Positions 1 through 64,000 of a DNA stretch of 64,000 nt are shown here, piece by piece. The translations under genes and the position numbers were made by a program. Position 1 is the stretch's first letter, and every line of letters starts with the position of its first letter. Under the pieces are notes generated by a model. The model saw only the letters and a program-made list of their open reading frames with translations, did no database searches and was not told the DNA's origin. Source of the stretch: Polytrichum commune (Eukaryota; Streptophyta; Polytrichopsida; Polytrichales; Polytrichaceae); the NCBI GenBank assembly GCA_950295325.1, contig OX485805.1, positions 17,843,501 through 17,907,500 of the forward strand, written 5' to 3'.

Positions 1-1100
1 TGACATGGCCTCCGCACAGATCTCTCTCGATCAGACCGCGGGCGTCACATAGACGCTCTTCTTTTCCCCCCTGTCTCCCACACGCAGCCACCACACACAA
101 AAGAACTTCACATCGCATCGCTACGTCCTCTGCCGCTACAGACCTCCACCGTGCGGCCTACTCTCTCTCTCTCTTCTCTGTCTCTCTATCCCTCTCTCCG
201 TCTCTCCCTCTCTCCTCCCTCTACTCTCCAGACCTCCACCTCTGCACCACCAAATCAAACTCCAAAAGCAGCACAACCAAAGCCACGGCAACTTAAAACT
301 TAGCCGTGACCAAAGCAAGAACAAAAACTTGTTTTGCCTCTCAAATCCGGTGCCGGAAACGGTCACCGCAACTGCTTACCACAGACTTTTGCTGTTTCCC
401 AGACCGCTCCCTCCGACCCGAAGAACGGCGGCAGAACGGCGGCCTTCTTCGTTCGTTCGTTAAGGCGCCCGGCTCCGGAGCAAGTACCGCACGCCCGCGG
501 TCCTCTTTCCTCCGCAATCCGCCTCCGAACGATCCCGAAATGTCGAATAAATTTAGTAAAAGGCAGTGAAACTGGAGTATATCGCGGCTTACTACATCGG
601 CGAGTCCGAGAGGCCAACAAAATATTTGATAAAAACGAAAAAAGAGAGGGAAACTTTGGGCGGTGATGCACACAAGATGGACGACAAGCTGCAACGCAGC
701 ACAGGCAACGGTGAAGCAGCCACGCCCCTCCCTGATCGACCGGGTCACCCGTCCCACACCGCACGGTCCCGGCCCCCCTCCCCAACTTCCCCGTCTCCAC
801 CCCCGTCTCGGAGCGCAGCCGGCCCCGGCCCGGCCCGGCCTGCCTGGCCCTAATTGTGCCCGCCGGCGTCCCTCCTCCGCCGTCCGATCCTCATCTCCAC
901 CCTACAGCTGGCATACCCCGCACGCGGCCCAACTTGGCCCTTCCTTCGTTCTAGATACTTCCTCGCCTACCCTTCCTACGTATCCCAAATACATACGCCT
1001 CTCCTGTATTCCCCCCCCCCCCTTGCCCTTCCACCTTACAGCCTAGTTTGAGCCCGTATTCCTTCTCTCTACTCCCGTACGCGTATTCGTATAAACTCCA
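1..1100. other. GC- and CT-rich region without a recognisable gene
   Basis: The first ~1.1 kb differs from the AT-rich DNA that follows. It has long CT-rich stretches (about 120-240), GC-rich stretches (about 420-540 and 720-900) and a run of 12 C at 1011-1022. Several overlapping open frames of 60-145 codons exist on both strands, but they are rich in Pro, Arg and Ser as GC-rich DNA dictates, and none resembles a protein I know. Composition like this is common around the promoter or 5' leader of plant genes, so it may belong to a gene that starts to the left and runs leftwards. That is inference only. Confidence 0.3.
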
Positions 1101-2860
1101 CCCAATCCCTACAGGCCTATGACAGCAGTGGGTGGACAATACGCTCCTTATTTTGTTGCCATCACAGTTTAATAGTAGCGTCACATGGAAACTTGGGTCC
1201 CTAATTATAGTCTGTATGGCGGGTGACACTTTTGATTCCCTTCGAATAATTTGTTTATTATTCCTATACGTGAGTCTACTTTTATTCTTTTAGTTATATC
1301 ATATTTAATATTTCGTGCTTTTATTATTAAGGGAAAAAGCATGGCTTTGTGCTCCACAACTAAAACTGTAGAGAGCCACCAACTACTTATGTATGTATGT
1401 ATGTATGTATGTATGAAGGTGATCACAAACTTATTGATTGCAAACCACATGGCAATTTCTGAAATTACGTTATGAGTCAACTTGCATGCCGGAGGTGAGT
1501 AATCTCACTTGAGAACGGAAGCTTGTAAACATTGGAACTGTAAAGTGTATGCGTACAGTCTATGTGTTTTAAATGGTCAGTTTTTGTTGCTTGCCATGAC
1601 ACTCGACTTGGATTTCAAAGTTATGAATTTGCATATGTGATGTGAAGTGGGCATACGTTACTCAGTGGATGAGATGTGTTCAACTGCCATGACTTCATAT
1701 TCGGTTTGAAGTATTGGGATTCCAGCATCCAAAGGCCATGAACATAGCTCATCAATTGAGTAGTGTTGTGGGATTTTAACAACAATGCATGGAGTTTTTT
1801 AATCTCCCTTGTAATTGCTATGATTTTCAAAGTCAAAAGTGTGCAACCCATAAAACGACCAGGTACACACCAACCCCCCCCCCCATTATGTTAATTATTG
1901 AGCTTGAAATTGTTAACAAAGTTTTGAGCATGTAGCCCAATCACTTTTAGAAACATGTTTTTTTCAACGTTTTTTCTTAGGTCCACTCTAATATAGGTGT
2001 ATGATCAAGATAATTACATGAATTAGGCATGTTTACCTTAGGTTGTGTTTTATGTTTTGTAAGTGGTTTTGTGGCATTAAGACATGCCCCAACCACCAAG
2101 CAACATGGACAAGTGTTGGCCATTTGATTTTTAAGAAGAGTTGTTGGTTGAACCGATTCTTGATGCCATCTCGCAAGTTATTGTTGTGGCTATGGGGAAA
2201 CATACTTATAATCATGAGAAGAAAAATACAGTTATATTTGTGAAAGTTATGTAGCTCTTTTTTATCCATTTTTTTCCTTTTCTTATAGGCATTCATTAGC
2301 ACTTATAAATGTGGGACTTATTCTAGATGAGAAGAGAGCCGAAAGAGCGAAGAAAACAAAGAGAAGACCGTTTTTTGCATCATCTCCATAAGAGTGTGCT
2401 ACCACCAGCTTTCCATGGCAGATGAATTTCCAAACTTCAGATATTTTTATCACTTTTTGGGAATGGTGGAAAATATATTTGATGGATAACTATTGGAGGA
2501 GGAGAAAGTCAAAGCCATTTACTTTCGAGCTCAAGGAACAAGCCCATTTTGTCGGCTCACTTTAAGTTTGACAAAGAGATTGTAAACAAAGATCATATGG
2601 AAGCATGATCTAGCAAATGTCTAGAGTTTTAAGCGGCATGCAATGAAGGTGTAGATACTAATTATGTGGAAGGGCAAAGAGGTGGTTTACATGTATGCTA
2701 GAAAAGAAAAGAAAAAATAACGCCCGTACAAGGTACTGGCATGAATGCGAGCCCGTTATCCAAATACTTAACACGGCGGACCGTGTTGTAGTATGAGGAT
2801 TTATGCCTCTTTGAGAGGTGGGCTCTGATATTTTGTTTTTAGTCCCCTAGTTTTTAGGGG
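1100..2860. other. gene-free AT-rich intergenic DNA
   Basis: I see no recognisable coding sequence here. It contains a (TATG)n tract at 1388-1415 and an 11-C run at 1874-1884. The rest is AT-rich sequence with scattered stops in all frames. Confidence 0.5.
1388..1415. repeat. (TATG)n microsatellite
   Basis: About seven consecutive TATG units are read directly in the sequence. Confidence 0.9.
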
Positions 2861-2862
2861 GG

Positions 2863-3480
2863 GTGAAATAGTGGCTTGTTTGTTTTCGAGTTTTCTCTTG
2901 TTGAGGACGAGGTAAGTGAGGTATTTAATGGCGTTTTGGTGTATATTTTTCATGAGGGTTTTGATGATGTGTTTTGGGATTTTAAGGTTGTTTAGTTTGT
3001 TAATAAAGTGTTCGTGTATAGCTCCTCGGACACCGGCTGTGATAGTGATAAGGGGGTTCGTTTCCACCCTTGATTATGTATGTTATTAATTAGTGGGTCA
3101 TATTTGGTGTGTTTGTGCGTGAGGGCTTCTTCTGGGAATCTATCATGGCAATATGTGAATTCTATGAATTGTATTGTGTGTGGGGGGGATGGTAATACAA
3201 GTGTTGGTGTGTGGTTTGGGGCCCCTAATATATTTAGGATGTCTGGTCTTAATTTGGCTTGGCATTGGCATATTGGATGTGGGCATGTGCATTTCATGAG
3301 CCATTATGGGACAGTTTGTTCTTGGGTCCGGTTATTGAGTGTGCCTGCATTTGTTAGTGTGTAGAATCGGGTATGTTTGTTGGCTTGTAATGTTTGAGTA
3401 ATAAGGTGTACCGCTTTATCGTGGCGACATGTATGCTACAACTTGTGAGGAATGGGTGTAGTGAGCCTACAGTGCTTTGA
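2863..3480 (-). mobile_element. LINE remnant A: C-terminal endonuclease-like region
   Basis: Read on the minus strand, this gives a degraded protein tail. In order it shows a Cys-rich segment (CTCPHPICQC, near 3297), then AKLRPDI, then FIEFTYCHDRF with a downstream KYDPL (about 3100-3170), and after a frame change ITAGVRGAIHEH and LNKRKLENKQ (2880-3060). The order Cys cluster, PD, E-F-T-Y, K-Y-x-P-L is what a PD-(D/E)XK restriction-like endonuclease at the end of an R2-like LINE looks like. That assignment is my inference. Stops and at least one frameshift show it is dead. The same block recurs at 5640-6085, 11900-12250 and 28130-30100, which establishes a repeat family. Confidence 0.55.
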
Positions 3481-4358
3481 CTTAGTAGAAGAGTTCGTTG
3501 ATAATCAATCAACATCTATGTTGATTAATTGATAATGATCAACAAATAACTCAAGTCTAATGAGTTTGCATCGAAGTTAGGGTTGTCGATCACTAAGGTA
3601 GAACCTTGTTAATTCTTTGGAAGTTCATGTGGTATTGCAAGGAGCACAAAGTATGGTAAAACTTGATGTTTGGAAAGGGAGCCAATATGAAGTTGTAATG
3701 AGAATGTCATGGCTCATTGTTTGTGGATGGATGTTTAAATACACTTTTGGTAGTTGCAGTGTCTTGTGATTGAAATAATCGATGTTCAATATTGAGAGCT
3801 TAGTCCACTAGAATGTGATATTTAGTGTCACTTACTATTTGGAATTACACAATGCTATAACTATTTAATGTACATCTCATTTTTTGCCAACAAATATCAA
3901 ATTGGTCGTTTGGACATTATAGAACATTAACATCTTTACTTGGTAAAACATTACATCAATAATAAAAAAGATATAGGGATATGTAACTCCGAATACTAAG
4001 GGACATTGAATCAACATTGAATATCATATTTAATGTAGTTACGTAATTTGACCCAATAAGTTTATTTTGAAAATGCATACATAAAAGGAAAAATGTTTCA
4101 CATTTGTGAATACGCCAATCACAATATTTATCATTTATCATGCAACCGACTACGGTTATAGGATGATAATGCATGTATTACCACTCATTCTTTTTCTCGT
4201 TTATTGTTCATGAATTCATACTCACCACTCATATGATAGCAATCCCCACCACTTACATGAGGAAATATGTAAGGAACTTTGCCAAGATTACAGCCCTCAT
4301 GATAGATTTACCAAAGGAAAATTTGAAAATATCATTTGGACTAGTAATTGTCATGCAA
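3481..4358. other. gene-free AT-rich intergenic DNA
   Basis: No recognisable coding or structural feature was found between LINE remnant A and the gypsy remnant. Confidence 0.4.
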
Positions 4359-5200
4359 ACTTCATGGCCTTGAAGAAAGTTGTGACAAAAGCCCTAATCT
4401 TCATGATCATGGATCCCTTCTAAAGTGGGTCATTTTTGTGCACAAATGCTAGTAATGTGGCTATAGATGCTATTATGATGCAAGAAGACATGGTCATTGC
4501 CTATGAATCTAGGAAAATGAAACGGTGTATTGTGGATTTATCTAGTTCATGAACTATAATTGTTAACAAAAATTCATGAATTGGAAGTTTTGAGTCACCA
4601 TCTATTAGGCAGTGAGTTTAAAATTAGGATTGATTAACGATCATTGTGATACTTGACTAGTCAAGCCAATATAAATCGAAGGCTAAGTCGATGGATGGGA
4701 TTGATGCAACACTTCAATTTTGAGATCCAATATGTTACGGGAAAATAAAATGTAGTGGCATATTCTTTATCTCGTAGACCGTTTGTGAATGGGGTATCTT
4801 TGGTGAAAGTTCTCATGATTGACAACATATATGAATTTGATAGTAGGGATGTATTTTCTCTCTATTCATTTTTAGAGTTCTTTTCCAAAGAATATAGAGT
4901 GCGAATAGAAATCGATAATTACACATATGTTCTTGAGCGAGAGTTTAGAATCATAGCTCTAGGATTTGTGTTTTATACATAGGAACTCATAAGAAAATGT
5001 CCTCCATGATTGTCATGACCTTCCTATCTTAGGTCATCCAAGGTTTCAAAGAACTCATATGGCAATGTAAATGTATTGGTTTTGGCCTTGGTTGAATAGA
5101 GTTGTGAATGATTATGTTGAGAGATGTTTCTTAGGTCAAACTAACAAAGCTAAGCACGTAAAAAAATTAAAGGTTGTTGCAACTATTGACAATGCCTAAT
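4359..5200 (+). mobile_element. decayed Ty3/gypsy retrotransposon pol fragment
   Basis: Plus-strand translation over changing frames shows, in the order expected for Ty3/gypsy pol, an RNase H start (ASNVAIDAIM near 4448, then IAYESRKM) and the RNase H end with the linker (RRLSRWMGLMQH near 4680, then AYSLSRRP near 4760). It ends with the integrase zinc-binding segment (DYVERCFLGQTN near 5110-5150). In that last motif the second Cys of the CxxC pair reads Gly. Many stops and frame changes interrupt it, so it is an inactive fragment. I see no flanking LTRs, and the reverse-transcriptase core and the integrase catalytic core are absent. The family is clear; the exact ends are approximate. Confidence 0.75.
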
Positions 5201-5324
5201 AGGAAGCGAGAATATGATGGCTATGATCTATAAGATTTGAGATTTCTAAAAGCATTTCTTACATATCATGTGTAGATAGAACTTGGGTGAAGAATAATTT
5301 GCATGTTATGTTTTGTATGTTATC

Positions 5325-5348
5325 AGAGAGAGAGAGAGAGAGAGAGAG
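5325..5348. repeat. (GA)n microsatellite
   Basis: Uninterrupted AG dinucleotides. The ~90 bases that follow (ACCTTGATCGTAGCC, then GAGCTCATAT) resemble the bases after the GA tract at 14505-14534, so the tract is probably part of a dispersed repeat. Confidence 0.85.
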
Positions 5349-5639
5349 TTAACTGCTCATGTTGGCATAAATGAGGACACTTCACCTTGATCGTAGCCTT
5401 GAGCTCATATTCTGAAAGGGGTTTATGAAGCAAGGCTAAGGGACAAGACTTGCTACTACCTTTATGGTATCCAATTTCAAAAGGGGCCCTTAAAGTGCCA
5501 TATGGGAATTGGGGGCTTGTATGTTGGTCAAGTCTGTCCATATGTGTGTGTACAAGGGTGGGTCTTATGATGGCCAGGTGTATGTACAAGGTTAGGCATG
5601 TGTGAGGTTTGAGACTCATGGTCTAATTTCATGTGGTTG

Positions 5640-6800
5640 TATATCCTCCTAACTAAGCTAATGGAATTTGTTTGGGCACCTTGTTGTAGGATTCAACCTT
5701 GGGGTTTTGGTGCTTGGGGTTGTGGAGAGGTTGTGTCTTTTGGTGTTGGGTTTAGGTGGTTATAGGGAGTTGGTGATTTTTCAAGTCCTTTTTAGAATGA
5801 GTAAAGTGAGCATAAAGTGGATTTGTTGCATGCATGCATGCACGGGTAGACATATGGGTAGCCTTGTTCAAATATTTGAGTGATGGCATATGTATAAATG
5901 GCCCCTCAAGTTTCAGCCACAAGGATGGTGAGGGTGACATCCCATTCAACGACCTTTAGTGAATCTACTACCAATTGGTATCTATGTGTTTTTTTGCATT
6001 GCATTGTTGTGGGGTTGTGATCTTGGCAAAAGGTGAATTCGATGAAGTGTGTGCTATTGATTTTGAGACATGTAATGGGTGGTATTTTGTAGAGAGATGG
6101 TAGTGGTGATTAGAATGGCAAGTTTGAGTCTAGCAAGGCATCAACATGGTCCAATCGTATATAGTCAAGGGTGTAGCCACATGGGGATTATGTCATCCAA
6201 CAAGGCTCCTAGTTGAGTTCCAACATTTATTAGTTGGGTGTATCTTGTTTTGGAGTGGGTGAGGAGGAATTTATGATATTACAATATTGTTTGGTTGTGT
6301 TTGGTTGTGTGGATGTTATACATGATGGGGTTAGTGCACATGGACAATAGGTGGAGGGACATGTTGACTTCATGTAGTGGACACAAGTGGCATATGGTGG
6401 ATGGAAATCCAGTGGGCTAGATGGCATGTTTCCTCTTGTTGCCCATATGTTGCCATATCATAGTTTGACTGTTTGCGTGATTTGGGCAATGACTCAAATT
6501 AGTTGGAAATGATGGAGTTGCAAGGGGATTGTTGAGCCATTTTACGACACGAGGATACTGCAGGAGAGTTATAGTGTTAAGTTGGTGGGTGTATTCTTTT
6601 TAAAATACAAGGTTTGAGGTGTCGGGTGGTGTGGTAAGTGAGTGTTCCACGATTATTAAGAATGCGAGAAGGGGGTGGTGTGGGTTGTGTGCATTGCAGG
6701 TGTGATACATTGTGGTGGTTTGTTGGCTTCAAATTTTGCGAGTTTATATGCGGTATCATTGCTGAGGATTTAGGAATGCACATGGATTCTATGGAAGATA
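5640..6800 (-). mobile_element. LINE remnant B: endonuclease-like region, second subfamily
   Basis: On the minus strand an almost open stretch (about 6085 down to 5780) reads THFIEFTFCQDHNPTTM, then CKKTHRYQLVVDSL, then DVTLTILVAET, a stop, and GAIYTYAI. This aligns by eye with remnant A (FIEFTYCHDRF ... KYDPL ... ITAGVRGAI), sharing the E-F-T, K-x-Y and G-A-I positions, but the residues differ enough to be a separate subfamily. Sequence upstream on the same strand (6090-6800) has the same base composition and is probably more of the element, but I could not assign it to domains. It is inactive, with stops throughout. Confidence 0.5.
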
Positions 6801-8797
6801 GTTAGGTTTAGATCAATCAATGATTATTGAAGTTGGAAGTGATAAATTTATGATTGTGAACAATTTAACGCCCTTGAAGATATACATTACAATTTGGCAT
6901 TCATGATGTTGAGACTCATCAACAACTTTTTGTTTGGTATCCGCATTACATGTAAACAATTGATGGATGTGGCATCATCAATTGCATCAACAACCGTTTT
7001 TAACGACTTATCATACTATACACCCAAAGAAGGGTTCTCCTCATCACATGGAGCATATTCCATTTGGGGGTTAGCTAGTAACCTTGTCCTATTCCGGTTT
7101 TGATTAGTCTCTAAGAACTTGTCCTACCAACTTGGATTGCATTTTCGAATATTAGTACCTACTCTACACTCAATAATGAATACAATTGGGAGGATTTATG
7201 TATCCAGTTAAGCAATCACCAAATATGCATTATTAATAATCATAACTAAATCAAGGGAGATATAATGTCAATATGATTTATACGGATGTTTCTTTGTAGA
7301 TAAAGGAGGATCCACATTCTTAAGAGAATGTTCTAGAGCAAATACAAGTGTCGACTATGCAATTGTCATTTGTTATAAGTTTGAATAAATGACAGGTGGC
7401 ATTCATCCGAGGGCAAAACTTATCAATATTTATTTTGTGGGTGACATATTATAAATACCCATTTTGTGAGTGATGTATTTATCATCCATTTTTTTGGTAA
7501 TTTATAGCATTAGTGACATTTATATATTCCAAAAGACAAAATTGTGTGTGTGTGTGTGTGTTTTTGCCATTGATCACAAAGATCACTATGTGCAAAATCA
7601 CCTAGTTCATTCTTCCATGCAAACCTCTTTCCTAATCCTTCTTAGGTTGGGCACATTACGTGGGTTTCCATAGCTCATGCGGGCCTTGAAGGACATGGGC
7701 CGCATGAATAAAACATAAAATCATTAAAACAATAGTAATAACCACAATATATGTTGTGTATTTACTAAAGTTTGCATATTGCACAATGGCATGCCTTAGT
7801 TGCAACATGGATTTAGTTGCACAATATTGTCATCCAATTGGCTACCCGGGCTCCTAAACGAATGTTTGCAGCTGAAGTGGCCCATTTATGGGCCATGTGC
7901 CCAATTTTTTTGACATTCATTACAACCATTTGCATCAACCCGTTACCTTTACTCTTTGAATATTCGACGTTTTGGGGGTCTACTACATGCACATACATAT
8001 CTACATGACAATGTTTGAAATTGATATGTTTATGATAAATACGTCACTTGTTATTCAAAGTTACATAATGCTATAACTTTTAGTTTAAAAAGCATTTCTA
8101 CAAGTAAGTATTTGGACATTTATGTCCAAGTAACTAATTTGATTTTATTGGTAGAAAATGAAGTCTATGGCATTGTGTGATTTCAAATAATAAGGGACAT
8201 TGAATAAGTTGTCATAAACAATGGATTTGTAGTCATGCCTTAATTAAGGCATGTTCATATTAATGTAGTGACCAATGACCATAGCCATTGCTTTCTAAAA
8301 TCTCTTAATTGTTTGAGAAATGAGTGGCAGTTCCACTTTGTTTTACACAAGGTCAAAAGTGATCATGGGTGACCATGACAGGAAATGGATGAGAAAGTGA
8401 CATGGAATCCTACAATTCTACAAATGAATAATGTTTGAAGGTCACCTTGATTTTCAACGAGGAAACTCAAATAAGTTGTCTCAACATTAAATGAGGGTTA
8501 TCGCGTTAGAAGATTTTTCTAAATATTCTCATATTCTTAACCATGTTTGTTTTTAGTATGCTCTATCTAAGTTCGTATTTAGTAGCCTCGATATGTAGTA
8601 TCTTTTAAAAAACACTATGTCATGGTCTAAGTTTGTGTTACAATGTGTCATGTGACCAAGGCTTTTTTAAAATGACGTGGATTTAAGTTGGTCATGTGAT
8701 TTTTGGACTATTGACGATGACCATGATAAATCTAAATGAACTTTCTCGTGGCCCTTGGTCGTATGTGTAAAGTAGCCCTTCGCATGCACTAGAAGAA
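6801..8797. other. gene-free AT-rich intergenic DNA
   Basis: No recognisable gene. A (TG)n tract lies at 7543-7561. Short open frames on both strands (for example 7813-8008) have no coding character I can recognise. Confidence 0.4.
7543..7561. repeat. (TG)n microsatellite
   Basis: Consecutive TG dinucleotides are read directly. Confidence 0.85.
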
Positions 8798-9006
8798 AAC
8801 TTGTTCATTTCAACCATCCGTTGTAACTCATGGCAAGCAAATGCATAAATATTTCATTTTGATTGCCAAACGAGGTTGTTGGTTGCATATTTTGGAGAAT
8901 TGGCCCCTAAAAACCTTCAGTTGACAACCAAAATGATTTTCTTAAACATCATTTTGCCACAAATTGCAGTAGACATGATGCAACATATGGTTGAAATGGA
9001 CAAGTT
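8798..9006. mobile_element. putative MITE, copy 1
   Basis: About 209 bp bounded by imperfect inverted repeats. The left end reads AACTTGTTCATTTCAACCAT, and the right end is its reverse complement with one mismatch. A related sequence of the same length, with the same ends and the same internal CAGTTGACAACCAAAA-like block, lies at 13511-13721. There is no coding capacity. I could not identify a clean target-site duplication, so the superfamily is open. Confidence 0.5.
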
Positions 9007-11500
9007 GTCTCCTCGTGATAAGTAATTTCACCAAGATTTAACCCCTAGATTTTGAAATTAAAGGGAGTTCCCCATCAAGTTGCATCAATTTAATGGATAC
9101 AATCCATGGTCAATCCCTAAAGATTGTGAAAATTGCTTGTTCTTGGAGCTGGACACAACATATATCTAATAGTTTCCAACTCCTAGAACCCAATATATGT
9201 GATGATATTGTGAGGGTGATATACATGAAGTACCTACTATGATGAAAGTGTCATAATATATCAAGAGACTACATATCCCTTAACCCTTAATGCCTCTAGA
9301 GTCCATGTTGTGGTTGCCACATCATCATGTAAATATATGTACAAAATATTCATGCATATCAATGTCATCTTCATTATATAAAAAAAAACTTAAGTTTTTG
9401 CTTTGAAAATTCTTACACAAAAGTCATGACCTTATATGGAAGGTCCAACCATACATATGTGACCTTTGACTTTGGTTTCAACAATATTGCCTCATAAAGC
9501 AAAGTTTTCACAAAGCAAGTTTGTAGACTTCATTATTTAAGTGTTATTGAAAATAAATAAAACTTTATGGATATTAAGGATTAATGGGTATGGGGTGTGC
9601 TTGTATGGAGAACAAAATCAATAATATAATATTCATATATTATATAATGTTGTATATTATATTAAATTAATATTTAGCATAACATATAAAATAATTAAGT
9701 GAAAATAAAGTCATATGTGACAACGGTGATTAGATTTGTAATTGACGTATGCATGTGGTGTGTATTTGAGTCTAAATCATTCATACAAATTCAAATCTTC
9801 ATATATTTCATCTTACACATACTTAAGTTCCAATTGGAATAATATGTGTGATAAATGTGTTGATTTTCATATAGAGTCACATTTGGTGTTTCAAACTTCT
9901 AATACCACTAAGTAAGCTTAAACCCTTTCATATATTGGACCTCTTGGAAGTTTCAGGGTTAACTCAACTGTGAAGCAACAAATACAACTTTGGTTGAATC
10001 TTGTCAAATGTTGTGCATTTAAGAGTTGCACTGGTCTAAATCACATTGATAGTTATTCATGTGTGCAAAAGTTTGTAATATGGTAACTAATGCACCAAAT
10101 AATCGTTATTGTATGCACATAGACATGTTTTTTATTATCATCTCATATACATTTGTGTTGAGTCTTGTTAGTAAATGGATGAGGATTTCAACACATTTTT
10201 GTGCATTTGTCTTGCCATACATTGTGTGAATGAGCTATGATTTTTCACAATCTTGATTATAGTGGATTTTTGTCTAAAACAAAAATTGACGTTCTCATGT
10301 GTAAACCATGTTCAAATTAACCAAGAATACATATGGCTTGCTTTGGGGTAAGGACAATAATTAGTTATAGTTCTTAAATGTGTCCAAATTCTTGTGTTAC
10401 TTGGTGATCAAGTTACTATAGGGAACCCTTAAATATAGTCATCGGGAGAACATGGAAAGTGAAATTGAATGAAATTAGTTGAGATTTGAAACTTTTCAAA
10501 ACCAACTAGCTACACATTGTTATATTTCAAGCTGACTTTATTATTTGAAGGGATATGTAGTAGATTCCTCTAAAATGGCCAAAAGTAAACATTTCTCAAA
10601 TTTATTTGGGTAATATGTAACTACTTGAATCTCCCAATTCGTCTACGTGGATACTTCATTATTGGTGAGGAGTGTTGGGTGTTTAATTTTCATAACATGC
10701 TACTAAAGAATGATATGATTTTGACATATATGCATATTGATTGGGAAAATGTAGTCTTTGTATCTATAAGAAGGAGTTAGTTGGTTAGTTGGTTTGTTTG
10801 TTTGTTTGTTTGTTTGTTTTCGTCACGGTAATCTTTGGATACTACATTGTTAAAGAAGCCTCCAAAAAATGTACTAAACACGATACATCCAATGTGTAGG
10901 GCACAGGTAGAAAACATGTGAAAGCGACCTGCATGTTCAATCCTTTGTTAGAACTTCCTTGCACAATTCTTGATGTATATGCGTTTCAAAATATCGCAAA
11001 TGATGTAAGAACTAATTTTGTTGTCAATGTAAAAGAACAATGTGAATTGATCGATATGTTTGTGTTTTCTTGTGTTGATGATGTTTGAGTTGTTTCGTGG
11101 TGATCGCAATATTGATTGCGTGGTTTCCACGTGCATGTTGGAAAATGCGCAACCAATTGTTTATGTTCTTGATATTTCATAATCATTTACGTTGTGTTTG
11201 TAATTTACACATGTTCAAAGTGGCATTGTTGTTTGTGCAAGAAACAATGATTCCATTTTTTTAAGGAGAGTGACTTTAAATGTATGTTGAACAATGAAAA
11301 TCTACATAATCATTGAAATAATTAATGGGCCTAAAATTGCTTTAATGCATGGCAAAAAAATACTGAACTTTGACACTACTATTATGATTGAAGTGTCAAA
11401 TCTACAAGAGCACGTTGACCTTTTAACGAGGATTTTCTTTGTTTTTCCCAAAGAAAATGGCCAAATTGAATCCCACATTTAGTATTACAAATTTGTGGCA
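9007..11500. other. gene-free AT-rich intergenic DNA
   Basis: Very AT-rich around 9600-9700. It contains a (GTTT)n tract at 10791-10820. I recognise no coding sequence. Confidence 0.4.
10791..10820. repeat. (GTTT)n microsatellite
   Basis: Tandem TTTG units follow a degenerate TTAGTTGG lead-in. Confidence 0.85.
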
Positions 11501-11539
11501 CTCCAAAATCATCACATAATATCCCCATACTACGCGTAT

Positions 11540-12500
11540 CATGCATCTCAAACCCTACACACGTAAGAACTACACTTATCAACTCACAACCACGATACTA
11601 TTGCAATACCCATACATAGCAAAATGGTTCAACAACCCACTAGTTCATTCCCTCCTCTCCAACCACTTTTGGTCAACATCCCAATGTACAAACCACACAT
11701 ACCTGCAAACTATGATATGGTCAATACATGGTAACCAAAGAAAACACACCATATGACCATACTAACCCAATTCTCCTCCTCCCTCTACAACCTATGCCCA
11801 CTATACAAAAGTGACATACGCCTCCACCTTCTCTCCATATGCAAAAATACCACCTTTAATAACATCTGAACAACCATACACAACAAAACAACATGGCAAT
11901 TTTATAAGCTACTCCTCAACAAGAGTCACACTCCTAATGACATTAGGCACCCACCTAGGTAGCACCATGTAATACACAATCCCCACATGGCTATACCCAT
12001 GCCTTTGCATCACACGACCATGCCAATGCATTGCCAAACTCAAACCCAACATCACCACTTCCCCAAAGAAAATTACACACTACGCCACCCAAACCTTGAG
12101 CCTATAGTTTATCGAATTCACGTTATGCCAAGATCGTGACCCCACTATTGCTGCTTAACATGAAAAAAAAAACTTATCAACCCCCAATAGACACACTAGA
12201 AGATGCCGGATAGTATCTAAACCTTGTTATCTTCATAACAAGCATATGAGGAGGTAACAAACAATATCACCAACCTCTACGAACAATACTACATCCCTTC
12301 AATGTCCATGCATGCATACAACAAATACACTTGGTGGCTATCAAATACCTCTCCTCACTCACACTCAACAAATGCAAAGTGGAAAACCATCAACCACTAG
12401 TGCTCCCCACCTAAGCACATACACATAGCAAAACTCCAAGAATGAATCCTACAACATGATGCCCAAACTCACTCAGATAGCTTACCTAAAGGAATAATCA
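11540..12500 (+). mobile_element. LINE remnant D: endonuclease-like region, plus strand
   Basis: The plus strand is C- and A-rich, the complement of the G- and T-rich LINE remnants elsewhere. It reads CQCIAKLKPNI near 12030, then FIEFTLCQDRDPTIAA at about 12110-12160, then KTYQPPIDTLEDAG followed by a stop. These are the same ordered blocks as remnants A and B (CQCQAKLRPDI, FIEFTYCHD, KYDPLI). Upstream parts are too decayed to assign. A 13-C run at 12614-12626 lies just beyond. Inactive. Confidence 0.45.
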
Positions 12501-13510
12501 AACCCTAATGTAAACTCACCCTTACATATTCTTGGCCAATGATTCATTAAACCAAGACAACATGCCATTATAACGCCCACCCTTGAGATACACACGATGG
12601 ACAAACAAAACGACCCCCCCCCCCCCAACAATGGGCCCAAAGCGCCCTTGTCATTTGTTACTGATAGGGACCACCTCTCACATGAGGTAATAGCACTTGT
12701 CCCATAACCTTTCTCAATAAACCCATTATAAACCCGTTATACAATTAACAAATGAGCTTGTGGTTGTGATCAAGGTGAAGCATACTTGTTTGTGCTAGCC
12801 CGATGCAAATTTGTGGGAAAGTTGTTCAAGAATTCTTTACGTTAACTTTTCAAAACATTTTCCTCATTTTCTTGCTAATGTGTTTTCAGATCCAAGGTTT
12901 CCTCCATAAAACCATTGCTAGGAATTTGACAACGATGATGGTGCATTCTTGATAAAATAAAAAATAAAAAAATAAACCATCAGGATTATAAGGGAATGCT
13001 ACATCCACTTTGATGCTTCCTTATTTCTTTCATCTAGGGGTGGAGAAATCATTAACTACCTCTTGTGGTTCATTTTGTCAAATGAAATATCCACATGCAA
13101 TTATTGTTATTGGTTGTGGGTCTATGCTTGATGATATTACAGGGTTGAGGTATCCATAATGATCCTACATGTCTACCTATATTACATGATGTCATCAATT
13201 TAAAGTTGGTTTCTATATCTAATAAATAAAATGTTGCTCCTCAATCATAAAATGTCTAGGGTCCAGACCGAATGTACTTTATGTCATGCCCTGATCACAC
13301 CAAATTTTTTGTCCAATTCCAACTATGAAATTGTTGGGGATTATGTTGAGAAATAGATGTTGGCCCACCACTTTCACATTATTACAACCATAGATGTTGA
13401 CGGATGGTGCCATAAGTGGTTGTGTGATCAACCCCTCAATGTGGCCCATTAGAAGTTCACTAATAGTCTAGTTAGGCTCCTCGACAGTTCCTGAAGTTTC
13501 ACAAGAAGAG
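12501..13510. other. gene-free intergenic DNA
   Basis: Contains the 13-C run at 12614-12626 and no recognisable gene. Confidence 0.4.
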
Positions 13511-13721
13511 AACTTGTCCGGTTCAACTCATGGCAAAAAATAAATAATCTGCACAAATAAATCACATTGGTTGACAAATCATGGGTTTCGGTTACGCATT
13601 GTATGAAAACCACAACCAAAAACCTCCAGTTAACAACCAAAAATGACTTACTTGTGCATTTTCTCGTCATGATTCGCAATGGCCAAGTCGCAATTCAATG
13701 GATGGTTGCAATGGACAAGTT
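13511..13721. mobile_element. putative MITE, copy 2
   Basis: A 211-bp relative of the element at 8798-9006. It starts AACTTGTCCGGTTCAAC and ends with GGTTGCAATGGACAAGTT, an imperfect inverted repeat of the start. It shares the internal block CCTCCAGTTAACAACCAAAA. Short open frames crossing it on both strands are not gene-like. Confidence 0.5.
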
Positions 13722-14283
13722 TTTTTTGATAGGGTTTGCTATTGTTTTTCGAATCAAGTAGGTGTCTGACCTCTTGGGTTTGGTTGTGTCCAATGTGAAT
13801 ATGCTAGTAGATTATATTCCTCTATAGTTTATCTATACCAATTTCAAAGGTCCAATGGCTCATTCCCATTGGTCTCCTTCTTCCCCACCCCCTCTTTATG
13901 CCTTGTCATGTGCAACCTTCTACTCCTTGTGCTTGCCCGCCTCCAATTTATTTGTTGTGGCATTCTATTGCTCATTATAGTGTTGTTATTTAGAGGAATG
14001 GGCACAACAAGGTGAATTTATTCGTTCTAATTCAAGCAAGACATCACATACATTTTTGTTTAACAAATTTGTGGATAAAGGGGTTGATGACGGGTCAATG
14101 TCCATTCCTAGCTTTCCAAGTGGTGGTCTAAGCGGAACCACAAGAATGTTCTTAAATGTGAGGAACTTGTTCATGATGAAGTTTAAGCTCAATAGGTAAA
14201 TTCTTCAATGAAAAAAAAAACTTTGCAGAGTGTCCTCGTGCTCTTCATGTTATACAAAATGTTAGTATTTGAGAGAGAGACTA
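13722..14283. other. gene-free intergenic DNA
   Basis: Nothing recognisable was seen. Confidence 0.4.
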
Positions 14284-14474
14284 TGATCGGGGAGAACCGG
14301 CGGTTAGTTACAGATGAACCGGTTGAGTTTGAAAAATAATCGGTTGAAGTTCAAGACTTCAGGAGAATTACCGATCACTTTAGAGGAATTCATGGAATAC
14401 ACCTCAAATTAATGTAGAAAAACCGAAGCATGTCAACATGTAACTGGTTAGACTTGCAAACACTAGGATCTCAA
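14284..14474 (+). repeat. dispersed repeat, arm 1 (inverted partner at 27699-27890)
   Basis: This ~190-bp block, rich in ACCGGTT-type motifs, matches the reverse complement of 27699-27890 at close to 90% identity by eye. Shared landmarks include GATGAACCGGTTGAGTTTGA-like, GAGAATTACCGATCA and GTCAACATGTAACTGGTTA motifs in the same order. It carries no coding capacity, and the element type is unknown. Confidence 0.7.
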
Positions 14475-14504
14475 CTGATTATACCCTAAAACCTCCCCAG
14501 TCAC

Positions 14505-14534
14505 CAGAGAGAGGGAGAGAGAGAGAGAGAGAGA
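14505..14534. repeat. (GA)n microsatellite
   Basis: AG repeat with one GGG interruption. It is followed by ACCTTGATCATAGCCCCTAG, similar to the sequence after the GA tract at 5325-5348. Confidence 0.85.
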
Positions 14535-15700
14535 CATTAATCCATGGGGTAGGCGTGAACCAAGAATGCTTTACCTTGATCATAGCCCCTAGCTCATATG
14601 TTTATTGTGCATGGCTATGAGACAAATGACGATAATGTCCGTGCTTTAGTGAGTGTGTCCAATCCACAAATGTCAACGCTTATTTAGTGAATGTGTTGTA
14701 CCATGCATTCAAGGAGTTATCCTATTTGCTCATTTTCTTGTCATGCACGCAATTCCTTTTGCAAGCTTTGAATTGTGGAATGGGTTGTTTTATTGGAATC
14801 TTCATGGGCCATTCTTCCTCAGGATTACTAGGTGGTATGCAATTTAATGCACAAAATACATCACATGTTCATCAACACTTACCTCACAACATTTGGCATA
14901 AATCGTCCCAGAGGTTTGTTTGGACCTAGTTGATGCGGTTGGCAATTTCACAATGTATATTTGTAGCAAAATTCTTACCATATTGCAATTGAATATAACA
15001 AGCTTGTTTGCTTAGGTTAAAATGCAGTGGCTAGTGCATTACCTCCACCAATTCTTTCAGACATGAAACATTGTAGGTATTTTGATCAAAGCATTTCCTT
15101 ATTGACAATAAGTTTCCAAATGTATTGAGAAATAAACATAAAAACAACTAGAAATTTATGTGTGTTTTTTTTTTGCCTTCCATAGTAGTTGAAAAAATCA
15201 TTGTAAAATGCCTAGTAAAAGCCCAAATGCGAAAACATTCATCCTTTATCATAATAGAACGTATTCTTTGTTCATAAGGATAGTATAATTTACATTGCCA
15301 TTCTCGGATATAGTAAAATACGACAAGATCTTGTGAGTGAAGTGTATTGTTCATTGACAAACACAATCATATGCTTCAAACTTCATGCAGTCATGTAAAG
15401 AACTAGTTTGACCTATGTCAATATGGCCTGTTGCACATGACATAATCAATCGCTCATCCAAGAAAAAAATGATTATCAAAACTCGTCACAATTATTCATT
15501 CGCGGAGAGGTAATATCATCCACAATTCCCAAATTATGTCCATGAACTGACCATTTATGACTGATAACTAACTCGAGTAGGTGGATGATTCATTGCTCCC
15601 AGGACTCTTCGTCTCGTTAGTTATTTAGTCCATATTTTATGGATGAAGTGTACTTTTCATCCATAAACACGGTCATATTCTTCGACCTTAATGTACTCAT
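14535..15700. other. gene-free intergenic DNA
   Basis: No recognisable gene. Composition rises in complexity and GC near 15700, where the leader region of the downstream gene begins. Confidence 0.35.
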
Positions 15701-17436
15701 GTGAGGAAGGTCGGTAATTGACGGAGGGTAGCAGGCCCGATGACAGAGCCAATCAATCAGATCGTGGCTACGGCGAGACTAGCTCCAAAGATCGGCGTAC
15801 AGATTCTTCTGCATTCGATGGCTATTTGGAGTTGCGTGAAATCGCGAGTGCGGTGGCAGCAAGCATCTAAGTAACGGTGCGTCCCGTAGCTGTTTACTCC
15901 CTACTTTGAGCAACTTACAATAGTTTTGCTTCATGGCCTTGTTTGGATTGGAGAATTGGATGATTTGATTGCATAGGGTTGAGGGAGAGAATGTTGCCGG
16001 CAGTAGCTCATGCAGACGCCATGCATTTGGACTTATATAATATGGAGAGGAATTTATCTGCTTCTTGAAGCTTCGGATAGTTGTGGTCTTCGGCCGTATT
16101 AAGGCAAGGGGGTCCGATGATCGGATAGTTTACTAGGGTTTTGAGTGAGCTGTCAGTGGTGGTGGGGAATCGTTTGCAGAGGAGCGAAATGGCCAGCCCT
16201 TTGAGAAGGCCTAGGGCGGATGATAACAATGGACCAGAGGATGAGTGCGATCTGCTCAAGCTGATCCAAGCCGCCGTGGGGATGTGGAGACGCTGATGGA
16301 CCACATTGAACACCTTGGAAACGAGGTTCGCACTGCCGATCTTCAATTGTTGCAACCTCTTGCATCCTTTACTTGTAGGCGTCAGACGACATTTTAAGGA
16401 GGATCAATCCGAACGAAACCCAAACATTACAGCGCTAGAACCGAGCATTGTTTGCTCGAGCGATTGTTAATTCGCTTGACAGATAATGCGAGCATGTCAC
16501 TCCTTGGAAGTAGGTCGAATTTGGTCGAGTAGGTCAGATGTTGACTTACTCGTTACCCTTACCGGAATGTCGGCTTTCTGTTTGTCTCGAGATGGACTCA
16601 ATTCCACGCTATCAGTCGAAAGGGAGAGCTGGTTGATATAGGGATCTAGCGGACCAAATGCGATTCGCGAATTTCCTTCAATGCATGCCCTCCAGCTAGT
16701 CATAAATTATCGTCATACTAAGCCAACCACAAAATGGAATACAGTTCTCTGGTGCTTAATTACACATGAATTTGAAGTTTTGTGCTATGTATTGCTGAAT
16801 GTGGACTGTTCCTGTGCAATATTTGGATGGTAACTCTGGTTACTGTTTGGAGGCAAGCTTGTCGAGAGTGTAGTGATGCCTGTGGCAATGTCAGATTTGT
16901 CAGTGTCGAAGCGTCTTCGTTAAAGATAGTGTGAAGTTTAATTAGCGGATGCTTGCTTTTTTGGATGTGCATACGCATCGCAGCTAATTGTTGATCTGAT
17001 TACTATAATGTGGTTCTTGAAAAGAGAGCTACTTAGTCTCCATGTAGCATCCATGGAGCAAGTGGCAACAAGAAGGCTTTTATGGACTGGAGGATTATCT
17101 TACTGTTAAGTGCAACTCTCGCTATTCATTAACGTCTGGACAACTTGTGCACGCAGTTGTTAGAGTCCCGGCGAAGCTTGATGAAGTGGAAAGTTCGCTT
17201 GATCAAACACGAAAAGGATCCAAAGACACTCACAATGAATGATCTTCAACTAAGGGGCCAATAATCGACGGCTCTATTGGACGTAATGGTTCTGTTAGTA
17301 AAGGGAGTCTCCCTTTAGTGGGAGCCCTTGAAGAAAGCTGGAGTAGGTATTACACCTTCGCAGTGCAAGAAATTTTCATTTCGGGAGCAGCAGCCAGATT
17401 TTTCCGGACCTGATCGGGCGACTGGAGCAGCCAGCC
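15701..17436 (+). promoter_or_regulatory. upstream / 5' leader region of the BIG gene with short ORFs
   Basis: The sequence becomes less repetitive and more GC-balanced than the intergenic DNA on its left, as expected for the promoter and 5' leader of the gene starting at 17437. It contains a 44-codon open frame at 15740-15874 and a 35-codon frame at 16189-16296. Either could be an upstream ORF, an exon of a small separate gene, or chance. I cannot see a decisive TATA box or transcription start, so the extent of the leader is unknown. Confidence 0.35.
16189..16397 (+). pseudogene. coding-like fragment with an internal frame change, unidentified
   Basis: An ATG at 16189 opens 35 codons ending at 16296, with a tail reading DECDLLKLIQAAVG. 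The adjoining frame continues with DVETLMDHIEHLGNEV and LQLLQPLASF up to a stop at 16395-16397. Both halves look like acidic-amphipathic protein rather than random translation, and a single-base indel near 16280 would explain the frame change. I do not recognise the protein. It lies ~1 kb upstream of the BIG start on the same strand. It could be a broken gene, an exon with a sequencing error, or chance. Confidence 0.25.
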
Positions 17437-20400
17437 ATGGCGACAGATGCAGCTCCCACGAAATCGAACAGCAGGCTTGAGAGAGTAGTTTCGCCGGCAT
17501 TGGATAAAGTGGTCAAGAATGCGGCCTGGCGGAAGCATAATAAGCTGGTGACGGATTGTAAGGCTGCGATTGAGAAGCTCGCTGCAAATGATGCCGAGGT
17601 GCCTTCCAGTTCGGTTCAGAGTGCTTTGTACGAAGACAATGCATTGTGTTACAGTGCACTTTTCGCAGAGTCCATGGTCCGGCCCCTTATTGGAGCCTGC
17701 CAGACTGCGTACCCTAGGGTTGTGGAGCCTGCTCTTGATTGCCTACAGAAGCTGATTGCGCATGGCCACTTGCGTGGGGAGATGGATGCCCTCACCCCGG
17801 ATAACAAACTTCTAGCGGAGGTCCGTGCTAATATACAGGATAATCTCTCTCAATTTCTAGTATATCCATAAGTGTTTCATTAGTTTTTGTGAGACCTAGT
17901 GGGCTCCACGGTATGCAAAATTTTGGGTGTATTTTTTGAACAGTTAGCAGCTTGGCTGAGGAGGTGTCTCGTGGAGACTCCTTCAGGATTGTTCCAGAAT
18001 ATTCATGATGTTTGTTGCTAGTCGAAATGTCAACTGCATGCGGAACATTATTTGCTCTGTGGTCAACTAATTTTTTTTGGTCAGAAGTAGTTGACTGAGA
18101 CTCGCCACTTGATCACAGTGCTGTGACTTGGATGTCTTTGAAAGGTTAAGATCTGGAACACTTATGCAGCATGACGGGTGCAGATTATGGAGGCGGTGTG
18201 CAATTGTTACGATTTAGCTGAAGAGGGCATTGAGCTGCTGGTTCTGAAGACCCTTTTATCTGCTGTGACCTCCACCTCGTTGCGAGTGCATGGTGACAGT
18301 TTGCTGAAGGCAGTCCGCACTTGTTATAACATTTATTTGGCCAGCACATTTCGGGTTAACCAGACGACAGCCAAAGCTTCACTAACTCAAATGCTGGTGA
18401 TAGTTTTCCAAAGAATGGAAGCAGACTCTTCTAATGTGACGGTGCAGCCCATTGTTGTGGCAGATCTTATGGAACCAGCTGAGCGGTCAGATGCGGACAC
18501 AAATGTAACACTGTTTGTCCAAGGTTTTATTACGAGAGTTGTCCAGGATATCGAAGGAGTGATAAGCCCAGCGCCTGCATTAAAGACCATGCAATCCATA
18601 CAATATGATGGTGCATTTGAAGCAACAGTCACAGAGAGCAGCAATTCTAGCGATTTATTTGGTTCAACTGACAAGGATATGCTGGATGCCAAGTACTGGG
18701 AAATTAACATGTACAAGAACGCCCTTGATCAGAATAGGAAAGCTGGTGAAATGGGGGATGGAGATATGGACAAAGATGGAGATGGAGAGGTTCAAATAAC
18801 TAACAAGCTACGGCGTGATGCCTTCTTGGTATTCAGGGCACTTTGTAAGCTCTCTATGAAGAATGCTCCACTAGATGGTATCACGGATGCATTTTCCATT
18901 CGTGGAAAGATTGTATCATTGGAGCTTTTAAAAATCCTTCTAGAGAATGCTGGAACTATATTCCGCACCAGCGACAGGTACTAATGCAATCAAAGTTATG
19001 TTTGTTTATGATCAGACAATACAATTGTAATTCTTGATGAAGCAATATGTTAATAGGTAAAGGTGTCCAGAAATCTGCTTCGCATACAAATATTCACCTG
19101 GCCTGGATCATCTGAAGTGGCTGGGCTACAATATTATAAGACACACAGTTCAAAGCTCATAATTTAGGTCAGCCGAGCCTCTGACATTCTGACTAAAACT
19201 TGAAATCTATTTAGACATTGAATTTGAGACATAGTAATGAAGTGCCATGAGTGTATGGGTTCTAACATCACTGTGATGGTCTAAGGTGGATCTTTGTAGA
19301 GCGTCTTAATCGCTCTTACAACTCAGGCTGAAGATGATTTACATGAGCTGGCATTCTCACAGCTTGCAGATCAGCCGTCCTGAAAGCACAATTTCCACAT
19401 TAGCCTGATTCACAAGAATAGAATTGGTCACAGGTCTAATGTGCTGAGGTCCTAATGGATTATATTTTTGTATAATCAACTTCTGATCCTCATTGATTGG
19501 CCATTTTCTGCATGATTGTTGCAGATTCTTGGGGGCTATCAAGCAGTATTTATGTCTTTCACTACTCAAGAACAGTGCTTCATCACTGATGAACGTATTC
19601 CAGCTTTCTTGCTCAATTTTCATGAGCCTTGTCTCAAGATTCAGGGCTGGTTTGAAAGCAGAGATTGGAGTTTTCTTTCCTATGATCGTGCTTCGGGTTT
19701 TGGAGAATGTTGCACATGCCAATTTTTCTCAAAAAACGATTGTTTTACGGTTTTTGGAGAAAATTTGTGTGGATCCACAGGTTCTGGTTGATATTTTTGT
19801 AAACTACGACTGTGATGTAGATTCATCTAATGTTTTTGAAAGGTAAGACTTGACCCAATATATATATATTTTAATATTTCTTTTTCATGTGCATTCTCTT
19901 ATGTACATTCTTACACATTATTGACTGCAACCAACCCAAGCCAGATGTGAAGGACGTACTAGATGGAGATGATGATTTTCAACATGCAAAAGGTGTGCAG
20001 GATGGTGAATGGTCTTTTGAAGACTGCACAAGGAATACCTCCAGGTGCAGAAAGCAGCTTGGCTCCAGCTCAGGATGCAGCCTTGAAATTGGCGGCTATT
20101 AAGTGCCTGGTTGGGGTCTTGCGGTCGATGGGCAATTGGATGAATCGTCAGTTACGACTGAGCGATTCATCTCCTTATTTGAAGTCTAATGATGGTGAAG
20201 AAAGCAGAAGTGAAGTGTCTGCCACAGTGCCTGGTGCAGGTATTGGTTTTGAAGCAAGGGAGGACAATGTGGAGGCCAGCGGTTCTGAGAGTCATCCCTC
20301 TGAAGAAACATCAGAAGTAGCTACTTTTGAGCAAAGGCGTGCTCACAAACTGGAGGTTCAGGTAGTAGCAATGTGTGAGCTTAAATTAATTTAGAACATT

Positions 20401-23400
20401 CTAGTGTAGAAGGTGCATGCATGTATTTGGGATGGATCTGAGATTCTAATCAGGATTGTACTTGCAGGAAGGTATATCACTGTTTAATAAGAAGCCTCGC
20501 AAAGGTATTGAGTTCTTGATAAAAGCCAATAAAGTGGGAGAATCTGCTGAGGAAGTGGCTAGTTTCTTGCGGGATGGGACTGGCTTAGATAAGACCATGA
20601 TTGGAGATTATCTGGGAGAAAAAGAAGATTTTTCTTTGAAGGTGATGCATGCATATGTGGACTCCTTCAATTTCCAAAGCATGGACTTTGATGAAGCAAT
20701 CAGAGCTTTCTTGTTGGGCTTCAGACTTCCAGGGGAGGCTCAGAAAATTGATAGGATTATGGAAAAATTTGCTGAGTGTTACTGCAAATGCAACCCCAAG
20801 GCTTTCACTAGTGCTGATACAGCTTATGTTCTTGGCTACTCTGTTATCTTGCTCAACACTGATGCCCACAATCCCATGGTTAAAAGCAAGGTTAGTGGCC
20901 TTCACATTTTTGAGTGGTAATGCTCTGGATACGCTATACTGAATACTCACACATTCATAGTATCTTTGCCCAAGAAAGATATAAAGCTCAGATGTATAGT
21001 ATGTACAGATTTCTCACCTGCATTAATTTTCTTCACAATATTCATCTACCTACAGCAATTAAAGAATTTAGTGCATTTGTCTCTGCTGCTTACACTTCAT
21101 TTCGGCAAAATAGGCTCTTGACTTGTGCTCATTCTTTTTGTCCTTTTTAAATTCCTTCCAAATTCTATGAGTTTTTGACTGTTTGTAAGTCTTTCATTAC
21201 TTCATGCACCATGATATGTGGTTCAAGGTCATTATATTTTGTCTTTTGAAATCAGAGAAACATTACATTACTAGCTGGTTGTTGATGGTTTACTTGCTAG
21301 GTATCTATATTTACCAGCCTTCCCTTCTTGGCAGATGTCAAAGGCAGAGTTCATTCGAAACAATCGAGGAATTGATGATGGTAGCGATATCCCAGAAGAC
21401 TTTATGAGTGCCTTGTATGACCGCATAGTGTTGAATGAAATCAAAATGAAGGATGACACAGTGGCACCCACTAAGCAGACTACCAATGTGAACAGGATGC
21501 TAGGATTAGATGCAATTCTCAATATTGTTGTGCGGAGGGCTCCTGAAGGATCCAAGGAGATGGAGACAAGCGATGATGTGATTCGCCATATGCAGGAGCA
21601 GTTTAAGGCAAAGGCTGGCAAATCTGAGTATGTTCTGTTCAACTTGTAGGTTGTCAAATGAATTTCTTCTTGTTGTGGCTTTTACACCTCGATAGTTCTT
21701 TGGTTCTCCAAGAACCCGCATTATGCAGGATTTGATCACAATGAAAAGTGATTTAGCACTCTTAAGAGGAGGATATAATTTTTGACAACTTTGACAGAGT
21801 CTTGCATGCAAATCATGGTGGCATTGAGAAGAATATTGAATTTCTGAACATCCAAATTTGATGGATAAATATCTTTAAGTACTGTGCTTTGTATGTTCTT
21901 GCTGCAGTCAAAGAGTTGAAAGGTTTGAGGTTGGTATAGGTAATGTCTCTAGAATAGTAAGAGGCGGTGTAATGGTCTGTTCCATGATGGCTCCTTGCTT
22001 GATCAAGTTGACTTTGTACACAGGTCGATCTACTATGCAGCTTCAGATGTAGAAGTGTTAAGGCCTATGGTGGAAGTTACTTGGGCTCCTATGCTGGCTG
22101 CATTTAGCGTACCGCTTGACAAAAGTGAAAACGAGGTTGTCACATTTCAGTGTCTTGAGGGCTTTCGTCGTGCCATCCACATCATGGCTGTTTTGTGCAT
22201 GCGCACTCAACGAGATGCATTCCTTACCTCCCTTGCCAAGTTTACTTCACTTCATTCTGCAGCAGACATTAAGCAGAAGAATATTGATGCTATGAAGGTA
22301 CTTCTGAACCTAAACACTTAAAATTAGATTTTACCTTGTCATGAAGGCTATGTGTGTAGGGAGTTTCAGATTGAGCCCCTGCCAGTGCCATCTATTTGAT
22401 GCCACTCCATTTGACCAAATATAGCCATTCTTTAATGCTACGCACTCATTGCAACCTCTTGATCTGCACAATTCGATTTGTGTTCTCTGAATTGAAATAT
22501 CAATGTGCAGGCTATTATCTCCATTGCAGATGAAGATGGTAATTATTTACAGGATGCCTGGGAGCACATTTTGATGTGCGTCTCACGTTTTGAACACCTT
22601 CACCTTATTGGTGAAGGTGCCCCTCCAGATGCAACTTTTTTTGCAGCTCCTCAGGGTGACACTGACCGACGACAATCTGTCAAAGGCCCTTTGTTGCCAG
22701 TCTTGAGGCGGAAGACCCAAGGAAGGTTACAGTATGCAGCTGCAGCAGCAAGAAGAGGATCTTATGATAGTGCTGGTGTAGGAGGCGGATCTGCTGGGGC
22801 TGTTACTACGGAGCAAATGATTAATCTTGTGTCTAACCTCAACATGCTTGAGCAGATAGGCAGTTTTGAGGTGAACAAGATTTTTACACGCAGCCAGAGG
22901 CTGAACAGTGAAGCAATTGTTGACTTTGTGAAGGCTTTGTGCAAAGTATCCATGGAGGAGTTGCGCTACCCAAGCGACCCCCGAGTGTTCAGCTTGACCA
23001 AAATTGTGGAGATATCGTAAGTGACAAAATCTATTCAAAATTTTTACTCTTGACCCTGACTGTTATGTATATCCTTTTTGGTGATACTAGTTTACTTGGT
23101 TCACCAACTGCTGGCATATGCTCATGACAATGCCTTGGTCCACCATCTTAGGTCAAAGCAGATGTAGATCTAACATCCTTCAAAGCTTCTGAAACACCTT
23201 GAAGTATAGGAGTTTGAGCAATTTAGAAGTTCCAAATTTTATTATGCATAAAAGCTACATTTGGATTTGTCAATTATTCAAGAGCTCCTCCAAAGATTTA
23301 TTTAATAGCTCTGAAGGTCAATTGTTGTTATGAATTGGATACATTGTATGAGCTGGAGTAGAAGTGTCCAATAACAACAAATGCTTTTTGCAGGCATTTC

Positions 23401-26248
23401 AACATGGATCGCATCAGGCTAGTCTGGTCAAAGATGTGGAGTGTTCTTGCCGACTACTTTGTAACAGTTGGCTGTGCAGAGAATCTTTCTGTTGCAATGT
23501 ATGCTATGGACTCACTGCGGCAGTTGGCAATGAAATTTCTGGAACGAGAGGAACTTGCAAACTACAACTTTCAAAACGAATTTATGAAGCCTTTTGTTAT
23601 AGTCATGCGCAAGAGTAGTTCTCTAGAGATCCGAGAGCTGATTATTCGTTGTGTCTCTCAAATGGTGTTTGCTCGTGTTGGGAATGTGAAATCAGGGTGG
23701 AAGATCATGTTCATGGTACTGGCCTGCCAGCTCATATTTCTGTATTCAGTGCTGCCTTTGCCTCTGATATGTGTCCAGTTGTAGTTCTTGGCAGTATATT
23801 AAAGATTTGAGGTGATTTGCATGCAAAATAGTTTCACCTTTTTCACTTCAAATGTTTGCAGCGTAATCTGGACTAAATTGTCTGGAAAGGTGAGAATGTT
23901 AAGATAGGTGTGTATGTGGGCTTGCCAAGTACCATGTTTTAGCAATTTCTTGAGAGATATTATGAGGTCTAAAATGTCAAAACATAACATTTTCTCCTCA
24001 TACATGCAGGTATTTACAACAGCAGCCACAGATGAGCATAAGTCAATTGTGCTGCTTGCATTTGAGACCATAGAGAAGATTGTGCGGGAGTATTTCCCCT
24101 ACATTACTGAGACAGAGACTACTACTTTTACAGACTGTGTAAACTGCCTCATTGCTTTCACCAACAGCAGGTTTAATAAGGATGTGAGCTTGAATGCAAT
24201 TGCTTTCTTGCGATTCTGTGCCCTGAAGCTGGCCGAAGGAGAGCTTGGTGCCTCTGCTCGCATCAAGTCTCTTGCCTCTCCAAAACAGGGGGAGGAGCCT
24301 TCTACCTTCACAGACAAAGATGATCATCTCTACTTCTGGTTCCCATTACTTGCAGGTACTCCCAACTTCTAATCAAAGAATCTATTTGAAAATTTCATTC
24401 AATGCTTGCTTAAATATATTTGAGATTCAAGGGGTAGGCAGTCAGCACTGCTGCAAAACTGCAAATTATAAGCCTGTATTGCTTTTCGAAAAGTAACTGA
24501 AGTATTTCTCTTCATAAGAAATTAAGATCTTTTTGTAGGTACAATTTTGATACTTTATTCGTGTGAACAGGTGAAACACTGTCTTGGATGTTTTTCACAA
24601 AATTGCCCTTGTGGACTTGTGTGTGGAAATTACTAACAGACCTGTTAATTCTTTGCAGGGTTGTCTGAGCTCACCTTTGATTCTCGTCCTGATATTCGCA
24701 AGAGTGCACTTGAGGTGTTGTTTGACACTCTTCGCTCTCATGGAGATAAATTCTCTCCTGGCTTGTGGGAGAAAGTCTTTGATTCAGTTCTCTTTCCCAT
24801 ATTTGACTATGTCCGCGGCGCTATGGAACCTGCAACACTAGGAGATGATGACTCGGAAAAGGAACAAGCAGAAGTAGAGATGGATGCTTGGCTTTATGAA
24901 ACTTGTACACTAGCCCTGCAGCTTGTCGTGGACTTATTTGTAAAATTCTACCCTGTTGTGAACCCTCTCCTGGGAAAGATTTTGTCACTATTGACTGGCT
25001 TCATCAAACGTCCTCACAAAAGCTTAGCAGCTATTGGTGTGGCTGCCTTTGCACGGTTGATGAACAATGCTGGGGATTTGTTCTCAGATGTGAAATGGGA
25101 AGAATTCCTCAGGGGTCTCCAGGATGCTGTAGTCGAATCGCTTCCTGACCTCACCAAACTTGTCACAACTGCAAGAGATGAACAGGCTAATAATCTTTCC
25201 CAGCATTCTGTCTCACCTCATAATGGACTTGAAAGCCAGGATGGAAAAGAGCCCCCAGTCCTACAACAACTTCTTGGAGATATTAAATGTCGCACAGCTG
25301 TGCAGCTCCTGCTTGTCCAGGTCTGAACTCTTTCATGCTTGCAATCTGAAGTTCTTAGGATTTTGCTTTTACGAGATTTGGTCTACTTAATCGTCTCTCA
25401 TATCTTTCCCTTTGTAAATTAAGGCTTCCTTATTTTAGTCACTTGCCTACTAATGAATTTTTTGAAGGAGGTGTATCAAGATATAATACAGTATCTTCAT
25501 GCAGGTTCGTGTTGTCCTTTACTTTCTCCTCGGTGGTATTCAAGTTGCAGAAGGTGTAATTTGGTCTTGACTCAAAGAACAAACCCTAGAGATGTAGCTT
25601 GATGATGCAGTGATGAATGTCTATCAGTCACCTCTGATGTTGCATTTTGTTACCTGACAGGCAATGACAGAATTGTACACCTCACATGGTAGACAGCTTT
25701 CAGCTGCAAATACAAGTCTCTTGTTAGACACACTCCATACAGTGGCAGCTCATGCCCATGAGGTAAATGGTGACCATGCCCTGCGACAGCAACTTCAAGA
25801 GCTTCAGCTATTGCCAGATCCACCATTGTTACGTGTGGAGAGCGAAGCTTACCAGGCATATCTCACTATACTGCAACAATTGGCTGTGGATAACCCCTTG
25901 ACTGCTAAGGATGTGGACGTCGAAAGACGACTCGTTGAGCTTTGTGAAGAAGTTTTGCGCCTGTATATTTCCACCTCGACCGCGACCGCGGTGTCCATCA
26001 AGAAACCGCGCTGGGTGGTTCCTCTTGGATCTGCGCGAAGGCGGGAATTAGTAGCACGTGCCCCACTGGTGGTTGCAACTCTCCAAGTAGTCAGTGGTCT
26101 CAAGGATGCTTCATTTCAACAGTACTTGATTCGATTCTTCCCCTTGCTTGCAGGGTTGGTGAGTTGTGAACATGGATCTGGAGAAGTGCAATTGGCATTG
26201 AGTGACATGTTTAGCAACTGGATTGGTCCCATTCTCTTACAAGCATAA
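17437..26248 (+). CDS. BIG-family Sec7 guanine-nucleotide exchange factor for ARF GTPases (12 exons)
   Basis: Exons: 17437-17820, 18184-18977, 19525-19842, 20001-20361, 20468-20890, 21335-21627, 22024-22297, 22511-23016, 23394-23715, 24010-24355, 24659-25320, 25661-26248. All 11 introns are GT-AG, phases match across every junction, and the product is 1756 aa, close to the usual ~1700-1800 for plant BIGs. The start ATG sits in a strong context (GCCATGG). Architecture: DCB region (about 1-230), HUS region with the NYDCD box (486-490), Sec7 domain (about 610-805) with [10 protein letters not shown] and catalytic Glu709, then HDS/C-terminal repeats ending [14 protein letters not shown]. The family swaps GDP for GTP on ARF1-class GTPases at the trans-Golgi/TGN for coat recruitment and secretory or vacuolar traffic. 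Blocks such as [25 protein letters not shown] and [20 protein letters not shown] place it with plant BIG1-4, most like BIG2/BIG3, not the more divergent BIG5. No stop or frameshift interrupts it. The UTR limits are not determined. Confidence 0.95.
20330..21480 (+). other. Sec7 catalytic domain region of the BIG gene (end of exon 4, exons 5 and 6)
   Basis: Exon 5 encodes most of the Sec7 fold, and its Glu codon at 20735-20737 in LPGEAQ is the glutamic finger that displaces GDP/Mg from ARF. The stretch [20 protein letters not shown] plus the first codon of exon 6 (Met) carries Tyr-Ser, Asp and Met at the four positions (ARNO 190, 191, 198 and 208) that set brefeldin A sensitivity. By that rule the enzyme should be brefeldin A-sensitive. 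Sec7 ends near NEIKMKDD in exon 6. Confidence 0.85.
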
Positions 26249-26515
26249 GGACGTGCAGGTAACAATAATCTCAAATTGTCATCACAGGTATCCATAATTG
26301 CAGTGATCCAAGTGAAATTGTAGATTCTTTGAAAAATTCTAGCTTCCATTATTTTATTCATATTGTTAGGTAGGCCTAGACTATTGCAACTGTACCTGTA
26401 GGTTTCTTCAGTTGAGCCACCATCGAGGTACCATTCCAGTTTTGTTAGTTACTAATATCTAATTTTTTGTCTCGCTGGAGATGCACCAGTAAGGCTACTT
26501 GAATATTGTCTTCTC

Positions 26516-26525
<10 letters not shown>

Positions 26526-26552
<27 letters not shown>
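26526..26552. repeat. (TA)n microsatellite
   Basis: About 13 consecutive TA units lie ~280 bp beyond the stop codon of the BIG gene. Confidence 0.9.
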
Positions 26553-27698
26553 GCATTCCATTCACATCATTACCCATATGCACTAAGTTGTTTAAGTGGT
26601 TACTGGTCTGCTCTGGACACCTATCTTTGAGTTTAACCCCTAAATGCGTAAGATGCATGATAATATGAGCAGGTTAGCCAGAGGAACACTCAAATGTTGA
26701 AGACAACAACCATCTTCAAAGAGTTCACATTGTGCACTCCACTGTTTATGGTATGTAGTGTCACATACACTATTTGTGAAGGGCCTAAACTAGATGCCTA
26801 GAAGTCTCCAAATGTCAGGCCTACTAATTGCCAATATGATTCCCTTCGTCAACATAAGTAACACCTTCAAGTGACATATCTACCTTATGGCATTTAGAGT
26901 AGCACATTGGGATATGTTAGTCTTGCATTTTAGTATGGAAGGGGAAAATGTTTTTGAGTGCACTAATGGCAAGTGTCATTTGTGTACAGTGTAGTCAACT
27001 TGTAGATCATTGTGTAACATAGGTATGCACCTCATGATATTATTGAACATACTCATGCCAAGATGTTAGTAAGCACACTTGAATGTCAAGTGTCATAAGT
27101 TGACACGTATGGTGAAGTTGTGGACCATCAATGTAACCTAACGTACGACTCGAAAAAGGGTAAGTGACACTATTCCGCATGTGGAACTATATGCCATAAA
27201 CAGTGTGGTGCATTCACAAATTTAAATTATGAGTGGACGGTGGATACTTCACTTTTGTCATGACCTGAATCTGGAGTTTTCGTTCCTGTTGTGAAGTGTT
27301 TTTGGCATGATTAAGGGAACCCAACAAACCATGTGACACGATTATGATAATGGTCTTACCTGTCAACGATCTGTTATGAATGTTATTTATGTGTACTTGC
27401 AATTGTGATGACTTGAATTGTGGTCCAATTTATTTAAGTTCTTCATCCAGTACCTACAAAACTTCCCTGCATGGTTTATGATGCTTTGTTGTTTCCACTA
27501 TGAAACATGAATAATTCTTCCTCCCTTCCTCCAAATTCCTCCTCTCTTTTAAGTCCTTCCCACCTTGGGTAATCCCTCATGAGTATACACTTGTGAGGCA
27601 TTCATATTTTGTAGTGTTGCATGTGCAACTTAGTATGCATAGTGGGATGATGTTGTCTTGTTGGCAACGATCGGGGATGTTTTTGGGCACAATCATTT

Positions 27699-27890
27699 GA
27701 GATTCTAGTGTTTGCAAGTCCAACCAGTTACATGTTGACTTCCTTCGGTTTTCCTATATTAATTTGAGATATATTCCATAAATTCCTCTAAAATGATCGG
27801 TAATTCTCTTGCAGTCTTGAACTTCAACCAGTTATTTCTCAAACTCAACCGGTTCATTTGTAACTAACTGTCAGTTCTCCCCAATCATTG
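27699..27890 (-). repeat. dispersed repeat, arm 2 (inverted partner at 14284-14474)
   Basis: The reverse complement of this block matches 14284-14474 at roughly 90% over its length. The two arms lie in opposite orientation on either side of the BIG gene. Confidence 0.7.
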
Positions 27891-28129
27891 CTTGTTGGGT
27901 CCAAGATCGCATACATGTGATTCAAGAAATGAATAGCTTGATGTGGAAGAAGCAAAAAACCCAAAAGCAAACGTTGGGCTATCTGATGTGAATTTAAGCC
28001 TATTGGTCCTCCCCTACTCAAGAGTTCCCTCGGTGCAAGGTGGGGTATACTATCTACCTTGCGGTGGGTGGACTCTTGTTTGCAAAAGTTAAGTTAATTT
28101 AGTATCCATTTACTACATGTGGGGGAGTA

Positions 28130-28470
28130 TGGGTTGTGTTTATTGTCAAGTTTTCTCTTATTAAGTACGAGGTATGTGAGATATTTGATGACTATTTGGT
28201 GGATTTCTTTTTTTTGATTAGTAATGTGGGGATATCTAGATTTTCGAGGAGTTCTATACTTCTTGTATGCGTGGCTCCCCTTACTCTTGCAGTGATAACT
28301 ATGAGGGGGGTTGCCTTTCTAGGCATGTGCTCATATTATGTCTATTTGGTATGCGACAATGGAATTGGAGCTCTTAATTCCCCTTCAAGAGGGCCGGGGA
28401 TTTCTGACACTCATGTATTAAATTTTTCATTAGTGAGAGTTCATTCACCTTTGTGGAGGAGATGAACCAC
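28130..28470 (-). mobile_element. LINE remnant C, 3'-terminal part
   Basis: The plus strand GTTTTCTCTTATTAAGTACG followed by a long G/T-rich stretch matches the 3' end of LINE remnant A (GTTTTCTCTTGTTGAGGACG at about 2890). The minus strand reads TARVRGATHTRSIELLENL, equivalent to the TAGVRGAIHEH block of remnant A. The homology breaks off near 28470 and resumes near 29935, so the element appears interrupted by ~1.4 kb. Confidence 0.5.
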
Positions 28471-29934
28471 TTTAGACACTACCTTACGTTGTGGGCTTCT
28501 TATCTCAAGGGTTTCAAAAATACCAAGTTCTAGTAGTTCTAAATAATCCTAGTCTAATCTAATACTTAAGGCAATAATACAAAGGGGGTTAGACATAAAA
28601 AAAATTGCCTCATATAAAAGCAAGTGAGTGCATCATGCGGTGCCAACCTATCATTACTAGTCTAGTTATTTTTAAAAGAAATTTTTGAACCCAACCGAAA
28701 ATTGTTATCCCGTCCAACTTCGAAAAGAAAAAAACATTGCCCTTGCATTCTTGAAGGCCGCTTGACTACAAATCCCATGTTGAGTGCACTTCACCTTCAA
28801 GGTCTAAAATCCAATATATATGTGCACTTCCAATTAATAAATAAACAATTGATTGGGATTTCATTCCAAAAGTGAAACCATCAATGAAGCACAAAATCAA
28901 TGAAGCATTTAACTTGGAGGTCTTTAACATTACAAAATCCTCATCAACATTGAGGTTCTAATTTTGTGACTTATCATTTAAAATTATCTTTATTATTCTA
29001 ATGATAGATTAGTGCAAGTGTTCATAAGATGACCAAAATGAATCAATGAAGATAGAATACAAAATATATAACAAAATATTATATAAATATCATTTTTTAA
29101 AAGTAATATAATATGAGGTATAAATAGATGGTATGTTATTTGGAATTAGACTTGTAGGACAACGTTATGGATGGGGTATACTCAAAAAATCATAAGTTTA
29201 TGACTATAGCCTATCTGAATTATTGTAATATTTTATCCTCGTCATATATTGTATTATCTTTAAAATCGCATTGTGTGTATTAATTATTTTCAAATAAATT
29301 TAATTATATAATATGCTTAATAATATTTAATTGGTCTCTTGAGTTTAGCAATTTACCATAAGGTTATATATATTATTTTGACATATTACAAAATTTGAGC
29401 AATCACACCTGTGCAAAATAAATGAATTATGAACAAACAAAAAATGCCTATTACAACATGTCATAACTATATGCTGCACTCGTTGATATCTTGCAATATT
29501 TATCAAAATAATCATGTGGAATTCAAAGCAACATCATGGCCTTGGAAACAACTTATGGGAGATTAGAAAATAGGCTTAGAGCATCCAAGGCCACATCATT
29601 GCCCCTTGCCAACTAATTGATATTTATAATATAGCTAATAGTTCACAATAGCTATGAGGAAGAAAATAGGCTTACAAGCCAACTCGGAGGCGTTTCACTA
29701 AAATAAGCTCCATCTCAACTTCTTGATGGACTCATCCGATTTTTGTTACCGGATGACTTTACTTGAGTGCTACAAATCCCCAGCCCTTCAAGATGCAACT
29801 GTACTCTAGAGAAGCAACCAATTTTCCCAAATGCAATTCTAGCACGCACTTCTTGCCTTCTCCATGTTTTGCAGCTATATATTAACAAGAATCCAACAAC
29901 CATACTTTGTCTTAGGGTTGTACTTGTCTTCTTT
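28471..29934. other. ~1.4 kb interrupting segment within LINE remnant C
   Basis: Very AT-rich sequence with no recognisable gene. Because LINE homology is present on both sides, this is probably a later insertion, but I could not find terminal repeats or a target-site duplication. Confidence 0.35.
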
Positions 29935-30247
29935 TGTTTGTATGGCTCAATCAAGGAATCTACCACGAGTGAAGGTGAATTCAATGATTTGGATGGTTAG
30001 GTCCAATGTACGTAGAAGCGGGTCATTTTGTTCATATGTGACACCTTGTATGTATTTGATGTCTGGTTTTAATTTTTTTGTGAGGCATTCATATTTTGTA
30101 GTGTTGTATGAGCAACTTAGTATGCATAGTGAGATGATGTTATCTTGTTGGTTTCCATATTGTTGGTTACCGATATTAATGGGTGTGAGGTGTTTGGTGG
30201 GTAGGAATATCGTGTCTTGCGATTCTTAGGCCTTTGAGAAATTTAAT

Positions 30248-30250
<3 letters not shown>

Positions 30251-30278
<28 letters not shown>
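30251..30278. repeat. (GA)n microsatellite
   Basis: Consecutive GA units are read directly. Confidence 0.9.
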
Positions 30279-30279
<1 letters not shown>

Positions 30280-31753
30280 CTTTATTGTTATTTTGGTTTA
30301 AAGTGTAGTTGGGATTGGTATGCGTGCATGGCCATGAGGGGATATTTTTTTATGGTTGCGCATATAATGGGCGATTCGAAACTTAAGGAGTTGTGTGGTT
30401 TGTGCATTTGTAGTTTGTCGTCTTTTCTGTGAGTAGTAAGAAAGTCTACGGTGAATTTCATTGCCAAAGAGCTATTTTTCTGTGTATGTGAATTTTGTGG
30501 CTCTTTCTTTTGTAAGCCTATTGTGTTTTGCTTTTATGAATGTATGTAGGTTCCTTATTATACATGTTAGGTTTGGTTGATCTATATGCTATGATGTAGG
30601 CTATGTGCATGCATGGTAAAGGTGTTGTGGTGGCGTCAATTGTTATTGAGTATGTCATGTTGTTTTCTTTACTACTTGCGTGAGCTCTGACTTTTTGGAT
30701 TGTCATTTTGTGTCGGAAGTACCTTATGTGTTGAGCTATGGATGTTATTAGTAGTTTGACCGGATGATTATCTAATGTGGGTTGTTGATGAGGTAGATGC
30801 TATTGAGGCTATCCGTAAAGACATGCACATCATTATTAAAAAAATTGTGTGTTGGCAGCTGCTAACTAAATAGTGTAAAGTTTTGCTTTAAGAATGTTTT
30901 GTAATCTTGGGAGTCATTATGATATTTATATGTTGTTGAGTTGGTAATATATTTTGTATACCACCAGGTTTCCATTTCTATTGTGTAAATACGCTTGGGG
31001 TATAGCACTCGGTTGGTATTTGGTGGGTTTATGTTGGATGTAGTATGGCTAGTGGTAAAGGTGTTTCATGAAAATTTGTCCATTTGTTTGATTTGTTAAG
31101 TTTGTATGACTAAATGGTAAGTTTGGAATTATGTGTGGGTATGTGTAGGTTATGAGCTTCTTAGATGATTTGTTGGGAGTTGTGGGGTGAAGGTATAGTG
31201 TGTGGGTGGGGAGTCTTGGCTATGTATGACACAATTATTGTTAGTGAGGATTCTAGTTGGTTGTAGTCGGAGGGCGTTTAGGGTGCGGAGGGCTTGGTTG
31301 AGTTGTTTACCTTTGCATGTTAGGTAATCTGGAAGTATAGATATGGTGTTGATGCCAAAGTCCTTGATATTGAGGTGTGAGTATTTTGGTAGTAATTCTT
31401 AAGATTTTGCATATATTGTTTGTGAGATTATTTAAAATTATGTCTATTTTCTTTGTGTTTAGTTTAGAGAAGGGTACTCTATTGTATGCAAATGTGAATT
31501 TGGTTTTATGACAACAATGAGGATTTTTATTGTTTTCCATCTAGTGTAGCAGGGAAGGCTAAGAGAAGTTTTAATTTGTTCTTTTGCTTGATTTATGGTT
31601 ACGTGTTTTTGTATGTTCCTTTTTGGTGAAGGAACAAGTTGTACACCAAGTATGTATATGGTACATATTGATTAAGTATGGGGAATTATTATTCTTTGAA
31701 TGTGATTCTATGTGCTTGTATGAATGCTTTGAAGATGGTTTAAGTTTAGCCTC

Positions 31754-31768
31754 GGGGGGGGGGGGGGG
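31754..31768. repeat. poly-G run (15)
   Basis: Uninterrupted G tract. Confidence 0.9.
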
Positions 31769-32075
31769 TAGTCATTGGTTGGAGTAGCAATATACGTGCG
31801 AACAAGTGATAGGGTATTTTCAAAACATGGGAGCAAAAAATTATAAACGGACTTAAGAGTAATACAGGGTATCAAAAATGGCACTGGACATGTTTAAAGT
31901 ACTATAGGGTATGGAATAATAAGTAATTTGGAATTATAAGTAATGCAAGCCATTTTTCTATCAACCCAAAGTAGAAAATTACATAATGATAGCATGTGAA
32001 AAAAAAATTGAAAGTAATACCCCCCTATAAAATAGTGGTTGTTCGCACCTATATCCTTAATTTTTTAACGCACTG

Positions 32076-32097
32076 CCCCCCCCCCCCCCCCCCCCCC
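32076..32097. repeat. poly-C run (22)
   Basis: Uninterrupted C tract, the longest single-base G/C run in the window. Confidence 0.9.
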
Positions 32098-33290
32098 GAG
32101 AGTTTAGCTTTGTTTGGGCTTCTTCTAATTGGACATTCCGCCATGTTTAGATTCATGTGTGCCAATTCTACAAAGTTTTAGAGTTGTTGATTTCGGGTTG
32201 GAGGTCATTTATGTTATTTGTGAGGATGGCCAGATCCTCTATGTGTGCCATGGCAGTGCATGTGCTCTTGGAGGTGTTGAAGCAACAACCAAATGAGCCA
32301 ACTTCTAGCCACCTTAGTAGAGGTTTGAGGACTTATTGTGTCTCCTTGAAACATAATTCTACACAGATTTATTGGTGGAGTGGTGCTAAAATAGCTTCCA
32401 TGGAAAAATGTCGTGGAACCTAAATAGATGTTTCCCATTAATTCGATTGCATCAATTAGAAAGTTGAGGTATTCTATGATTGTCAGGTGTTGAGTGTGGT
32501 CTATCAATTTAAAGTCATCACGGAATTCTATGTAGGTGATGGATGTGTCTTGTGATGTGTCTGTATTTGCATCTTCTAGGGCAACAATTATCTTTCTTAT
32601 TTGATGGGCATTGTCTCTTTGTGGGCGGAATGCTTCTTGGCTATAGTGTAGTTCATTATGTCGTTATTGTTATTATGTTAGATGGTTAGTAAGGAGGTGA
32701 GAGTGCTTGTATACAATTTGTACATAGTGTTAGCTATGGCCATTGGTCTAGAGTTTGAGATTATAGCAAGTCCTCCTTTTTTGTACTGTAAGATGGGTTT
32801 AGTGTTTCGAGATTAGTGATATTTGTTTGTGTTTGTACCATTACTAGAAGAATTGGAAGACTTGTTTGTGGAATGTGGTCAAGAGAGTTTTTAAGATTTC
32901 ATTTGGGATATTATATGAGGACGGTGTTTTTCCTTTGACTTTGTTTTTCAGGCTTAGGTTGAAGAATTCTTTAGTGAATTAAGATGCTATGTTATGATTC
33001 TTTTGACCTCTTTTTCCAAGGTTTGAGTTGATTGTGTGGTGCCAAGGGTATTTTCAGATGGCGCATGAGCATTGAGGTGGGTGGTCAGTGGGATCATCAC
33101 AAATAGGTGCATGTCTTTGGGAGGATGTTTGTTGGTTGCGGTATATTGTGTGGGAAATATCTTGTGGGTTTGTGAGTATGTTGCCTAGTCATCCTTTATA
33201 CATCTATTGTAGCTTGGTTGTTGTCTTTGAAGATTCTTGTGTGTATAATTCTTGGTTTTGTGTCGAGTATAGATCTATTTGTTGATGGTT

Positions 33291-34470
33291 TTGTAATGAT
33301 TTTCAAAAATCTCCAAAACTTTGAAATTTGTACTCTTGGATTCAAGGGTACAAATATCAACAAAATTATGTGATATGTACAAAAATTTGTGTAACTTTCA
33401 GTTTTTGCTTACAATTTTTTTTAATTTTTTTACAAATGTTTACAAATGGCCTTTGATTTATTTCCAAATGCTTTTGAAGTGCTCTTGACAAATCTCCAAG
33501 AAAATGAAATTTGTATCCATAGTGCCAAAGGGTGCTCAAAATGTTAAATTTTCTAATAATTTGCATAAGGACATTGACTATTATTTTTCCAGGCAACATC
33601 TAGGTTAAATGTTGGGTACCACCTACAAAACAAAACAATGTGTATGCATCAATTTTGATGTTGACCTTGACATATTTAGGGGTTCAATCATTTCGTTCCA
33701 ATGAGTATCAAAATGATGGATTGCTTGTATCATGGTCTTTAAATACTGCTCTCTTTAAAGTTTGAGCATTTGAAAGATGTGACCATGGCCAACATTTGAA
33801 GTATAAACCACAATCTCATGTTTTGAGTGCGATAGCAAATAAAATACAGTGTGGATGGTTGATTGACAAATTTATGAATTAATGTTTACATTTTAGTCAT
33901 AGAGGATCTGATTTTTAATTTTTAATTTAAAAGTTTTTTTTAGGTGTATGTCAACATCAACAAGATCATCCAACAACACATACAATTATTGTTGCAATTC
34001 CAACACAAAAACCTTGCAAGGGGATTAGACATACACAATATAATGGAGGATGTTGAAACATAATACCATGCCACTCTATATTGGTGGTTATGTTCTAGTG
34101 CGGCCACAAATGAAAGCTTCCACAATCTTTCAAACAATTGAGGTTGTGGCTTTTCTATTGCGAACAGTGAATTGGTCACATGCTATTGGTAGGTTCTTAA
34201 TGAGGACAACTAATATGTGTTGTGGTATACATATGCGATAAGGGAGTATTATGTGCACGAACTTGATTTGAATCCACCCAATTATTATACATTACACCAT
34301 TCTTGGTCAATTTTATTGATCTTATCATTACTAAGACAATGTATGACATGCAAATTCATTGCACGCTCTAGTTGTTGCGAACTTTGATTTTTGGCCAATA
34401 AATGTTGTTATTCCGGAATATATGTGCTAGCATCTAGCAACCCAACACAACATACACAAAGTACATACAC
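33291..34470. other. gene-free AT-rich intergenic DNA
   Basis: Nothing recognisable between the LINE and the left terminal repeat at 34471. Confidence 0.4.
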
Positions 34471-34737
34471 AACACCGGTTTCGTTAAAAGTGCAATTCAA
34501 TATGTAAAAGTGCACATGAACAAATTATTGCAAATGCATAGATTTCAATGAAAATATGACCATATTATAATTGTATTGGCTATAAATTAAAAAATTATAA
34601 ATATGGGTACATTTAGTTCAATGTGCTTGGTCATTAATCAAATTACAATTTGATGATTTTTGTAAAAAGACTTGATCCTACAATAAGATGAGGAATTCAT
34701 TTTATGGGAGTGTTGTACAATTATAAAATAAAAACCA

Positions 34738-34977
34738 ATTATGGCTCCACAAGGTGTGGCATATGCCTCACCCCTATAAATCTTGAAAAAATCAATTACG
34801 GCTTCACAAGGTGAGGCATATGCCCCACCCCCTTAAAGCTTGAAAAAAAAACTAATTACTGCTTTACAAGGTGTGGCATATGACCCACCCCCTTAAAACT
34901 TGAAAAAAAAAAAACTAATTATTACTTCACAAGGTGAGGCATATGCCCCACCCCCTTAAAACTTGAACAAAAACTAA
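34738..34977. repeat. ~60-bp satellite, subfamily 1, left block (4 units)
   Basis: Four units have the core GTGAGGCATATGCCCCACCC or close variants, each followed by CTTAAAACTTGAA and CTAATTA-like spacer. The core GGCATATGCC is a perfect palindrome. The first unit is a distinct variant (GTGTGGCATATGCCTCACCC). The block is cut by the MITE at 34978 and continues at 35983. Confidence 0.9.
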
Positions 34978-35979
34978 GGGGCGGTTTACACTATGGACCA
35001 TGAAGTCGTCCCACGTAAGAGGCCTATTTTGCATGGGACGACTTCCATGGTCCGAGTTACTAAAATATTAGTTTTCATGGTTCATGGACCCTTCACTAGG
35101 TGTAAACCGAATGTGGACCATGAAGAATGACCATGCGGCAAGAAGTGGATGTGCTGATTTTTTTAATATAAGCCCAAAAAGGGCAGTTTTGGGGAAAAAT
35201 GAAGTTTGACCATTTTGTTGACTTCAATTTGCCTTCACTTATCTTGTCAATTAGGTTTTTCTTCTTTTCGCCTTAAAGTTTGATCATTCTCTTGTCATCT
35301 GTTGGGCTTCAACTGTCTTAACTTCTTGTTAAATGTGTCGAAGATGTGGCTTGCAAATCTTCTCACAACAATTTTTACAAAAAAAAATGAGCGATTCAAT
35401 TATACATGTTCAATGTAATTTACATGTGACATGTACCTTGTGTTTCACTACACTAAATAGGATATTTAGTGTTTGATTATATCTAATGTTGTTACCACCC
35501 AACCTTCCTCAACACTAAATTTCAATTCTTTGATAATTAATGTTAGAAGATTTTCCATTGCGCTTCTTTTGACCACCCTGATCTACAGTCACTAAACGAC
35601 TATGTATTTTTCTTTTTTCTTTTGCAGCTGTAGTTTTTACACATTTTGGGGCGTGTAATATACCGTTGGAAAGGTATTTTCAAGACCTTTCCAACGGTAC
35701 ATTACACGCCTCCAAATGCCAAACATTGCAGCTGGTAGACCAAAAAACAAATCTGCACTTGAATTCTTGAGTTCTAGATGTCCCGCGTTGTTTGATGAAA
35801 CATGTGTAAGTGGGTTTAAAGGGTAGGGCAAGGTAGTGCTGGTATGTCTCAACCTCTATGGTCCCTCTGCCATTTTTTCCTTAGTGTAAACCGAAGTTGT
35901 CCCGGGACAACTTCAAGAGCCAATCAGCTGCCTTGCAGAGCCCTGGTCCAACTTCATGGTCCATAGTGTAAACCGCCCC
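34978..35979. mobile_element. PIF/Harbinger-type MITE with TAA target-site duplication
   Basis: A 1002-bp element starts GGGGCGGTTTACACTATGG and ends with the reverse complement, continuing inward as ACCATGAAGT. It is flanked by TAA on both sides (34975-34977 and 35980-35982). TAA/TTA duplications and GGGxCGGTTTACACTA ends match PIF/Harbinger, and the ends resemble those of the element at 57291-58485. It sits inside the ~60-bp satellite, splitting one array. It has no transposase frame. An internal near-perfect inverted repeat lies at 35650-35710. Confidence 0.85.
35650..35710. repeat. long hairpin-forming inverted repeat inside the MITE
   Basis: The arms 35650-35675 and 35685-35710 are 26 bp with one mismatch around a 9-base loop, and weaker pairing continues several bases further out. 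A transcript would fold into a long stem suitable for small-RNA processing. Confidence 0.8.
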
Positions 35980-35982
35980 TAA

Positions 35983-36380
35983 GTATTGCTTCACAAGGTG
36001 AGGCATATGCCCCACCCCCTTAAAACTTGAACAAAAACTAAGTACTGCTTTAGAAGGTGAGGCATATGCCCCACCCCCTTAAAACTTGAACAAAAACTAA
36101 GTACTGCTTCACAAGGTGAGGCATATGCCCCACCCCCTTAAAACTTCAAAAAAAACCTAATTATTGCTTCACAAGGTGAGGCATATGCCCCACCCCCTTA
36201 AAACTTGAATAAAAACTAATTATTGCTTCACAAGGTGAGGCATATGCCCCACCCCCTTAAAACTTGAATAAAAACTAATTATTGCTTCACAAGGTGAGGC
36301 ATATGCCCCACCCCCTTAAAAGTTGAACAAAAACTAATTACGGCTCCACAAGGTGTGGCATATGCCTCACCCCTTTAAAT
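35983..36380. repeat. ~60-bp satellite, subfamily 1, right block (about 7 units)
   Basis: Cores at about 36001, 36060, 36119, 36179, 36238, 36297 and 36356 give a steady 59-60 bp period. It continues the array at 34738-34977 across the MITE insertion. The last unit carries the same GTGTGGCATATGCCTCACCC variant as the first unit of the left block. Confidence 0.9.
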
Positions 36381-36620
36381 CTTTTTTTATAATATATTAT
36401 AAAAAATTATATTTTGAAGTTATATTATAATATTTATATATTAGATTAAATATTTATAGAAATTCTATTTTATTTCCAAATAACTAAAAACAATGCTAGG
36501 TATGAGTAGAATAATGCCACCAGCCCACCTAAAAAAATTCAAGTGTAACTTCTTAAATCTGTGCATGATAGACCATTACAAAGTTTGTCTACAAATATAA
36601 AATTAAAAAATAAACGTTTA

Positions 36621-36652
36621 CCCTAAACCCTAAAACGCCGCTTAGGGTTAGG
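36621..36652 (+). promoter_or_regulatory. telo-box motif and pyrimidine-rich leader (copies at +5544 and +11088)
   Basis: CCCTAAACCCTAAA at 36621-36634 is followed by CTTAGGGTTAGG (36641-36652), two plant telomere-like motifs facing each other. About 130 bases of CTCTTCTCCACC-type pyrimidine-rich leader follow, to an ATG at 36797 immediately followed by GTACCT. Telo-box, TC-rich leader and ATG next to an intron donor is the typical start of plant translation-apparatus genes, so a captured promoter and first exon is plausible. No downstream exon of such a gene was recognised. Confidence 0.35.
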
Positions 36653-37421
36653 TCAAGTTTTTTAGCCACCGCTATTTTCCAACGCCGCTCTTCTCCACCA
36701 CCGCTCTTCTTCACCGCCGCTCTTCTCCAACACCGATCTACTTCGGCGCCTCTTACTCCTACAACTCTTACTCCAACACCCTTTTGTTTCTCTCCGATGG
36801 TACCTCTTCACTCCTTCTTCTAATTATTATTCCTCAAAAGTTCATAAGTTTTTCTAGTACTACATCATCTAACCTATTGCTGCAAATTTTTGATCATTCA
36901 GCTTTCTATCATCTTATTGCGTTCAATCCACTCTCCAATAACTCTAATGTCTTCCTTTGCAGCTCAACTAATCTTCGACTCTACTTTCAACTTATATAGG
37001 CGCTTCAACACCAACTCCTATTCAATATTCAAATACCATCATATTTTACGCTTATTTTCAACTTTATTCATAATATACTTCAATTCAACACTCCATTCAT
37101 GTAATTGTTTAACTCTTCAATTTTTGGGGATTCAGATCTAAATTTGATTTCGTTTTTTAAAACAACACAATTTATTAATTATTACAAAAGATTACATTAT
37201 ACTTAGTACATGTAGTTCATACTATGAAATTTTCGTAATAAATGCCTCATCCTCATTTTTCAAACTCTGGAATATGTGATCCTTACCCTTATATAACCCT
37301 TCAAAATCGGTATTATTCATTCGTATTGCTAAATTTTGTTTTCTTCATTCTTGATTACAAAATATTGTATCACTTCTCTTCTTCTCAAATTGAGGCACAT
37401 GTTTTGAATTTGTTTTCTTGG

Positions 37422-38462
37422 GGATGAGGCACATGCCTCACCCTCCTTGACAAATCTGAATTTCTCCTTAAGCTTGTGCTTAGAGGTGAGGCACATGCCT
37501 CACCCTTATGAAACAAAATTCTATGTTCTCAATTTGTTTTTTTTTGTGAGACACATGCCTCACCCTCCTTGAGAAATCTGAATTTCTCCTTAAGTTTGTG
37601 CTTAGAGGTGAGGCACATGCCTCACCCTTCTTGAAAAATCTGAATTTCTCATTAAGCTTGTACTTAGAGGTGAGGCACATGCCTCACCCTTATGAAACAA
37701 AATTCTATGTTTTGAATTTTTTTTTTTGGTTTGGACACATCCATCCCCCTCATTGAGAAATCTGAATATGTCCTTATGCTTGTCCTTAAAGGTGAGACAC
37801 ATGTCTCACGCTTATGAAACAAAATTCTTTGTTTTCAATTTGTTTTTTTTTTGTAAGACATATGCCTCACCCTCCTTGAGAAATTTGAATTTCTCCTTAA
37901 GCTTGTGCTTAGAGGTGAGGCACATGCCTCATCCTTATGAAACAAAATTCTATGTTTTGAATTTGTTTTTTTTTTATAAGAGACATGCTTCACCTTGTTT
38001 GAAAAATCTGAATTTCTCCTTAAGCTTATTCTTAGAGGTGAGGCACATGCCTCACCTTCCTTGAGAAATCGGAATTTCTCCTTAAACTTGTGCTTAGAAG
38101 TGAGGCACATGCCTCAGCCTTATGAAACAAATTCTAAGTTTTGGTTTTTTTTTTTTTTTGGTAAGACACATGCCTCACATTCTTTGAAAAATATGAATTT
38201 TCTCTTTAAGCTTGTGCTTAGAGGTGAGGCACATGCCTCACCCTTATGAAATAAAATTCTATGTTTTGAATTTTTTTTTCGGATGGGGACATGCCTCACC
38301 TTCTTCGAAAAATCTGAATTTCTCCTTAAGGTTGTGCTTAAAGGTGAGGCACATGCCTCACCCTTATGAAACAAAGTTCTATGTTTTGGATTTGTTTTTT
38401 TTGGGTGGGGCACATGCCTCACCCTCCTTGAGAAATCTGAATTAGAGGTGAGACACATGCTT
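37422..38462. repeat. ~60-bp satellite, subfamily 2 (about 18 units; copies at +5544 and +11088)
   Basis: About 18 cores of the type GTGAGGCACATGCCTCAC (8-bp arms around CA) recur every 59-63 bp. Two spacer types alternate, one TTATGAAACAAAATTCTATG plus a T-run, the other TTGAGAAATCTGAATTTCTC plus CTTAAGCTTGTGCTTAG, giving a ~121-bp dimeric period. The core is the same as in subfamily 1 (GAGGCATATGCC). The long open frames on both strands here (repeats like RHMPHPYETKF or EACASPLSTSL) are products of the repeat, not genes. Second and third copies lie at 42966-44006 and 48510-49550. Confidence 0.92.
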
Positions 38463-38689
38463 CATACTTAGTGAGAAAATCGATTTTTGTTGTGATTGCT
38501 TAAAACGTAATATGTTTAGAGGATATTTTTATGTCTTTAAAATGGTTTATGTGTGCTTGAATGAAATGAGGTTGGAGGTGATATCATGCGGGATAAGGGG
38601 GGTGGGCCTCTCAGGGCCCCCTTGAATAAACATTTGAATTCTTCGAATGTTTTTCATGATTATGGATGGTTTTTTACACGCGATGACAA

Positions 38690-38981
38690 GCATGTGCTGC
38701 TAAGGATTTCTACTTATCTGTGGATGGAGAACAAAGTATAGTGTTCTAAAGCATGGTCTAAAGAAGTGATTGTTTAAAAAATTATTATTCATGCCTATAC
38801 ACAAGATCTTGTTAAATACAAATATGTTGAACGAAGTTTTGGACTCAATCATGATGAAGAACTTGAAGTAAATGCTAGTATACTTGGAGCAACAGAGTTT
38901 GAAAAATATGCATTGGTACATCCAGATGTACGAAAAAATATGTTTTCTCTAGGTTTAGGTTTAGACTCTTTGGATGGTTAA
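38690..38981 (+). pseudogene. unidentified coding-like remnant (copies at 44234-44525 and 49778-50069)
   Basis: One plus-strand frame ending at a TAA at 38979-38981 reads like real protein over its last 67 codons, for example LVKYKYVERSFGLNHDEELE and TEFEKYALVHPDVRKNMFSL. It is open from 38778, and upstream in the same frame ISTYLWMENK and SKAWSKEVIV are separated by two stops. There is no ATG for the open part. I do not recognise the family. It may be a gene fragment captured by the surrounding element, or the decayed end of the element's own protein. Confidence 0.4.
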
Positions 38982-39472
38982 AACTATTTTAGTTCAGATT
39001 TGTATTTCATTATATAGATATATATAGTTTGGAAAGAAAAATGTTTGTTATATTATATATTGATATTTCAATATAAGATGACACAAGTATGTCGTTATTT
39101 TTTTTGGAACCATCAACTTCAATATTATTACTTCTATGGTGAAGCAAGTGTTGTGTCACTTAGTTTCAATTTATTTTCATGTGTTTGGTCCAAGGGTGAG
39201 GTGTATGTGTTGCACTTTTCATTAAGTTTATAAATAATTTATTTTAAGGTATGCACAAACAGATGTGTTTTATTCCTTTGATTTATTTCATAACCTAAAT
39301 TTTTTACTAAAAAAATGAAACACAGTATAAATATGATGGTCATATAGTGTATAAGCCTTGTCTTGGAATTATTTGAAACTAATAATATTTGAAAGTATTT
39401 ATGTCAAAGTATGAATTTATTGCGCAATTATTCCAAAAGTTGAAAATAAAATATTAAAAAATAATCCCCCAA

Positions 39473-39500
39473 AAAAGTGCACATGCTTATGTGCACTTTT
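39473..39500. repeat. perfect hairpin near the right terminal repeat
   Basis: Stem AAAAGTGCACAT / ATGTGCACTTTT with a GCTT loop, overlapping the inner part of the right terminal inverted repeat. It is repeated at 45017-45044 and 50561-50588 by the tandem triplication. Confidence 0.85.
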
Positions 39501-42500
39501 AACGAAACCGGTGTTACACTACAATCTAGTAGCTAAGGGTCCTATTGAAAATTGGCTTACAATATATACATTGGGGGGGGGGTCTGATTGTTTCACCTAG
39601 TTTGTACAAATCAATAGGGTGCTATGAATGTTTTTTGGGGAGTAAGAATGCTCTTTGGACTCCACAAATTAAATAACCCGAGTGTATAAATGGGTAATTT
39701 TGATGGCATTGATGTACATAATATATTTAAGGGGGAGTTATTGTTTACTGTAATATGTTGTTGTCTACAAATAAATGGCTACTGAAAATCTTAAAGTAAA
39801 GGTAGATGTACAAATCCCAATCCTAAAGTTCTTAAAAAAAATTGAGAGCATTTGTGCTTACTTTATGACTTAAAAGATTATTTGTTGGCAAATCTAGATT
39901 CTATCATTTCCCTAGCTTAAAGGATGCATGTTGCATGGTTAAATTCTCATAAGCTACATGATATGTATGGATCGATCTTTAAATTTTTCTCAAATTTGAA
40001 ATCGGAAGTGAATTGGGGATGAGGTATTTAATTTGTAAGCGAACCTTGGGTTGAGATATTTAATCTAGATGATGTTGGTTTTCAACTCCAAGAATTCGGC
40101 ACACTCCAAATCCACGTACTGCAAATCATAGGAACAAATGGGAGGGTAGAATACTTCAACGCATGCCACAGTGGGGAAGAAAATGCCAATGGGTTATACT
40201 ACAAACATATGTGTATCATGTATTTATGTATCTATATGCAAGATTGACTATGTGATGATGAACACCTTTATGTATGCAGTTGTAACTTTGAACTACAACA
40301 GGGTCATGCACATCATACCCGAATCATATAGGGTCGCAACTATTTTTGAACACTAATAGTCAATAATACATGATCATGATATGGTGTTAGTGCATTGTTG
40401 ATATATATGAGTTTTATGAACTTTCAATCTATGTAGGTAATTGTAGCTATTTTCAAGTTCCATTTACTAACATTCAAGCTACATTACTATATTCCGGCTT
40501 ATTTCTAGATCTACACATACCATATTGATAACATGGTAATAGACACCTTGACAAAATGTAGAGCATGAATTCCACGTAATAAGACTTATTTTTTCAATGT
40601 CAAATGTCCCCTTATGTTCCATATATAGCCGAACCATTCAAATCATATGAAATGTGTTCAAAAAATGAAAATGTGGAGGTGGGCCTGACTCAAATTCCGG
40701 GAGACCACGACTTTTTTTTTCTTTCCGTAAGGACATATTTCAGAACAAATTGAAGGGCAACTTCCATAACAAATTCTATGATAAACAAACACCACCAAGT
40801 AATTCTCTTAAATTCATAGAGTCTGAGACATATTATATTAAACCAAATCCTCCCCTCTTTTTCCGCCAACAAAATATGCAATGGTCCCACAACATGGCCC
40901 ATTCTCACTTCACACCACGCTCGAGGGCCCGTGACCACATAAAACGGCTTTCCCAACACCCATGGTACGGCCCTTAATGAGAGTCAAGGGTCCTCACCAT
41001 CACAAGGTCACGGGTCTTGGCTCATGTGTGAAGTGGACCAAAGTTAAGGTTAGTCTTTTGAATCCGGGCACCTTTCACTTATAAATGTGGACTGCAAGGA
41101 CTATTCATTATTTGGTGATTATATGTGGGCCAAGTTGTTCCATGTGGGGTCATTGGTTTTGAGGAGCCCATAAGTGTTTAGAAAAGTAAATAGCATCAAC
41201 CACAAGAGAGCAAAGGCAATGAGGGGTATGGAAGCTCGGAACAAGGCTTCGGAGAGTTGAAGTCACTTTGGGATGGAGGGAGTAGTATGTAAAGAAATGG
41301 ATCATTCTTTGCTTAGGGCACAAACAACGAGTAGGTACAATATGTAATGGAGCTCACTAAGGCTAAGGGTCAAGGGGAAACCGGCCTATGGGTTATGTTT
41401 GACTTTGTGGCTTTGATCAAGGTTGAAGCATTTCTCAATGTTCATGCCATCCTATCCCAAGGCAGCAACTATACCGGATAATTACATTAGGATTGCCTCG
41501 ATTATTTTCAAAGCAATGAAAATATGTAAATAATATAGATATATATGTCCAAATTATGAATTAAAATTTTACAACTTTGATAAGAGACTTCAATGCTTTT
41601 TTCTTACAATGGAAGCACAACAAATAATTGCATAAGCTTTCATTACCTTCATAGTAGTAACATTATCTTCACATAAGATACATACCTCAAGTTATAATCT
41701 ACATAATTAACAAATTAAAGTGAATAAAAAATCATAATTAAGAATTGGGATGCTTGTAATGTGGGCAGACCCCCATGTCCTCCACATGGTACGTATTTAG
41801 TTGTGATTATTGATGTGTTATTATATGCACGCATGTTTGAAATGAAAAATTATTATTTGTTATGAAAGCTCTCAGCTAACATCATAACAATCCACATGAA
41901 ATGGTGAAGTAAAATGATGCACAACAATAATTTGGTAGGATGATCTATTGTAATTCACTTTAGACTAGTTGCTACCCCAAGCATCATACAATTCTATCTA
42001 TCTATCTATTTAAGGACTAAGGACTAAGTTAGCTATGTGCTAGGTATGAGTAGAATAATGCCACCAGCCCACCTAAAAAAATTCAAGTGTAACTTCTTAA
42101 ATCTGTGCATGATAGACCATTACAAAGTTTGTCTACAAATATAAAATTAAAAAATAAACGTTTACCCTAAACCCTAAAACGCCGCTTAGGGTTAGGTCAA
42201 GTTTTTTAGCCACCGCTATTTTCCAACGCCGCTCTTCTCCACCACCGCTCTTCTTCACCGCCGCTCTTCTCCAACACCGATCTACTTCGGCGCCTCTTAC
42301 TCCTACAACTCTTACTCCAACACCCTTTTGTTTCTCTCCGATGGTACCTCTTCACTCCTTCTTCTAATTATTATTCCTCAAAAGTTCATAAGTTTTTCTA
42401 GTACTACATCATCTAACCTATTGCTGCAAATTTTTGATCATTCAGCTTTCTATCATCTTATTGCGTTCAATCCACTCTCCAATAACTCTAATGTCTTCCT

Positions 42501-45500
42501 TTGCAGCTCAACTAATCTTCGACTCTACTTTCAACTTATATAGGCGCTTCAACACCAACTCCTATTCAATATTCAAATACCATCATATTTTACGCTTATT
42601 TTCAACTTTATTCATAATATACTTCAATTCAACACTCCATTCATGTAATTGTTTAACTCTTCAATTTTTGGGGATTCAGATCTAAATTTGATTTCGTTTT
42701 TTAAAACAACACAATTTATTAATTATTACAAAAGATTACATTATACTTAGTACATGTAGTTCATACTATGAAATTTTCGTAATAAATGCCTCATCCTCAT
42801 TTTTCAAACTCTGGAATATGTGATCCTTACCCTTATATAACCCTTCAAAATCGGTATTATTCATTCGTATTGCTAAATTTTGTTTTCTTCATTCTTGATT
42901 ACAAAATATTGTATCACTTCTCTTCTTCTCAAATTGAGGCACATGTTTTGAATTTGTTTTCTTGGGGATGAGGCACATGCCTCACCCTCCTTGACAAATC
43001 TGAATTTCTCCTTAAGCTTGTGCTTAGAGGTGAGGCACATGCCTCACCCTTATGAAACAAAATTCTATGTTCTCAATTTGTTTTTTTTTGTGAGACACAT
43101 GCCTCACCCTCCTTGAGAAATCTGAATTTCTCCTTAAGTTTGTGCTTAGAGGTGAGGCACATGCCTCACCCTTCTTGAAAAATCTGAATTTCTCATTAAG
43201 CTTGTACTTAGAGGTGAGGCACATGCCTCACCCTTATGAAACAAAATTCTATGTTTTGAATTTTTTTTTTTGGTTTGGACACATCCATCCCCCTCATTGA
43301 GAAATCTGAATATGTCCTTATGCTTGTCCTTAAAGGTGAGACACATGTCTCACGCTTATGAAACAAAATTCTTTGTTTTCAATTTGTTTTTTTTTTGTAA
43401 GACATATGCCTCACCCTCCTTGAGAAATTTGAATTTCTCCTTAAGCTTGTGCTTAGAGGTGAGGCACATGCCTCATCCTTATGAAACAAAATTCTATGTT
43501 TTGAATTTGTTTTTTTTTTATAAGAGACATGCTTCACCTTGTTTGAAAAATCTGAATTTCTCCTTAAGCTTATTCTTAGAGGTGAGGCACATGCCTCACC
43601 TTCCTTGAGAAATCGGAATTTCTCCTTAAACTTGTGCTTAGAAGTGAGGCACATGCCTCAGCCTTATGAAACAAATTCTAAGTTTTGGTTTTTTTTTTTT
43701 TTTGGTAAGACACATGCCTCACATTCTTTGAAAAATATGAATTTTCTCTTTAAGCTTGTGCTTAGAGGTGAGGCACATGCCTCACCCTTATGAAATAAAA
43801 TTCTATGTTTTGAATTTTTTTTTCGGATGGGGACATGCCTCACCTTCTTCGAAAAATCTGAATTTCTCCTTAAGGTTGTGCTTAAAGGTGAGGCACATGC
43901 CTCACCCTTATGAAACAAAGTTCTATGTTTTGGATTTGTTTTTTTTGGGTGGGGCACATGCCTCACCCTCCTTGAGAAATCTGAATTAGAGGTGAGACAC
44001 ATGCTTCATACTTAGTGAGAAAATCGATTTTTGTTGTGATTGCTTAAAACGTAATATGTTTAGAGGATATTTTTATGTCTTTAAAATGGTTTATGTGTGC
44101 TTGAATGAAATGAGGTTGGAGGTGATATCATGCGGGATAAGGGGGGTGGGCCTCTCAGGGCCCCCTTGAATAAACATTTGAATTCTTCGAATGTTTTTCA
44201 TGATTATGGATGGTTTTTTACACGCGATGACAAGCATGTGCTGCTAAGGATTTCTACTTATCTGTGGATGGAGAACAAAGTATAGTGTTCTAAAGCATGG
44301 TCTAAAGAAGTGATTGTTTAAAAAATTATTATTCATGCCTATACACAAGATCTTGTTAAATACAAATATGTTGAACGAAGTTTTGGACTCAATCATGATG
44401 AAGAACTTGAAGTAAATGCTAGTATACTTGGAGCAACAGAGTTTGAAAAATATGCATTGGTACATCCAGATGTACGAAAAAATATGTTTTCTCTAGGTTT
44501 AGGTTTAGACTCTTTGGATGGTTAAAACTATTTTAGTTCAGATTTGTATTTCATTATATAGATATATATAGTTTGGAAAGAAAAATGTTTGTTATATTAT
44601 ATATTGATATTTCAATATAAGATGACACAAGTATGTCGTTATTTTTTTTGGAACCATCAACTTCAATATTATTACTTCTATGGTGAAGCAAGTGTTGTGT
44701 CACTTAGTTTCAATTTATTTTCATGTGTTTGGTCCAAGGGTGAGGTGTATGTGTTGCACTTTTCATTAAGTTTATAAATAATTTATTTTAAGGTATGCAC
44801 AAACAGATGTGTTTTATTCCTTTGATTTATTTCATAACCTAAATTTTTTACTAAAAAAATGAAACACAGTATAAATATGATGGTCATATAGTGTATAAGC
44901 CTTGTCTTGGAATTATTTGAAACTAATAATATTTGAAAGTATTTATGTCAAAGTATGAATTTATTGCGCAATTATTCCAAAAGTTGAAAATAAAATATTA
45001 AAAAATAATCCCCCAAAAAAGTGCACATGCTTATGTGCACTTTTAACGAAACCGGTGTTACACTACAATCTAGTAGCTAAGGGTCCTATTGAAAATTGGC
45101 TTACAATATATACATTGGGGGGGGGGTCTGATTGTTTCACCTAGTTTGTACAAATCAATAGGGTGCTATGAATGTTTTTTGGGGAGTAAGAATGCTCTTT
45201 GGACTCCACAAATTAAATAACCCGAGTGTATAAATGGGTAATTTTGATGGCATTGATGTACATAATATATTTAAGGGGGAGTTATTGTTTACTGTAATAT
45301 GTTGTTGTCTACAAATAAATGGCTACTGAAAATCTTAAAGTAAAGGTAGATGTACAAATCCCAATCCTAAAGTTCTTAAAAAAAATTGAGAGCATTTGTG
45401 CTTACTTTATGACTTAAAAGATTATTTGTTGGCAAATCTAGATTCTATCATTTCCCTAGCTTAAAGGATGCATGTTGCATGGTTAAATTCTCATAAGCTA

Positions 45501-48500
45501 CATGATATGTATGGATCGATCTTTAAATTTTTCTCAAATTTGAAATCGGAAGTGAATTGGGGATGAGGTATTTAATTTGTAAGCGAACCTTGGGTTGAGA
45601 TATTTAATCTAGATGATGTTGGTTTTCAACTCCAAGAATTCGGCACACTCCAAATCCACGTACTGCAAATCATAGGAACAAATGGGAGGGTAGAATACTT
45701 CAACGCATGCCACAGTGGGGAAGAAAATGCCAATGGGTTATACTACAAACATATGTGTATCATGTATTTATGTATCTATATGCAAGATTGACTATGTGAT
45801 GATGAACACCTTTATGTATGCAGTTGTAACTTTGAACTACAACAGGGTCATGCACATCATACCCGAATCATATAGGGTCGCAACTATTTTTGAACACTAA
45901 TAGTCAATAATACATGATCATGATATGGTGTTAGTGCATTGTTGATATATATGAGTTTTATGAACTTTCAATCTATGTAGGTAATTGTAGCTATTTTCAA
46001 GTTCCATTTACTAACATTCAAGCTACATTACTATATTCCGGCTTATTTCTAGATCTACACATACCATATTGATAACATGGTAATAGACACCTTGACAAAA
46101 TGTAGAGCATGAATTCCACGTAATAAGACTTATTTTTTCAATGTCAAATGTCCCCTTATGTTCCATATATAGCCGAACCATTCAAATCATATGAAATGTG
46201 TTCAAAAAATGAAAATGTGGAGGTGGGCCTGACTCAAATTCCGGGAGACCACGACTTTTTTTTTCTTTCCGTAAGGACATATTTCAGAACAAATTGAAGG
46301 GCAACTTCCATAACAAATTCTATGATAAACAAACACCACCAAGTAATTCTCTTAAATTCATAGAGTCTGAGACATATTATATTAAACCAAATCCTCCCCT
46401 CTTTTTCCGCCAACAAAATATGCAATGGTCCCACAACATGGCCCATTCTCACTTCACACCACGCTCGAGGGCCCGTGACCACATAAAACGGCTTTCCCAA
46501 CACCCATGGTACGGCCCTTAATGAGAGTCAAGGGTCCTCACCATCACAAGGTCACGGGTCTTGGCTCATGTGTGAAGTGGACCAAAGTTAAGGTTAGTCT
46601 TTTGAATCCGGGCACCTTTCACTTATAAATGTGGACTGCAAGGACTATTCATTATTTGGTGATTATATGTGGGCCAAGTTGTTCCATGTGGGGTCATTGG
46701 TTTTGAGGAGCCCATAAGTGTTTAGAAAAGTAAATAGCATCAACCACAAGAGAGCAAAGGCAATGAGGGGTATGGAAGCTCGGAACAAGGCTTCGGAGAG
46801 TTGAAGTCACTTTGGGATGGAGGGAGTAGTATGTAAAGAAATGGATCATTCTTTGCTTAGGGCACAAACAACGAGTAGGTACAATATGTAATGGAGCTCA
46901 CTAAGGCTAAGGGTCAAGGGGAAACCGGCCTATGGGTTATGTTTGACTTTGTGGCTTTGATCAAGGTTGAAGCATTTCTCAATGTTCATGCCATCCTATC
47001 CCAAGGCAGCAACTATACCGGATAATTACATTAGGATTGCCTCGATTATTTTCAAAGCAATGAAAATATGTAAATAATATAGATATATATGTCCAAATTA
47101 TGAATTAAAATTTTACAACTTTGATAAGAGACTTCAATGCTTTTTTCTTACAATGGAAGCACAACAAATAATTGCATAAGCTTTCATTACCTTCATAGTA
47201 GTAACATTATCTTCACATAAGATACATACCTCAAGTTATAATCTACATAATTAACAAATTAAAGTGAATAAAAAATCATAATTAAGAATTGGGATGCTTG
47301 TAATGTGGGCAGACCCCCATGTCCTCCACATGGTACGTATTTAGTTGTGATTATTGATGTGTTATTATATGCACGCATGTTTGAAATGAAAAATTATTAT
47401 TTGTTATGAAAGCTCTCAGCTAACATCATAACAATCCACATGAAATGGTGAAGTAAAATGATGCACAACAATAATTTGGTAGGATGATCTATTGTAATTC
47501 ACTTTAGACTAGTTGCTACCCCAAGCATCATACAATTCTATCTATCTATCTATTTAAGGACTAAGGACTAAGTTAGCTATGTGCTAGGTATGAGTAGAAT
47601 AATGCCACCAGCCCACCTAAAAAAATTCAAGTGTAACTTCTTAAATCTGTGCATGATAGACCATTACAAAGTTTGTCTACAAATATAAAATTAAAAAATA
47701 AACGTTTACCCTAAACCCTAAAACGCCGCTTAGGGTTAGGTCAAGTTTTTTAGCCACCGCTATTTTCCAACGCCGCTCTTCTCCACCACCGCTCTTCTTC
47801 ACCGCCGCTCTTCTCCAACACCGATCTACTTCGGCGCCTCTTACTCCTACAACTCTTACTCCAACACCCTTTTGTTTCTCTCCGATGGTACCTCTTCACT
47901 CCTTCTTCTAATTATTATTCCTCAAAAGTTCATAAGTTTTTCTAGTACTACATCATCTAACCTATTGCTGCAAATTTTTGATCATTCAGCTTTCTATCAT
48001 CTTATTGCGTTCAATCCACTCTCCAATAACTCTAATGTCTTCCTTTGCAGCTCAACTAATCTTCGACTCTACTTTCAACTTATATAGGCGCTTCAACACC
48101 AACTCCTATTCAATATTCAAATACCATCATATTTTACGCTTATTTTCAACTTTATTCATAATATACTTCAATTCAACACTCCATTCATGTAATTGTTTAA
48201 CTCTTCAATTTTTGGGGATTCAGATCTAAATTTGATTTCGTTTTTTAAAACAACACAATTTATTAATTATTACAAAAGATTACATTATACTTAGTACATG
48301 TAGTTCATACTATGAAATTTTCGTAATAAATGCCTCATCCTCATTTTTCAAACTCTGGAATATGTGATCCTTACCCTTATATAACCCTTCAAAATCGGTA
48401 TTATTCATTCGTATTGCTAAATTTTGTTTTCTTCATTCTTGATTACAAAATATTGTATCACTTCTCTTCTTCTCAAATTGAGGCACATGTTTTGAATTTG

Positions 48501-51500
48501 TTTTCTTGGGGATGAGGCACATGCCTCACCCTCCTTGACAAATCTGAATTTCTCCTTAAGCTTGTGCTTAGAGGTGAGGCACATGCCTCACCCTTATGAA
48601 ACAAAATTCTATGTTCTCAATTTGTTTTTTTTTGTGAGACACATGCCTCACCCTCCTTGAGAAATCTGAATTTCTCCTTAAGTTTGTGCTTAGAGGTGAG
48701 GCACATGCCTCACCCTTCTTGAAAAATCTGAATTTCTCATTAAGCTTGTACTTAGAGGTGAGGCACATGCCTCACCCTTATGAAACAAAATTCTATGTTT
48801 TGAATTTTTTTTTTTGGTTTGGACACATCCATCCCCCTCATTGAGAAATCTGAATATGTCCTTATGCTTGTCCTTAAAGGTGAGACACATGTCTCACGCT
48901 TATGAAACAAAATTCTTTGTTTTCAATTTGTTTTTTTTTTGTAAGACATATGCCTCACCCTCCTTGAGAAATTTGAATTTCTCCTTAAGCTTGTGCTTAG
49001 AGGTGAGGCACATGCCTCATCCTTATGAAACAAAATTCTATGTTTTGAATTTGTTTTTTTTTTATAAGAGACATGCTTCACCTTGTTTGAAAAATCTGAA
49101 TTTCTCCTTAAGCTTATTCTTAGAGGTGAGGCACATGCCTCACCTTCCTTGAGAAATCGGAATTTCTCCTTAAACTTGTGCTTAGAAGTGAGGCACATGC
49201 CTCAGCCTTATGAAACAAATTCTAAGTTTTGGTTTTTTTTTTTTTTTGGTAAGACACATGCCTCACATTCTTTGAAAAATATGAATTTTCTCTTTAAGCT
49301 TGTGCTTAGAGGTGAGGCACATGCCTCACCCTTATGAAATAAAATTCTATGTTTTGAATTTTTTTTTCGGATGGGGACATGCCTCACCTTCTTCGAAAAA
49401 TCTGAATTTCTCCTTAAGGTTGTGCTTAAAGGTGAGGCACATGCCTCACCCTTATGAAACAAAGTTCTATGTTTTGGATTTGTTTTTTTTGGGTGGGGCA
49501 CATGCCTCACCCTCCTTGAGAAATCTGAATTAGAGGTGAGACACATGCTTCATACTTAGTGAGAAAATCGATTTTTGTTGTGATTGCTTAAAACGTAATA
49601 TGTTTAGAGGATATTTTTATGTCTTTAAAATGGTTTATGTGTGCTTGAATGAAATGAGGTTGGAGGTGATATCATGCGGGATAAGGGGGGTGGGCCTCTC
49701 AGGGCCCCCTTGAATAAACATTTGAATTCTTCGAATGTTTTTCATGATTATGGATGGTTTTTTACACGCGATGACAAGCATGTGCTGCTAAGGATTTCTA
49801 CTTATCTGTGGATGGAGAACAAAGTATAGTGTTCTAAAGCATGGTCTAAAGAAGTGATTGTTTAAAAAATTATTATTCATGCCTATACACAAGATCTTGT
49901 TAAATACAAATATGTTGAACGAAGTTTTGGACTCAATCATGATGAAGAACTTGAAGTAAATGCTAGTATACTTGGAGCAACAGAGTTTGAAAAATATGCA
50001 TTGGTACATCCAGATGTACGAAAAAATATGTTTTCTCTAGGTTTAGGTTTAGACTCTTTGGATGGTTAAAACTATTTTAGTTCAGATTTGTATTTCATTA
50101 TATAGATATATATAGTTTGGAAAGAAAAATGTTTGTTATATTATATATTGATATTTCAATATAAGATGACACAAGTATGTCGTTATTTTTTTTGGAACCA
50201 TCAACTTCAATATTATTACTTCTATGGTGAAGCAAGTGTTGTGTCACTTAGTTTCAATTTATTTTCATGTGTTTGGTCCAAGGGTGAGGTGTATGTGTTG
50301 CACTTTTCATTAAGTTTATAAATAATTTATTTTAAGGTATGCACAAACAGATGTGTTTTATTCCTTTGATTTATTTCATAACCTAAATTTTTTACTAAAA
50401 AAATGAAACACAGTATAAATATGATGGTCATATAGTGTATAAGCCTTGTCTTGGAATTATTTGAAACTAATAATATTTGAAAGTATTTATGTCAAAGTAT
50501 GAATTTATTGCGCAATTATTCCAAAAGTTGAAAATAAAATATTAAAAAATAATCCCCCAAAAAAGTGCACATGCTTATGTGCACTTTTAACGAAACCGGT
50601 GTTACACTACAATCTAGTAGCTAAGGGTCCTATTGAAAATTGGCTTACAATATATACATTGGGGGGGGGGTCTGATTGTTTCACCTAGTTTGTACAAATC
50701 AATAGGGTGCTATGAATGTTTTTTGGGGAGTAAGAATGCTCTTTGGACTCCACAAATTAAATAACCCGAGTGTATAAATGGGTAATTTTGATGGCATTGA
50801 TGTACATAATATATTTAAGGGGGAGTTATTGTTTACTGTAATATGTTGTTGTCTACAAATAAATGGCTACTGAAAATCTTAAAGTAAAGGTAGATGTACA
50901 AATCCCAATCCTAAAGTTCTTAAAAAAAATTGAGAGCATTTGTGCTTACTTTATGACTTAAAAGATTATTTGTTGGCAAATCTAGATTCTATCATTTCCC
51001 TAGCTTAAAGGATGCATGTTGCATGGTTAAATTCTCATAAGCTACATGATATGTATGGATCGATCTTTAAATTTTTCTCAAATTTGAAATCGGAAGTGAA
51101 TTGGGGATGAGGTATTTAATTTGTAAGCGAACCTTGGGTTGAGATATTTAATCTAGATGATGTTGGTTTTCAACTCCAAGAATTCGGCACACTCCAAATC
51201 CACGTACTGCAAATCATAGGAACAAATGGGAGGGTAGAATACTTCAACGCATGCCACAGTGGGGAAGAAAATGCCAATGGGTTATACTACAAACATATGT
51301 GTATCATGTATTTATGTATCTATATGCAAGATTGACTATGTGATGATGAACACCTTTATGTATGCAGTTGTAACTTTGAACTACAACAGGGTCATGCACA
51401 TCATACCCGAATCATATAGGGTCGCAACTATTTTTGAACACTAATAGTCAATAATACATGATCATGATATGGTGTTAGTGCATTGTTGATATATATGAGT

Positions 51501-53113
51501 TTTATGAACTTTCAATCTATGTAGGTAATTGTAGCTATTTTCAAGTTCCATTTACTAACATTCAAGCTACATTACTATATTCCGGCTTATTTCTAGATCT
51601 ACACATACCATATTGATAACATGGTAATAGACACCTTGACAAAATGTAGAGCATGAATTCCACGTAATAAGACTTATTTTTTCAATGTCAAATGTCCCCT
51701 TATGTTCCATATATAGCCGAACCATTCAAATCATATGAAATGTGTTCAAAAAATGAAAATGTGGAGGTGGGCCTGACTCAAATTCCGGGAGACCACGACT
51801 TTTTTTTTCTTTCCGTAAGGACATATTTCAGAACAAATTGAAGGGCAACTTCCATAACAAATTCTATGATAAACAAACACCACCAAGTAATTCTCTTAAA
51901 TTCATAGAGTCTGAGACATATTATATTAAACCAAATCCTCCCCTCTTTTTCCGCCAACAAAATATGCAATGGTCCCACAACATGGCCCATTCTCACTTCA
52001 CACCACGCTCGAGGGCCCGTGACCGCATAAAACGGCTTTCCCAACACCCATGGTACGGCCCTTAATGAGAGTCAAGGGTCCTCACCATCACAAGGTCACG
52101 GGTCTTGGCTCATGTGTGAAGTGGACCAAAGTTAAGGTTAGTCTTTTGAATCCGGGCACCTTTCACTTATAAATGTGGACTGCAAGGACTATTCATTATT
52201 TGGTGATTATATGTGGGCCAAGTTGTTCCATGTGGGGTCATTGGTTTTGAGGAGCCCATAAGTGTTTAGAAAAGTAAATAGCATCAACCACAAGAGAGCA
52301 AAGGCAATGAGGGGTATGGAAGCTCGGAACAAGGCTTCGGAGAGTTGAAGTCACTTTGGGATGGAGGGAGTAGTATGTAAAGAAATGGATCATTCTTTGC
52401 TTAGGGCACAAACAACGAGTAGGTACAATATGTAATGGAGCTCACTAAGGCTAAGGGTCAAGGGGAAACCGGCCTATGGGTTATGTTTGACTTTGTGGCT
52501 TTGATCAAGGTTGAAGCATTTCTCAATGTTCATGCCATCCTATCCCAAGGCAGCAACTATACCGGATAATTACATTAGGATTGCCTCGATTATTTTCAAA
52601 GCAATGAAAATATGTAAATAATATAGATATATATGTCCAAATTATGAATTAAAATTTTACAACTTTGATAAGAGACTTCAATGCTTTTTTCTTACAATGG
52701 AAGCACAACAAATAATTGCATAAGCTTTCATTACCTTCATAGTAGTAACATTATCTTCACATAAGATACATACCTCAAGTTATAATCTACATAATTAACA
52801 AATTAAAGTGAATAAAAAATCATAATTAAGAATTGGGATGCTTGTAATGTGGGCAGACCCCCATGTCCTCCACATGGTACGTATTTAGTTGTGATTATTG
52901 ATGTGTTATTATATGCACGCATGTTTGAAATGAAAAATTATTATTTGTTATGAAAGCTCTCAGCTAACATCATAACAATCCACATGAAATGGTGAAGTAA
53001 AATGATGCACAACAATAATTTGGTAGGATGATCTATTGTAATTCACTTTAGACTAGTTGCTACCCCAAGCATCATACAATTCTATCTATCTATCTATTTA
53101 AGGACTAAGGACT

Positions 53114-56100
53114 CAAACACCAAAGTGGATGTGATCACTTGCCTTATAATATATCGTAATTAATGAAGGCGTAACACATACGAGTGCCATGCCAACATGT
53201 TATTCATAATGAGTAAAGACGTGCAAGACAATTGGAATGAAAGACCATTAACAAGTTCAATGGAATGTTTAAAGTAATGCATAAAGACATAACCACCAGT
53301 ATGCCTCAAGTCATACACTATAATGTGTAATTAGCGTGAATTACCATTTGACTTATGTTGTGATAAGTTCAATTTTTTGTTTAGTATGCTCATTTTGTAA
53401 TGACTATAGGTAGTCATAAGATTGTATAAGCACAAGGGTTAAAGGGTATGCATCCCAAAGTAGCATTATAGTAAGTTCACTATGTAATGGAGAGATCTCA
53501 TTGTGTTCCGGCAGAGTTGGTGAATTTCATGTATGTATGTTTTTAATTATATATTTAGATGCCTTTTGCATAAATCCAAATTTGCATAGCCTACCTTACG
53601 TTGAAACTCTTTGAACACATGTCGGGTCCAAGTCCAAAGAAACACCAAACTCAAGCAATATTATTGACTTAGAAATTTTCTCAAGCTAAGGAGTGGTGCC
53701 TAGGTGGCACTACTTTCTTGTTAAATTTTGTATGTCTCAATTCACATAACATTATTCAGATCCATAACAGTATTTTGTGGGACTAACAATATTCAATAGA
53801 ATATTCCCATATATTCCTCACATTCAGATTGAACATTATTATGAATCTAAGTAATGTTATGCAAGAAAACACTCTTTGAGTTAGAGAAAGCTTTCTTCAA
53901 GTATGGGTCCAATTTTGAGCCCCAAAATAAGGTTTACTGAGAGGTTCTTAGGACCCCCAAGTTTTTTGGACGCATGCCTTTATGTGTACCTACCTTTAGA
54001 AAGGATGCATGAAATTTTGGGGATTTTCCATCACATTTTCTTTAATACTTATTTTCCAAATATGTATTATAATTGTTTATAACTTATGTTTGTAGATATG
54101 ATTTTAAAATTATTTTGACTTTGATTTACTCCTTTACCTTGTGTTGGGCCTACAACTTCAATCTATGCTAGTCACAACGAGAATTTGCTAAAAGGAAATG
54201 TAGCAACCATGATCTCCCATCAATGTTTTCACTATTAAAACTTCTACAAATCATATATAACCCCAAACAATGATTATTTCAAAAGGGCAATCAACATACT
54301 CATGATTGGGTATATTAATATAGATATTGGGCCCTCTATTAATATAGAGCATTCCTTGGTAAATATTTTAGGAAAGAAAACCCCACATATAGACATATCA
54401 CTAACACCCCCCCCCCCCACACACACACACAATAAATATTTACGAAAGATAACCCACACACAAACACATCACCAACACTAAGTACTTTATCACAAACCGC
54501 TTTGAGTAACAAGTAAGGCAAAGTCGTGGTCACCAATAGCGGGCCTTAACACACTACTTATTTGTTGCTTGCAATTGAATTTCCCTAGAATGGACCATAA
54601 CAATAGAAATTACAACTATTGTATCAAAAAGATTGCACAAGGACAATTAAGCACATTAAGAATTCCGTGAGATTATAACATAATTTATGATACAACTAAG
54701 AAATCAAGCAAGCTTCAGTTGTCAATGAAGCTCCGAAAGATCTATCTCAATTATTACAAAGTTTTATGAAGTATTGCCTCTTTCATAATGCATACAATCT
54801 CTTTAAGCTTGTGGCTCTAATCAATTCAACAAACTTGCAATGTGTTGAATTACAATTGAAATGTTTTAGCCAAAAGGTTTCGAATCCATAGTAACCAACC
54901 TTGAATTTTTCAACTATAAAATCTTAAAATGTGAAACTTTTAACAAATTGATCAATTCTCCTACAAATTCTGGAACACTTAGTAGATTCTACACCAATGT
55001 TAGACACTACAATGTACTTAACCATGATCAAGGAAATTATCATGCTCCATAATTTAGGGTTTCCATGACTTAAGGTAGCCATTGCACCTTACTAAAACTA
55101 ATACTTAAACCCTAAACGCCTTCATGTGAAGACTCTTTTACATGCTATGGGGAGAGATTATGTAAGATTATTCACTGGGGCTCAATAGATATGTGCTAGG
55201 TGGGAGCGCATGGTGTTTTGGTGTACAAGAGGTTCTTACTATCAAAGAAAGTTACATATGATATGGCAAAAAAAATAGGTTTGTATACTCAATATTTTGT
55301 ATTGAGTATAATTTTTTGCAATCTCACAATGAACTTAATAGGTGAGATAAATGTGTGACATGGTTGAAACTAAGCCTACATGAAGATACCTGACACACGC
55401 CAGTCGAACACACAAATGTGTGTTTGGGTTGGCATGGGTGCAAGTGAGGCTACCTCTTCACATATTGAACACCAACAATAATGCGTTGCTCATGTTTGAG
55501 TGATCTTTTACTCTTGAAATATTATATTAGTGAAAGTTATTATGTTACTTTGATTATTGATTTGAAGTATACACAAATTCCATGATAGTAGTTGAGATAT
55601 TGATAATACATTCTAGGAAATAACAAATGAGTATGTAAGCCTACATATTATATCATTGCTTTACTACTTGGTTGTAACAATAATCATTGAGGATAATGTA
55701 GTTATGTGTTGGATTATCTTTCAAACTTAGTTGCCATAAGAGGTGGATATTCGATACCAAGGCATGTATCGTAGCATTATGGTACTTGATTTTATACCTT
55801 AATGCCAATCCTTATTACTCAACTTTGATTTGAAAGCAAAGAAACATAATGGGGTGTCTAGCTACTTTGATAAGCATACATATTCCTTGTTGAAATTCTA
55901 ATCAACTTACTAGATGTGTAGAACATAGCACTAAATCCATGATTGCAATATTGGATGCTATGTACTAATGCAATACACTTTTAATGAAGACGAATCCCTC
56001 CCTCCCACCCACCCACCCTTGTTTCATTTTGATGAAGAATAGGAAGGAAAAGGCCTTTGAAAAGAGGAAGATCAAGCTATGAGTTTGGAAAACTTCGAAA

Positions 56101-57287
56101 AAAGACATCTCTCTCTTTCGATTCCTTGGACATATTCCACACACACACATTAAAGATCGTACCACAATTCAATGAGAATTTTGATGATGGGAGGAATTTT
56201 TTTGTGAAGATTACAGCAATCGTCGGTGCTCACAATTTTATTTTATCAATAACCACTCCTCCTGCTCATCAAACTCTTTCATCAATTGCCATATCTAAAT
56301 TCGCTCACACCGAGGAGCCATGAGGGTAAATCATTGGTTCACTCTCTATCTCTCTACATATCTATATATATCTATGTATATTAAGTTTGGTTGTTTCATA
56401 TATACATATTATATTTATATTATTTATATACATACAAACATATGAATATATAAGCTCAAAATGGTTTTGTTATACATACTAAAGCCATCATAGTATATAG
56501 ACCTTGTGTACAACTGAGATGGCTCTGAACTATCCAATATACTTAATATTGGCTATATAAGTAGACTTGACAAGTACCCAAAGTGTATACATGAAAAGGT
56601 AAGGGTCATACCTCAAGCTTGTACATGCAAACCCTAAACCACTTGTAAAGTGGGCCAATGGAGACCATCAAGTAAGGGCATAGTACTACAAGATGTGGGA
56701 CGTCTAGATTGGAGTACCCTGCTTTTGGAAGCAATATGACCATTGGTTCCTAAGCAAGGTGATTAGGGTTAGGGGAACCCTTAACCCTTATTTAACACTA
56801 AACAATGAGCAATAGCGCATCCTTGGAGGTAAGTGTTGTCCAAAGTTTGTCAAGTTGTGCACTGGTGTTGTGAGCAACCAAAAATACACATATATATGAT
56901 GGCAACACTTAAGGTGCAAAGAGTTGTTCCTCCGTTGTAGAGCAAAGTAATAGATATTGGACACAATAAGAAACTTGTTTCCTTCTTGCTATCAAAATTT
57001 AATTCTATGTATGCATACACAAGTGACATCTATGACATGTGGAATAATGTTGCAGACACATGGTGTACACAACTAGTCTCATTTTTATTTATTTTGTTGG
57101 TTGGATGGGCATAGGTGAGGCAATTCCTCCATGAATGCGGTCATAATAGCTTGTTGTTAGGAGGAAGGAGGTCATGTTTATGTTGTGTGGTATCTTGTAT
57201 TATGAAAAGCTACTAGAGAAGACTTTGCTTTGATTGGAGTATGTAGATACATTATTTTGCCATTACCTTGAGGTTTTCAACAAATAC
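53114..57287. other. gene-free AT-rich intergenic DNA
   Basis: There is no recognisable gene or element over ~4.2 kb. It contains a poly-C plus (CA)n tract at 54407-54430 and a TA-rich stretch around 56340-56460. Short open frames (for example 56057-56323) show no family resemblance. Confidence 0.4.
54407..54430. repeat. poly-C run joined to (AC)n
   Basis: Twelve C followed by six AC units. Confidence 0.9.
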
Positions 57288-57290
57288 TAA

Positions 57291-58485
57291 GGGCCGGTTT
57301 ACACTACGGTGGAGAAGGCCTCCGGTTGGTCAAGAATGCTTGGCCAAGACATGGTTATATGAGGCAAATGGTGGATGTGCCGGAGAAGAATTAAAGGCAA
57401 TAAAATATTTCTTAAGGAGTCTTGACCGGTTGAAGTCTAAACACCTAGAGGAGAAGTCCACCGGAGAAGTCCACCAGTGAAGAGAAGTTCACCTAATGGT
57501 GAAGATTTTTTGTGATAAAAAACCATAATTCTCTACATTCACATTGTATCAAAAGATTTCAACAAGAATTGTGTTCATAAAAATTGTGTAATATAATGTT
57601 CAATTTTATTCAAAAGATAATGAAAATTGCCAAATTGCCAATTGTCAAGTTTGGCCCATGTAGGAAATAAATGTCTCCTTGGGTGTTTAAGAATGAAGAG
57701 GGGAAAACCCATACACATTGGACAAAGCACTACTCTTTGGTATTTTTTAAGACATGCTCTCCTCTTAATCATCCTCATCAATTTCTCTCTTCTTATCTTT
57801 GATCTTCAATCATGGATAATCGAAGAAGAGAGATTTTGTGCTCTCTTATGATCTTTATGGTTTTGAAGTATTTTTATCATTTCAACTATGGCGATACAAA
57901 AAACCATCATGTATCACCATAATGCTTCAATTTTGATGATGGCATATTTTTTGTTTGGGAGCAAGGAGAGGGTAGTACGGAAATTTGACCGGCCAAGTGG
58001 ATATGTGTCACAAATTCTTCTTGGATCATATAATGCAAAAATGTTCAAAGATCGTGTACCGGTGAGTAAGCCTACTTTTATTTATTTATGTCATTTGCTT
58101 GAACCCATATTGAGCAAGAAAGATACAAAATTAAGACTTTGTATTCCAATAGAGTGTAGAATTTCTTTGACATTGTATCGATTGGCAACCGGTGATACTT
58201 TGCATGCACTTGCCGATTTGTATGGTATTTTTTATTGAGTTGGGCTTCTCCGGCCTCTTGAGGCAGGACAAGAAACTCCTCCTCTGGAGAAGCCCAACTC
58301 CAAAAAGTGCCGCCATGTAGGCGGCCATGTCATTTTATCATCCATGAGAAAAGTTCACCACCATTGTTTTCTTCACCTAGTGTAAACACCCACCGGTCAA
58401 GAGTTGCATTTTCGACCAATCACAATTGAGAAACGCCCTTTTTTTCATGACCGGTGGACTTCTCCACCGTAGTGTAAACCGGCCC
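57291..58485 (+). mobile_element. PIF/Harbinger element, deletion derivative, with TAA target-site duplication
   Basis: A 1195-bp element has perfect 27-bp terminal inverted repeats (57291-57317 and 58459-58485), starting GGGCCGGTTTACACTACGG and ending GTGGAGAAG, flanked by TAA (57288-57290 and 58486-58488). It carries the N-terminal part of a Harbinger-type transposase but lacks the DDE catalytic domain, so it could only move with help from a complete relative. The right ~500 bp of this element was later amplified in the 1336-bp tandem array, so extra right ends without left ends occur at 59795-59821, 61131-61157 and 62467-62493. Confidence 0.9.
57811..58238 (+). pseudogene. truncated PIF/Harbinger transposase N-terminal region
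   Basis: A frame from 57811 begins MDNRRREILCSLMIF, and after a shift the frame from 57888 to 58238 (116 codons) carries the recognisable part. This includes DRPSGYVSQILLGSYNAKMF, SKPTFIYLCHLLEPIL and IPIECRISLTLYRLATGDTL, ending LADLYGIFY and a stop. The segment CIPIE-R-x-LTLYRLATGD is the conserved helix-turn-helix-like region before the DDE nuclease of plant PIF/Harbinger transposases. The sequence breaks off exactly where the catalytic domain should begin. Frame change plus truncation make it non-functional. Confidence 0.75.
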
Positions 58486-59340
58486 TAAGCATGTAAGTCT
58501 ACACAAGGTAGATTGAACATGTTAGTATGTTGTCAAGGAGAGCAATTGATGCTCAAATTACAACACAATCTAGTTATGGCACTTGGTATTTTAGCTACAA
58601 CAAAGGACAAACAACTTGCATATCACATTGCAGGTTATGAACAAACCTCACATTTTTTAGTATTGTGACATATGTATTGTTTGAACAATTTGTATTCTAA
58701 ATCACATTCCTTTTGAGCAAGACAATAATGTCTTGAAAGAGCTTGACCACACCCACCCTCCTAGGTATCTATCTTTCTTCCTTGGACATATTCCACCGTG
58801 CTTACAACAATCTTAATGGTTTGAGGTAGTGGGAGGCAAAGAGGCAACCGAGATAACAAATACTCTCACCATCTTTTGAATACATGAAATGCAAGCCCAA
58901 ACCAACCACCACCACGCCTTTGCACGCCACTTGGCGCAAGGACATGCCCCCCCCCCTTCTCCACCACCACCACCACTAATGCACATAAAGAGGTCCCACC
59001 TATTCACTCTGGAAAATGGCTCTCAATGTAGCCCATACAATGTCGCTTTGGTGTACACAACGGTGTTTAGTGAGAGTTTGGGTAACAAAGTATACATATG
59101 AAATAAGTATTGTTTGATCTATTTTTGCAAATATAAAACTCGTAATACTATGAAATACGGGGAAGACGTAAGTGTACCCTAAACCAACCCCCCCCCCCCC
59201 CTTGAAAAAAAACTAGCAAACATACAAGGTAGCTAACTTATATGAGTTCTAGTCTACCTCACAACCGCACCACTAGTCAAACTTAAGATTTAAATAAAAT
59301 TATCAAATTAGAAGTTAGCTATGACCGGCCAAGTGGATAT

Positions 59341-59574
59341 GTGTCACAAATTCTTCTTGGATCATATAATGCAAAAATGTTCAAAGATCGTGTACCGGTG
59401 AGTAAGCCTACTTTTATTTATTTATGTCATTTGCTTGAACCCATATTGAGCAAGAAAGATACAAAATTAAGACTTTGTATTCCAATAGAGTGTAGAATTT
59501 CTTTGACATTGTATCGATTGGCAACCGGTGATACTTTGCATGCACTTGCCGATTTGTATGGTATTTTTTATTGA
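59341..59574 (+). pseudogene. tandem copy of the transposase fragment
   Basis: Second-unit copy of the C-terminal 77 codons of the Harbinger fragment (MSQILLGSYNAKMF to LYGIFY), generated by the 1336-bp duplication. Confidence 0.7.
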
Positions 59575-60676
59575 GTTGGGCTTCTCCGGCCTCTTGAGGC
59601 AGGACAAGAAACTCCTCCTCTGGAGAAGCCCAACTCCAAAAAGTGCCGCCATGTAGGCGGCCATGTCATTTTATCATCCATGAGAAAAGTTCACCACCAT
59701 TGTTTTCTTCACCTAGTGTAAACACCCACCGGTCAAGAGTTGCATTTTCGACCAATCACAATTGAGAAACGCCCTTTTTTTCATGACCGGTGGACTTCTC
59801 CACCGTAGTGTAAACCGGCCCTAAGCATGTAAGTCTACACAAGGTAGATTGAACATGTTAGTATGTTGTCAAGGAGAGCAATTGATGCTCAAATTACAAC
59901 ACAATCTAGTTATGGCACTTGGTATTTTAGCTACAACAAAGGACAAACAACTTGCATATCACATTGCAGGTTATGAACAAACCTCACATTTTTTAGTATT
60001 GTGACATATGTATTGTTTGAACAATTTGTATTCTAAATCACATTCCTTTTGAGCAAGACAATAATGTCTTGAAAGAGCTTGACCACACCCACCCTCCTAG
60101 GTATCTATCTTTCTTCCTTGGACATATTCCACCGTGCTTACAACAATCTTAATGGTTTGAGGTAGTGGGAGGCAAAGAGGCAACCGAGATAACAAATACT
60201 CTCACCATCTTTTGAATACATGAAATGCAAGCCCAAACCAACCACCACCACGCCTTTGCACGCCACTTGGCGCAAGGACATGCCCCCCCCCCTTCTCCAC
60301 CACCACCACCACTAATGCACATAAAGAGGTCCCACCTATTCACTCTGGAAAATGGCTCTCAATGTAGCCCATACAATGTCGCTTTGGTGTACACAACGGT
60401 GTTTAGTGAGAGTTTGGGTAACAAAGTATACATATGAAATAAGTATTGTTTGATCTATTTTTGCAAATATAAAACTCGTAATACTATGAAATACGGGGAA
60501 GACGTAAGTGTACCCTAAACCAACCCCCCCCCCCCCCTTGAAAAAAAACTAGCAAACATACAAGGTAGCTAACTTATATGAGTTCTAGTCTACCTCACAA
60601 CCGCACCACTAGTCAAACTTAAGATTTAAATAAAATTATCAAATTAGAAGTTAGCTATGACCGGCCAAGTGGATAT

Positions 60677-60910
60677 GTGTCACAAATTCTTCTTGGATCA
60701 TATAATGCAAAAATGTTCAAAGATCGTGTACCGGTGAGTAAGCCTACTTTTATTTATTTATGTCATTTGCTTGAACCCATATTGAGCAAGAAAGATACAA
60801 AATTAAGACTTTGTATTCCAATAGAGTGTAGAATTTCTTTGACATTGTATCGATTGGCAACCGGTGATACTTTGCATGCACTTGCCGATTTGTATGGTAT
60901 TTTTTATTGA
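60677..60910 (+). pseudogene. tandem copy of the transposase fragment
   Basis: Third-unit copy, identical in translation to the second. Confidence 0.7.
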
Positions 60911-62012
60911 GTTGGGCTTCTCCGGCCTCTTGAGGCAGGACAAGAAACTCCTCCTCTGGAGAAGCCCAACTCCAAAAAGTGCCGCCATGTAGGCGGCCAT
61001 GTCATTTTATCATCCATGAGAAAAGTTCACCACCATTGTTTTCTTCACCTAGTGTAAACACCCACCGGTCAAGAGTTGCATTTTCGACCAATCACAATTG
61101 AGAAACGCCCTTTTTTTCATGACCGGTGGACTTCTCCACCGTAGTGTAAACCGGCCCTAAGCATGTAAGTCTACACAAGGTAGATTGAACATGTTAGTAT
61201 GTTGTCAAGGAGAGCAATTGATGCTCAAATTACAACACAATCTAGTTATGGCACTTGGTATTTTAGCTACAACAAAGGACAAACAACTTGCATATCACAT
61301 TGCAGGTTATGAACAAACCTCACATTTTTTAGTATTGTGACATATGTATTGTTTGAACAATTTGTATTCTAAATCACATTCCTTTTGAGCAAGACAATAA
61401 TGTCTTGAAAGAGCTTGACCACACCCACCCTCCTAGGTATCTATCTTTCTTCCTTGGACATATTCCACCGTGCTTACAACAATCTTAATGGTTTGAGGTA
61501 GTGGGAGGCAAAGAGGCAACCGAGATAACAAATACTCTCACCATCTTTTGAATACATGAAATGCAAGCCCAAACCAACCACCACCACGCCTTTGCACGCC
61601 ACTTGGCGCAAGGACATGCCCCCCCCCCTTCTCCACCACCACCACCACTAATGCACATAAAGAGGTCCCACCTATTCACTCTGGAAAATGGCTCTCAATG
61701 TAGCCCATACAATGTCGCTTTGGTGTACACAACGGTGTTTAGTGAGAGTTTGGGTAACAAAGTATACATATGAAATAAGTATTGTTTGATCTATTTTTGC
61801 AAATATAAAACTCGTAATACTATGAAATACGGGGAAGACGTAAGTGTACCCTAAACCAACCCCCCCCCCCCCCTTGAAAAAAAACTAGCAAACATACAAG
61901 GTAGCTAACTTATATGAGTTCTAGTCTACCTCACAACCGCACCACTAGTCAAACTTAAGATTTAAATAAAATTATCAAATTAGAAGTTAGCTATGACCGG
62001 CCAAGTGGATAT

Positions 62013-62246
62013 GTGTCACAAATTCTTCTTGGATCATATAATGCAAAAATGTTCAAAGATCGTGTACCGGTGAGTAAGCCTACTTTTATTTATTTATGTC
62101 ATTTGCTTGAACCCATATTGAGCAAGAAAGATACAAAATTAAGACTTTGTATTCCAATAGAGTGTAGAATTTCTTTGACATTGTATCGATTGGCAACCGG
62201 TGATACTTTGCATGCACTTGCCGATTTGTATGGTATTTTTTATTGA
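62013..62246 (+). pseudogene. tandem copy of the transposase fragment
   Basis: Fourth-unit copy, identical in translation to the second. Confidence 0.7.
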
Positions 62247-63329
62247 GTTGGGCTTCTCCGGCCTCTTGAGGCAGGACAAGAAACTCCTCCTCTGGAGAAG
62301 CCCAACTCCAAAAAGTGCCGCCATGTAGGCGGCCATGTCATTTTATCATCCATGAGAAAAGTTCACCACCATTGTTTTCTTCACCTAGTGTAAACACCCA
62401 CCGGTCAAGAGTTGCATTTTCGACCAATCACAATTGAGAAACGCCCTTTTTTTCATGACCGGTGGACTTCTCCACCGTAGTGTAAACCGGCCCTAAGCAT
62501 GTAAGTCTACACAAGGTAGATTGAACATGTTAGTATGTTGTCAAGGAGAGCAATTGATGCTCAAATTACAACACAATCTAGTTATGGCACTTGGTATTTT
62601 AGCTACAACAAAGGACAAACAACTTGCATATCACATTGCAGGTTATGAACAAACCTCACATTTTTTAGTATTGTGACATATGTATTGTTTGAACAATTTG
62701 TATTCTAAATCACATTCCTTTTGAGCAAGACAATAATGTCTTGAAAGAGCTTGACCACACCCACCCTCCTAGGTATCTATCTTTCTTCCTTGGACATATT
62801 CCACCGTGCTTACAACAATCTTAATGGTTTGAGGTAGTGGGAGGCAAAGAGGCAACCGAGATAACAAATACTCTCACCATCTTTTGAATACATGAAATGC
62901 AAGCCCAAACCAACCACCACCACGCCTTTGCACGCCACTTGGCGCAAGGACATGCCCCCCCCCCTTCTCCACCACCACCACCACTAATGCACATAAAGAG
63001 GTCCCACCTATTCACTCTGGAAAATGGCTCTCAATGTAGCCCATACAATGTCGCTTTGGTGTACACAACGGTGTTTAGTGAGAGTTTGGGTAACAAAGTA
63101 TACATATGAAATAAGTATTGTTTGATCTATTTTTGCAAATATAAAACTCGTAATACTATGAAATACGGGGAAGACGTAAGTGTACCCTAAACCAACCCCC
63201 CCCCCCCCCTTGAAAAAAAACTAGCAAACATACAAGGTAGCTAACTTATATGAGTTCTAGTCTACCTCACAACCGCACCACTAGTCAAACTTAAGATTTA
63301 AATAAAATTATCAAATTAGAAGTTAGCTA

Positions 63330-64000
63330 ACTCTTGGGACCTTGCATTTGTGAAGAAATTTTATCTCCTCCATAACCCAAATGCTAGCTAATATTACAAC
63401 AGATTAGTCCAATGTTTCTCTTGAATGCCCCCTCTCATTGTTCCATCTCTTCTCCATTCCGCTATGAGATTGACTACACTATTTCTTACATCATCCTAAA
63501 CTAGCATTTTAAAAACATATTATAAGAATAATAATAATAAAATATCAACTTTTATGTTTTATGTTTTATGTTATGTTATTTTATTTTATAACAATGAAAC
63601 TAAATTGATGTGGGCCACAAAATTACAATTTATCATAGTTAGTGCCATGTTCAATCCTTGGGCAAGTTGAGCAAAATTTTGGTTAGTCACCCTTAACTCC
63701 TCTCGTAAATTGATCAACCTCTAGTTAGTGGTAACCGGGATGAACAGACATATGATCTTACTAACTCGTTTATTAGCTAATTCTCCTAACTAGGTGGTGC
63801 AGCCATGATTTTAGGGAGCCAAAAATTTGGTTAACTAAGCTTTACTAACTTTGTTACAAGTTACCTAATTCTCTTAACTAGGGGACGTGCGGTTGGACCC
63901 AAAGAAGAATCGGACCCTCTCCGCAATTCCACTCACACAAGGGACACATACTTTGGAATTGGATACCATTTCAAATTGGCCTTGTCATGAGGTTGAGGTG
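63330..64000. other. unique AT-rich sequence right of the array
   Basis: No recognisable gene. Two similar phrases (TTCTCCTAACTAGG and TTCTCTTAACTAGG, about 63781 and 63871) hint at a short diverged duplication. Confidence 0.35.

Follow-up and report, generated by a model that had tools for sequence, protein, structure and literature searches.

Two unrelated direct tandem arrays, A and B, carry the same 12-mer, AAGTTAGCTATG, at 5/5 of their inner junctions, and this shared 12-letter scar suggests that both arose from one linked DNA-repair accident. They lie 4.9 kb apart in the window analysed here, a 64,000-nt stretch of the Polytrichum commune genome (positions 17843501-17907500 of contig C3). 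Kilobase tandem duplications supply gene copies, and the events that start them are usually erased. The junctions of A and B are nearly fresh, and a traceable 12-nt insertion ties the two neighbouring duplications together. The coordinates of the arrays, their junctions and the elements that host them are collected in the table.

Table. Features of arrays A and B and of their flanks (window coordinates).
Feature	Position	Strand	Remarks
Transposon, 5045 bp	34471..39515		Inverted ends AACACCGGTTTCGTTAAAAGTGCA, flanked by ACAC; subterminal repeats in tandem; contains the start of unit A
A+T tract, 110 bp, 92% A+T	36384..36493		Adjoins the start of array A
Array A copy 1	36494..42025	+	5532 bp chromosomal; self-comparison; native left boundary
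Junction filler AAGTTAGCTATG, 12 nt	42026..42037	+	Self-comparison; not at 53113/53114
Array A copy 2	42038..47569	+	Self-comparison
Junction filler AAGTTAGCTATG, 12 nt	47570..47581	+	Self-comparison
Array A copy 3	47582..53113	+	One substitution, at 52025: CG, against CA of copies 1 and 2
Element taken to be Harbinger-like	57291..58485	+	Inverted ends GGGCCGGTTTACACTACGG, flanked by TAA; contains the start of unit B
Array B copy 1	57986..59321	+	1336 bp; native left boundary, 6/6 fetched relatives
Array B copy 2	59322..60657	+	Self-comparison
Array B copy 3	60658..61993	+	Self-comparison
Array B copy 4	61994..63329	+	Right boundary 63329/63330 native, 38/58 rows outside the window
B-B junction 12-mer AAGTTAGCTATG	59312..59323, 60648-60659, 61984-61995	+	10 nt of right end + 2 nt of left start
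AAGTTAGCTA, right end of unit B	63320..63329	+	Followed by flank ACTC; overlaps 12-bp palindrome AGTTAGCTAACT

Comparison of the window with itself resolved 36494-53113 into three copies arranged head to tail and repeating every 5544 bp, as the initial annotation had described. At a shift of 5544, the segments 36494-47569 and 42038-53113 are identical apart from a single site (46481 in the first, 52025 in the second). The annotation had already noticed this substitution, which we confirmed; its context is GACCACAT in copies 1 and 2 and GACCGCAT in copy 3. Over 5532 bp, copies 1 and 2 show no difference, while copy 3 differs from each of them once. Copy 3 ends 12 bases short of 5544, the sequence continuing as CAAACACC. 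The chromosomal unit of array A is thus 5532 bp long, and the 12-nt insertion that completes the period, present at both inner junctions only and missing at the right edge, is a junction filler. In the whole assembly (407,808,757 bases in 64 contigs), both A-A junctions were found only at this locus, with up to three mismatches allowed. The 39600-42025 part of unit A has three full-length copies in the assembly, all within the window, besides 42 other rows. Exact repeats as large as array A are far beyond chance. The annotation had also read the unit as the right half of a transposon joined to flanking sequence, and this stands: the right end of the 5045-bp element recurs at other places in the genome. 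About 1 kb of the flank within unit A (39600-40671) is itself a dispersed repeat, with 72-83% identity elsewhere.

Array B (57986-63329), downstream of array A, comprises four identical copies of a 1336-bp unit, with 0 differences among them. No similarity was found when the sequences of units A and B were compared. The inner junctions of B read AAGTTAGCTA/TGACCGG, the outer left edge AAATT/TGACCGG and the outer right edge AAGTTAGCTA/ACTC. Since the inner junctions consist of the right edge followed by the left edge, the B-B junction is a direct join of the two ends of the unit, and no microhomology or filler was found at it. The 23-mer that spans it occurs at three genomic sites, all at this locus, with three mismatches allowed. 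The 12-mer, an insertion in array A, is thus made in array B of ten bases of the right end of the unit and two of its left end. Both the 12-nt filler and array B were absent from the initial annotation, and they change how the locus is to be understood.

Of the outer boundaries, four in all, three (A left, B left and B right) are native and lie inside transposon-like repeats. At the left boundary of A (36493/36494), 7/8 fetched relatives, these eight being the best of at least 62 listed places, align through in one piece and one (L004) does not; the left flank and copy 1 therefore stand in their original order. All six fetched relatives align through the left boundary of B (57985/57986). At the right boundary of B, matches gave 62 rows, 4 of them the window's own; the crossing rows among the remaining 58 show 70-76% identity, and 37/38 of them extend 36 bases or more to its left. 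As many alignments across this boundary begin at 63219-63222, the end of array B falls within a further dispersed repeat, about 110 bp from where that repeat starts. Moreover, since this boundary is native, 10/12 bases of AAGTTAGCTATG represent an original chromosomal end. The A+T tract at the left boundary of A ranks second of 48795 110-bp windows of the one-copy sequence. The subterminal repeats of the 5045-bp transposon carry the palindrome GTGAGGCACATGCCTCAC. Pfam gave no match on the piece that we take to be Harbinger-like and nothing in 12/12 scanned reading-frame pieces of unit A, and Rfam gave nothing over the window at gathering scores.

The right boundary of B cuts the palindrome AGTTAGCTAACT (12 bp, 63321-63332). 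It also coincides with the outer edge of the right arm, AAGTTAGCTA, of a 10-bp inverted repeat whose left arm lies at 63238-63247. This double coincidence is only suggestive, because such features are common in the window: edges of 10-bp inverted-repeat arms fall at 174/48304 positions (93 if only non-extendable arms are counted), and there are 55 palindromes of at least 12 bp. The hairpin at the right end of B folds modestly better than shuffled sequences (z -1.45; 22/200 shuffles as good). A fold-back at this inverted repeat was rejected as the source of the junctions: copying of the hairpin would add CC after AAGTTAGCTA, where the junctions have TG, and the z value is that just given. AAGTTAGCTA was also considered as the inverted terminus of a third transposon, whose start would lie near 63222, and this too was rejected, as no inverted match longer than 10 bp was found between 63180-63400 and 63700-67000.

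The probability that a random 12-nt filler equals a 12-mer spanning the B-B junction is 7.7e-7, with dinucleotide composition kept and either strand allowed. It is at most 5e-5 if any 10-mer touching the four breakpoint sides of B or spanning its junction is counted. Within the 264 kb made up of the window and 200 kb of surrounding sequence, AAGTTAGCTATG has five sites, all at the inner junctions of A and B. In a scan for direct arrays, these are also the sole tandem arrays found there with units of at least 250 bp and at least 97% identity. An older array, of 432-bp units with 90% identity, lies 51 kb rightward of the window end. Genome-wide, AAGTTAGCTATG has 58 sites (33 forward, 25 reverse), five of them here, against 26 for the reversed control. 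The smallest gap between the 53 sites outside the window is 263,831 bp, and array-like spacing was found nowhere else in the 408-Mb genome. With its other sites so far apart, AAGTTAGCTATG was rejected as a recurrent adapter, linker or recombination site. Carry-over of an adapter or vector was rejected as well: unit A had no match in a plasmid search, and AAGTTAGCTATG has no genome-wide array pattern.

Short matches were also placed against random sequences. Random fillers flanked by A's own ends matched at least 12 nt somewhere in the one-copy window in 444/3000 trials and could be built from two matches, each 11 nt or longer, in 291/3000; for random junctions the corresponding counts were 568/3000 and 330/3000. 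Lone 12-nt matches arise in 15-19% of trials, and it is only the location of the match on the junction of B that is far from chance. The filler can be tiled from TAAGTTAGCTA at 59230 (minus strand) and TATGTGCTAGGT at 55190 (plus strand). This tiling is neither supported nor excluded, because short matches are cheap (about 10% of random fillers tile); two native stretches as the sole source of the filler were set aside, since random fillers and random junctions tile too. A donor other than B is possible, because AAGTTAGCTA occurs at two further places outside the arrays within the 264 kb and AAGTTAGCTATG has roughly twice as many sites in the genome as its control.

Each array, taken alone, is recent. 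Assuming a plant substitution rate of 7e-9 per site per generation, the split between copies 1 and 3 of array A dates back about 13,000 generations, with an upper 95% limit of about 72,000; exchange between copies could make this estimate too young. CG usually decays to CA, and the CG of copy 3 at 52025 may therefore be ancestral. If so, the CA that copies 1 and 2 have in common is derived, and array A grew stepwise.

On these grounds the tandem duplications A and B were probably made in one linked break-repair episode, with the filler of A copied from the end of B. In each array a broken end would have been extended along the sister chromatid, by 5.5 kb for A and 1.3 kb for B. Once released, it would have been joined to the opposite end of the break, which produces a head-to-tail copy. 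The route may have been a failed synthesis-dependent strand annealing finished by end joining of the polymerase-theta type, or the closely similar template switching of MMBIR. The break for A would have fallen at the edge of the 92% AT tract inside the transposon, and the extended strand of B would have stopped in the palindrome at AAGTTAGCTA. The end of A would then have paired briefly with the end of B, or with the new B junction, and copied the 10-12 nt that became the filler. Later unequal sister exchange would have expanded the arrays to their present three (A) and four (B) copies. The units, their junctions, the shared 12-mer, the three native outer boundaries and the near-identity are observed, and we infer the single episode, the enzymes, the positions of the breaks and the later amplification.

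Several features of the locus bear on this scheme. The copies are head-to-tail and in place between native flanks at both left boundaries and at the right boundary of B. The insertion at the A junction matches an identifiable template, 12/12 bases agreeing with the B-B junction, although other donors are possible. The microhomology at entry, of the end of A (GGACT) on the end of B, is 0-1 nt, which is poor for either mechanism. An exit microhomology of 8 nt is possible through TATGTGCTAGGT at 55190, such tilings occurring in about 10% of random fillers. Finally, a B junction without microhomology or filler would be equally expected from plain end joining.

The initial annotation had proposed three origins for array A: a very recent tandem amplification, a reinserted circular molecule or an assembly error. 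The recent amplification is the best supported, because a substitution sets copy 3 apart from the first two, the array begins at a native boundary on its left and the filler equals the junction of array B. Nothing requires a circle. Units that were circularised, multiplied and put back, or an array produced by rolling-circle copying, would fit the head-to-tail order and the identity of the copies. However, both units stand in place at their native left flanks within transposon copies, so that re-entry at the original site would be needed. Moreover, the 12 scanned reading-frame pieces of unit A contain no Pfam family, and no further site in the assembly matches the A or B junctions with up to three mismatches. 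We regard circular intermediates as very improbable. An assembly error, in which the assembler looped on chimeric or circular molecules and one or both loci have fewer true copies, is improbable to a lesser degree. The near-identity of the copies would fit such a loop, and adapter-driven errors can occur in HiFi assemblies (PMC8864876). AAGTTAGCTATG, searched on both strands, was not found as an adapter in the non-subscription literature covered, where the two papers listed concern microbes, and it shows array-like spacing nowhere else. Ten of its 12 bases are native at the right end of B, at a boundary that relatives cross. Copy 3 of array A differs from the other two copies, and a loop leaves the equality of the A filler with the B junction unexplained. 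From their sequence, the arrays are very likely real and of natural origin.

Two independent tandem duplications made at different times, with the later one (A) templating its filler on the nearby B junction, are unlikely, though less so than an assembly error. A filler equal to the 12 nt across the finished B-B junction needs B to be already duplicated, and each array is recent on its own evidence. In addition, fillers in Arabidopsis are known to be copied from nearby donors (PMC10923293). Nevertheless, A and B are the sole near-identical arrays found in 264 kb and they are close neighbours. The finished B junction is not required as the template either, because the match of the last two bases (TG) is worth only about 1 in 16. 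Break repair in which the end of A copied from B is the simplest account that also covers the shared 12-mer. We advance more tentatively the wider reading that a single repair episode in the plant germline left two arrays, one bearing the scar of the other: the broken end of one unit may have used the end of the other for priming, and fillers would then record ends that were open together. If this is true, shared fillers across plant genomes could reveal tandem duplications born together, and fillers common to neighbouring arrays offer a simple test, across assemblies, of whether tandem duplications arise in bursts.

No description of neighbouring arrays with a common filler was found among the papers listed in the literature searches, which is no proof of absence. 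Chromoanasynthesis was rejected for this locus, where a scan of 264 kb for direct arrays found just two near-identical ones with units of at least 250 bp. Clustered copy-number gains, with short insertions (1-18 bp) at a part of the junctions, are described for chromoanagenesis in Populus (PMC8423247), as here. That system, however, shows 21 copy-number changes in the first of two lines, where they range from 10 kb to 5.7 Mb, and 11 in the second, together with inverted pieces, whereas the moss locus has two small direct arrays. Templated insertions of MMBIR resemble the A filler in being short and copied from elsewhere at a replication-type junction. In the MMBIR work (PMC8421209), 2-12 bp of microhomology is present at 80% of the junctions counted, in contrast to the 0-1 nt at entry here.

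C. elegans lacking HELQ-1 forms head-to-tail tandem duplications, between about 100 bp and 10 kb long, by polymerase-theta joining of sister-extended ends, with occasional templated insertions at the junctions; the same source states that plants encode no HELQ and that their insertions are mostly templated and often a patchwork (PMC8654963). Unlike those duplications, the present locus has two neighbouring units, in three and four copies, with a filler common to both, and the enzyme here would be assigned by analogy. At break-repair and T-DNA junctions of Arabidopsis, short fillers likewise often derive from nearby reactive ends and are read as telltales of temporary contact between two molecules (PMC10923293). 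The partners there are T-DNA and Cas9 breaks, whereas here both are chromosomal tandem duplications. Tandem duplication with a templated filler is of a known kind; it is the linkage of A and B that is unusual.

The larger transposon (34471-39515), inside which the repeat unit of array A begins, hosts within its subterminal repeats a nested element of 1002 bp, which appears Harbinger-like when judged by eye. The subterminal repeats themselves are tandem repeats of about 59-63 bp with palindrome-like cores, and those at 34726-36383 and 37399-38443 belong to one transposon. The left edge of the array A unit is separated by 126 bp from a telomere-like stretch, located on the inner side of this edge.

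Coordinates of features in and around the window
Feature	Position	Strand	Description
Nested element, 1002 bp	34978-35979		Ends GGGGCGGTTTACACTATGGACCATGAAGT; TAA on both sides
BIG-type ARF guanine-nucleotide exchange gene (predicted)	17347-25323	+	DCB, Sec7 and Mon2_C matches
Telomere-like stretch	36620-36653		CCCTAAACCCTAAA, then TTAGGGTTAGG
Older tandem array, 432-bp unit	L039 (sequence around the window) 1492-5047; C3 (OX485805.1):17958992 on		

The BIG-type gene is predicted as such from its domain matches, each of which lies in a separate open frame. Comparison of the window with itself revealed that this gene is flanked by a 216-bp inverted repeat (arms at 14283-14498 and 27673-27888, 88% identity). 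The older tandem array, whose identity is 90%, was detected in the 264-kb scan, 51 kb right of the window.

The right boundary of array B falls within a dispersed repeat (63219 to about 63900) present at many genomic places with 70-76% identity. Runs of 10 C (58947-58956) and 14 C (59188-59201) in unit B, the 1336-bp unit of this array, have equal lengths in all four copies. When the genome was searched with unit B, its positions 244-504 (58229-58489) were found at 98-100% identity in 25 of the 70 rows, and because of this the short Harbinger-like family to which they correspond looks very young in this genome.
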